Of a stretch of 64,000 nucleotides of DNA, positions 1-64,000 are shown one piece after another. The translations under genes were made by a program, and so were the position numbers. The notes below the pieces were generated by a model that was not told where the DNA came from, did no database searches, and saw only the letters and a list, made by a program, of their open reading frames with translations. The stretch's first letter is position 1; every line of letters starts with the position of its first letter. This stretch comes from Chloroflexota bacterium (GTDB taxonomy: Bacteria; Chloroflexota; Dehalococcoidia; Bin125). The stretch covers positions 1 to 64,000 of the forward strand of contig VXQZ01000014.1 in the NCBI GenBank assembly GCA_009838735.1. The letters are read 5' to 3'.

Positions 1-10175: not shown

Positions 10176-11717
10176 ATGCTCGGTCGATCCACGCAAATGC
10201 GAAGTCTGATTCCGGGTCTCGGACCCCGGGCGCTGCTCCGGGCGGGAGGAGTGGCCGTTCTCGGCTTACTCATGGCCCTGGCGGTCGCCTGCTCGGACGA
10301 TGAGCAGGCTCAACCCCAGCCAGAAGCTCAACCGGCCGCGGCTGAACAGCAGGCGCAGCCTCAGACCGAGCAGCAAGAGGTCCAGGAGCAGACCGGCACG
10401 ATCGTCGATATCGCGGTCGCCGACGGCCGCTTTGAGACTCTGGTCGCCGCGGTCACCGCCGCCGAGCTCGTTGAGACCCTGTCCGGCGAGGGTCCCTTCA
10501 CGGTCTTCGCGCCGACCGACGACGCCTTCGCCGCACTGCCCGAAGGCACAGTCACGGCGCTGTTGGAAGACGCCCCGGCGCTGACCAACATCCTGCTCTA
10601 CCACGTCGTCGCCGGCGACGTGCGAGCGGCCGATGTCGTCACGCTCGAGTCCGCGGTCACCGTTCAGGGCGAACCGGTCTCGATCACGGTCGACGGCGAC
10701 AGCGTGCGGATCAACGAAGCCAACGTGGTGATCACGGACATCGTCGCCTCGAACGGCGTGATTCACGTGATCGACGCCGTCCTGCTGCCGCCCGAGCCCG
10801 AGGCGCAGGCGATGCAGGCGCAACAGGAAGAGCAGCAGCAGGAGCCAGAAGATTCCCAGCAGGCGGCGCAGCCTGAACAGCCTGAGCAGCCGGAACAGCT
10901 GGGCACGATCGTCGACATCGCCGTCGCCGACGGCCGCTTCGAGACCCTGGTCGCCGCCGTCACCGCCGCTGGACTTGTCGAGACCCTGTCCGGCGATGGT
11001 CCGTTCACCGTCTTCGCCCCCACCGACGACGCGTTCGCCGCCCTGCCCGAGGGCGCGGTCGAGTCCCTGCTTGAGGACATTCCGGCGCTATCGGCGATCC
11101 TGCTGTACCACGTCGTCGCGGGCGACGTGCGCGCCGCCGATGTCGTCACGCTCGACTCCGCCGTCACGGTGCTCGGCGAAGCGGTCAGCATCACGGTTGA
11201 AGGCGACAGCGTGCGGATCAACGACGCCAACGTGGTGATCACCGACATCGAAGCATCGAACGGCGTGATCCACGTGATCGACGCGGTGCTGTTGCCGCCG
11301 GTGCCGCTCGGCTCAATCGTCGACATCGCCGCGGGGGATGAACGCTTTGAGACCCTGGTCGCCGCCCTGACTGCCGCCGGTCTTGTCGAGACGCTGGCCG
11401 GCGAAGGCCCGTTCACCGTCTTCGCCCCGACCGACGACGCCTTCGCCGCCCTGCCTGAGGGAACCGTGGAAGCCCTGCTCGAGGACATCCCGGCGCTGAC
11501 CGACATCCTGCTCTACCACGTCGTCTCAGGCGACGTCAGAGCCGCCGATGTGGTCACGCTCGAGTCCGCGATCACCGTCCAGGGCGAGTCCGTCTCAGTC
11601 ACCGTCGAGGGCGACAGCGTGCGAATCAACGACGCGCTGGTCATCATCGCCGACATCGAAGCATCGAACGGCGTGATCCACGTGATCGACGCCGTGCTGC
11701 TGGCGCCGACGGAGTAG
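10176..11717 (+). CDS. Lipoprotein with three tandem fasciclin (FAS1) domains
   Basis: ORF 10068..11717; start reset to ATG 10176 with GGGAGG upstream; lipobox-like ALAVACSDD; three copies of '[19 protein letters not shown]...[16 protein letters not shown]'. Confidence 0.92.
10395..10788 (+). repeat. FAS1 repeat unit 1
   Basis: [16 protein letters not shown]...[13 protein letters not shown]. Confidence 0.85.
10902..11292 (+). repeat. FAS1 repeat unit 2
   Basis: [16 protein letters not shown]...[13 protein letters not shown]. Confidence 0.85.
11310..11702 (+). repeat. FAS1 repeat unit 3
   Basis: [16 protein letters not shown]...[13 protein letters not shown]. Confidence 0.85.
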
Positions 11718-11794
11718 GGAGAGGCGGACGTTCGGAGCCGGCGCCGTATGCCGCGCGCTGGCTCCGAACGCAGATTGAAACCGGGGATGTCCAT

Positions 11795-12241
11795 ATGAGG
11801 CTCTGGTCGCTTCATCCCCGCTACCTCGATCGCACCGGACTCGTCGCTGCCTGGCGTGAGGCGCTGCTGGCCCAGCAGGTGCTCGCCGGCCGCACTCGGG
11901 GCTATCGCAACCACCCTCAGCTAGCGCGGTTCCGGTCGCATCCCCATCCCCCCGCCGCCATCGGCGCCTACCTGGGAGCTGTCGCCGACGAGGCGCAACG
12001 ACGGAACTATCGGTTCGACCGAGCCAAGATCGAGGTTGAGGCGACGAACATTCCGGCGATTCTGGTAGCCGATGGCCAGATGCTGTTCGAGCGGGCTCAT
12101 CTCGCCGCGAAGCTGGCACGTCGCGCGCCTGCCGCGCTCGAACAGCTGGAACAGTCCGCACTGCTGCAGCCGCATCCATGCTTCCGAGTCGTCCCCGGAC
12201 CAGTCGCGAACTGGGAACGGCAGAGGTCTGAGCATCCCTGA
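11795..12241 (+). CDS. Pyrimidine-dimer DNA glycosylase / endonuclease V (DenV)-type protein
   Basis: 148 aa beginning MRLWSLHPRYLDRTGLVAAWREALLAQQVLAGRTRGYRNHPQLARF, as in the bacterial Pyr_excise family; WREA aligns with YRE(23) of T4 endonuclease V. Confidence 0.82.
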   Translation: MRLWSLHPRYLDRTGLVAAWREALLAQQVLAGRTRGYRNHPQLARFRSHPHPPAAIGAYLGAVADEAQRRNYRFDRAKIEVEATNIPAILVADGQMLFERAHLAAKLARRAPAALEQLEQSALLQPHPCFRVVPGPVANWERQRSEHP

Positions 12242-12299
12242 GTAGTGATAGCTCGGACGTCTGGTCGTGAACGAGGTATCCGGTACCGACCTATCCCCA

Positions 12300-12575
12300 G
12301 TCGCCTCGATCGGCCGGCGACTCATGGTCCACGACCTCGACGATGTCGAGGCTATCGCTGCGAGCAAGTTGGACGGGCTCGAATCCGACTCCCGGTGAGA
12401 TCTCGCAGAACTCAAACCAGCAAGCGCCCAGGGCAGGACACTGCGGGCCATATCCGAGCCGGTACGACTTGCGCAAGAAGAGCGCCGTGTCGACCAGGCC
12501 GCGTTCGTCCGCAATCTAGAACCTGTCCTCGCCGCCGCCGACCCAGATCCGAACCGACCAACCGGCGAGCGGCGC
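12300..12575 (-). pseudogene. C-terminal fragment of a metallopeptidase-family gene (copy of the 14751-16496 C-terminus)
   Basis: GYGPQCPALGACWFEFCEISPGVGFEPVQL vs GYGPENPALSDCWFEFGESSPGVGFEPVQL; in-frame TAG (RF* vs RFY). Confidence 0.8.
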
Positions 12576-12662
12576 TACGTTGCGACCGCTCGGCGGCGCA
12601 AGCGAGGCAGGTGAAGAACCGCCAAAGAGATGAGCCCAACTGCCGAGCGGCGCGTGGGCGGT

Positions 12663-13277
12663 CTAGCGCAGCTCGCAATCTCGCACCCTGATGATGTAGC
12701 CCAGCCACGGCCCTTGCACGACGCCTTCAAGTGAGACGCTGTCGCCGGGTCGAAGATTTGCGGCCGCGCCAGCCGCGCCGTCACGCATCACGCATGCGAC
12801 ACTCCAAGGTATCCCGAGGCTCTCTCGATGCCCTAGCAGTTGGATAATCGTGTCGTCGCCAAAGTCACGCCCGAGATCGGTGACCTCACCGCTGATCACC
12901 ATGCGCTGATCGCCATAGTCGCGCTGCGCGGCTACGTTGTTGTCTTCGTACGCCCTGGTGAGCGACGAAGCTGATATCCCTTGGGCATCGCTCGGCCTGT
13001 CCGCTACCTGATCGTCGCCGTTCGAGCGGCGGGTATCGGCCTTTCGGCACTCACCGATCCAGCGAGCTTGTTCCTTCGAGTCCGGGCTGATGAATTCGGC
13101 TGGCGCGGTGTAGCCGCTGTCCGTGTTCAGCGCGATCGGCTGCATGTCGCCGTCCAGAACGCAGATCCAGCGGTGGCCGTTCACGTCGATGATCGGCTCA
13201 GGCGGATAGTTCGCGCCTCCGCAAGCGACCAGGAGCGCGACCGTCGCCATTGCGGCCAATGGAGCGGAGCGCAGCAT
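12663..13277 (-). CDS. Lipoprotein with OB-fold (tRNA_anti-like) C-terminal domain
   Basis: Start at MLRSAPLAAMATVALLVACGG; 'MVISGEVTDLGRDFGDDTIIQLLG...LRPGDSVSLEGVVQG'. Confidence 0.6.
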   Translation of the reverse strand: MLRSAPLAAMATVALLVACGGANYPPEPIIDVNGHRWICVLDGDMQPIALNTDSGYTAPAEFISPDSKEQARWIGECRKADTRRSNGDDQVADRPSDAQGISASSLTRAYEDNNVAAQRDYGDQRMVISGEVTDLGRDFGDDTIIQLLGHRESLGIPWSVACVMRDGAAGAAANLRPGDSVSLEGVVQGPWLGYIIRVRDCELR

Positions 13278-13510
13278 CACCCGTCTGCGTCCGGCTGCCT
13301 GGCCTCGGCCAGTCGTATGCGATTGCCGAAGGGCGCGACCAAAGGGCCGATCACGCTCCCGTCCAGCAAGATGACGATTGAGACGAGGGCGTCGCCGGCC
13401 GGTCCAACGCCAGCCCACTTGTTGTAGTCCACCAACTGTTTGGCTGCGTAGAGTAGCGCCGCAGGAACGGCCGCGATCGCGCCGACCAGCGCTCCCACAA
13501 TCAATCGCAT
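13277..13510 (-). CDS. Small single-TM membrane protein, coupled to the lipoprotein gene (TGATG overlap)
   Basis: MRLIVGALVGAIAAVPAALLYAAKQ...; overlaps next start. Confidence 0.5.
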   Translation of the reverse strand: MRLIVGALVGAIAAVPAALLYAAKQLVDYNKWAGVGPAGDALVSIVILLDGSVIGPLVAPFGNRIRLAEARQPDADG

Positions 13511-13784
13511 GAGACACCTCCGCGCCGCAGAGCACACGGCCGATTCAAGAGAGTACTCCCAGCGGTAGTCGCCGCAGTGATGTAGGTTCGGCTGGATTGG
13601 CGCGTCCCAAACCCCTTGCAAGTTGAGAGTTGCTTCAGCTGTTTCATCGTCTGTAGCGGCAATGGAGACTTCGAGTGATTCTGCTTCTCCGACGCGAAGG
13701 TAACGGGCTGTGCTCGTGCTCTACGGATGGGTCACGTAGGCGGTTCCTTCAAGCTTCTCTGCCCCTAGCAACCTCCGTCACTCA

Positions 13785-14179
13785 CAATCGCCGCGGGCGA
13801 TGAACGCTTCAGGACCTTGGTCGCTGCCCTGACTGCCGCCGGACTCGTCGAGTCGCTGGCCGGCGAAGGCCCGTTCACCGTCTTCGCCCCGACGGACGAC
13901 GCCTTCGCCGACCTGCCCGAGGGCAGAGTGTAAGTTCTGCTCGAGGACAATCCCGCGCTGACCGACATCCTGCTCTACTACGTAGTCGCGGGCGACGTGC
14001 GAGCCGCTGATGTCGTCACCCTCGAGTCCGCCGTCACGGTCCAGGGCGACTCGGTGTTGACCACCGTCGAGGGCGACGGCGCGCGGATTAACGACGCGCT
14101 GGTCATCATCGTCGAAATCGAAGCTTCGAAGGGCGTGATCCATGTGATCGGCGCCATGCTGCTACCGACGACGGAGTAA
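13785..14179 (+). pseudogene. Truncated FAS1 domain with in-frame stop
   Basis: Near-identical to FAS1 unit 3; [28 protein letters not shown]; starts abruptly inside the domain. Confidence 0.88.
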
Positions 14180-14247
14180 CTAGAGGCGAACGCTCAGAGT
14201 CGGCGCCGTACTCCGCCCTCCGGCTCCGAGCGTCCATTTGAGCCGGG

Positions 14248-14700
14248 GATGTCCAGACGAGCCCCTGGACGCTGCATCCCTCTACTCCGACCGCGCCGGG
14301 CTAGTCGCTCTCTGGCGCGAGGCGCTGCTTGCCAACCAGGTGCTCGCGGGCCAGATTCGGGGCTATCGCACCCACCCTCAGCTGGCCCGTCTCCGCTCGC
14401 ATCCCCATCCCAACGCTGCCATCGGCGTCTACCTGGAAGCCGTCGCCGACGAGGCGCTGCGACGCAACTATCGGTTCGACCGAGCCAAGTTCGAGGTCGA
14501 AGCGCCGAACATTCCCGCGACTGGGGTCACCGATGGCCAAGTGCTGTTTGAGCGGGCTGATCTCGTGTCGAAGCTGGCTCGTAGAGAACCAGTGGCGCTC
14601 AAACGGCTGGAACAGACCCCACTGCTGCAGCCGCATCTCTGTTTACGAATCATCCGGGACCCGACGCGGACTGGGAACGGCAGAGGTCTGATCATCCCTG
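14248..14700 (+). pseudogene. Second DenV-like copy with lost start and N-terminal frameshift
   Basis: ACGAGCCCCTGG... in place of ATGAGGCTCTGG..., 1-nt deletion after CATCCC; downstream RAGLVALWREALLANQVLAGQIRGYRTHPQLARLR conserved. Confidence 0.7.
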
Positions 14701-14750
14701 TGCAGTGGGCGCTCAAATGTCAGGCGGTTCACGAAGCATCCCAGACCGCC

Positions 14751-16496
14751 CTACTCGCAGCCGGCTCGATTGGCCAGCGACTCAAGGTCCACGACCTCAA
14801 CGATGTCGAGGCGGTCGCTGTGACCAAGCTGGACGGGCTCGAATCCAACTCCCGGTGAAGACTCGCCGAACTCGAACCAGCAATCACTCAGGGCGGGATT
14901 CTCGGGGCCGTAACCGATCCGATACATCCTGTCAGCGAAGAGCGCCGTCTCGACGAGGCCCTGTTCGTCCGTGATGTAGAACCTGTTCTCACTGCCGCCA
15001 ATCCAGATGCGGACCGTCCAACCGGCCAGCGGCGCACCGGCACCGTCTTCGAACTTGAGCGTGAGCGTTCCGATGTCACCGGCGATGTCTGCGTGGTACT
15101 CCCGGAAGCGCTCCAGGAAACTGGCATAGTTCTCTGCGAACGCCTGATGGAACGCTTGCCGCCAGTCAATCGTCTGGCCGGTGCTCGCATCGGGTGTGGT
15201 GAGCAAACGCCAATACTCAAGCATCGCCCTTGGTCCGTGTTCACGCCTGAGCAGTTCCACGGCGACCGCGCCGACGGTGTACGGCGCGTCGTCCAACGTC
15301 GGACCGGTCGAGGCGAGGCTCCGAACGCGCGCATTCCATTCAGAGCGATCATCCTTGATCTCGATATGGTGCTCGGTCCACTCCGCCTGTCCTTCGATTA
15401 TCCAAAACGGAAGTTCCTGTCGATCCAGCCAGCCGTATGCGGGCGACAGCTGGCTCTGTACGACATGGGCATATTCGTGCACCATGAGCGAGAGCCCCGG
15501 CCCGTCGGACGCGGCGAAGTTCGATTCGTGCGCGAAGAGGTCGGTAGCGCTGCCCCAGCCGCCGCGGGTCCAAAAGCTTGGTTCGAAGTACTCAGGAGCA
15601 GCTGTGCCGATCTTGTCGAGATACTGCTGATAGGTTCCATACGCTGTCACCTTCAGGGTTGCGGGATCCGCTTGGACGGCGAAGGTGTCGGCAAAGTAGA
15701 ACAGCGTTGTTTCGAGTGCAGACCTGAAGTTCTCTTGCGTTTGCGGTGATGCCTCCCCGAAGAACTGGATCGTGGGCAAGACTCCCGTTGGTTGGAGCCA
15801 GATCACTGGGCGGCTGACCTTGACCCAGAGCGCGGCGCCGAAGGCTAGCTGCGGCGTCGCGCTTGATTCGCGGTTCATCGGGAGCTCGTGGAGGTCGAAT
15901 CCTTGCCCTTCCTCCGACCAGAGTCCGACGCGCTCGAGTGATCCTCCGATACCGCGCACGACCCAATCGAGAGGCGCCCCGTCGCGACCCAGCCAAGAGA
16001 CCAGGTTCCAACCGCTCTGGAGCTCGACCGTTCCCTGGGCCGGCCGCCGCATCCGCTCCCAGTCAACAGGCCGTTCGCCGCCGATCCTCAGCACCAGGCT
16101 CATGCCCGGCGCAACATCTCGCAGCGTCCACAATGGAGCAGGCACGGCCGGAGCCGCAAACTGGAATCGTTGCTGGTCCGCGTCCCACGCCCAGACGCCC
16201 TGAATCTGAGGCACCGAAGAGAACAGCGAGTCAACCGGTGCGGCCGCTTCGGTCCAGCCGACGTAGTTGCCGCCTGGTTGCAGCCGGACGGTGTAAGTCT
16301 CAGGTTGCTCAGCAGCCCCATCCCCCGACGCGACCGCCGCCCCCAGGGTCAGGACGACGCAGAGAGTGAGGGCCGAGGCGATCAGCCGCCGAAGGAAGCG
16401 CTGCCTCGACACCGAGACCCGCTTCAACGCTCCTGGACTGGACGCGTTGGGCGAGTAACCCCTCTCCTGTCCCGCAAACCGAGGTGCCGTGGACAT
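14751..16496 (-). CDS. Secreted HExxH metallopeptidase-family protein with two GW-modules
   Basis: Start MSTAPRFAG...; HEYAHVVQ, WIIEGQAEW; 'LQPGGNYVGWTEAAAPVDSLFSSVPQIQGVWAWD'. Confidence 0.75.
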   Translation of the reverse strand: MSTAPRFAGQERGYSPNASSPGALKRVSVSRQRFLRRLIASALTLCVVLTLGAAVASGDGAAEQPETYTVRLQPGGNYVGWTEAAAPVDSLFSSVPQIQGVWAWDADQQRFQFAAPAVPAPLWTLRDVAPGMSLVLRIGGERPVDWERMRRPAQGTVELQSGWNLVSWLGRDGAPLDWVVRGIGGSLERVGLWSEEGQGFDLHELPMNRESSATPQLAFGAALWVKVSRPVIWLQPTGVLPTIQFFGEASPQTQENFRSALETTLFYFADTFAVQADPATLKVTAYGTYQQYLDKIGTAAPEYFEPSFWTRGGWGSATDLFAHESNFAASDGPGLSLMVHEYAHVVQSQLSPAYGWLDRQELPFWIIEGQAEWTEHHIEIKDDRSEWNARVRSLASTGPTLDDAPYTVGAVAVELLRREHGPRAMLEYWRLLTTPDASTGQTIDWRQAFHQAFAENYASFLERFREYHADIAGDIGTLTLKFEDGAGAPLAGWTVRIWIGGSENRFYITDEQGLVETALFADRMYRIGYGPENPALSDCWFEFGESSPGVGFEPVQLGHSDRLDIVEVVDLESLANRAGCE

Positions 16497-16497
16497 G

Positions 16498-18498
16498 TCA
16501 GGGACACCGATCGAACGGGAGTACGACTGTGGTGGAGTGCAGTTCGGACGCCGTGAACTCAACAAGTATCTCGGCATCCAGTCTCCAGACCAAGAATCGG
16601 CCACTCGCGTGTCCGCTGTGGCACGCATAGGACAGGGGCAGTGCGATGATGGCCTTGTACTCCTCGGCCGCTGGGGCGTAAACGCTGAAGCTGCCGCTGG
16701 CGTCTGTCTCTATTCCTCGCGGCCAACCCCCTTCTTCGTGATAGACGAAGATCATTGCTTCGGACACAGGCGTCCTGTCGCGGTGCAGTACTCGACCAGC
16801 AATCAGACGATCTCCGGCCTCTCCGCGATACGAAATGCGACCTGGGAGGCCGCTGCGCCAGTCGTCGAAGTCGTCGTAGAAGTCATCGACCGACACGCCA
16901 TAGGTATCGAGAAACGCCGACTCCCAGTCCCTGCTGACGCCCAACTCAACCCCTGACCTGGCACTCTCGGAACCGAGGTTGCGATAGAACTCGAGGAGAT
17001 CTCCGACATCCTCTCGGCCCAGGAGCAAATCGACAGCGGCGTAGCCGAGAACGTACATGTATCCCGGATAGGGATCCGTCCCGCCGTAACCGCCGTATGG
17101 AGGATCAAAGCCATCCAGATCGGGCCCTCGGCTTGCCGCGTCCATTGCGCGGTGCCGCAGGGAGTTGAAATGCCCCTGCTGGCCATCGCTCATCGCATGA
17201 CGGGCTTCGGCCCACAGTGCTGTGCCCTCGACCATCCACTGCGGTTCGATCCGGGGAGTGGCACTGAGTTGCATCTGCAGCACATGGAAGTACTCGTGAC
17301 TCAGGGTGTATCGGACGTTTCTGCACCGCGTAGACGTGCCAACGACTAGCAGGCGGCCGGTTGGAGCCGCCCATCCGCAGCGATCATTGGAGACGACAAT
17401 CTTGAGGGCAAACGCATCCGCCTGTACCCCATAGCCCTGCCCATAGAACTCAAGCACCGAGCGAACGTCTTCGCGTACGCGCCCTTGAAGCTGCGCCGAA
17501 GCGCCCTCCGGAAACTCGATGGTGGGCGTCACGTACGTTGGCTGAAGCCAGTTGAGAGATTGACTGACGGTCACCTTCAGCGGGTCACCGCGATTAACGA
17601 GTTCCCTCCTGGCGGCGTTGTCGGGACTGGCGGCCTCGAAGAGCGCGTCGCCGTGCTGAGCGCTTATCAGCGCCCGGCCAATGCCCTTCGTGACTTGCTC
17701 GAGTTTCGAGCCGTCCCGCCCCGCCCAGGAAACCCAGTTCTCTCCTTCGAGCAGTCTGACCGTTCCCGCAGCCGGCGAGTGCGGACGCTCCCACTCAATC
17801 GGCTGGTGGCCACCTGAGCGAATCATCACGCTCATTCCCGGCTGGAGAGCTTCCAGGCCGCCCGCGGCCGGGATCAGACCGGGGAGCGCATAGGAGCGGG
17901 CGTTCTCCTCCAGATCATGCCGATGCATCGATACGATCTGCGGCGCGTCCTCGAACAGCGCGGCGGCCGATTGCGAGCCGGCGCCTGTTCGTACAGTCGC
18001 GGACGTGCCCGGTTTTAGCACCTCAAGGGTCCAGTGCGCAGAGCTGATGTACCGCAGAGCGAACAGCCAGCGCCGCGCTGGAGCATCCCAGTGGTAGACA
18101 AGTGCGATGTCCGGTGCGGCCTGGAACAGGGCGTCGACCGACAGGGGTTCAGCGCCAACGCTGATCACTGCCGACGATTCCGCAGATATCTCAACAAGCG
18201 GTTCGGCGCTCAGATTGACGTCCGGCATCGCGTAGTCATAGCGACCCGCGCTCGGGCTCCACCGGTAGACGAGCTCGATCTCTGGGATGTCGTCAAACAA
18301 CTCATCGACTTGGAGAGGCTCAGCGACCCAGCCGACGAAGTTGTCGCCTGGAAACAGGGTCGTCGTAACTGTGTCCGATGATGTGGTCTCAGAAGAGTCA
18401 ACTGAGCGTGAGTGGATGAGTGTAATCAGCAGCGCGATCGCAATGCCGCCCATCAACGCAACAGACAATCGCCTGGCGCCCGATGCTGAAGTGCGCAC
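16498..18498 (-). CDS. Secreted HExxH metallopeptidase-family protein with several GW-modules
   Basis: 666 aa; HEYFHVLQ, WMVEGTALW; 'LFPGDNFVGWVAEPLQVDELFDDIPEIELVYRW'. Confidence 0.75.
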   Translation of the reverse strand: MRTSASGARRLSVALMGGIAIALLITLIHSRSVDSSETTSSDTVTTTLFPGDNFVGWVAEPLQVDELFDDIPEIELVYRWSPSAGRYDYAMPDVNLSAEPLVEISAESSAVISVGAEPLSVDALFQAAPDIALVYHWDAPARRWLFALRYISSAHWTLEVLKPGTSATVRTGAGSQSAAALFEDAPQIVSMHRHDLEENARSYALPGLIPAAGGLEALQPGMSVMIRSGGHQPIEWERPHSPAAGTVRLLEGENWVSWAGRDGSKLEQVTKGIGRALISAQHGDALFEAASPDNAARRELVNRGDPLKVTVSQSLNWLQPTYVTPTIEFPEGASAQLQGRVREDVRSVLEFYGQGYGVQADAFALKIVVSNDRCGWAAPTGRLLVVGTSTRCRNVRYTLSHEYFHVLQMQLSATPRIEPQWMVEGTALWAEARHAMSDGQQGHFNSLRHRAMDAASRGPDLDGFDPPYGGYGGTDPYPGYMYVLGYAAVDLLLGREDVGDLLEFYRNLGSESARSGVELGVSRDWESAFLDTYGVSVDDFYDDFDDWRSGLPGRISYRGEAGDRLIAGRVLHRDRTPVSEAMIFVYHEEGGWPRGIETDASGSFSVYAPAAEEYKAIIALPLSYACHSGHASGRFLVWRLDAEILVEFTASELHSTTVVLPFDRCP

Positions 18499-19002
18499 GA
18501 TTGGAGTCCGCCCCCTATAGGTGCTGTTCGTTCGCAGTCGTCGGTGGGTACTAGTGGACGCTGTTTCCAGGATAGACCAGCGAAACGGCCAGCTAGCGGA
18601 ATGATGGGGGCAAAGGGGGTCCTTGGGTGACCTCTGCCTCGAATTGCTGACGGTCTGTCACGAAGCGGAGAAGTCGCTCGTCTCGGTCGGCCCAACGGAC
18701 CGGACTGTCGCAGATCGCGACGATTGCCGTGATCGCGTCGCTGAGCGGCGAAGTGCGCGAAGGAGCGTGCGTGGTCCTCGAAGGATGACAACCGCTCATC
18801 GCGCTCCCGAAGCCGCACGACATCGCGGTTGGTTGACTTCAATAGGCAGATGAAGCAGCAGATTCGCGGCCGCTCGCGGTTCAGTTCAACCGGGATGACC
18901 GAGAAGTCGGCCTTATGCGCCCAATCCACACAACAGAGTCATGAGATGCAAGCCTCGCCCCTCTGACAGAGCCGCTCGTGCAGGTAGTCCCGCACCTCTT
19001 GT

Positions 19003-19044
19003 CACCCCCGAGACCCTCATGTCACATCTGACAGAACGGGGGTG
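19003..19044. repeat. Inverted repeat CACCCCCG/CGGGGGTG enclosing TGTCACATCTGACAG; possible IS end remnant
   Basis: Direct reading of perfect 8-bp arms with internal TGTCA-N4-TGACA. Confidence 0.4.
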
Positions 19045-19502
19045 TCGCCGTCACCCCATGCGTCGTCGCGGTCCGTTCAGTCCAGTTGCTGACCAGCTCC
19101 TCAAGCCGCGGCCAGAATCGCTACGAGGGGTGGCCGCGGCCGAAGTTCCCCCTCTATCGCATTGCATTCGGCAAGTCGAGTTAGCTCGCGACCGTGCTGC
19201 GGTTCATTCCCTTCTGTAATGAGACATCGCATTGGCTCCGGACCCCTTCTTCCAACATGACATCTCGCCTCCTCGTGTCGTTCCAATGCAAACCCAACGT
19301 CCGAACTACCATCGCAGAGTTCACTCCGCCAAAGAGTCCATCGCCTGCGGACGGTACGGGTCCAATCTTGCCGATGATGGGAGCCTGGTGGTCACCTATG
19401 ACACATCCAGTCACTCCACCTAGCCACTACATTGCGCATCCGCCACGCCGCGCTTACAGTGTGAACAAGAAGTGACTTCTCTTCCCACGGCAGGAGCATC
19501 GC

Positions 19503-19832
19503 GTGGATATAGCACTTCAAGCGGAACCACTCTACAAGGACGGGTCCCGATCCGCAGGCGCGCAGTTCGCAGCCCGGCTGATGGCGTACCTGAGCGAGTC
19601 TCCTGACAACCGGGTTGTCATCGATTTCTCCGGCGTCCGCACCCTCGGGACCGGCTTCGCCGACGAAGCCTTCGGCCGCCTCTTCCTGCGATTAGGTGCA
19701 GCCACCTTCCTTTCTCAGCTAACTTTCAGCAATGCAACTCGAACCGTCGCAGCGTCAATTGACCGCGCCATCACAATGCGCGTCGATTCCGGCGCTTCAC
19801 CTGAACAGTTCAACAACAAGGTCGATTCGTGA
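19503..19832 (+). CDS. STAS-like (DUF4325-like) protein
   Basis: 109 aa 'VVIDFSGVRTLGTGFADEAFGRLFLRLG'. Confidence 0.6.
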   Translation: MDIALQAEPLYKDGSRSAGAQFAARLMAYLSESPDNRVVIDFSGVRTLGTGFADEAFGRLFLRLGAATFLSQLTFSNATRTVAASIDRAITMRVDSGASPEQFNNKVDS

Positions 19833-21271
19833 CTACACCAAGCAACCAGCATGAACTCTCTTGGGGAGACACAGGTAGCATCATCTGGTGTACTGCAGAT
19901 GCACAACTCTCGAAGTCCGTTCACGTCCGCCTACTGTCCAAAGCTCTGCACGACATAGTCAGCAACACCCTTCCTGAACGACGACCCGACACAATAACGT
20001 TCGATCTCTCTAAGTGTGGCTTCATCACTGAACAGTTCATGCTCCCGGTTCTCCCCGTTCTCGACCGATATCGCGATGAATTCGGCACACGCTTCAAGCT
20101 GATACTGCCTGAGTACAACCAATCGGCGGCCGACCTATTCCGCAATGCCAATTGGGCGCACTTCATCGACCCTGACGAGTTCGACAGAACGACCCCTCTC
20201 CTGAGGGGTGGCCACATCCCAGCTACACAATTCGCCATTCGCACTAACAACGACCGGATCGACACCGCCCACGATGCAGATCTTCGACGACGGTTGGTTG
20301 AGTTGCTGGCGAACGCATCGCAGCTGGAACCGAGCGCATTTGACGGCGTAGACTACGCTCTGATGGAACTGATGGACAACGTAGCGAACCACGCCTACGA
20401 TTATCCCGATCGCAGCCCACTTCCGGAAACGGGTGGGTACTTCCAAGCCACATATTTGCACAACCACAGCAATCCTGCCGTGGAGTTCATATTGGCAGAC
20501 AGAGGTATGGGTATTCCCCAGAGCCTTCGATCCGGGCATGAGACGTATTGGCAAAGACAAAATGACACCGACGAGGAGTTGCTGCTGGATTCGATTGAGC
20601 TCGGCATCACCCGCGACCAATCAAAAGGTCAAGGAAATGGACTGCATTTGACCCAGCAACTTGCCGTTCAATCTGGCGGAACATTTGAACTGAACTCTGG
20701 CAGAGCGTATCTGTGGCACGGCGATCCCGAGAGTAAGCCTGTCTCACAAGCAAGTCGCATACCTTATCGCGGCACAGTAGTACGTTGTAGAATTGGGCTC
20801 AGTGATGCCGAGCTTCTTGACCGTATTCTTCCTCTATCCGCTTCGCCTGGTGTGTCTACGAGCCTTCCGTTAGTTGTGGGAGGCGGACAAGACGATGGCG
20901 TGCCCGAATCTGAAGACCGCGGGTCGCCGTCCGATAGGCCTGCCGGCAGTTCTGCGATACAGCTACCTCGGGGAGCAGTCGGGGTAGTGGTTAGCGTCCA
21001 GGATGGCGAGTTCACTTTGCACGTTCAGTCGTCAGTTGAAGGAACCTCGGGTACGAGTACGGACGCAGATCGCCTCCACTCCAACGTGGTTGATATCCTA
21101 ACTTGCGTTGCCGATATATCTCTGGATTTCGGCGATGCAGATTGGGACGGCGAGTTCTTGAGTGGTTTTCTCGGCCGTCTGTTCCGGGAGAGTCCAACCC
21201 GATACATGAGTCACATTAGATGCATCAATATAGACAACGACGCAGTGGATGCCGCACTAGCGGGGCACTAG
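19829..21271 (+). CDS. HATPase (GHKL)-domain protein with N- and C-terminal STAS-like segments
   Basis: 480 aa; N-box 'DYALMELMDNVANHAYD', 'ILADRGMGIPQSL', 'GQGNGLHLTQQLAVQSGGTFEL'; C-term 'ISLDFGDADWDGEFLSGFLGRLFRE'; 4-nt overlap with upstream ORF. Confidence 0.7.
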   Translation: MTTPSNQHELSWGDTGSIIWCTADAQLSKSVHVRLLSKALHDIVSNTLPERRPDTITFDLSKCGFITEQFMLPVLPVLDRYRDEFGTRFKLILPEYNQSAADLFRNANWAHFIDPDEFDRTTPLLRGGHIPATQFAIRTNNDRIDTAHDADLRRRLVELLANASQLEPSAFDGVDYALMELMDNVANHAYDYPDRSPLPETGGYFQATYLHNHSNPAVEFILADRGMGIPQSLRSGHETYWQRQNDTDEELLLDSIELGITRDQSKGQGNGLHLTQQLAVQSGGTFELNSGRAYLWHGDPESKPVSQASRIPYRGTVVRCRIGLSDAELLDRILPLSASPGVSTSLPLVVGGGQDDGVPESEDRGSPSDRPAGSSAIQLPRGAVGVVVSVQDGEFTLHVQSSVEGTSGTSTDADRLHSNVVDILTCVADISLDFGDADWDGEFLSGFLGRLFRESPTRYMSHIRCINIDNDAVDAALAGH

Positions 21272-21448
21272 TGCCCTGAGTCGCGAAACCAGGGAACAAG
21301 TGGCGGAGGTGTTGGTCGGGTTGGTTTGGCTGTCTGGGCTGTCGTAGAACGCGATGAGTACCCGACCGAGGTGTGCGACGGCAACGATAGTGTTGAGCGA
21401 AGCAGAGCGCGCGATGCTGGAGGCCTGTGCGCCTAGGTTGACCGCGTC

Positions 21449-21865
21449 ATGCGCACCGCCAACCTGAGCGAGCGGTCGCGAGCCTACATCGACTCACTGG
21501 ATGCCGCGCCCGAGGAACTCTTCCTCCACTTCCTCGCCACGCTGCATTGCCCCGTATGCGACGACGACGGAGGGGTGCGCATGTGCTGGCCTCACTTCTC
21601 TCTGCCCGACGATCCCTCCCACTTCACCCAGTCCACGGACCTAGGAGGCTCCCTCGCCATGCTCCTCGACACCGAGTCTGACGTCACCAACCTTCTCACC
21701 CACCACAACCACATCGCCGTCACCATCACCGCAGACGGCCACCCCATGCAACCCGCCGACTTCAACTGGATAGCTGGCCAAGGCCCCTCGGAGGCCACCA
21801 GACCGTTATGCTCGACTGGCCCATCTCGTCCGCCGCAGAGACATGGTCGACTTCTAGCCCAATAG
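21449..21865 (+). CDS. Hypothetical protein
   Basis: 138-aa ORF, no recognised motif. Confidence 0.35.
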   Translation: MRTANLSERSRAYIDSLDAAPEELFLHFLATLHCPVCDDDGGVRMCWPHFSLPDDPSHFTQSTDLGGSLAMLLDTESDVTNLLTHHNHIAVTITADGHPMQPADFNWIAGQGPSEATRPLCSTGPSRPPQRHGRLLAQ

Positions 21866-22051
21866 CAACGCCTCTGCGTGGGACATTCCCATCAAGGTCT
21901 GGAATCACCAGCTCGGCACCTACCAGGCCTTCAAGAAGTGTCTCAGCTAGCAGGATTGAACGTTCCTGGGCCGCCCGCTCACCGCCCCAGGAATGTCATG
22001 GTCCCAGAGGTGGCGCGTCGGACTCCTGCTACCTTGAGGGTCGAAGGAGCC

Positions 22052-23026
22052 ATGCTAATGAGGGACGTTCTCAAGTCTGGCACGTTTTGGTTTTCCGTCG
22101 TTTCGATGGTCGCAATCGGGGTCGTCCTGGGCCTTTCGGTGGAGTTTTGGGGGGCTCTGTCAGAGCTCAAACACGGCGAGGAGTCTCTGAGCACGACGAT
22201 TCGCAACATAATGCTCATTTTGGCAGCGATCTTGGCACTGCCACTTGCAATCTGGAGAGGATGGGTAGCGGAAAGGCAACTCAGTGTGAGCGACAAGCAA
22301 CTCGATGTGAGTCAGAATGACCTACAGCTGTCTCAGCAACAGCTTCGTCTCACGGACCAGCAGATTAGGCTGGCAGAGAGTAGTGCCCGACAGGCTGAAG
22401 AGTCTTCCGCGTCCCAACGCTACCTTACAGGACTGCAAATGCTCGGAGATCGCTCGTTGACCGTTCGAATGGGTGGCATAACCGCGTTACAGGACCTGGC
22501 GAACGAGTTCCCCGAGGAATACGACATTCAAGTCATGAGACAGCTTTGTCAGTTCGCTCGGAATCCAACGGCAGACAACAACGTGGATTCAGTCGACGAA
22601 AGTAGTGAGGCCCGGCTGCGCGAAGACGTTCAACGAATCCTACAGGTTGTGGGAGGTCGTTCGGAACGCCAAATTGCGCTTGAAGAGGCCGAGCCTTACT
22701 CGCCCAACTTCATTGATGCCGACTTAAGGAGAGGCCAGTTTTGGTCAGCCGACTTTTCGAACGCCATCTTCTTGAGAGCAAACCTCGAAGAAGCGAATTT
22801 TGGTAACGTGAATCTGCGCAATGTCGTGCTTGAAGATGCAAACCTCAGTGGGGTCGACTTTACAGGCGAGTTCGTAGTGGATCGTATCTCTCAGGTGCCT
22901 TCCTATGGGCTCACACAGGCACAGTTAGATATGGCCTGCGTTAAGGGCGGCAAGAGTCCGAACGTCGTAGGTATGGTCGATCCCATCACCGGCGAAGATT
23001 TGGAGTCGATTGATAGGGAATGCTGA
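22052..23026 (+). CDS. Membrane-anchored pentapeptide-repeat protein
   Basis: Start 22052 with GAAGGAGC upstream; two TM helices, heptad-rich linker, 'IDADLRRGQFWSADFSNAIFLRANLEEANFGNVNLRNVVLEDANLSGVDF'. Confidence 0.7.
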   Translation: MLMRDVLKSGTFWFSVVSMVAIGVVLGLSVEFWGALSELKHGEESLSTTIRNIMLILAAILALPLAIWRGWVAERQLSVSDKQLDVSQNDLQLSQQQLRLTDQQIRLAESSARQAEESSASQRYLTGLQMLGDRSLTVRMGGITALQDLANEFPEEYDIQVMRQLCQFARNPTADNNVDSVDESSEARLREDVQRILQVVGGRSERQIALEEAEPYSPNFIDADLRRGQFWSADFSNAIFLRANLEEANFGNVNLRNVVLEDANLSGVDFTGEFVVDRISQVPSYGLTQAQLDMACVKGGKSPNVVGMVDPITGEDLESIDREC

Positions 23027-23105
23027 GGCGCGTCTAGAGCTTGTTCACACGAATCGGGACTTGTGTCAGAGTGGCGGAACGGTCTGGCGGCCGGGCAAAT
23101 GGGAA

Positions 23106-23880
23106 CATGCAATTGACCAACGTCCAGGGGTTGCAGATCGCGCCGCTCATGTCGTTCCCTCACGGCAACTGCAAGCTGCCCGCCCGCGAGGTGCTTGAGG
23201 GCTGGCTGTTCGTCACCAAAGAAGGCTGTAGCTGGCGCGCCCTGGCCGAACCCTATGGACCCTAGCACTCAGTTTACATACGCGGGCGGCGCTGGATCGG
23301 CACGTGCGTGATGGAGCGCGTCTTCGCCGGGTTGCAACGGCAGGAACTGGAAGAGCAGCTCCAGCAACTGGACCCCGAGCGTCCCGTCCGCGTCTCGCTC
23401 AACAGCACGATGGTGAAGGCGCATCAGGACGCGATGAGGGCGCCGAGCAAAGGAGGGACCGGGCGATCGGTCGCTCGCGCGGAGGCCTGACGACCAAGCT
23501 GCACGCGCTCGTGCTGGAGTATCGGCTGCCGCTGGCCATGACCCTGTCCCCGGGCCAGTGGGGCGATGGGGCCTGAGGGCGTTGGTTGCTGGAGCGACTC
23601 GGACCCATAGCTGGTCAGCGGCAGTTGCTCGCCGACCGCGCCAACGCTGGCGATGAGATGCACACTGGCCGCCTAGCTCGGCTGGGAACTGGTCGCGCCG
23701 CCAACGGCGAATCGGGTCAAGCCTTCGTGTCTGAATCGCGAGGCCTAACGCGCCCGCAACGCGATCGAATCGCTACTTCGGCCGCATCAAGCGACTGCAC
23801 GGTGTCGCCTGCCGACATCACAAACACGCTCACGTGTACTTCAACCTGATCCTCCTCGGCTGCATCCACTTAATGACGAA
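23106..23880 (+). pseudogene. IS5-family (IS427-like) transposase remnant
   Basis: Pieces in several frames: CKLPAREVLEGWLFVTKEGCSWRALAE; MVKAHQDAMRAPSKGGTGRSVAR; YFNLILLGCIHLMT; several stops. Confidence 0.75.
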
Positions 23881-23996
23881 AGAGAGTGAACAGCCCCTAA
23901 TCAAGCCGCCGCCTGTGTCGGGCTCTGGGGCAGCTCGTCGGTGGAGTTGGCGCCCGCCTGAGTCGGCCGGTTGGATACGCTGCTCAGGGCCAACAA

Positions 23997-25093
23997 TGAA
24001 AGCAGTCCCGCAAATGAAGATCCTGCTCGTGTTCTCGGCTGGCATCATGATCGGAGCGCTCATCGTCGGCGCGGTCTGGCGCAGCGGCGGCCACATCAAC
24101 GCGGGCGCGGACGCGGAGTCAGCCGAGGTGCGCATCTCAGCACGGAAGGTGCTGGGTGGCGATATCGAGTTTGCCCTGCAGCAGCGTCATGCGGCTGGCT
24201 GGGGCGAGCGCCAGCTTGCGCGAGCACGGTTTTTCCCGGGCGACCGCACCGAAGGCGGATGGCTGAACTCATCGCCCTACACCGTCGCGTTCGAGCGAGT
24301 GTTGCATGTCCGTACGTCAGAGGTTGCCGGGTTTGAGGTAGGCCTCTTTGGTGAGCCAGAAAGAGACGACGACGTTGCCGTGATCGAGGAGGCAGTGCGC
24401 CAGTCCGTCCGGCACTTCCTGAGGCGCGATGGCGTCATAGCATCGAACAAGGATTTGCGCTTTCACTTCGTGTATGACCTCGACACCTGGCTTGAGCACA
24501 CGAGAAATGCCGGCGACCCCGTCGCCGAACGCAAGCTCACCCACTTCCAGTGGCTGTCGGCGTGGGGTGGCGATTTCAACACAACACGAGTCGAAGGCGC
24601 AAAGGCAGGGTTGATTATGGTGTACGCCAACCCCAATCTTGACTTGTACGACTCGACGACCCTGGTCAATGCCCGAGCCACCATCCGGCACGAGTACGTG
24701 CATGCGCTGCAGTTTCATCTGAGCGAGGGGCGTTGGTTGTCTGGCAGCGATGGCGTGCCGGCCTGGTTCTACGAAGGCCAAGCCCATCTGGAAACAGCCG
24801 AGGTGTTGCGAACGGACCCAGCATGGGGCGATATCCCCGTTGAAGAGATGCGTAGATGGGCTCAGGATTGCACGGCCCCTGTAGTGCACTACACGGATGC
24901 CCATCCGTGCGCATACCAGCTTGGGCCGCTGGCGATTGATTGGCTGGCAAACGAGTTCGGCATGGATGCAGTCTGGAACGTCTGGCGCGGCGTCGGCACA
25001 GGAGGCGTGTGGCCCACAGTCTTCCGGGGGGCGTTTGGCATCAGTGTGGAGCAGTTCGGCCAGCGTTTCGAGCGGCATCGCGATAGCTGGTAA
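23997..25093 (+). CDS. HExxH metallopeptidase-family protein without N-terminal GW-module
   Basis: ORF 23834..25093 begins inside IS remnant; likely start MKAVPQMKILLVFSAG; HEYVHALQ and WFYEGQAHL. Confidence 0.7.
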
Positions 25094-25139
25094 CTGATGC
25101 GACCCAGTCGAGGCGCATGACGAGCGCACACTGACACGC

Positions 25140-25420
25140 CTGAACCAGTGCAACGTCCGCGTCACCTTGCTGATCGTCGTCGAACTAGGCTTCGTGCCCC
25201 ACGAACGGGCCCGTGGCGAACAATTCTCCAAGGTGCTCCCGACCGCCGGGAGGGCCGCTCCACGATTGTCACCACCAATCTTGAAATCTCCGAGTAGGTC
25301 AGGAACTTCGGCGACGAGAAGCTGACCACCGCTTTGCTTGACCGCCTCGGCCACCATCCACACATCCTCACGACCAAAGGCCGGTCCTACCGGAGCCGTC
25401 GACGGAACACAGCCTGAACA
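25140..25420 (+). pseudogene. IstB (IS21 helper ATPase) C-terminal remnant
   Basis: LLIVVELGFVP then, after a frameshift, RSTIVTTNLEISE*VRNFGDEKLTTALLDRLGHHPHILTTKGRSYRSRRR. Confidence 0.75.
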
Positions 25421-25852
25421 GGAGGTGAAGCCGACCCAGAGGCATCCGAACTCTGGCCTTTCTGGCATACCGCCGGAGCCCAGGGATCCTTGACCGGCCG
25501 CCAAACTTGTCCTCCAACTGCCAATCCAACTTCACATCCCACGCCCTTCGGCGCGGTGGGAAACTAGGCGGCAGTCCGCCCAGACACCAGGTCAACGGAA
25601 GTTGGTAGCGCAGTCGCCGCAACAGCCTTGCTCTGCAACTCCATCACCCGCCGGCAGTGCCACTGCTCTTCGTTCGCACAGGTGGCCGCAGCAGACGACC
25701 ACTCACGGCAGACGGCATGCGCTGCTCACTGGCCAAACTGGTCTCCATTTGCCATTGCTTGAGGCGATCCGACGAGCGCCGGAGCCACTCTTGCCGAAGA
25801 GGCAGGCACTCTAGCTCGAAAGAGCTCGGGAGCTCCATGCCGAGCACCGAAG

Positions 25853-26600
25853 TCATCGCCTGCTTGCGGCACGAAGGAGTTCTATCGCATAGCCGACGAC
25901 ATCGGCCTGAATGACGTCGTCGCGCGCCCCGGCAATGAAGTGAGCCACCCCCACAGGGCCGGGGCCATCGTGGTCGCAGAAGTCCCGCTCGATGATCGAA
26001 AGAGCGTCATCAACAAAGGGGCTGGGCATGAGAGCAACGAGGCTGCCGGCGACATCGTCGATGCCGACCCCTCTCCAGACATAGAACAGGTCATACGCAT
26101 CCTTGTTCTCGGTCCGGTTGCTGAAGGCGAGTGCCTTGAGAACGGTGAAGGCACCCGGACCGCACACGGGAATGCTCCGGGTTGCGACGGCGCCTGAGGG
26201 GATGAGGCTCGCCAACTCCTTGAGGCGCAGATCCTTGAAGGCCAAATCGAGGCCCGGAGTAACGATGGCTGCCAGATCGGACTCGATGTGCGGAAGCGCC
26301 TCTGGGGCGGTCCAGGTCTGCAGGCTCTGGCTGCCCTTCTCGTTGATCGCCGCCTTGAATCCGGCGTGTCGCGTCCACAACCATGCCGCCGGGAGCGCGG
26401 TAACGGCGCACTGCACCCGGATCCGTTCTGACGCCTCGGCCACCGAACGGATCAGGGACTCGCCCGTTCGCGCTGGGATGTGGCCTCGAATTACGTGCTG
26501 CCTATCGAACCGGTAATCTTCCCGCCATGCGTCAAGCAGCGCGCCTCGATCGGTGACGCGAACCCCGTCTTTGGCGCGCTCGAGCAGAGCGGCTGCTATG
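25853..26600 (-). pseudogene. N-terminally decayed AbiE-type (nucleotidyltransferase/antitoxin-like) gene
   Basis: ORF 25853..26443 with in-frame upstream extension to a stop; 'FTVLKALAFSNRTENKDAYDLFYVWRG'. Confidence 0.35.
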
Positions 26601-26743
26601 CCTCCGATTTGCAGGCTGTTGAACTATGGATGACAGGAGCCATGACCATGTTGGACGACGGCTGAGCGCAGGCTCAGGAAGAACCTCGACTGAGACATAT
26701 AGGTGCCGGGGTGCGACCAGGGTCGTAGGTCGTGGCGCCGGTC

Positions 26744-27628
26744 GCCGTCTACGCTGGTCCTAGGCTACACGCTGGGTGATCCCAAAGCTGCGCAGGTTCC
26801 AGACGAAGTTGCGCGTGTCGTAGGCGCGGTCCGCGCCGATTGTGGCCGGCCCGGTGACGCTGCGTTCGAGCATCGCAAGGGCGGCGTCGCGTTCGGCGAG
26901 GCCTTCGGCCTCGGTCAGTTCGACATCGATGACCAGGCCGTGGCGTTTCACGGTCAGCAGATGACAGATGTAGCAGAGCCGTGCCGCCTGCTTCTTGCCC
27001 TTGCGCTAGCGCCGCGCATCCGGATCGGTGGTCGACTCGTGAGTCTCGCGGCGGCGACGCTCGCCCGTGATGTCGCGCTGCCTGTTGCGTCCGCCGCCGG
27101 CAGCAGGAAGTTGCTCGTCGCACGGACAATACTCTTGGGGGAGGCCCAGACGTCGAGCAGCGTGCCGTCGACCGTGAAGTGGTCGGCCGACAGCAGCCGC
27201 CGACGCCGCGCCTCCTTGACCTCTTCCTTGAGCAACACCTGAGCCGTATAGGCGTCCATGGGTTGCTCGCGGTTCTTCGTGAACGCTTTCGGGTGGAACA
27301 GCTCGTCATCGACCCCGCATCAAGTGCGGGACAGGCTATTGAGGTCGAGGAACTACTTGAACAGCGGGTTGTAACGCAGCTGCTCGCAGTACTGGTGCTC
27401 CGAGCGGACCTTGTAGAAGGCCATCAAGAGGCTCGACTTGATCAGGTGCTCGGGCGGATCGACGGGCGGCCGTCGTCCGCGTAGATCTCGTCGAACTAGT
27501 GCGACATCCGGATGAGCGCCGAGTCGGCCAGCGGCTTGAATCGCCGCAACGGGTGGTCCTTGGGCACGAGGCCGTCCGGCGTCAACCCCAGTATCATCGT
27601 CGCCTGCCGCTCAGCTTCGCCGCGCATC
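26744..27628 (-). pseudogene. IS5-like DDE transposase remnant
   Basis: MDAYTAQVLLKEEVKEARRRRLLSADHFTVDGTLLDVWAS..., KRHGLVIDVELTEAEGLAERDAALAMLE...IGADRAYDT in different frames. Confidence 0.75.
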
Positions 27629-27855
27629 AGAGACCTCCTTCGCCCATCTGCTTAACCACCTCGTGAGTGATCGCGTACGCTCCTTCTCAGCAGCCTGCTG
27701 GGGACAAACCAAGCATGTGTCGGTAGGGTCGCACTCGGACCTCCTGGCAACCCTTCGATGTTGTCCCTAGCTGAAGCGTATTGATGGCCTTCGGCATTCG
27801 CCTGCTGAACGTCAAGCAAAGGCCTTTTGGACCGGCGTTGGCTATGTGGGGACGA

Positions 27856-29073
27856 TCAGGTTTCCCCGGCGCAGCTGAATTCTGTCGCCTGTGTGTAAGG
27901 CTGGACGATTCGAAAGTCGTACAGTCCGGCCGCCGCACCGACGAGCACGCGCACTTGATCAAACCTGCAATCGGCAGCATTGAACACCTCGACGCTTGGG
28001 ATGTGACGCAAGACGGCGATGGGTCCCTCCAGCCGGTGAACACGGTAGACTCGCTCGTTTTCGAGCTGAACCAGCGCACCAAGGGGAAGCCAGGGTTGAG
28101 CGGCCCGCAGTGCATCGTAGAGATAGTCAACCGGTTCCCGTGTGCCTCCGTCGTACTCCCCCACCGGGGCGCCACAGGCGGCAGAAGTTCGCTTCTTCGC
28201 GCGAACTTCGACATGTACGTGCGGCCCAGTTACATTGCCGCGTGCGCCCTGGACACCCAGGCGCTGACCGGGCTCTACCCATTCGTCTTCACCAACGTTT
28301 GCTTGACCTGAATGCGCATAGAGCACGGTTGTATCGGCAGCCTCGTCCCAGATCGCGATCGTGCCCGATCCAGTGCCATTCTGGGCTCGTTCGACGGATC
28401 CACGGGTAAGAGCGTAGTAGGGGGCATTACGAACTGGGGCCGCAGCGTCCCAGCCGGCATGCGGCCATAGCCTCCAAACCCCCTGGCAGCTGTATGTCCT
28501 TTTCTCCCTTGGTTCTTCTGCGCCATACTCGCTGGTGGATTGCGCCTGCGCACCGCCGAAGAGGTAGGTCATCAGCAGTGCCCGCTTGCAGCCATCGTCC
28601 CCTCCTGGGCAGATCGCCACACGGGATGTCCGGAGCCACGTACTGCTGTTTGGAATGAGGTTCCGATTCCGTGGGAGGAATCGTTCGGCCTGACCGGAGA
28701 GGGCAAAGCCGAACTCGATCGATCCAGTTCTAGCATCGCGACGTGCGCTCACTTGTCCGTTCAGTCCCTCTGAGATTGATACCGGTTCGCTGGACACCCA
28801 GTGATCGGCGACCCAGTCTGCAGGCCTTGGCTGGGGCCAGGAGACCAACTCCCAGCCTCGTCACCAATCCTGATACTGATCGCGGACCGTCAGGTTTTGC
28901 ACCCAACTCACCAGCGTGCCGTCGTACTCTGTACTCCAACGAGCCCAAATCGCGATCCGTGTCCACGGCTCAGATTCTGACTGGGCTGTACCACTAAGGC
29001 CAATCCCAGCACCGATCAGCACGGCGATGGCCATCAGCGTCGCGTAAAGTCCGTGGAGTCTCGTCATTCGCAT
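27856..29073 (-). pseudogene. Secreted M23-type peptidase-like gene interrupted by one in-frame TGA
   Basis: Signal-bearing ORF 28861..29100 and ORF 27856..28848 are in the same frame, separated by TGA 28863-28861; 'TVLYAHSGQANVGEDEWVEPGQRLGVQGARGNVTGPHVHVEV'. Confidence 0.6.
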
Positions 29074-29616
29074 TCCTCCCCGTCTTCCCCTCTCGGGCAA
29101 GAGCCTTACAGAAACTCGCTTTACCGATACTCCTCGTATGATGCTCTCCTTTTGCTGGTTGGATCAGCGATCCGCGGAACGATAACTAGCTGTATCGCCC
29201 CAAGAACACCTTGAGAGTGTGCCTACACGCGCTTGGCCCTCAATAGCCGCCTAACCAGCCGCAGGACTGACAGTGGTGTTTCCGCTCATCTTGAGTAGTT
29301 GGGACAGACATCGAATGAGAGATGCCGCACTTGTCGACGGACTTATACAGACGCGCATCGCAGACCTCCCTCGCCTATCGGATCAAGACCTCCTCTATGA
29401 TCCCACACGCTCCTCCTTTGGCAGCCTGCTAATCCTGGCACCTGCCCCTGTCAAGAGACGGTGGGCGCTGGGGCGGTTGGCGGAACTCGACGGCAAAATC
29501 AAGGTATGCGGGCACCTGAGGTCGACTACTGCCCGGCCTCCTACTGCAGGGGGTCGCGGCAACGACGGAGGAGTGACCGCGCAAGGCTCCTTGCACCTGC
29601 CAACTAGAATCCTCCC

Positions 29617-31191
29617 ATGCCAAAGTCCAAGACGCCAACACAAGCCCCAAACACCGCAACGACTGGATACGAAGCTCAGCTCTGGGAGATGGCCGACGCG
29701 CTGCGCGGCAGCATGGACGCAGCCGAGTACAAGCACGTCGTCCTCGGCCTGATTTTCCTAAAGTACATCTCCGACGCGTTCGAGGAGCAATACCAGCGAT
29801 TGCAGAGGGTTGATTTCGCGGATCCTGAGGATCCCGACGAGTACCGCGCCGAGAGCATCTTCTGGGTACCGCCCGAGGCTCGCTGGGGACACCTGCAGCA
29901 TCAGGCTCCGCAGCCCACGATTGGTCAACTCGTGGACGACGCGATGTCCGCCATTGAGCGCGACAATCCCTCTCTACGGGACATCTTGCCGAAGGACTAT
30001 TCGCGCCCTGCGCTCGACAAGCAGCGGCTCGGACAACTGATCAGCATGATCAGCAACATCCAGGTCGGCGATCAGGAATCCCGGTCCCGCGATGTCCTGG
30101 GGCGCGTCTACGAGTACTTCCTCTCCCGCTTCGCCAGTGCGGAGGGCAAGGGCGGCGGCGAGTTCTACACCCCGAACTCGGTCGTCCGATTACTGGTCGA
30201 AATGATCGAGCCGTATCGCGGCCGCGTCTACGATCCGTGCTGCGGCTCTTCGGGGATGTTCGTCCAGTCCGCCGAGTTCGTGAACGCTCATGCGACCGGG
30301 AACGGCAACGGCGGCAAGGCGAAGTCCGACATCTCCATCTACGGCCAGGAGTCGAACCACACGACCTGGCGGCTGGCCAAGATGAACCTCGCCATTCGCG
30401 GCATCGAGGGACAGATTGCGCATGGCGACAGCTTCCACAACGACCGGCATCCCGACCTCAAGGCCGACTTCATCCTCGCCAATCCGCCCTTCAACATCTC
30501 CGACTGGGGCGGCGATCGCCTGCGCGACGACCGGCGCTGGCAGTTCGGTGTTCCGCCGGCGGGCAACGCCAACTTCGCCTGGGTCCAACACATGGCGCAC
30601 CACTTGGCGCCCAACGGCGTCGCCGGCTTCGTGCTGGCCAACGGCTCCATGTCCTCCAATCAGTCCGGCGAGGGCGAGATTCGCAAGAACTTGATCCAGG
30701 CCGGATTGGTGGACTGCATGGTCGCGATGCCCGGTCAACTCTTCTACTCGACGCAGATTCCCGTCTGTCTCTGGTTCCTGGCGCGCAACCGCCGCGACGA
30801 GCTGCTCTTCATCGACGCCCGCAAGCTCGGCCGCATGACCGACCGCACGCATCGTGAGCTGACCGAGGACGACATTGCTCGTATCGCAGGCACGTACCAC
30901 GCCTGGCGCGATCGCGGCGACGCCTACGAGGACATTCCCGGTTTCTGCAAGGCCGCCAGCGTTGACGTGGTCGCCAGGCACGACTTTGTGCTCACGCCCG
31001 GCCGCTATGTCGGCGCGGAACCGCAGCCAGACGACGGCGAGCCGTTCGAAGAGAAAATGACGCGCTTCGCCGCGCAATGGCGCGAGCAGCAGGCGGAGGC
31101 GGCCCGTCTGGACGCGGAAATCGAGGCGAACCTGACCGCGTTGGGATTCGGTACCAATAGGGCCTCGTCTTCGTCTAGCCAATCCGTCTAG
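29617..31191 (+). CDS. hsdM: Type I restriction-modification methyltransferase subunit
   Basis: 524 aa; '[33 protein letters not shown]', '[11 protein letters not shown]', '[13 protein letters not shown]'. Confidence 0.95.
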
Positions 31192-31204
31192 ACTGAGAAG
31201 CACT

Positions 31205-31459
31205 ATGACTGACTGGCCCCTGCAAGACGCCAAAAACCGATTCAGCGCCGTGGTCGACGCCGCTCTCGCCGGCGATCCTCAGCGCGTCACCCGCCGCGGG
31301 CAACCCGCCGTCGTCGTGCTCGCTGTGGACGAGTACGAGCGACTCCGACTGATTGAACAGGCGAACGCGCCCTCGCTGGCCGAACTGCTGCTCGACATCC
31401 CCCAGGACGGCCAGGAGTTCGAACGACTAACCCTGCCGGTCCGCGAGCCCGACCTCTGA
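31205..31459 (+). CDS. Phd/YefM-family antitoxin
   Basis: 84 aa 'WPLQDAKNRFSAVVDAALAGDPQRVTRRGQPAVVVLAVDEYERL'. Confidence 0.88.
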   Translation: MTDWPLQDAKNRFSAVVDAALAGDPQRVTRRGQPAVVVLAVDEYERLRLIEQANAPSLAELLLDIPQDGQEFERLTLPVREPDL

Positions 31460-31884
31460 TGTTCCTGGTCGATACCGACGTGCTTTCCGCCTTGCGCCGC
31501 GGCGAACGACATCCCCTTGCGGCTCGCTGGCTCGCCGCCCAACGCACCTCCGATCTCTTCCTGAGCGTCATCACTATCGGAGAAATCGAACGCGGCATCG
31601 AGCGGGAACAGGGACGAGACGCTGCGTTCGCACGCGCGCTCTCGGACTGGCTCGACCGCGTGCTCGCCTGGTACGGAGACCGGATTCTCCCTGTCCACCT
31701 CCCGAGTGCGCGCCGCTGGGGGCGCCTCTCGGCCGCGCTCGGGCACGAGGGCGCCGACCTGATCATCGCCGCCACCGCGCTGGAACACGGCCTGACCGTC
31801 GTCACTCGCAACGTCCGGCACTTCGAACCCACCTCAGTGCCGGTGTTCAACCCCTTTGTCGACCGCGAGACGGCCGATGACTGA
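31459..31884 (+). CDS. PIN-domain (VapC/FitB-like) toxin
   Basis: 141 aa 'FLVDTDVLSALRRGERHP...ITIGEIERGIEREQ...GADLIIAATALEHGLTVVTRNVRHFE'. Confidence 0.9.
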   Translation: MFLVDTDVLSALRRGERHPLAARWLAAQRTSDLFLSVITIGEIERGIEREQGRDAAFARALSDWLDRVLAWYGDRILPVHLPSARRWGRLSAALGHEGADLIIAATALEHGLTVVTRNVRHFEPTSVPVFNPFVDRETADD

Positions 31885-33157
31885 CAACGGCTGGCGCGAA
31901 TACTCGATCGGAGAGATAGCTGATGTCGTCGGCGGCGGAACGCCCTCGACCAAGGGTCCGGAGAACTTCGACGGTGATATCCCGTGGCTAACCCCGAAAG
32001 ACCTCTCCGGTCCACATGATCGCTTCATTGAGCGCGGTGCACGCAATCTATCGCAGCAGGGCCTCGACAGTTCCTCGGCGAGGCTGCTCCCGGCAGGTTC
32101 CGTCCTCCTGTCGACACGCGCACCGATCGGATATGTCGCCTTGGCCAAGAACCCGATCTCGACCAACCAGGGATTTCGCAGCCTGAAGGTGAAGGATGGG
32201 TTCTCGGCTGAGTACCTGTACTACTGGCTGGCCGCCAACACTGACGAACTGGAACGTCACGCCTTCGGTACTACATTCCGCGAATTGTCGGGATCCTCGC
32301 TAAAGGGCATTCGACTCCATCTCCCACCCCTCGACGAGCAACGGCGCATCGCCCACATCCTCGGGACCCTCGACGACAAGATCGAACTCAACCGACGCAT
32401 GAGCGAGACCCTCGAAGCCATGGCCCAGGCCCTCTTCAAGTCCTGGTTCGTCGATTTCGACCCCGTCCGAGCCAAGGCCCAGGGCCGCCCAACCGGCATC
32501 CCATCGCACCTCGACGCACTCTTCCCCAACTCGTTCCAGGACTCGGAGGTGGGCGAGATTCCGTTTGGGTGGAAGGTCGGCACGTTGGGAGACATCTGCC
32601 GAAAACCCCAGTACGGCTACACACAGTCGGCGCAGACAGATCCAGTCGGACCCAAGTTCCTCCGAATCACTGACATCAATAAGCAGCCGTGGGTCGAGTG
32701 GGAGTCGGTACCCCACTGCGAAATCACGTCGGAGGACATCGAGAGGTATCGACTCCACCACGGCGACATCCTCATCGCGCGTATGGCGGATCCTGGCCAC
32801 GGCAGCATGGTGGAAGGCGAACCTGACGCTGTCTTCGCCTCGTACCTGATCCGGTTCCGACCGGTGCGCGAGCGCTACGCACGCTATCTCCAGTATTGGC
32901 TGCGCTCTGAGCGCTATTGGGAACTGGTTCACGGAAGACGAACAGGAACGACACGGGCCAATCTCAACGCCAAAGCGCTAAGCGGGTTCCCACTCCTCGT
33001 GCCTCCAGATTTCGTTCTGAGTGGATTCGGGGATCGAATTGACGGCCTACGTGCGCGCGTTGTGGCAAACATCTCGGATTCACACAGCCTGGCCAAACAG
33101 CGTGATGCCTTACTAACGCACCTGTTGCCGGACAGGTTGGGAGAACCTTACCAATGA
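31877..33157 (+). CDS. hsdS: Type I restriction-modification specificity subunit
   Basis: Start ATG 31877 overlapping PIN gene; 'WREYSIGEIADVVGGGTPSTKGPENFDGDIPWLTPKDL', 'LPPLDEQRRIAHILGTLDDKIELNRRMSETLEAMAQALFKSWFVDFDPV'. Confidence 0.93.
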   Translation: MTDNGWREYSIGEIADVVGGGTPSTKGPENFDGDIPWLTPKDLSGPHDRFIERGARNLSQQGLDSSSARLLPAGSVLLSTRAPIGYVALAKNPISTNQGFRSLKVKDGFSAEYLYYWLAANTDELERHAFGTTFRELSGSSLKGIRLHLPPLDEQRRIAHILGTLDDKIELNRRMSETLEAMAQALFKSWFVDFDPVRAKAQGRPTGIPSHLDALFPNSFQDSEVGEIPFGWKVGTLGDICRKPQYGYTQSAQTDPVGPKFLRITDINKQPWVEWESVPHCEITSEDIERYRLHHGDILIARMADPGHGSMVEGEPDAVFASYLIRFRPVRERYARYLQYWLRSERYWELVHGRRTGTTRANLNAKALSGFPLLVPPDFVLSGFGDRIDGLRARVVANISDSHSLAKQRDALLTHLLPDRLGEPYQ

Positions 33158-34149
33158 CCAACGGCTTCCAGTGTCGGATCTGGGAAACGCAGACAGGACG
33201 CCACCAGACAGATACCGATCGAGACACGACGATAGTTCTCGATTCTCCAAGGGCCGGCGGAGCGTACGAGATCACACTCGAAGCGCAAGCGCCCGTTCGG
33301 CGGTTGGATGACCTCGAAAAAGCACGGCTGACGACATGGCTTGTGGACCAGCGCCTGCATGGCGTTAGCGTGCCTTTGATCACCACCCAGAGCGTGGAAG
33401 TGGCTCGAAACGCGCCGCCTCTATCTGTTGCCAAGCGCGCAGACCGGCTCTTGCAACTGTTCGCGAAGAGGTCGAGTCGGGTCGGGGAACAGCTGTGGGT
33501 CGCAGCCATGGAGGCGAGTGATGAGAGGTCCGAGTTACCTGAGCCTCTCCGGAACTACTGGGAGGCTCAAGCTTGGTCTGAGTCACCGATTGCCGGAGAG
33601 ATTGACTATCTTGCCAACTATCTGAGTACCAGTGGATGGCTGGAGTATCCGCGTTCACGTGATTACCGCATCATAGTTGTGACAGTTGACGGATACAGCC
33701 GCCTGCAGTCCCTAGAGACGAAGGTTCTCACGAGGCAGGCCTTCGTGGCCATGTGGTTCCACAAGGAAACGAATCACGCGTTCGACCAAGGAATTCGACC
33801 TGCGATCGAGGAGGCCGGATACGCCGCCATGCGTATCGATCGCAAGGAGCACAACAACAAGATCGATGACGAGATCATCGCGGAGATACGCCGCTCGAGG
33901 TTTCTCGTTGCTGATTTTTCACACGGTGAGGCCGGAGCACGAGGCGGAGTCTACTACGAGGCAGGCTTCGCTCATGGGCTGAACATTTCCGTCATCTACA
34001 CCTGCCGCAAAGCGGACATCGACAAACTCCACTTCGACACCCGCCAGTACAACCACATCGTTTGGGAATCGCCCGAGGAACTGCGAGAGGCGCTGAAGAA
34101 CCGCATTCTCGCGGTCATCGGCGAGGGGCCCGGCGTCTCGGCGAGCTGA
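33154..34149 (+). CDS. Protein with C-terminal nucleoside 2-deoxyribosyltransferase/TIR-like fold domain; candidate defence effector
   Basis: 'AFVAMWFHKETNHAFDQGIRPAIEEAGYAAMRIDRKEHNNKIDDEIIAEIRRSRFLVADFSHGEAGARGGVYYEAGFAHGLNISVIYTCR'; overlaps hsdS stop. Confidence 0.6.
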   Translation: MTNGFQCRIWETQTGRHQTDTDRDTTIVLDSPRAGGAYEITLEAQAPVRRLDDLEKARLTTWLVDQRLHGVSVPLITTQSVEVARNAPPLSVAKRADRLLQLFAKRSSRVGEQLWVAAMEASDERSELPEPLRNYWEAQAWSESPIAGEIDYLANYLSTSGWLEYPRSRDYRIIVVTVDGYSRLQSLETKVLTRQAFVAMWFHKETNHAFDQGIRPAIEEAGYAAMRIDRKEHNNKIDDEIIAEIRRSRFLVADFSHGEAGARGGVYYEAGFAHGLNISVIYTCRKADIDKLHFDTRQYNHIVWESPEELREALKNRILAVIGEGPGVSAS

Positions 34150-34361
34150 ATCCAAGTGCGCAGGGAACGCTCCTGGAGTGGCCGCCGAACGGGAATCCGA
34201 CGGCGAATCAATAGGCCGCCCTCGAACTGGAATTCCTCTCACGTTTTCGAGGCGCTGGCGCATGGCCTCGACGACACGCGAGCCGGTGGATTCTCAATGT
34301 CCCGTCACTGCCGCTACGCTCAGCAACACGAAGGCTGGCGGAAGAAGGCTAGAACGGCCGT

Positions 34362-35084
34362 GTGCATGGCCGTGCAACGGAGGCTGAGAGGGTGAACGTC
34401 GAACTCGAGTCATTGAGTAGCTCGCGCGCATTTGAGGGCATCTACGACCTGCCTGAAGCGGCCAGGTACCTGAGCGCTTCCTGGCAAGGCCCTCCTTTGT
34501 TGGCGGTGAGTTCCTCGAAGATGATCGGTTGGATTCGAAAAGGGGTGGCCTCTAGAGATCTTGTGGAAATCGGCGGCCGAGAGCTGTTGATCGGATTCGA
34601 AGACCTGATCTCGATGCGCGTGATCGCCGCGTTGCGAGCCGCGAACGTGAGCTGGCCCGCCGTACGCGAGGCGGAGCGTTGGTTGCGCCGGGAAACGGGT
34701 TCCGAGCGACCCTTCGCGACCGAGACCATCTGGACCGGTCAGCGTCAGGTGTTCATCGAATGGAAGAGGCAACTCGTCTCAGCCAGCACTTCGGGCCAGG
34801 CCGCATTCGACTTCCTATTGGAGTTCCTGATTCCCGTCCACGGCTTGCTGTTCAACGAAGAGACCCACATGGCCAAGTCATGGGAGCCAAGCGGCGGCGT
34901 CGTGCTGGAGCCCGCCGTCCAGTTCGGGGCGCCCTGCATCAAGGGGACGAGGATTCCCACGCGCACAGTCGCCGGGATGATCGAAGCCGGCGACTCGCCG
35001 GAATACGTGGCGCGAGCGTTCGATCAGCCCATCGAAGCCATAGAGGAAGCCTGTGAGTGGGAACGACTCCTCCGAGCTGCCTAA
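34362..35084 (+). CDS. DUF433-domain (VapB-like) antitoxin with MerR-like N-terminal region
   Basis: 'PAVQFGAPCIKGTRIPTRTVAGMIEAGDSPEYVARAFDQPIEAIEEACEWE'; alternative GTG start 34392. Confidence 0.75.
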   Translation: MHGRATEAERVNVELESLSSSRAFEGIYDLPEAARYLSASWQGPPLLAVSSSKMIGWIRKGVASRDLVEIGGRELLIGFEDLISMRVIAALRAANVSWPAVREAERWLRRETGSERPFATETIWTGQRQVFIEWKRQLVSASTSGQAAFDFLLEFLIPVHGLLFNEETHMAKSWEPSGGVVLEPAVQFGAPCIKGTRIPTRTVAGMIEAGDSPEYVARAFDQPIEAIEEACEWERLLRAA

Positions 35085-35493
35085 CCCCCAGTTCCTGCTC
35101 GACGAATCACTCGACCCTAACGTCGCGAAGGCTCTTGAAGCGGTCGGCTACGACATTGTGGATGTCAAGACGGCGATGGATCCAGACAAGGAAGGGCGCC
35201 AGATCCTCGACGCCGAGATTATCGAGTGGTGCCGCATGCGCGGATCCGTCTGGATTCACGCCGACGATCGCGCCCGACGTGATCACAAGAAGCAGTTGCA
35301 GACGAGCGGGATCAGAACGCTGTTGGTCCGCCGACCGGGCGGTAGGATGACCGGTCGCGAGCAGCTTCGCATCCTGGCCTTCGTGATCCCGCAACTGCTC
35401 GATCGTTACAACCAGTCGCCACGGATACGTCACTACCGCACCGGCGCGGTCGATCCGCTCTCGAGACCATCGCTGCGCCCGGTTGAGATTTAG
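35053..35493 (+). CDS. DUF5615 PIN-like toxin
   Basis: 'FLLDESLDPNVAKALEAVGYDIVDVKTAMD...DAEIIEWCRMRGSVWIHADDRARRD'. Confidence 0.75.
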   Translation: MSGNDSSELPNPQFLLDESLDPNVAKALEAVGYDIVDVKTAMDPDKEGRQILDAEIIEWCRMRGSVWIHADDRARRDHKKQLQTSGIRTLLVRRPGGRMTGREQLRILAFVIPQLLDRYNQSPRIRHYRTGAVDPLSRPSLRPVEI

Positions 35494-35502
35494 GCTGCGG
35501 GC

Positions 35503-38500
35503 ATGACCACCATCAGCGAAGCCGATGTCGAGGAGATCGCCCTCGGTCACCTCCGCAATCTCGGCTGGGACACCGCCTACGGCCCCGAAATCGAGCGCGA
35601 CTACTCGCAGGTCTTCTTCGAGGATCGCCTCGGAGCCGCCCTCGCCGCTCTCAATCCCGATCTGCCCGACGACGCGTTGGAGAGTGCCTTCCGCAAGCTG
35701 ACCCAACCCGAGGGTTCCACCCTCGAGACTCGTAACCGCGCCTTGCACCGGATGCTCATCTGGGGCGTCGAGGTGGAGTATCGCGACGGAGATCGCATCC
35801 GTGGCGGCCAAGTCAAGGTCATCGACTTCGACGACCCAGCCGCTAACGACTATCTCGCCGTCAACCAGTTCACGGTCACCGAACGCGACCACAACCACCG
35901 ACCCGACATCGTCCTGTTCGTCAACGGCCTGCCACTTGGCGTGATCGAACTCAAGAATCCGACCGACGAAAACGCCACCGTCAAGAGCGCCTGGCAACAG
36001 CTGCAAACCTACAAGGCGCACATCCCTGCGCTCTTCACGTTCAACGAGCTGCTGATCGTCTCCGACGGTACGGAAGCCCGAATCGGCTCCCTCACCGCCG
36101 GCTGGGAGTGGTTCAAGCCCTGGCGCACGATCACTGGGGAACAACTGGCCGATTCGAACCTGCCCGAGATGCAGGTGCTGCTCGCCGGCGCCTGTCAGCA
36201 CTCGCGCCTCCTCACGCTCGTCCGAAACTTCGTGATCTTCGAGGACGACGGCGGAGCAATCGTCAAGAAACTGGCCAGTTATCACCAGTTCCACGCGGTC
36301 AGGATCGCCGTTCGTGAAACCCTCCGGGCGACCGAGTCGACGGTCCGGGAGCCGCCGGGCCGCTACGAGTCGGGCCGACGACGCGGCGGCGATCCGGGCG
36401 ACCGCAGAATCGGCGTCGTCTGGCACACGCAGGGTTCCGGCAAGAGCCTGACCATGGCCTGCTTTGCCGGCGCCATCATCCGCGAACCCGCGATGCATAA
36501 TCCGACCATTGTCGTGCTCACTGACCGCAACGATCTGGACGATCAGCTCTTCGGCACTTTCTCACGCTGTCAGGACTTGCTGCGCCAACCGCCCACGCAG
36601 GCGGAGACCCGGACCGACCTGCGCGACAAGCTCAATGTCCAGGCGGGCCGCGTCGTCTTCACCACGATTCAGAAGTTCTTCCCCGACGCCAAGGGTGATC
36701 AGCATCCGCTGCTCTCCAACCGGCACAACATCGTCGTGATCGCCGATGAAGCGCACCGCAGCCAGTACGACTTCCTCGACGGCTTCGCGCGGCACATGCG
36801 CGACGCGCTCCCGCGCGCCTCGTTCGTCGGCTTCACCGGAACGCCGATTGAGAGAGAAGACGCCAACACGCGCGCCGTCTTCGGCGACTACATCAGCATT
36901 TACGACATTCAGCGATCCGTCGCAGACGAGGCGACGGTCCCCATCTACTACGAAAGTCGCTTGGCAAAGCTCGCCCTCGATGAAGATGAGCGTCCGGACA
37001 TCGACCCTGACTTCGACGAGGCCACGGAAGGGGAGGAAGTCGAGCGAAAGGAACGCCTGAAGACCAAATGGGCGCAGCTCGAAGCGATCGTTGGGTCTGA
37101 GAAGCGAATCAAGCTCGTCGCTCAGGACATCGTCGATCACTTCGAGCAACGTCTCGAGGTCCTCGAAGGAAAGGCGATGACCGTCTGCATGAGCCGGCGC
37201 ATCTGCGTCGATCTCTACAGGGAATTGGTCCAGCTCCGGCCGGAATGGCATGACGATGCCGACGAAAAGGGGACGATCAAGGTCGTAATGACTGGCTCGG
37301 CCTCGGACCCACTCGATTGGCAGCCCCACATCCGCAACAAGCCCCGGCGCGAGGCCCTCGCCAACCGCTTCCGCGACGCCAACGATCCGCTTCAAGTCGT
37401 ATTGGTCCGCGACATGTGGCTGACGGGCTTCGACGCGCCAAGCCTGCACACGATGTACGTCGACAAGCCGATGCGCGGTCACGGTCTGATGCAGGCCATC
37501 GCCCGCGTCAACCGGGTGTTCAAGGACAAACCGGGCGGCCTCGTGGTCGACTACCTCGGGCTGGCTCACGAGCTCAAGCGGGCTCTCGCCACCTATACCG
37601 AGAGCGGCGGTCTCGGCAAGACGACCATCGACCAAGACGAAGCCGTGGCGGTGCTGCAGGAGAAGTACGAGGTCTGTCTCGGTCTCTTCCACGGCTTCGA
37701 TTGGTCCCAATGGGTGAACGGCACGCCGTCTGAGCGTCTGGCGCTTCTCCCACCCGCGCAGGAACACATCCTCAAGCAAGACGACGGCAAAGAGCGTTGT
37801 CTCGACGCCGTTAGGGCGCTGACCCAGGCATTCGCACTGGCCGTGCCGCACGAAGAAGCGCTGCGCATTCGCGACGATGTCGCCTTCTTCCAAGCTGTGC
37901 GCGCCTCGTTGGCTAAGCGAGCCGCAGGCGAGTCGCGCTCGGAGGAAGAACTGGAACTCGCCGTCCGCCAGATCATCTCCCGCGCCGTGGCTCCGGAGGG
38001 CGTGATCGACATCTTCGCGGCCGCAGGGCTGGACAAGCCTGACATATCTGTCCTCTCCGAGGAGTTCCTCGCTGAGGTCCAGAGCATGCCATACCGCAAT
38101 CTCGCCGTCGAGTTGCTGCAGAAACTCCTCAAAGGCGAAATCGCCACAAGGCGGCGCCAAAACGTCGTCAAGGCCCGCTCGTTCGCGGAGATGCTAGAGC
38201 GCTCGCTCCTGCGCTACCAGAACCGGGCGATTGAGGCAGCGCAAGTCATCGAGGAATTGATCGAACTTGCGCGACAGATGCGGGATGCGAGCGCCCGAGG
38301 CGAGGAGCTCGGTCTTTCAGATGACGAGTTGGCCTTCTACGACGCCCTCGAAACGAACGACAGCGCGGTCAAGGTCCTCGGTGACGACACCCTGAGAGAG
38401 ATCGCTCGAGAGTTGGTCGAAACGGTGCGTTCGAGCACGACAATCGATTGGACACTGAGGGAGGATGTTCGCGCACGACTCCGCGTTCTCGTGCGCCGCA

Positions 38501-38607
38501 TCCTTCGGAAGCATGGTTACCCGCCCGACAAGCAGGAACGAGCGACACGGACAGTCCTGGAGCAAGCCGAGGTCCTGTCTGAGATCTGGGCCTCTCCAGA
38601 TGGGTAG
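35503..38607 (+). CDS. hsdR: Type I restriction endonuclease R subunit
   Basis: 1034 aa; '[20 protein letters not shown]', '[39 protein letters not shown]', '[39 protein letters not shown]'. Confidence 0.95.
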
Positions 38608-38797
38608 TTGCAGGTCATTTCGCTCACCATTTGGATTCGCAATCAAAGGATACCTGCTCACTTCGTCTTCGAGTACGGGCCTTGAGGGGCTTCGGCTGAT
38701 GTGGCTCTCTGCGACCGTGGAACGTCACCTTCAGCTGATCCTTGGAGTGAAGACGTCTGACGGGTCGATCCTGAACACGCCGGTATGATTCATCAGA

Positions 38798-41700
38798 TTG
38801 CGAAATCGAGGGTCTGGTCTGGAGAATCTCGAAGTGCCCGTCAAGCAACCATTTCCCGACCTAGCGCTATTGCAAGAGGAATATCTGCTCGTTGAGGCGT
38901 GGAAAAAGACCGCACATCATCTGAGAACACACAACTGGTTTGCTGACACCCTAGCCATCGACCGAGCATCGGCCGAATTGCCCAGGTTCCTAGATGGCGT
39001 GGCGACTCGCCTCTCAGATCACGCTGGATACGAGACCCGACCATTGCGCTTAGTGCCCGCACCAAAGAGCCACACCTGGAGATATGACCCCAAGGCCGAG
39101 AGTTCTGGCTGGGAACCTGATCCCGGCGACGAAGGAAAGCCCCCTCGTCTCCGGCCGCTAGCGCACGCAAATCTAAGGGATCAAGTGGCTGCAACCGCGA
39201 TCTTGCTCTGCCTCGCTGATCGCGTCGAGACCCTTCAGTGTGACCCGAGTGGCTCGCCCAGTGATCCTGTGCACAGGCGCCGAGTCACGTCTTACGGCAA
39301 TAGGCTCTTCTGTGATGTGGAAGGTGCTGACCTCCTCTATCGATGGGGAACGAGTTCGCTTTACAGAGGATATTTCCAGGACTACCGGGCGTTCGTGGCG
39401 CGACCGGCTGCGGCAGCACAGTCCGTGGACGCAGGCGAGTCGCGGGTTGTCGTCGTGCAATCGGATCTAAGAAACTTCTACGACCGTGTGCGCCCAGAGT
39501 TGCTCACTGAGAGGCTCCGTGATCTCCAGGATCCTGACGACGATGCTGACTTCTTCCTGTTAGCTGAGAAGGTGTTGAAGTGGCGATGGGACGAGCGAGA
39601 CCAAGCCAGCGTCCAGGCCTATGCAGACCAAGAAGAGATTCCAGACTTCGAAAGGGTCGCATTGCCACAAGGACTCGCTGCGGCCGGCTTCTTCTCAAAT
39701 GTGGTGCTGTTGCCGTTCGACGCCGAGCTCCGCAGCCTGGTGTCTAAGGAATTCTTCGTTGGAGCTCACCTGGTAGACGTTGCTCGCTACGTGGACGATC
39801 TCAGAATCGTGCTTAAGGTTGACAATCGGCAGTTAGAGATGAAGGACATTGAAGAAGCGACGAAGATCAAGCTCGATGAACTGCTCCAATCGGATTTCGG
39901 TCTATCGGCTGCCAGAGAGAAGACTCGAGCATCCGAGTTTGGAATGCAGAGTGATCGCCCCATCGTCCAGCAAAGCAAGCGTATGACCCGCATCCAGAAG
40001 GCGGTCTCGGGCGGATTCGACGTCGCTGGCGGCGAAGCAATCCTTGAAGCAATTCGTGGCCTGATGCGATCTCAACTCATCCATCCAGAGGAGCATGAGG
40101 AGGACACCGAGTGGGCGTTCACGCCGGTCGCCGATGTCCCCGACGACACAGTTGCCCGGTTTGGAGCTGCTCGATGGAAACGGGTCTATCGCTGGCTGCG
40201 TCCTCTATTGGAAGAGGAAGACTCTTACCCTGACGACTCGCTAGACGACAGCATTGATGACTCAGTACCGACATTCGATGAACTGGAGAAAACACGAAGC
40301 GATCTGGACAACGAGGCCGAAGTCTTTGCTGCGGACCTAATCAAACGTTGGATTGCAGATCCCTCGAATGTCCGGCTACTGCGCATCGCATTCGACATCT
40401 GGCCATCTTCCTCTTCGCTGCAGGAGGTCCTCAACCTCTTGAAGCCCCTCGCCTTAGGAACAGGAGAAGATGAGGGCCCGCGCCTGGTCGCTCAGTACTG
40501 CCTCTCGGAGCTCTTTCGGGCAGGTGCCACAGAGACTGGCTTCGTTTGCGATCCAGACGAAATCAGGCTGAACATCGAAGGGTATCGGTCAACTCTCCAA
40601 GAGACCGCGGAGCAAGTGATTGAGCACGATGCGAGTGCTCTTCCCTGGTATCTCCAACAACAGGCAATGCTCTTTCTTGCGACTCGCGGATCTGTTCCCC
40701 ACCTGATCGCCAACACCGATCCCGAACTCCGGCATTACGCAGCGCTCCTGAGGTTCCTCGACGATCCATCTACGGCATCATCCGCAACCGACTTCGCCAC
40801 CTTCTCCGTGCTGGCCCGGCACTGTTTCGCTCACGAAGGCGCTGCACCATTGATTGACCCTCACATCACAAGGGCGCGACTCGCTCGGCTCGTTCATGTC
40901 GACCCTACCTTTGCCATTGAGGTGATCGAATCCCACCGGGATTTCCGCTGGTTGCTGCCTCCCTACATCGCACGAGACCTGTGCATGACAGAGGGGCTAT
41001 CTGAAGACCCGCACTCCCTCGCTCGGTTGGTATCTGATGGGCAAAACCCATTTCGAGACGAGATGGCATTGCTGCAGTTCGCGATCAAGGTTCTACACAT
41101 CCTTCGTAGAGGCCAACGGAGTGTCATTACGCCGGCCGATCTGCATATTGACCTCTCGTACCGCAGCCTTAGCGACAAATGGGCAGTGCGGGAGGGCGAC
41201 TTCAGAGTTTTGCTGCGGCATCGGCGATATCTGACCACCTCCATATATTCACCACCAGACTGGTGCCTGGATTCGGAACGATGGCGATTCCAACTCGGAT
41301 ATCTGCTGCGCTTCGTCCTGACCGAGAGACCAGACTTCACCTCGTCAGTACGTCGATCCTCAGGACAACAGACCAGTGGAGAATCTTACCGCTCCGTTGG
41401 CATGCCTTGGAAGATGAGGCGCTATGGATTCTTCCACGGCCATGAGGCGTTCGGCGATCGCTGGCTGCCAATTACGGAGTGGACTACGAAGCTGTTGATT
41501 GAACTTCTTGCCTGGCCAGGGGCACGAACACCGGGTTTTGAGTGGGTAGATGACGGAATTGGTGCAGCGCTGAACGCGATTCAGGAGCGAATAGACAAGC
41601 TATGGAGACTGCAGGGAGCCAGCAAGTCGGAGCTGTTGCTCAAGATTGAAGCAGAGCCTCCTGTCACGATCGCGCAAAATCGACCCTTGCGGGCAGCGGT

Positions 41701-42577
41701 GGTTCAGACTGTGCTGCCACAGGAAAGTTGGTTCCAGCGAGGCCCCGAAGACCTGTGCCCTGAGCATCGAAGGGCGATGCGGCGCCACCTTGCGACGGCG
41801 CTATCGGTTGTTCGCTCGTCATTGCGTCTGCGCAGGACCCATGAGGATGGAGCCGGCAGCATCGATCTTCTGATCATGCCTGAGCTGTCCGTGCATGTCC
41901 ACGATCTTGGCATCCTCAAGCAGTTTGCGATCTCGCACAAGGCAATGGTGTTGGCGGGTCTTGTTTATCACAAAGCAAGAGAGGATGACTGCCAGCCGTT
42001 TGTGAACTCGGCAGTCTGGATGGTTCCAGAGAAGGTTCGCGAAGGAGGGCGGCAGATTCGGATCATCGAGCAAGGCAAACACCACCTTGCGCACTCCGAA
42101 CAAGGCCTCAATGTTCGCCCGTTTCGGAACGGTCAATGGCTTGTCGGGTTCCCGTGGTCGCCGGAGTCAGACAAAGAGCGCCTTTGGCTGACTGCGTCGG
42201 TCTGCTACGACGCTACCGACATCGGGCTTGCTGCTGACCTACGTGGGAAATCTGATGTCTATGTGATTCCGGCTCTGAATAAGGACACCACGACGTTCGA
42301 CCAGATGGCGCTGGCACTTCACTATCACATGTTCCAGATGGTCATCGTGGCCAACAGCGGAAAATACGGTGGAAGTAATGCTTACATCCCTTATCGAAAG
42401 AACTACGAGCGTCAGATCTTCCATTTCCACGGGCAACCGCAGGCCGCAGTCGCGTTCGTTGAGATTTCTGATGTCAGCGAGTTCTTGAATCGGGTCGAGA
42501 CTGCGAAGGATGTCGAAGTCAGCACCACAGGCGAGAGCAAGCCGCAGTTCAAGTTTCCGCCGGCTGGTCTGTGTTGA
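38798..42577 (+). CDS. Defence-associated reverse transcriptase with C-terminal nitrilase domain (DRT1/UG1-like architecture)
   Basis: 1259 aa; RT 'VVVVQSDLRNFYDRV', 'ALPQGLAAAGFFSNVVLLPFD', 'VARYVDDLRIVL'; nitrilase E/K/C: 'LLIMPELSV', 'EQGKHHLA', 'TASVCYDATD'. Alternative GTG start 38834. Confidence 0.85.
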   Translation: MRNRGSGLENLEVPVKQPFPDLALLQEEYLLVEAWKKTAHHLRTHNWFADTLAIDRASAELPRFLDGVATRLSDHAGYETRPLRLVPAPKSHTWRYDPKAESSGWEPDPGDEGKPPRLRPLAHANLRDQVAATAILLCLADRVETLQCDPSGSPSDPVHRRRVTSYGNRLFCDVEGADLLYRWGTSSLYRGYFQDYRAFVARPAAAAQSVDAGESRVVVVQSDLRNFYDRVRPELLTERLRDLQDPDDDADFFLLAEKVLKWRWDERDQASVQAYADQEEIPDFERVALPQGLAAAGFFSNVVLLPFDAELRSLVSKEFFVGAHLVDVARYVDDLRIVLKVDNRQLEMKDIEEATKIKLDELLQSDFGLSAAREKTRASEFGMQSDRPIVQQSKRMTRIQKAVSGGFDVAGGEAILEAIRGLMRSQLIHPEEHEEDTEWAFTPVADVPDDTVARFGAARWKRVYRWLRPLLEEEDSYPDDSLDDSIDDSVPTFDELEKTRSDLDNEAEVFAADLIKRWIADPSNVRLLRIAFDIWPSSSSLQEVLNLLKPLALGTGEDEGPRLVAQYCLSELFRAGATETGFVCDPDEIRLNIEGYRSTLQETAEQVIEHDASALPWYLQQQAMLFLATRGSVPHLIANTDPELRHYAALLRFLDDPSTASSATDFATFSVLARHCFAHEGAAPLIDPHITRARLARLVHVDPTFAIEVIESHRDFRWLLPPYIARDLCMTEGLSEDPHSLARLVSDGQNPFRDEMALLQFAIKVLHILRRGQRSVITPADLHIDLSYRSLSDKWAVREGDFRVLLRHRRYLTTSIYSPPDWCLDSERWRFQLGYLLRFVLTERPDFTSSVRRSSGQQTSGESYRSVGMPWKMRRYGFFHGHEAFGDRWLPITEWTTKLLIELLAWPGARTPGFEWVDDGIGAALNAIQERIDKLWRLQGASKSELLLKIEAEPPVTIAQNRPLRAAVVQTVLPQESWFQRGPEDLCPEHRRAMRRHLATALSVVRSSLRLRRTHEDGAGSIDLLIMPELSVHVHDLGILKQFAISHKAMVLAGLVYHKAREDDCQPFVNSAVWMVPEKVREGGRQIRIIEQGKHHLAHSEQGLNVRPFRNGQWLVGFPWSPESDKERLWLTASVCYDATDIGLAADLRGKSDVYVIPALNKDTTTFDQMALALHYHMFQMVIVANSGKYGGSNAYIPYRKNYERQIFHFHGQPQAAVAFVEISDVSEFLNRVETAKDVEVSTTGESKPQFKFPPAGLC

Positions 42578-42639
42578 CTGTGGTCCTGTGGCTACCGGCC
42601 ACTCACCTGGTGAAATGGCTGTGGCGATGAGTGGTCAAA

Positions 42640-43074
42640 ACACCCTAGGTGTCGACAGTGAGCGGAGAGAGCTTGTCACCCTCACCGCTCTTCTGGCCCG
42701 GCAACCTGCACGTGTCACGCTCATTCCTGCGACATCGCGCTCCTCGATCACGATGAAGCTGGCACAGTCGGTCAGGCTCCAGCGTTGGTCCGGGCGAGCG
42801 GCGTAGCCTTCGAGAGCGGCTTGAAACTGAGCGTCGATCTTCGGGATGATCTCAACTTGCGGACTCTCTGCCAGCCGCTCCACTAGTCGCGTGGCGGCCA
42901 GTCTGGCACGATCTCCACTGCCCGCTTGAGATGCGAGGGTCTCCACCAACGCCATCTGAGTCGTGACAATGTCGAAATCGTTCAGACGAGCCGATGCCGC
43001 GCGCACGAGTGCAGTTGATCCCTGCTGTCGATCAGCGCGATCCAATAGCCCGAGGCGGCGAACAACGCCGCCAT
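42640..43074 (-). pseudogene. Frameshifted PIN-domain toxin
   Basis: Start MAALFAASGYWIALIDSRDQLH... then shift to ALVRAASARLNDFDIVTTQMALVETLASQ...RPDQRWSLTDCASFIVIEERD. Confidence 0.65.
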
Positions 43075-43334
43075 CAGTCGTCCGGATGCTTGGGGTGGCC
43101 GTACAGATGGTGTTTCTTGTGTCGAACGAAATCCGTCGGGCGGTTCTCCCAGCGTTCCGGTGGATGTTCGCTGTGCAGTTCTTCCGCGAGGTCCAACAGC
43201 CAGGAGCCGCTCGATTCTTGGTCGGGCGATTCCTCTGCGACTTCGAGCAACACGTTGCAGCCGTCGGGGAGGCGAAGCGGATCGAGCAGTTCGAGATTGC
43301 CGTCGACGTAGCGGGCGCGGATGCGATCCGGCAT
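43074..43334 (-). CDS. DUF104/AF2212-like antitoxin
   Basis: 86 aa 'RIRARYVDGNLELLDPLRLPDGCNVLLEV'; TGATG overlap with PIN remnant. Confidence 0.6.
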   Translation of the reverse strand: MPDRIRARYVDGNLELLDPLRLPDGCNVLLEVAEESPDQESSGSWLLDLAEELHSEHPPERWENRPTDFVRHKKHHLYGHPKHPDD

Positions 43335-43663
43335 GGAGGGTCTCCTTGTTGGCCAGTGTATCGGGGAGAAGTGATGTGAGGATAGAGAGGGCGCGCGCGG
43401 ATGACGCGGATATGCCCGAGTGGGCAGCTGGTGAAGTCGGCGTTATGGCGAGTGCTTCTACGACGGTTACTTTGCCACACGGCCGCTAGCGACGAGTCTC
43501 AGGAGTTGCCGGTTGCCTACCAATCTTCCTAAGAGCAAGAACTTTCGAGTTGACGTTCCCGTTGGAACTGTGAGTCAGGCCCAAAAGGGCGCGACCCTCG
43601 ACCATTGAGGCGGTCGGAGTGGTTGCACTAAAGCTGCTCCGGGAGGTGAAGTGAGGCCGCCAG

Positions 43664-46600
43664 CTACTCGTCGAGACGCCGCCTCAGTTCCTCCTCCACT
43701 CCGTAGAAGTTGGCCTTGATCATCTGGTCGATGATGTTGCGAACGCGGACCTCGAGAGGCCAGTCATCTGTCGTCTCCAGCAGGCGAAACAGCAGTTTTG
43801 CGAGCAACTGGGCGACCATGGCCTCCATGTACTGAATCGAAGCCGCCTTCGGTCCGTATTCCGCGAGCGCTCGCTCGGCTATATCGCAGATCTCAACGGG
43901 AGGCGGCTGCGAGGATTTGCCGAGCCGGACAAGCAGAGCGGAGATGCGAGATTCGCTGAAGGTTCGTGAGCGAGCGAACGTGCTGAGCAGGACACTATGT
44001 CCGGCGATTTGTTCGGGGCCGAGGGAATCCCAGCATGCGGCGGCGGACCGTCGCACGACCTTGCTTTGGTCCTCGAACATCTCGGCCAGGCGGGAGGCAC
44101 ACCAGCTTCCAGCTTGTTCGTGGAGGAGGTTCGCAGCGTAGATGTCTGCCGCTCCCGCCCTGATGTGCTCGCCCAGCTGCAGCACCTTGGCTTCATCCTC
44201 GCGAGCTGCAGAGTTGTGAGGAGAAAGGGCGGACAGCACGATCCAACGAGCGCCAACTCGTTGGGCGGAAACTTCGCCTGAGTCCAACAGTTGGTTCAGG
44301 GTTGACCTCATATCCAGATAGCTTCGTTGAGTTGCGCGTCTGATGAAGTGTTCGACGTAGAACGACCCGACAATGGGTTCGGCTCCGTTGATCAGTCGCC
44401 GGAAGCACTGCAGCGCTTCATCCGGATTGGCATTCAGGATGGCCAGGAGGCAATTCGCAGCCGTTGAGCGCACTGCCAGAACCGGGTCGACAGCGAGCTG
44501 ATGCACGGTGTCGCGGAACTGGTTCCACCGGTTCACGTCGGCGTACAGCAGCTTCGCGATCGCATAAGCGGCCGAGCCGCGAGCCGTGTTGATCGCTTGC
44601 GTCACCGGCGCCATCGAATCTTCCGGGCCTAGCCAATCGTCCTTGTCCGGGTCTGGATCGGTCATGGCTATGTCGTTCAGCCAGGCCATGAGATCGTTCG
44701 GCAGAGGCTCTTCGGCGAGCGCGCCAAACGCGTGCGCAATCTGCCCACCGGGCATGGGCACGCCGAGCTCCTTAATCCTGCCCAAGACCCGGAGAGCTTG
44801 CGCCAGGGAACCGGAACGCGGCGAACCATCTTCGCTCTTAGTCAAACCGCGCAAGACGGCTTCGAAGTACTCGGGCGGGTCTGAGGAGTTCAGGTGGTCG
44901 GTCAACGCAGCGAACCGGGCAGGGGCTTGCACGGCCGCACCTTCAAGCGTCTGGCTCAGTTCGTGCACGCCGCCGACGAACTGGTTGCCGTGGAACGTCT
45001 CCCCGGTACGCGCGACGTCGCGCATCTTCTCAAGCCAGTGTTCATCGCTAATCTGTAGCGCCTCATCATCGGAGATCGGGGAGACAGCCCAGCCGAAACC
45101 ATCGTCGTCAAGGTTCTGGGGAGCGCCTCGCCGCTGCTTCTCAGGGAACCGAGCCTCAAGTTCCTGAATGCGTTGCTGGGTGGACTCCTCGACTCGGTTC
45201 TCCGGCAGGCACCAGAGCAGGGCAAGCTGGATTTCCGCATGCTTCTGTTCCGGCCGTTCCCGCCGCGGCTCGAACGCGAGAATCGCTTGCTCCAGGGTCT
45301 TGAGCGACTCATCCGCGCACCGTTCCGCTGCGGCCGCCACCCCAGTCCGACTCACGCCGACGAACAAGTCACCGCCGCTCGATCCCCAGCTATAGCCGAG
45401 GTCGAGCCGGCGGCCAGGATCGTCCAGAATGAACCTGACGATCACCTCGGAGAACGAGTCGGGATTGGCGCTCATCGCATCGAGCCAGGCGATGCTCATC
45501 CAGCGCGTCCAAACGTCGTGCTCCCGACTGACCGCCATCACGATCGACTTGAGGGCTTCGGGTTCCTCGACCGCGAGTTGGCGCATCGCCGTCGCCAGCA
45601 GCGCATAAGGGCCTCGTTCCGGATGATCGCCCCCCCGCGGGGCGCCGACGATGTTCATCGGCGCGACTCGCTCAATGCTGACGATCCGGGGCAACATCTC
45701 CTGCACAAACGCTCGCGGCGCAGCAGAGGCGCACTCGCTCGTAGTCCAATCGTCCAGGCCAAGTCGGAGATCGAGCCGTTCTGTGTTGGCGACCGCCGCC
45801 TTCGGCTCGGCAACCACTCGGTCGAACCAGGCCCCAATCGCCTGCGGCGCAAACAGAGGCGCCTCTTCCTTCACTGCGAACAGGATGTCGGACAGCAGCC
45901 GAGCGAGCCGTGCGAAATCCTCGGAGCGATCGAGAGGTTCCGTGTGAATCAGGCCGAGTAGCCACGCTTGCTTGGTGGGAGAGCCGTAGCCGTCGCTCCA
46001 CCGGGCAACGTTCCACAACCTTAGGCGCCACTCGGGCGTGTCATCCCGGTGTTCGTTCAGAAGCTCGATCACAGCGTTTGTCCGCTCGGTCAGCAGCGCG
46101 GGCGTTTGCAGCAGGACCACGGTCCGGTCGGCTTCTTCCTGCGATCCGGCGAGCCAGCGATCCCAGCGCTGCATCTCTCGCAGCAGATCGAACCAGGGCG
46201 TGGAGTTACGGGCCACTTCCCAGACGTGATTGCCCAGCTCCTCGGCCTGGCGCTCAACGATCTCCCACTCTTCCGCCGTCGGATCCGCGATCGATCTGAG
46301 CCAATCCAACACTCGCTTCTTGATGTGGAAACGTACTTCGGAGTCTGCCAGCAGCCGCTCCAGCGTGAGCAGGTAGCGGCCGCGATCTGCTCGTCGGCGC
46401 CGCAGAAAGGCGAGCACGCCGAGCACTTGGCGGCGGCGGAAGTAGGCCTGGCGATCCTCCCTGAGCCAGTCCAGCAGATCTCGCTGCTCTGTCGCGAACG
46501 AGCGCGCGAACGCGTAGTCGAAGAACGACTCGTGGAAGAAGCCGACCTCACCGTCCTGTATGAACAGCACGGACTCCGAAGCCATGGCCGCCGCTGCCGC

Positions 46601-48226
46601 CGGGAAGGCGTCGAGCAGTTCGTAGTCCGGCGCGGCGTACGCCTCGCGATCGCTGAGCGCGTGGGCAAGCCGGGACGCGGCCGCGGTCCAGTCGCCGCCG
46701 CTTACCAGCGGATGACTCGTGACGCGCTTCGCCTTCTCCCGCCAGTAGGCGTCGAAGAGGTCGTCGACCGTCGCAAACCCCAGTTCTCGAGATTGCGCAG
46801 CTTCGACGAACAGGTAGAGGTGTAAAGGTACGCGCAGAAGCTCCTTCTGGAAGTCGGTGAGACCTCCAGGTCCGATCGCGGCTGTCTGAAGCGCGCGCCG
46901 GACATCGTCCAGCGTCAACACGGTCACTTCGAGGGTGCGGGCAACCGCAGATGGCCCCTCGGTGATCCACTTGAAGGATGTCTCCTCTTCGAGTTCAAAC
47001 GACCGACAGATGAACAAGATCCGTAGGTTCGGATGCTCGGCGGCCTGATCCACGATCTCGCGCAGGACGCGCTGGCCCCGTTCGTTCCGCTCCGTCCCAC
47101 CGGCCAACCCGTCGAGCTGATCGATGCAGAGAACGGCGCGTTCTCCCTGCGCCGCCTGTACCAGTTCCGCCACCGGAGAGTCCGACAAGCCAAGGCGCTG
47201 GCCGACTTCGCCGGACGAGAACGCGCCTCGTAAGTCGCTTGCCGGGACTGTAAGGGCGACCACGCCCCGTTCGTCAAGCTCTCGGACTATCTGCGCCATG
47301 ACGCAGCTCTTGCCCGCCCCCGCCCCGCCGCTGAGCAGCAGCGACTCATCCCGATCAATGAGCGCCTCCGTGATCGCAACCGACTGCGAACGCGGAATCG
47401 CTGCTCCGTTGATCAGGGCGTGCTCGATCCGGCCGAGGTAGGCGTGAGTCAGAGTCAGGATCCGTTCGATTGAGCGATCACGGGAGGGCAACTGTCGTCG
47501 CACATACCCATACCGCTCCAGCTCGTGCCGGACCTGTTCGGCCCGAACGGCCTGTCCTAACCGGCTCCATGCGAACTCTTCAAGCAGCGTCCGCACGGCA
47601 TGCGGATCTGCCAGTTCACCGTCAGCTCGACCGATCCGCTCAGCGATCAGTCGTTCCACGTCTTGCACGAGCAAACGGTGCCCAATGGTCACAAACTCGC
47701 AGTCTTTCAGCTTCGTGTAGGCCTCTTGTTCGCTCTGGCCGAGCGACGCCGCGCTGGCGAAAAAGGCGTCGTGCTGTCGATTCGAGAGCCGGCTGAAGAA
47801 CTGCTCCAAGCTGCTGGAAGACCTTGCCCGCTCTGCCGCTTCGCGCAAATGGGCCGCGGCGTCCTGGCTGATGAACACCGCGCGGCTCGCACCTGGACCC
47901 TGCAGATGGCCGAAGAGATCTCCCAGGATCGACCTCCCGGTCGACGGGGAGGTTCTCGTCAGCTCGGAGGCGGTCCAGCGAGCAGCCGAATTCGGGGCTT
48001 GGCGTTTGACCGAGTGAAACTCGATTTCCCCGGCTGGCATGACGCGAGAGAACTCGACGCCGAGGCCGTCTGGCCCGGGTTCTTCCAGCCGCACCTCAAC
48101 CACTTCACCAGCGAGAAGATCCAGCATGGTCTGGACCGTCCAGGCCCGCTCGTACAGGTCGGCTACCTTCGCGGCCGGACCGCCCGGCAGACTCGGCAGG
48201 GCGTCGTGGGGCTGCTGCTCGGGCAT
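43664..48226 (-). CDS. Avs-like STAND P-loop NTPase with N-terminal restriction-endonuclease-like region and C-terminal helical repeats
   Basis: ORF 43664..48295; N-term 'YERAWTVQTMLDLL...GVEFSRVMPAGEIEFHSVKRQ'; Walker A 'LLLSGGAGAGKSCVMAQIV', Walker B 'AVLCIDQLDGL'; long HEAT/TPR-like C-terminus. Confidence 0.7.
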   Translation of the reverse strand: MPEQQPHDALPSLPGGPAAKVADLYERAWTVQTMLDLLAGEVVEVRLEEPGPDGLGVEFSRVMPAGEIEFHSVKRQAPNSAARWTASELTRTSPSTGRSILGDLFGHLQGPGASRAVFISQDAAAHLREAAERARSSSSLEQFFSRLSNRQHDAFFASAASLGQSEQEAYTKLKDCEFVTIGHRLLVQDVERLIAERIGRADGELADPHAVRTLLEEFAWSRLGQAVRAEQVRHELERYGYVRRQLPSRDRSIERILTLTHAYLGRIEHALINGAAIPRSQSVAITEALIDRDESLLLSGGAGAGKSCVMAQIVRELDERGVVALTVPASDLRGAFSSGEVGQRLGLSDSPVAELVQAAQGERAVLCIDQLDGLAGGTERNERGQRVLREIVDQAAEHPNLRILFICRSFELEEETSFKWITEGPSAVARTLEVTVLTLDDVRRALQTAAIGPGGLTDFQKELLRVPLHLYLFVEAAQSRELGFATVDDLFDAYWREKAKRVTSHPLVSGGDWTAAASRLAHALSDREAYAAPDYELLDAFPAAAAAMASESVLFIQDGEVGFFHESFFDYAFARSFATEQRDLLDWLREDRQAYFRRRQVLGVLAFLRRRRADRGRYLLTLERLLADSEVRFHIKKRVLDWLRSIADPTAEEWEIVERQAEELGNHVWEVARNSTPWFDLLREMQRWDRWLAGSQEEADRTVVLLQTPALLTERTNAVIELLNEHRDDTPEWRLRLWNVARWSDGYGSPTKQAWLLGLIHTEPLDRSEDFARLARLLSDILFAVKEEAPLFAPQAIGAWFDRVVAEPKAAVANTERLDLRLGLDDWTTSECASAAPRAFVQEMLPRIVSIERVAPMNIVGAPRGGDHPERGPYALLATAMRQLAVEEPEALKSIVMAVSREHDVWTRWMSIAWLDAMSANPDSFSEVIVRFILDDPGRRLDLGYSWGSSGGDLFVGVSRTGVAAAAERCADESLKTLEQAILAFEPRRERPEQKHAEIQLALLWCLPENRVEESTQQRIQELEARFPEKQRRGAPQNLDDDGFGWAVSPISDDEALQISDEHWLEKMRDVARTGETFHGNQFVGGVHELSQTLEGAAVQAPARFAALTDHLNSSDPPEYFEAVLRGLTKSEDGSPRSGSLAQALRVLGRIKELGVPMPGGQIAHAFGALAEEPLPNDLMAWLNDIAMTDPDPDKDDWLGPEDSMAPVTQAINTARGSAAYAIAKLLYADVNRWNQFRDTVHQLAVDPVLAVRSTAANCLLAILNANPDEALQCFRRLINGAEPIVGSFYVEHFIRRATQRSYLDMRSTLNQLLDSGEVSAQRVGARWIVLSALSPHNSAAREDEAKVLQLGEHIRAGAADIYAANLLHEQAGSWCASRLAEMFEDQSKVVRRSAAACWDSLGPEQIAGHSVLLSTFARSRTFSESRISALLVRLGKSSQPPPVEICDIAERALAEYGPKAASIQYMEAMVAQLLAKLLFRLLETTDDWPLEVRVRNIIDQMIKANFYGVEEELRRRLDE

Positions 48227-48623
48227 ACTTGACAGGTTACCAACGGCCCGGGGGCTGGCAATCAGCTGGTAGGGGCGCTCAAGTGCGCGTTCCACCTAAG
48301 GGAACTCGAACCCGAGAACCCGAAAAGGGCACCAAGCCGGAGCTGCGTCGCTAGAGCGCCACCTCCCAGACGAACGTTCGCAGTACAGTCCCTCTTGGCC
48401 TACCACCCGTGACAAAATCGAGAACTTTCTCGTTGACCATCGCGCTTGTCATTTGAGGAACGGGGCCGTCGCGTCGCCATCGTTGGCTCAGCCGACAATC
48501 AGTGGCAACATTTCCTGCTTCAGGAGCACCACCGCAAAGCGGAGTGAGCAGCCCGCAGGCTTCGATCAGATCAACGGCAGGCGGACTCGGCGCGTTGCCA
48601 ATCGAACTCCGAGACACCAAGTC

Positions 48624-51600
48624 TCAGGCCAGTTCGTTGGAGTGAATGTCCAATTGGGTTCTGACACGACTCAGCACGAATTCCCGTTCGAAGGGACTCA
48701 GAGCCAGCTTGCTATCCGCCTCCAGGGAGTCTTTGAGTCGGGTTAGCGTGCCCAAGGTCGTACGGCCTTGGCAGAGCACATCCATCGACAACTCTAGGAT
48801 CATTCCCAACTGAGAGAGCGGGACTCTGTCGAAGACCCGTGAGATTAGCCCGGTCACGACCGCGACAGCAGTTCGTGGATCGCTGTCTGGACCGCGCAGG
48901 GTTCCGAGCATCGCACGCGTCTCTTCGTTGCTGATGTACCCATTCGCCTTGAGGCGCCTCAGAATGTCATCGGCTCCAAGGCGTAAGAACGTGTAGTGCA
49001 TCGAAGCGAGCTGTCCCACCGCCGCGGAGTACTCTTCGGCCTCGAGCGCTCCGCTTCTGAGGAGTTCCTCCAAGACCCCCTGGCTGTTCACGACCTCCTT
49101 TCCCGTCGCCCGAACGAGATTCGCGAGAGCAACATCGTCAGACACCATTACTAGGGGTGTCCCATCTAACTTCATATCGGAGCAGATTGCGCCGACTCCA
49201 GAAATCGTCAAGGCCTCAACAGCAAACTCAGCATCTCCAAGGTCAAGCACTTGGTAGGCGGGAACGCGTTCTAGCGATTCCACGAACTCCAACACGCTCT
49301 GTGCGAAATCTCGCCACGCCGCCAGTCCCTCGTCGTGACGCTCTGAGAACACGTATCGGCCATCGTCTGACTTGCCGAGATGGCCGCTAGCCCGCATCGT
49401 CTTCGCCATGGTGTTAGTCGCCTGGAACTCATCGACCACGTGTTGCGGAACAGCCACACACCCGAAGCGAGCCTTGAGCTGGTCACCGATTCCCAGCTCG
49501 TGGACCGTCAGAACGGCCGGCAAGTCCAAAACAATACCCTGAGTCCCTGGCAACAGCGCCTGTGCCAGATCAGCTTCACGCGGGTCTCCCATCGCGAACC
49601 TTATGGGAACCGAGCCGTCCACTGTGCAGGCTCTCCAGACTTCCACAGGGGAAGGGCCAATGAGGGAAGAGAACATGGCAAACGGAAATCCTCCTTCGCG
49701 ATATCTCTCCTCGACCGATCGGACGAATTGGGCTCGTCGCTCAGTGGCTTGGATCAGCTTCGTGATATCCCCTTCATCTGCGACGATTCGAGACAAGCTC
49801 GTGTTGTCTGGAAACCGCGTCGAGAATTCGGCAATCGTCTCTTGAAATGCCCGGACGAACTTGTTTTGGATGGCGACCACCCTGTACGTGAGTTCTTCCA
49901 GGTCGTCTCGCATCTCGATCTTGTCGCCGACTGCAGACCCTATCAATCGCCTTGCGAATTTATGATTGGCCGGCAGTTCGCTGGTGTCGTACCGCTCATC
50001 TTCGTCATCAAGGATTGACCACCACGTCTCTTCTCCCGTCAGAGTGTCTCGCAAGCGGACGGCGCAGCCCGGCGCTACGAGTTCCGGTTCCGCCATTTCG
50101 TGATCGTGGGCGAGAAAGATGGCGAAGTATCCGCTGTGCAAGTCGGGATCATCGATTCCATGGCGTCGTGCGGCGTACGCGTCATTGAGGGCGCCATCCA
50201 CCCCGAGCATGACCTTCAACTTCGCCAACTCCAGTAGAAGACGAGGATCGCCCTGCAAGTCCGACGGTTCAAGGCTTTCGACGGTCTTTCTCGCCGCATC
50301 TCTCAACCCAGCGCGAAACTGAAGGAGGGCAAGTCGCACTCGATCAGACTCGTTCACGTCGGGCCGGGCGCAGATCTGCTCACGCAGAGCAACAGCTGGT
50401 GGAAGGTCTCCTACGATTTCGAGGATCTGCGCCTCCGTATCGATCACGTGTTTGGGAACTTCGACACGAGTCTTCCTAATCTGTCGAGACCACTCCAGTG
50501 CCTCGCGAAGGCGTCTCGCCTCGGCGAGACATCCGAGCAGGTCGACCGCTAGGAGATGGAGTGGCGAATCGTCCACCACCTTCGCATAGGCGTCAGCAGC
50601 ATCACTGAATCGCTTCATCTCCCAGTAGAAGTTGCCTAACCGGAACAGAATCTCAGGTCTCCCTGAGTCATCGGAAAATGACAGGGCCTTCTGGAGGTCC
50701 TCCTCTGCCCTGACGAAGTCTCTCAAAGATCGCCTCCGCGTGGCTGACACCGCAAGGAGCCATGGATCCTCGGGTCGCTTCAGCAGCGACTCCTCAAGCG
50801 ATCGCCAGGCCGGGTCCTCATCATCCGTTTCCATGTCAACTTGGCATACGAGCTCCGCCTTCCAGAGATCGTCTGGCCCTGGATTCTCAAACGTGAACTT
50901 GCCCCTGATCAGTTTCTTGGCAGCGAGATGATCTCCCAAACGGAGGTAAACCTCCGCCAGGGGAGCGATGACATCTTCTGACCCTATGTCCGTCCACACT
51001 TGCTCAAGCGAGTCCCGCGCCTCGTCGTATCGACCGGCCATCATTAGTACTAATCCGCGCACGTGCAGTGGCGAAGGGTCGCGCGGATCTGCTCGAACCG
51101 CATCGTCGAGGTCGCTCAGCGCCGCATCAATGTGTCCCTGAAGAGCCTTAGCGAATCCGCGGACCACGAGGGCACTGCTGAGCTGGGAGTCTAGGTCTGT
51201 AGAGTCGAGTAGCTCGATCGCTCTGCTCGCCGCTTCCTCGCACTGTTTCAACCGCTCGTGTGCCGTGTTCTCGGCAGCCCCGCCCTTCGCCAACGAGGCT
51301 TGCGCCTCGGTGAACAAGCATTGGCTCAGCATCAAATGGGCCCCAATGTCTTTGGGATCATCCTCGATCAATGTCTGACAGAGCTGCGCCGCTTCTTCGA
51401 AGCGACCTTGCTTTGCGCGCACATCGGCCAGAACCAGTCCACTGGAACGATCGGCGGTTACCCAGGCATGACTGGTGATGAACTCTCGAAGCTGCTCGCG
51501 CTCCTCAGCTTCCCAAAACGACTCGATGATGATTGCTGCGGCGTGGCCGTTCCGAGGCTCCAACTCCAAGGCTCTATGTGCGAGGTCCAACGCGCGCTCA

Positions 51601-52427
51601 GCGTCGCCTCTTAGCCGGGCGGCGACCGACACATTGGTGATCCCCTTTGGGTTGTCTGGCTGAAGCTCGTGCGCTTCGTCGAAGAACAGACACGCACTCT
51701 CATAATCACCTTCGGCGATCGCACATGCACCGAGATTCGTAACCACTCGAAATTCCAGGTCCACCGACAAGGAACTCTTGGCGCGAACGGATTCGAGCTT
51801 CTCCCGAGCACTTCGAACGTGGCCCAAGTCAATGAGTTGTCGAGCGAGGTCGATTTCGGCTTTAGCGTCGCTGTGTGGACCGGTGGTGTCGCCAGAAGCC
51901 TTGTCTGAGCCCGCCGATGCAGTCGCCTTGGCAACCAAGAAGCCCATATCGGCGCGTAGCGCCTCCACACCAGTCAGAATCTGATTTCGTTGCTGACGAC
52001 CATGCGCTGCTAGCTCCTCGCCACGGTTGGCGAGGGCCGAAATGCCCCACTTACTCTGATAAATCTCCGACAGGAGTTCGCCGAGGAAAACGGAGACGAT
52101 CTCCTCAGCGAGCCTCTCGCTTTCCGCCCTCGATGGCATGTAGAAGTCGCCCTCGGTGATGAAGGAAGAAATGACCTCCTCAGCAGCGAAGTCTCTTTCG
52201 CCGATCTGCGCTAGATGGAAGAGATCCTTGAACTCGTCGCTCCCGACCCACCTCTCCAAGGCAGTTTCTACGCCAGGGACATCGCGACTCCCTGTAGCAC
52301 CCTGGGCATCCGGGTCACCGCGGAACTTATCAGCAGCCGACTTGATAGCTCTGTCGATATCGACGACATCTCGCCAACCGGCGACAACGAGTCTGGCGGC
52401 AATTCCAAGAAGAACTTCAGGGCCCAT
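48624..52427 (-). CDS. TPR-repeat protein with GreA/GreB C-terminal-like and PIN-like domains
   Basis: 1267 aa; multiple TPR motifs; 'GCAVRLRDTLTGEETWWSILDDED...HKFARRLIGSAVGDKIEMRDDLEELTYRVVAI' (GreAB-C); 'GIVLDLPAVLTVHELGIGDQLKARFGCVAVPQHVVDEFQ...VMVSDDVALANLVR' (PIN-like). Confidence 0.75.
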   Translation of the reverse strand: MGPEVLLGIAARLVVAGWRDVVDIDRAIKSAADKFRGDPDAQGATGSRDVPGVETALERWVGSDEFKDLFHLAQIGERDFAAEEVISSFITEGDFYMPSRAESERLAEEIVSVFLGELLSEIYQSKWGISALANRGEELAAHGRQQRNQILTGVEALRADMGFLVAKATASAGSDKASGDTTGPHSDAKAEIDLARQLIDLGHVRSAREKLESVRAKSSLSVDLEFRVVTNLGACAIAEGDYESACLFFDEAHELQPDNPKGITNVSVAARLRGDAERALDLAHRALELEPRNGHAAAIIIESFWEAEEREQLREFITSHAWVTADRSSGLVLADVRAKQGRFEEAAQLCQTLIEDDPKDIGAHLMLSQCLFTEAQASLAKGGAAENTAHERLKQCEEAASRAIELLDSTDLDSQLSSALVVRGFAKALQGHIDAALSDLDDAVRADPRDPSPLHVRGLVLMMAGRYDEARDSLEQVWTDIGSEDVIAPLAEVYLRLGDHLAAKKLIRGKFTFENPGPDDLWKAELVCQVDMETDDEDPAWRSLEESLLKRPEDPWLLAVSATRRRSLRDFVRAEEDLQKALSFSDDSGRPEILFRLGNFYWEMKRFSDAADAYAKVVDDSPLHLLAVDLLGCLAEARRLREALEWSRQIRKTRVEVPKHVIDTEAQILEIVGDLPPAVALREQICARPDVNESDRVRLALLQFRAGLRDAARKTVESLEPSDLQGDPRLLLELAKLKVMLGVDGALNDAYAARRHGIDDPDLHSGYFAIFLAHDHEMAEPELVAPGCAVRLRDTLTGEETWWSILDDEDERYDTSELPANHKFARRLIGSAVGDKIEMRDDLEELTYRVVAIQNKFVRAFQETIAEFSTRFPDNTSLSRIVADEGDITKLIQATERRAQFVRSVEERYREGGFPFAMFSSLIGPSPVEVWRACTVDGSVPIRFAMGDPREADLAQALLPGTQGIVLDLPAVLTVHELGIGDQLKARFGCVAVPQHVVDEFQATNTMAKTMRASGHLGKSDDGRYVFSERHDEGLAAWRDFAQSVLEFVESLERVPAYQVLDLGDAEFAVEALTISGVGAICSDMKLDGTPLVMVSDDVALANLVRATGKEVVNSQGVLEELLRSGALEAEEYSAAVGQLASMHYTFLRLGADDILRRLKANGYISNEETRAMLGTLRGPDSDPRTAVAVVTGLISRVFDRVPLSQLGMILELSMDVLCQGRTTLGTLTRLKDSLEADSKLALSPFEREFVLSRVRTQLDIHSNELA

Positions 52428-52779
52428 GCCGAGATTCCTAACTTCGACTTAGGACATACGGATTACCCACGTTACTCGAACTTGAGGACCATCGTTCAGC
52501 TTTCCACCAACGGTCAACAGCGTCTACATGCGCCAGCACCGTGCAGTATCAACCTCCGAAACGTCGATCCACTCGGCACATTGAATGGGCCAGCTAACAG
52601 CGCCTATCGGGATCAGCCTCTCACCAGTCGGATGTCGGCTATCCACAGCTAGTGGCATTAGACCACTGGCTATGGAGGGCGTTGAGAGAGGTCCTCGATA
52701 AGGACCCCGACGGCTCCATGGGCTTCGCGCCGCTACACCCTTGTACCCCTTGAGTGCCGTCGTGCTCGACTCCTCGCCG

Positions 52780-53161
52780 CTACGGCTCCTGCCGAGGCAG
52801 CACCGACCACCTACCGAGAACAGTTCGTCTCACCTCGCCTCCAGATCGTGCTGCATATGTGGTTCCAGGCTTAGGTCCTGTCTCCAGTGCCCCAGGGTCA
52901 CAAGACAAGCGGTCCAATGCAGCGGCTCGGTCCCCAGGCGCTGGCGGCATAGCGACCGCAACCAGCGCAGGCACTGGTGAGCGGCAGATTCCAGCACAGC
53001 TGCCGGAGCGCCCGTCGCCGCCAGTCCACTTCCTGCTCGCGTCGCCATTCGCCCCAAGGCGCGTCGGCCAGGGGCGGGGTCAGGCCGAACACGCCGATCA
53101 GCCGAGGCTCCATCTGCAGCCGCCGCCGCTCCGGCCGCAGCCAGGCCAAGGTGTCTCTCAC
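52780..53161 (-). pseudogene. C-terminal fragment related to HTH protein 54013-55035
   Basis: EPLHWTACLVTLGHWRQDLSLEPHMQHDLEAR vs EPLHWVGRLVTLGRWGGGLSLERQMQHEFEVR; PLADAPWGEWRREQEV vs PPAEAPWDQVRRETEV. Confidence 0.75.
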
Positions 53162-53462
53162 CGACTTGCGCTCGGCTCAGGCCACCCGCCGCTCGAAGAT
53201 CAGGTCGGCTGCCGCCCAGTGGACCTGCTCCTCGCCTGGTTCCGCCTTATCCGTGGCCAGCCCGGGGAACACGCGGCAAGGCTGTGGCAGGGACTGCCGT
53301 CGCGCATTCTCGTCCCCAGCACTTGCATTCTTCGTCTTGCCGTCGTCATTCCTGCTTCTCTACCCCTATGGGAGACGGCCCGGGCTGCCGCCGGCCGGAC
53401 CGGTTCCGCGTTCCAGGACAACGCGGTCAATCCGGAACCTGAATAGGCGAGGCTCGAGAGCC

Positions 53463-53711
53463 CTAAATCTGGTTTAGGTCAACCATCAAGCTAAAGCTTG
53501 CCCACTGGCCGAGCGTATCGACGAGCAGGCGATCATTGGTGTCTATGTGCTTCATCAGCTCGTCGCGGATCGCAGCCGATGATGTGTTGTTCAAACGCAC
53601 GACCCACGTCGACTGGAGCGCTCTCTTCGCCCCCCATCCTTCGAGGACGTCATACAGGGCCTGATAGTTTTGGCCCGGCAAGACTAAGTCGTAGCTGATG
53701 AGATAGACCAT
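53463..53711 (-). CDS. Cas2-like/SinR-like small protein
   Basis: MVYLISYDLVLPGQNYQALYDVLEGWGAKRALQSTWVVRLNNTSSAAIRDELMKHIDTNDRLLVDTL; ATG 53711. Confidence 0.6.
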   Translation of the reverse strand: MVYLISYDLVLPGQNYQALYDVLEGWGAKRALQSTWVVRLNNTSSAAIRDELMKHIDTNDRLLVDTLGQWASFSLMVDLNQI

Positions 53712-54012
53712 TGCTTCGTCCTTCCATCTCTCTGTTGCCGGCAACGAGAGCGACGCACCGACAGCCGACTCTTGGTCGGTCGGTAGCATGTCGGAGCAGC
53801 TTAGCTCGTCGACATCCCGACCAACTTGGAGAGGCCGTTGTCACTGCCTCTACACTGCAGTGGGACCAGACCCTCGACCACAACCATCTCTTTGCGCAAG
53901 TCCACATTCTCTTTCCGCAGGGCATCGGTCACCTGACACAGCTCGTCCACAACCCGATTCAGCTCGCGCTCAAACTCCTGTTGGCCAGTCGCCCGGTCCC
54001 TTCACTCCCCAG

Positions 54013-55035
54013 TCAGGACGCCTTGGATCGCCCCCCGTTCCGACCCCGGCCGGAACGTCGCGCCACGCCTGGGGGCAGTAACTCGGACCGGCGCACCTCG
54101 AACTCATGCTGCATCTGACGCTCCAGGCTCAACCCGCCACCCCAGCGACCGAGGGTCACGAGCCGGCCTACCCAGTGCAGGGGCTCGGCCCATAGTCGCT
54201 CACGACGCAGCTCCCGCAGTCGTTGCTGGCGCAGCTGGACCTCGGTCTCCCGCCGCACCTGGTCCCATGGGGCCTCGGCCGGGGGCATGGTCAGCGAGTG
54301 GTCGTCGACCAGCTGGATCTCCAAGCTCAGCAGGCGTTCCTCCAGCTGCAGACAGGTCACGGTGTTGGGCGGCTCCTCCAGGGTGCGCCGGGTCCGTCGC
54401 CACTCGGCCACGACGGGCAGCGCCGCGCCGTAGACCTCGGCGTCGTCTGGGGCCGGCTCGATCGCCACCAGACCGATGTCACCCAGATGGCCCTTCGCAC
54501 CTGTCACCCGGGGCGCCACCGCCATTCGAATCTGCTCCAGGTCGTCGCCCGCCTCCCAGAGTTCCTCCAGCAGCCCGCCGGTTTTGCGCTGCAGGTCCGC
54601 CAACCGCCGCTCAACGCGCCGCAGCTGCTTGTGCAGGCTGGCCGGTGTCCTGCGCTCCGACGCCGCCCGCGCCTCGGACGCTTCCAGCTCGCGCTCAAGC
54701 GCCTGGGTCATGTGGGGGGTCAGTTGGGGGGAGGCCAGGGCCCGCCTCAGGGTGCGCTCACTCACGCCCAGCCGATCAGCCGCCTGCACCCGTCCCTGCT
54801 CCTCCACCAGGTCCTGTAGGAAGCCCCGCAGCCGCCCCGCCTCCGCCTTAGCCGTCACCCCACCACCCCTCGCATCGTCCTCCCTACCCGTCCGTCCGCT
54901 GTCCGGACTATCGCCGACGTGCCCCACTTCCGTGCAGCCCGCTGGCGCAGAATCTCCCCCGGACTCCCCACCCCTGGAGTTGTCCTCACCCCGCAAATCA
55001 CTGGGTTTGCGCTCATCCCGACCCATTTGCCACAA
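54013..55035 (-). CDS. HTH-containing coiled-coil regulatory protein, divergent from replication-relaxation gene
   Basis: 340 aa; 'LVEEQGRVQAADRLGVSERTLRRALASPQLTPHMTQALERE'. Confidence 0.55.
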   Translation of the reverse strand: MWQMGRDERKPSDLRGEDNSRGGESGGDSAPAGCTEVGHVGDSPDSGRTGREDDARGGGVTAKAEAGRLRGFLQDLVEEQGRVQAADRLGVSERTLRRALASPQLTPHMTQALERELEASEARAASERRTPASLHKQLRRVERRLADLQRKTGGLLEELWEAGDDLEQIRMAVAPRVTGAKGHLGDIGLVAIEPAPDDAEVYGAALPVVAEWRRTRRTLEEPPNTVTCLQLEERLLSLEIQLVDDHSLTMPPAEAPWDQVRRETEVQLRQQRLRELRRERLWAEPLHWVGRLVTLGRWGGGLSLERQMQHEFEVRRSELLPPGVARRSGRGRNGGRSKAS

Positions 55036-55106
55036 CTCCTATCTCCTGTACACGGGTGGTTTCCCGTGTGTGGGGCAACCGCCGTCCGGACAGCCGGACA
55101 ATGTAA

Positions 55107-55127
55107 CGAACATAGCATACGTGTTCG
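55107..55127. promoter_or_regulatory. Candidate operator: CGAACA-N9-TGTTCG palindrome in divergent intergenic region
   Basis: Perfect 6-bp arms plus two CATACG direct repeats. Confidence 0.45.
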
Positions 55128-55200
55128 CATACGATGGGACAGTGTCTCGAACCGCCCTTCGGGAGTGAAACAAGGACGACCGAGCTGGGAGCGGGCCGAA

Positions 55201-56837
55201 TGCGAGAGATCGAGCGCGACTTGCTCAGGCTCGTGGCCGAACTGCCGCTGGCCGACCGGATCGAGCTAGCCCGGCTCTCGCCCTGGTCCGAGCGCGCCGT
55301 CTACCAGCGCCTCGGGGGACTTGAGCGGGCCGGATTGGTCGAGAGCCTGGCCCACGCATCCGAGTCAATCAGACCAACCCGCCGGTTCCTGCTCAACGAA
55401 GCCGGGATCAAGCGGGTAGCGCTGAGCAGCGGATGCAGCCCCGGGGAGATCCTGGGCCAGCTTCCGGTCTCGCAGCCCTGGCGGCGGACGCTGCTCGGGC
55501 GCTTGGACTCGGTCGCCGTGATCTACCGGCTGGGCTGCGCTGTGGCCGAGCTGGGGCAACCGCCGCGCCTGCGCTGGTACCGCTCGCAGCCGGCCGACGC
55601 GGCCCTGGGACTCGGGGACGGTCGCACCCTGGCCGTCGTCCGCTGGGGCCGCACCGCCGACCGGACCGCGTTCGGCGTGCGCCTGAGCCGGCTGCGCGAG
55701 GGGCCGTCGTACTCAGGCGCGCTAGTGCTCGCGCCCGACGAGGTGCGGCTCAAGCACGCCCGTCGGCTGCTGCGGCAGGCTCCGTTCATCTGCTTCTTCG
55801 CCCTCGAGCGGGACGCGGCCTGGGCGAACAGCGAACCGCGTATCTGGCGCGAACCGAACGCCGGGGTCAGGCTCAGCCTCACCGAGGCCTTGAGCTACGT
55901 CCGTCCAAACGGTCGGTGGGCGGTCGAGCCATCGCTGCGGGGCACGCAGTCTCCAGACCCGCTGGACATCCGGCGAGACGCGCCGGCGCCGGACTGGCTG
56001 CTGCCCGCTCGGCTCAAGCCGGCTCTGAAGCGCACGCTCGACCTGGTCGGCGACTGGCCCTGGATCAGGGCCGACCACCTGGCCCCGCTGCTCGGCGTCG
56101 CCCGGCGCCGCGTCTCAAAGCTCACCGCCGAGCTGGAACGGTTGGACCTGCTCACCGCTCCTCGGATCGACGGCAAGCGGCGGCTCGTAGTGAGCGACCG
56201 CGGACTGGCCCTGCTCGCCCGCCGCGATCGCGCCTCGGTCGGCGCGGCGCGCAAGCGCTGGAGCGCCAGTCTCATTGATCCTGAGGGTCCGCTTGAGTGG
56301 CGCAATCTGCGCGGCCGCCGGACCCGCCAGCTGCTCCGCAACCTCACCCATACCGAGGCCGCGCACGGGTTCCTGGCGGCGCTGGCCCACCAGGGTCATG
56401 CGAACGGGTGGCGGTTCACCCAACTCGATCCGCCGCAACGGGCCTCGCGCTACTTCCGCTTCGAGGATCGGTTGCACTCGATCCAGCCCGACGCCTTCGG
56501 CGTGCTGCGCCACGAGGGGCGCGAGCAGCCGTTTTTCCTCGAATGGGAGCGGCGCGCGATCCGGCCCTCAACGATGGCGGCCAAGCTCGCCCCCTACATG
56601 CGCTACTACTCGTCCAAGCGCCCGCTCGAGGATCACGGCGCGATCCCGCTCGTGCTGGTCGCGTTCGAGGACGCCTTGGCCGCCGATCACTTCCTGCGGG
56701 TTACGCGGGAGCAACAGGACATCGCCGGCGTGAGTCTGCCGCTCCTGATCACTCATCGCGACGCCATGACCGAGTCCGGGCCGCTCGGCCCCGTTTGGCG
56801 TTCAGCCGATTGCTCGAGGCTCAGCAGCTGGCCGTGA
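55201..56837 (+). CDS. Replication-relaxation family winged-helix protein
   Basis: ORF 55134..56837; N-terminal wHTH 'IELARLSPWSERAVYQRLGGLERAGLVE', C-term 'HSIQPDAFGVLRHEGREQPFFLEWERRAIRPSTMAAKLAPYMRYY'. Confidence 0.75.
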
Positions 56838-57003
56838 CCGTTTGACCCGGTAGCACGGCAAACAGGACAGGCTCAAGTTGACGCTGACCGGCCGGAGGAG
56901 TTCGGCCGGAGTTCGCGACCGCAGCATTCAATAGACGAAACGCGCTCCGCCGCAGCGCTCAAACTGGGCAGCCCGGCTAGGCTGAGTTGGCGGGCTGGAG
57001 ACG

Positions 57004-60000
57004 ATGCCGGCGGTGCTCCGAAATCCAAAAGGCGCTCTCAGCATATTCGTGTTCTGCGCGCTAGTCGCGGTCGCGACAACACTCGTCGATCTCGGGGACA
57101 GGGTGGCAAGTGCCGCCGATCCCCGCGTCGTCCAGATAGAGGTTGGGCTCTCACGCAGTTGCGCTGTGCTAGCCGACGGTCGCATCACCTGTTGGATGAG
57201 CGACTGGCAGGACGGGGAAGTCGAAGCCCGCTCCCTACGTTACCGGCAGGTCTCGATGGGCGATTATCGGACCTGCGCGCTCACGCTCGACGGCAGGCTG
57301 ATCTGCGACGGCTGGGAGGTGGGTGAAAGCGGCGTGCGCTACCGCTCCGTCAGCGTAGACGGCACGAACGACTGGAGCGTATGCGCGATCAGGGAAGACC
57401 GCAGCGTCTGGTGTCTTGACCGACTGGATTCGAGTCCGCTTGCGCTGCCGGATGAGCGCGACTTCGATTCGCTCAGCATCGCTGGCTACCACGCATGCGC
57501 GGTGAGAAGCGATGGAACGGTCCATTGTTGGCTGCCGCTGACCGCCTATCATTCCATCCTCCCGCTCAAGCCTCCGGCTGGGAGGTTCGTGAGCGTGAGT
57601 GTAGCCAACGGCTTCGCTTGCGGGCTGCGGATCGACGGGCGTATCAGCTGTTGGGGACGGGACAGACATGGTGAGACCGCAGCTCCAGAGGGGAGATATC
57701 TGTCGGTCGACGCCGGTCATGGTCGGGCGTGCGCCGTTCGCCAGGACGCCTCGTTGGCCTGCTGGGGCGACGTTCGGCTGGGCGAGAAACTGCCGCAGGG
57801 GCGCTATCGCGCGGTGAGCGTGGGACGCGGCAGCCACTGCGCAATCACCGAGGCCGGCCAAGTCGCCTGTTGGGGAGAACGAGACGGGACGTGGAACGGT
57901 GCGCCCGCCCAGGAGGCGCCTGCGGGCCCCTTCGTCAAGGTGGTGCAGCGCGCTGGCAATGGGCTGTGCCTGCTGCGGGCGGACGGCGATCTGTTCTGCA
58001 ATGCACGATTTAACTACCCGTTTCACCGCGCTCACGGTTCCGTTACGGCGCTCGCAAGTCCCGGCGAGATTTGCGCCGTCCTTGCCGACACGACCCTGTC
58101 TTGCACCGTCAACAGGAGCGAGTACCCCGAGATCCCCTCCGACGTTCAGGCCGACTGGTCTGGCGGCGTGCCGGCGGGCCAATTCTCCGCCGTCGCCGGG
58201 CATCAACACGGTTACCCACCCTACGGTCACTGGTGTGCGCTGCGGCTCGACGGCGGCGCACAGTGCTGGGGCGCCGACGCGCATGGCCAAGCCAGCGCGC
58301 CGGCCGGTCGGTTCACCCAGATTGCGATCGCTGATCGGCGTAGCTGCGGGTTGCGCGAATCGGGCCGGGTCAGTTGTTGGGGAGCGCCGTTCGGAGACGA
58401 GTCGCCTATGGTTTCGCGGCCTCCGGTTGAGGTCCTGAGGGAGATTTCCACCCTTGCAGTGACGCATGAGCGAGTGTGCGGACTGCAGTCAGACGGCCGC
58501 GTGTCCTGCTGGGATGGGCAAACTGCGTGGCGATCTGATCCGAGCCGGCAGGGCTATACCCATTTGGAACTGTCCGCTCAGGTGCTCTGCGCCCTCAGAA
58601 CCGACCAGCACGTCGACTGTTGGCTCCGCGGCCGCGTCGGGCTAGACGACCTCCCTCTCTCAGCTGTGCTGGAGAGCGGTGAGCCCGCACGTTTCCGGGC
58701 CATCTCGGTCATTGGCGGTCGCATCTGCGGAGCCCACACGTCGGGCGGTGTCGTCTGCACCCACGCCCACGGCGGTTCATCGCCTTGGCGGCGGATTCCA
58801 CGGTTTGGAGACGAAATCTACAACTGGTTGTCTATCGGTCCCGACAAGGAAGAAGGGACGATGCGCTGTGCGATCACCGTGCAAGGCGACGCGATCTGTC
58901 TGATCCTGTATCAGGCCGACCCGCTGCGCGTCTCGGGTCTCGCATTGCGTGCGGAAGAATGGAGCGAACGCGTCGCAGCTGACGGTCGCTGGCGAGGACG
59001 ATTCAATCTACGGCGTCTGTCTTCGGGCTCAACCGAACTCAGGTTCACGCCCGCACCGACGGGCTCGATGCCGAGCGTCGCCCGGACCTTGAGCTTGCAA
59101 GGTTCCGGCGCAACTGACTCTGCTTGGACATCTGCAGGCGAGGTTATTGCCGGGGGAGCGCGCTGGGGTCAGTTGCAGGCCCGTCAGTGGAGAGATGGTT
59201 CCATCGAGGCATCGCTGGTCGCGCCGGGTGGCGAACGGGTGCTGGCCCACGCGCGATTCTTGCCCGGCGATGCTCCGGCTGATCGCTGGTTCGACAGCGG
59301 CGAGACCTCGGTGCCAGCGCCGGCGACGATGATTGCGGCCACGGGAGAGCGATTCCGGTCGGAGATGGCTTGGGTCCTGCGCTCTGACGGCGCTTTGGAG
59401 CCACAACGCAGAAGCTGGCTGAAGCGGGCTGACGCCGATGGTCCCTATCTCTTCATTGACGGAGGCGCCGACGCGCTCTGCGCGGTGCTCTCCGACGGGA
59501 CGGCCACCTGCTCCGGGCGCTTGCACGCCGAGGTGCCGGATGAGAGATTCACTTCCGTGAGCGTCGGCCGCCGCCACGCCTGCGGTGTGCGAATCGACGG
59601 CGGCATCACCTGTTGGGGCGCCAACCAGTTCGGCGAGAGCGACCCGCCTGCGGGCCGCTTCCAAACGGTCAGCGCCGGCGGCGCACACACTTGCGGCGTT
59701 CGCGCGGATGGTCAGGTCCGCTGCTGGGGGTTGGACTGGCAGGGCCAGGCAACCGCACCTACGGGTCGCTTCACCCTGGTCGCCGCTGGAATGGCTCACA
59801 CGTGCGGACTGACGGACGACGGACGCATCAGCTGCTGGGGCGCGAACGGCCAACAGCAATCCCGGCCGCCCAGTTCGTTGACCTCGCCCGACGAGCGCTA
59901 CCGCTCGGTCAGTGTCGCCGACTGGCACGCTTGCGCGGTGACCACTTCTGGATCCGCCGTGTGCTGGGGGGCGCCCGACCTCCCCGGTTCTGAGCCGCCG

Positions 60001-60198
60001 CGCGGCCAGGTGTTCCGCTCGATCTTCACGTTCGCCCACCGCACCTACGCAATCACCGATGCCGGCGGCGTGGTCTGGTGGGGATTGGACGACTGCGATT
60101 TCTCGACAGTGGAGATGGCACGCCATCCTCATTCACTGAACTGGCATCCCCTGCCGCTGATTTCCATTCCCTCAGACAAGGCACTCTGCCCGCATTAG
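57004..60198 (+). CDS. Secreted RCC1/BLIP-II-like beta-propeller repeat protein
   Basis: 1064 aa; ~20 iterations of 'RFxxVSVGxxHACGVRxDGxIxCWGxNxxGQ'. Confidence 0.85.
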   Translation: MPAVLRNPKGALSIFVFCALVAVATTLVDLGDRVASAADPRVVQIEVGLSRSCAVLADGRITCWMSDWQDGEVEARSLRYRQVSMGDYRTCALTLDGRLICDGWEVGESGVRYRSVSVDGTNDWSVCAIREDRSVWCLDRLDSSPLALPDERDFDSLSIAGYHACAVRSDGTVHCWLPLTAYHSILPLKPPAGRFVSVSVANGFACGLRIDGRISCWGRDRHGETAAPEGRYLSVDAGHGRACAVRQDASLACWGDVRLGEKLPQGRYRAVSVGRGSHCAITEAGQVACWGERDGTWNGAPAQEAPAGPFVKVVQRAGNGLCLLRADGDLFCNARFNYPFHRAHGSVTALASPGEICAVLADTTLSCTVNRSEYPEIPSDVQADWSGGVPAGQFSAVAGHQHGYPPYGHWCALRLDGGAQCWGADAHGQASAPAGRFTQIAIADRRSCGLRESGRVSCWGAPFGDESPMVSRPPVEVLREISTLAVTHERVCGLQSDGRVSCWDGQTAWRSDPSRQGYTHLELSAQVLCALRTDQHVDCWLRGRVGLDDLPLSAVLESGEPARFRAISVIGGRICGAHTSGGVVCTHAHGGSSPWRRIPRFGDEIYNWLSIGPDKEEGTMRCAITVQGDAICLILYQADPLRVSGLALRAEEWSERVAADGRWRGRFNLRRLSSGSTELRFTPAPTGSMPSVARTLSLQGSGATDSAWTSAGEVIAGGARWGQLQARQWRDGSIEASLVAPGGERVLAHARFLPGDAPADRWFDSGETSVPAPATMIAATGERFRSEMAWVLRSDGALEPQRRSWLKRADADGPYLFIDGGADALCAVLSDGTATCSGRLHAEVPDERFTSVSVGRRHACGVRIDGGITCWGANQFGESDPPAGRFQTVSAGGAHTCGVRADGQVRCWGLDWQGQATAPTGRFTLVAAGMAHTCGLTDDGRISCWGANGQQQSRPPSSLTSPDERYRSVSVADWHACAVTTSGSAVCWGAPDLPGSEPPRGQVFRSIFTFAHRTYAITDAGGVVWWGLDDCDFSTVEMARHPHSLNWHPLPLISIPSDKALCPH

Positions 60199-60317
60199 TT
60201 CCTATGCCCATCGTTTTCAAGCACGATCGAGCTCGCAACGTGGCGGCGCTAACGCCATTGTCCAGATTGAATGCTCGTTGGTCGGTGGAGGACGCGGCCG
60301 GCAACCGGTGTCATCCG

Positions 60318-61286
60318 CACTGAGCGAGGCCTTGAGCTACGTCCGTCCCCGGGGTTGGTGGGCAATCGAGCCATCGCCGCAGGGCGCGCAGTTTCCAGAC
60401 TCGCTGGAGATGGAGATCGGGCGAGACGCGCGGGCGCCGGACTGGATGCTGCCCGCTCAGCTCAAGCCGGCCCAGAAGCGCACGCTCGACCTGATCGGCG
60501 ACTGGCCTGGATCCGGGCCGACCACCTGGCCGCGCTGCTCGGCGTCGCCCGGCACCGCGTCTCCAAGCTCACCGCCGAGCTCGAGCGGCTGAAACTGATC
60601 GCATCGCCGCGGATCGAGGGCAAGCGTCGGTTCGTTCTGAGCGACCGCGGACTGGCCCTGCTCGCCCGACGCGACCGCGCCTCGGTCGGCGCGGCCCGCA
60701 ACCGCTGGAGCGCCGACCCGTTAGATCCCGAGGAGCCGCTCCGGTGGCGCAACCTGCGCGGCCGCCGCACACGTCAGCTGCTGCGCAACCTCACCCACTC
60801 CGAGGCCGTGCACGGGTTCTCGGCGGCTCTGGCCGACCAGGCTCATGCGACCGATTGGCGAGTGACTCAGCTCGATCCTCCGCAGCGAGCCTCGCGCTAC
60901 TTTCGCTTCGATGATCGGCTGCACTCGATCCAGCCCGACGCCTTCGGCGTGTTGCGCCGCGAGGTGCGTGAGCAGCCGTTCTTCCTCGAATGGGAGCGGC
61001 GCGCGATCCGTCCCTCGACGATGGCCGCCAAACTGGCGCCATATCTGCGCTACTAGGGGCCAAGCGGCCGGTCGAGGATCACGGCGCAACTCCGCTCGTG
61101 CTGGTCGCGTTCGATGATGAGCTGGCGGCCGATCACTTTCTGCGGGTCGCCCGTAAAGAGCGGGAGCACGCGCGCGTCGACATTCCGCTGTTCATTTCAG
61201 ACGCTGACACCCTCGCCAACTGCGGGCCGTTTGGCCCCGCTTGGCGCTCAAATCATCGCAGGACGCCGGGTCCAGCCATCAGCTGA
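60318..61286 (+). pseudogene. Truncated, frameshifted second copy of replication-relaxation gene
   Basis: Starts at the position equivalent to 55880; two frames joined (SEALSYVRP.../AWIRADHLAALLGVARHRVSKL.../GAKRPVEDHGATPLVLVAF); internal TAG after APYLRY. Confidence 0.85.

Positions 61287-64000: not shown

Follow-up and report, generated by a model that had tools for sequence, protein, structure and literature searches.

The window, a 64,000-nucleotide stretch from a Chloroflexota genome, carries on its forward strand a type I restriction-modification (R-M) operon (hsdM, hsdS and hsdR, 29617-38607, assigned with PADLOC and Pfam) that is followed on the same strand, about 190-226 bases past the end of hsdR, by drt1, the gene of interest here. 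An uninterrupted frame of 1259 codons runs from a TTG at 38798 to 42577, and all residue numbers given below are counted from this codon. The true start is probably the GTG at 38834 (1247 amino acids, gene extent 38834-42577) rather than the TTG, because homologues begin near residue 13-20 in the alignment of relatives and a GGAG at 38821-38824 lies nine bases 5' of the GTG. The frame encodes a reverse transcriptase (RT) domain (39149-39952), a helical repeat region (40295-41587) that aligns with residues 473 onward of 9YFD, the DRT1 filament in the PDB, a nitrilase-superfamily domain (41690-42502, from alignment and predicted fold) and a C-terminal lid (42551-42568). The motifs listed in the initial annotation are all found in frame, namely YVDD (residues 331-334), SDLRNFYDRV (222-231), MPELS with E1029, EQGKHH with K1094 and SVCYD with C1136, as is the helical region that it had placed between the RT and the nitrilase. 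An acidic low-complexity stretch that follows the RT domain, EEEDSYPDDSLDDSIDDSVP at 40211-40273, was found in none of the relatives and is modeled with low confidence.

Other genes surround drt1 on both sides. PADLOC and Pfam place two toxin-antitoxin-like pairs (PhdYeFM/PIN and DUF433/DUF5615) and a TIR/deoxyribosyltransferase-like gene inside the R-M operon, and to the left of this region, at 26744-27702, lies a dispersed multi-copy element with several more copies in the genome and many in congeners. Downstream of drt1 there are candidate defence genes on the opposite strand. The stretch that adjoins it (42635-43334) comprises an AF2212-like small protein gene of antitoxin type (43074-43334, a weak Pfam match) and a downstream frame; a large AAA ATPase protein at 43664-48295 partially matches the candidate defence family PDC-M54A, and a TPR protein with a GreA/GreB C-terminal and a PIN domain at 48624-52427 has the TPR-GreAB-C-PIN architecture (Pfam PF20698), with no PADLOC match.

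In order to place the protein we compared it with profile libraries, with PDB sequences and with genomes, plasmids and viral contigs. The PADLOC Drt1a model PDLC03745 matches residues 20-1258 at 1170 bits (E = 0 in a profile search of the whole genome) and a second Drt1a model gives 404 bits, while Pfam yields only a weak RVT_1 match and no NCBIfam model scores above its cut-off. A phmmer search of the PDB returns 9YFD as the only sequence relative (E = 2e-117), also found with the nitrilase part alone (E = 2e-48). Scores of this size lie well outside what chance would produce. The nearest relatives are 41-47% identical to the window protein and those of the 9YFD type ∼27-29%. It is the sole DRT1 and the sole RVT_1 match in its genome; DRT1 is rare in the phylum, with two carriers among 400 genomes, its own counted, and none among 60 closer relatives. 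A single-protein search of phage and IMG/VR sequences gave no match, and an alignment-based search recovered three distant IMG/VR loci with DRT1. From these searches we assembled an alignment of the window protein with 15 relatives (16 loci in all) plus 9YFD, whose row was taken from search alignments and in which D324/D325, S402 and C1116 sit where the published study places them (PMC13275509). The full-length Drt1a match, the 9YFD match and this alignment bear out the proposal of the initial annotation that the gene encodes a DRT1/UG1-like RT-nitrilase fusion. Judged by its sequence, the gene encodes a full-length DRT1 (UG1, class 3) with intact RT and nitrilase active sites.

The RT catalytic residues D223 (39464-39466) and D333/D334 of YVDD (39794-39799) do not vary among the 16 loci, 9YFD and the UG5 outgroup. 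The predicted RT fold resembles those of group II-type, DRT2, DRT9, AbiA and Abi-P2 RTs. With a mean pLDDT of 75-76 the RT and nitrilase models are both moderately confident, and the fold library, with entries up to April 2026, does not contain 9YFD, so that the window protein and 9YFD are compared through their sequences only. The priming loop, QSKRMTRIQKAVSGGFD at 39971-40021, contains S404 (40007-40009), which the alignment pairs with S402 of 9YFD. The column is Ser in 16/16 loci and in 9YFD, and Val in UG5, in an alignment with a two-residue gap. Counting from the IQ on the left, S402 would fall on G406 of the window protein; counting ungapped from the right it falls on S404, as can be seen from SSIPERNGLD in 9YFD, SGPVDRDTLD in another member of the alignment (locus L014) and SGGFDVAGGE in the window. 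Proteins of the 9YFD type thus carry two additional residues directly before the priming serine as compared with the window type, and S404 is the likely counterpart of S402, an equivalence that requires the two-residue gap beside the serine.

Conservation is equally complete in the nitrilase domain, where E1029 (41882-41884), K1094 (42077-42079), E1101 (42098-42100) and C1136 (42203-42205; C1116 of 9YFD) are invariant in 16/16 loci, in 9YFD and in UG5. The catalytic residues of both domains, loss of which on alignment had been named beforehand as evidence against the assignment, are therefore retained. A second Glu seven residues after the Lys is the spacing of the nitrilase superfamily, and E1101 lies seven residues past K1094. 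The predicted fold of this part matches aliphatic amidases and nitrilases, the aliphatic amidases at E = 5e-10. The lid, KFPPAG in the window protein and KTQPAG in the closest relatives of 9YFD, aligns K1252 and A1256 with K1219 and A1223 of 9YFD, and among loci with an intact C terminus the Lys is kept in 15/15 and the Ala in 14/15. A UG5-nitrilase from the same phylum (locus L040, genome G176) ends in the lid-like KPTPAG, and the lid may therefore be a shared feature of class 3 nitrilase fusions, as this one UG5 sequence would indicate. Several further loci deserve mention. In a Geobacteraceae MAG (1450-5049) the DRT1 frame stops early, after YGGSN, so that the nitrilase C terminus and lid are absent. 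In the Sphingopyxis macrogoltabida plasmids NZ_CP009431.1 and NZ_CP013346.1 DRT1 is apparently split: 12613-15000 encodes residues 13-818, and the nitrilase part lies apart from it in the same record, at 22929-23843. A 662-codon protein of another locus (L043, 172-2160, reverse strand) has a nitrilase region resembling those of UG5 and DRT1.

The RT-nitrilase architecture by itself is shared with UG5-nitrilases, which have the same RT aspartates, the same E-K-E-C residues and the similar tail described above, and we have asked if the window protein could be of this type and merely resemble DRT1. The PADLOC scores, 126 bits for the UG5-nitrilase model (PDLC03780) and 1170 for Drt1a, rule out such a placement at the family level; moreover, the UG5 protein of the same phylum carries Val at the position of the priming serine, and its branch in the tree is very long, so that we give this reading hardly any credence. 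That the protein works together with the type I R-M system is very improbable as well. The short same-strand distance from hsdR speaks for such a partnership, as does one lineage member, from a Bacteroidetes MAG, in which DRT1 also adjoins type I R-M genes; in no other searched relative is hsdR beside DRT1. In addition, a congeneric genome (G218) contains the complete R-M operon, most of which is 86-91% identical at the DNA level, but the homology ends at 38591, at the end of hsdR, with no DRT1 behind. Since the same operon occurs without DRT1 in a congener, DRT1 was gained or lost on its own, and by this comparison it is cargo separate from the operon. Of the link to an R-M island proposed in the initial annotation the adjacency to hsdR is confirmed; the link is one of co-location. 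The gap between the two genes also leaves room for a template RNA, and the initial annotation had suggested that 38608-38797 be examined for a structured ncRNA. We searched the slightly longer stretch 38608-38833, 226 bases upstream of drt1, and found no match in Rfam at E ≤ 1 and no folding better than that of shuffled sequences (z = -0.53 and +1.21 for the forward and reverse strands); the upstream regions of nine lineage members show no detectable similarity, a weak comparison given how divergent these sequences are. The published DRT1 works without template RNA (PMC13275509), and the lack of a structured RNA upstream fits a template-free enzyme. An ncRNA-templated, class 2-like DRT is on these grounds a most unlikely reading.

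A subtler alternative is that the window protein shares the chemistry of the 9YFD protein but is regulated in a different manner, possibly responding to another trigger. In a full-length tree, which included a wrong outgroup sequence with a very long branch, plasmid loci of Vibrio, Pseudoalteromonas and Photobacterium together with three IMG/VR contigs group with 9YFD (99/100), to the exclusion of the window protein and its relatives, which come from Acidobacteriota, Thermodesulfobacteriota, Bacteroidota and Alphaproteobacteria. A tree of the RT alone with UG5 as outgroup does not resolve this split; its outgroup branch is too long to root anything. Homologues of drt1b, the gene of a membrane partner that is optional in the family, adjoin five of the six DRT1 loci that fall with 9YFD and none of the nine in the window's branch; downstream of the window gene we find neither a drt1b homologue nor a hydrophobic small ORF. 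A loop of the QSRKMxRIQxAISGGFD type before the serine is confined to window-side loci, and the stretch before the lid is longer and variable in this branch. There is no window-branch member among PDB structures, and to our knowledge none has been studied experimentally. The absence of drt1b and the distinct loop motif suggest that this branch has the same chemistry and may be controlled in another way. Yet the catalytic, priming and lid residues are all identical between the branches, and in the published work drt1b adjoins only ∼18% of drt1 genes, so that most drt1 operons lack it, and the DRT1 that was studied defends without it (PMC13275509). A separate regulatory mode is thus doubtful, and the broader proposal, that DRT1 comprises two old branches of common chemistry, with that of the window lacking drt1b, having its own priming loop and a longer lid linker and sensing phage differently, is to be taken as speculative.

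By far the most probable reading, in our view, is that the window encodes a complete and probably functional DRT1 abortive-infection protein that works by the published mechanism. The initial annotation had described this mechanism as poorly understood, a statement that has been overtaken by the work of Neville et al. (2026, PMC13275509), who studied DRT1 by cryo-EM and functional experiments. In that work DRT1 was found to synthesize semirandom A-rich DNA, template-free, on its own serine S402; the DNA adducts drive tetramers into dormant filaments, and the C terminus is swapped so that it shuts the nitrilase pocket. The D324N/D325N, S402A and C1116A mutations each abolish defence, K1219A and A1223F abolish or strongly reduce it, both lid residues are reported to be essential, and T4 escapes through mutations in dda. 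Every published functional residue is retained in the window protein in the alignment with 15 relatives and 9YFD, and it is from this conservation, together with the published mechanism, that we infer the following. The RT domain would add dNTPs in an untemplated manner onto its own S404, the resulting DNA adducts would bring the protein together via its nitrilase domains, first as tetramers and later as dormant filaments, and the KFPPAG tail of one protomer would close the nitrilase pocket of another in the filament. Phage infection would release the filament, with the nitrilase then acting on an essential metabolite to cause cell death.

The family is already known and the window protein is a well-preserved further member of it, from a branch without a solved structure. 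That the priming serine, the nitrilase Cys and the C-terminal lid are kept in divergent DRT1s of several phyla supports the published mechanism as a general one, and the protein, as an intact member of the structure-less branch, can be used to address questions of trigger and nitrilase substrate. With respect to known systems, its likeness to PADLOC Drt1a (PDLC03745) extends over the full length, with nothing notable beyond sequence divergence to set it apart. The domain order of the 9YFD protein is the same throughout, and its RT aspartates, priming serine, nitrilase E-K-E-C residues and K...PAG lid all align with those of the window protein; the two differ in the priming loop, GTSS in 9YFD and SGG here, and in that the 9YFD lineage mostly has drt1b whereas that of the window is without it. 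UG5-nitrilases have the RT and nitrilase domains, the catalytic residues and a similar tail, but lack the serine in the priming column. Finally, for the class 1 Abi RTs that are protein-primed (AbiK, AbiA, Abi-P2), which the window protein resembles in its predicted RT fold in the cases of AbiA and Abi-P2, untemplated protein-primed DNA synthesis is the expected shared feature with DRT1, and the difference lies in the nitrilase effector, which the Abi RTs do not have.

Follow-up and report, generated by a model that had tools for sequence, protein, structure and literature searches.

A TPR-GreA/B-C-PIN gene beside an Avs-like STAND NTPase gene in a Chloroflexota defence island: very probably two single-gene systems rather than one

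Two giant genes stand one behind the other on the same strand of contig VXQZ01000014.1 from a Chloroflexota bacterium (assembly GCA_009838735.1), of which positions 1 to 64,000, hereafter the window, were analysed. The upstream gene encodes a protein with TPRs, a GreA/GreB C-terminal domain and a PIN domain, and the downstream gene encodes a STAND NTPase (Table 1). A sequence-only reading had proposed that they form a new two-gene defence system. The question is whether the two proteins act together or are merely neighbours. Our data strongly favour two independent single-gene defence proteins lying side by side in one defence island.

Table 1. Coordinates of the two genes, their domains and the neighbouring defence genes in the window.
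Feature	Coordinates	Strand	Remarks
hsdM (type I R-M)	29617-31191	+	Upstream of the pair
hsdS (type I R-M)	31856-33157	+	Upstream of the pair
TIR/nucleoside deoxyribosyltransferase-like gene	33154-34149	+	Between hsdS and hsdR
Small gene	34362-35084	+	Between hsdS and hsdR
hsdR (type I R-M)	35503-38607	+	Upstream of the pair
DRT1-type reverse transcriptase fused to nitrilase domain	38798-42577	+	PADLOC Drt1a, 1169.8 bits
Avs-like STAND NTPase gene	43664-48226	-	1520 aa from ATG; ORF with PADLOC and PDB matches
Long HEAT-like/helical C-terminal region, presumed sensor	43667-46427	-	HEAT and HEAT_2 matches in 4/8 family members
STAND NTPase module	46496-47410	-	Alignment A1; AAA, NACHT and nSTAND5 matches; P-loop around residues 296-407
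Cap4-type (PD-(D/E)XK) nuclease region	47837-48226	-	About residues 1-130; alignment A4 and Pfam matches of relatives
Intergenic gap	48227-48623		397 bp to ATG; 328 bp to GTG-start STAND ORF
TPR-GreA/B-C-PIN gene	48624-52427	-	1267 aa, ATG start; ORF with PF20698, TPR and GreA_GreB matches
PIN domain	49125-49532	-	Residues 966-1101; PF20698 E 1e-8; candidate acidic residues present
GreA/GreB C-terminal domain	49866-50081	-	Residues 783-854; PF01272 E 9.1e-5; NCBIfam greA, residues 779-853, E 8.8e-4
TPR array	50118-51860	-	About residues 190-770; TPR_2 E 4e-26 and other TPR models
N-terminal domain of about 150 aa, probably all-helical	51978-52427	-	Without Pfam match; low-confidence model

Both open reading frames were found as the sequence-only reading had described them, and its assignment of domains was confirmed for either protein: Pfam and NCBIfam matches bear out TPRs, GreA/GreB-C and PIN in the 1267-aa protein, and the STAND protein has the REase-like (Cap4-type) N-terminus, the NTPase and the helical (HEAT-like) C-terminus. 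A longer version of the STAND reading frame (43664-48295, minus strand) encodes 1543 aa from a GTG at 48295. The ATG at 48226 is the more likely start, since it is located close to the start of the STAND ortholog from a second genome of the same genus (G208). The orthologs in this genome share 75% (TPR protein) and 60% (STAND protein) amino acid identity with those of the window, with dN/dS values of 0.188 and 0.192, respectively. Both genes are open, real and under purifying selection; same-genus orthologs with dN/dS of about 0.19 identify them as functional genes and not chance reading frames.

The upstream gene belongs, by its sequence, to the known, predicted TPR-GreA/B-C-PIN family. Its domains follow in the order TPRs, GreA/B-C, PIN. 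The PIN domain scored 36.0 bits with PF20698, above the Pfam cut-off of 27.8, and this model, described in Pfam as 'PIN domain associated with the TPR-GreAB-C-PIN system', was detected in all 15 aligned family members. The candidate acidic residues D968, D999/E1000, D1084 and D1097/D1098 are all in place; in an alignment of 17 relatives D968 was invariant, and D999 and D1098 were nearly so. The GreA/GreB-C match (PF01272) reached 22.8 bits, slightly under the Pfam cut-off of 26.9, and this domain was also matched in 8 of 15 relatives. The single-sequence AlphaFold model of the GreAB-C-PIN part had a pLDDT of 39, too low to be of use in a fold search. Alignment revealed that the Gre loop 'N/D-S-P' (N-S-P in GreA) is replaced by N-H-K in the clade of the window protein. 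The case for docking on RNA polymerase is weakened by this loop, which does not contain the proline that probably matters when Gre factors bind the polymerase; in the window clade such docking may be weak or different. A literature check on the residues of the Gre loop retrieved nothing relevant.

The N-terminus of the window protein differs from those of its relatives in having neither an Mrr-like REase nor a PNPase there. In most relatives from plasmids the N-terminal region resembles an Mrr-like nuclease (weak Mrr matches with E 0.018 and 0.006 in L008 and L011, the two scanned), and a Nostoc relative has a nucleoside phosphorylase (PNPase) domain in this place. A Pfam search with the N-terminal domain of about 150 aa gave nothing at E<5, tblastn against plasmids gave no match, and a second copy was not found in the window's own genome. 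The single-sequence AlphaFold model of the domain consisted of helices predicted at low confidence (pLDDT 51), likewise too poor for a fold search. Within the Chloroflexota sample its profile (A3) was convincing only in G000, G208 and G042, always as a part of the TPR protein. A further match, in G293, was rejected as an unrelated gene beside grpE/dnaK, where hrcA is usually situated.

The downstream gene encodes an Avs-like STAND protein. Its putative nuclease region was assigned through relatives: the window protein's own sequence is under the cut-off of PF14130 (Cap4_nuclease), while a relative in G069 exceeds it (34.9 bits) and another in G165 comes close (24.4 bits). In alignment A4 of this region E48 and K74 were invariant, and E58 was acidic or conservatively replaced in relatives. 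Alignment A1 revealed invariant A302, G303, G305 and K306 in Walker A (GGAGAGKS), D369, Q370 and D372 in Walker B (IDQLD), and H565, D570 and Y571 in the winged-helix motif FFHESFFDY. Matches to nSTAND5 and NACHT were obtained in 6-7 of 8 family members. The PADLOC model PDC-M54A was matched with E 1.6e-14 and Avs2 models were matched partially with E 6.6e-6 and 0.0011. The profile of the STAND family matched PDB 9n00 with E 2.8e-60 over profile positions 50-661 and 980-1497.

Linkage of the two genes was surveyed in 18 other TPR-GreA/B-C-PIN loci (14 plasmid loci and those of G208, G042, G336 and G314) and in 15 other STAND-family loci from plasmids and genomes, by scanning every ORF of at least 100 aa against profiles of both families. 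The STAND gene was absent from 18/18 of the former and the TPR gene from 15/15 of the latter; several of the STAND loci are on short contigs and some loci end near the gene, which makes the survey strong, not complete. Among 301 genomes sampled across the phylum, 4 contained the TPR family and 9 the STAND family, and the two sets overlapped in the window's genome only; within the genus, the TPR family was present in 2 of 15 members, including that of the window. In G208 the two orthologs are located on different contigs. The contig with its TPR gene continues for about 597 bp past the stop codon, and within this stretch, to which the view of the arrangement is limited, there was no STAND match beyond chance (the gap in the window is 397 bp). 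The STAND gene of G208 lies inside a 61.9-kb contig, and no TPR gene was present in the approximately 7 kb checked on each side.

Synonymous divergence between the window and G208 was lower for the TPR gene (pS 0.50) than for the STAND gene (pS 0.67), and within the window their GC contents are 58.2% and 63.6%, respectively, as would be expected from separate histories. In the 397-bp gap, promoter- and terminator-like signals did not rise above the shuffled background, no tRNA was found and no Rfam RNA was matched. A tRNA-like stretch in the gap was dismissed, having neither a tRNA call nor an Rfam match. Co-transcription is possible, with both genes on the same strand, a short gap and no evident terminator in between.

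The neighbourhood formed by the type I R-M genes, the DRT1 gene and the two genes in question is a defence island, and in such islands unrelated systems are commonly adjacent. Many conjugative plasmids also carry a TPR-GreA/B-C-PIN gene close to genes of defence; the neighbours include Gabija-like pairs, Shedu, a CBASS phospholipase, AbiE, RES and SIR2. No homolog of the TPR protein was present in phage records, scans of viral contigs yielded no relatives fit for deeper alignment, and a scan of genome contigs returned one weak TPR-only match.

Several other features were observed around the pair. At 42635-43480 (minus strand) a degraded VapC-type PIN toxin was recognized by eye (readable stretch ...SLTDCASFIVIEERD...); Pfam does not detect it. 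On the other side, a degraded sequence at 52976-53350 adjoins the TPR gene and resembles the C-terminal part of the HTH_8-type gene at 54013-55035 (minus strand); a small Cas2-like ORF is located at 53463-53789 (minus strand; PF09827, E 7e-5), for which a CRISPR-like context was not noted. Similar HTH remnants precede the TPR gene of G208 (L028, 2274-3071). On rhizobial plasmids the upstream HTH genes seem to be of a different kind, the replication type. Upstream HTH genes were considered as a conserved partner and rejected, since their relation to the window is limited to degraded copies and a stretch of 45 residues. Farther on, a gene for a replication-relaxation (PF13814) protein at 55134-56837 (plus strand) and its frameshifted second copy at 60271-61286 (plus strand) suggest a mobile element. 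The RCC1-like repeat protein encoded between them (57004-60198, plus strand) has 1064 aa and, as read from the sequence, a signal-like segment at its N-terminus.

Genes immediately 5' of the TPR-GreA/B-C-PIN gene were also noted on plasmids. On L011 (5267-10776) and L016 (7469-12147) this position is taken by a gene of the DUF2235 or RES family, which may be an effector encoded apart. The rhizobial and related plasmids L008 (7156-12501), L012 (7450-12318) and L015 (5557-10899) share a replication-type HTH gene in this place together with a second ORF with a weak Abi_2 match.

If the pair were a lineage-specific system, the STAND protein would sense infection and the TPR-GreA/B-C-PIN protein would act as its RNase effector. 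The same strand, a gap of 328-397 bp, the lack of a clear terminator between the genes and the presence of both genes in G208 speak for such a system. Against it, the genes are unlinked in G208, the adjacency recurs in no other sampled locus, their dS and GC differ, and each protein possesses its own effector (PIN or Cap4 nuclease) along with its own repeat region. We therefore regard a joint system as improbable. The sequence-only reading had named, besides phage protection, conservation of the neighbourhood and co-occurrence as the way to judge its proposal of the STAND protein as partner sensor, and it is on this genomic side, with the 18 and 15 loci surveyed and G208, that the proposal fails. 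In a related idea the N-terminal domain, which is absent from Pfam, would be a putatively undescribed effector or adaptor, and in this lineage the protein might in addition cooperate with the adjacent STAND nuclease; we consider this unlikely.

Two other explanations have a very small chance of being correct, to about the same degree. Homology to the GreA/GreB C-domain would suit a housekeeping factor of transcription or RNA processing unrelated to defence; however, the distribution of the family is very patchy both in the phylum sample and in the genus, many conjugative plasmids carry the gene beside defence genes, and the N-terminal domains are exchangeable. The degraded VapC-like and HTH sequences nearby might suggest that one gene, or even both, has likewise decayed into an inactive remnant, but the reading frames are full-length, the Walker motifs and the PIN acidic residues are intact, and dN/dS is as low as 0.19. 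Two independent proteins, each a defence system of a single gene, thus remain by far the most probable explanation.

How these two proteins might work can be proposed from their families. The GreA/B-C domain of the TPR-GreA/B-C-PIN protein would dock on RNA polymerase at its secondary channel, the TPRs would sense or scaffold, and the PIN domain would cut the transcript; the variable N-terminal domain could add a second response. By analogy with Avs2, the long helical repeats of the STAND protein would bind a phage protein, upon which the NTPase would oligomerise in an NTP-driven manner and the Cap4-type nuclease would degrade DNA. The docking and RNA cleavage envisaged in the sequence-only reading thus coincide with a prediction already in print (PMC8195603), and the pairing with a STAND sensor is not supported. 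The proposed new two-gene system is struck off the list, and there is more reason to regard TPR-GreA/B-C-PIN proteins as defence candidates that are encoded by a single gene, move with plasmids and exchange their N-terminal domains. Should the docking on RNA polymerase be true, it would represent an unusual route in which phage transcripts are cut at the source, and the window clade, with a Gre loop unlike that of its relatives, would offer a useful variant.

Among known systems, the STAND protein is nearest to Avs2 of the Avs (AVAST) group, with which it shares a Cap4-type nuclease, a STAND NTPase and long helical repeats in a single gene product of about 1500 aa. The PADLOC match to Avs2 is weak and covers the NTPase region only (E 6.6e-6), and no PADLOC model of Avs1-5 matched the protein over its full length; since the Avs2 matches are partial, we call it Avs-like and not Avs2. 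Its best full-length relatives are PDC-M54A and the PDB entries 9n00, 9n01 and 9yix ('AAA family ATPase', 1523 aa). PDC-M54A and 9n00 are homologous to it over the edge of the nuclease, the NTPase and the C-terminus, at low identity; a literature search for the function of 9n00 found no paper. The TPR-GreA/B-C-PIN family was described as a predicted counter-invader system in which the TPR-GreA/B-C-PIN core stays constant while the N-terminal domain is exchangeable, encoded mostly by standalone genes (eLife 2021, PMC8195603). In that proposal GreA/B-C engages the beta-prime coiled coil of RNA polymerase and PIN cuts the extruded transcript; an experimental test of the family was not found in the papers searched. 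The window protein shares with this system the TPRs, GreA/B-C and the family-specific PIN domain (PF20698) in the same order, the standalone gene and, probably, the variable N-terminus, and it differs in that a probably helical N-terminus of about 150 aa without Pfam match takes the place of the Mrr-like REase or PNPase of the relatives examined.
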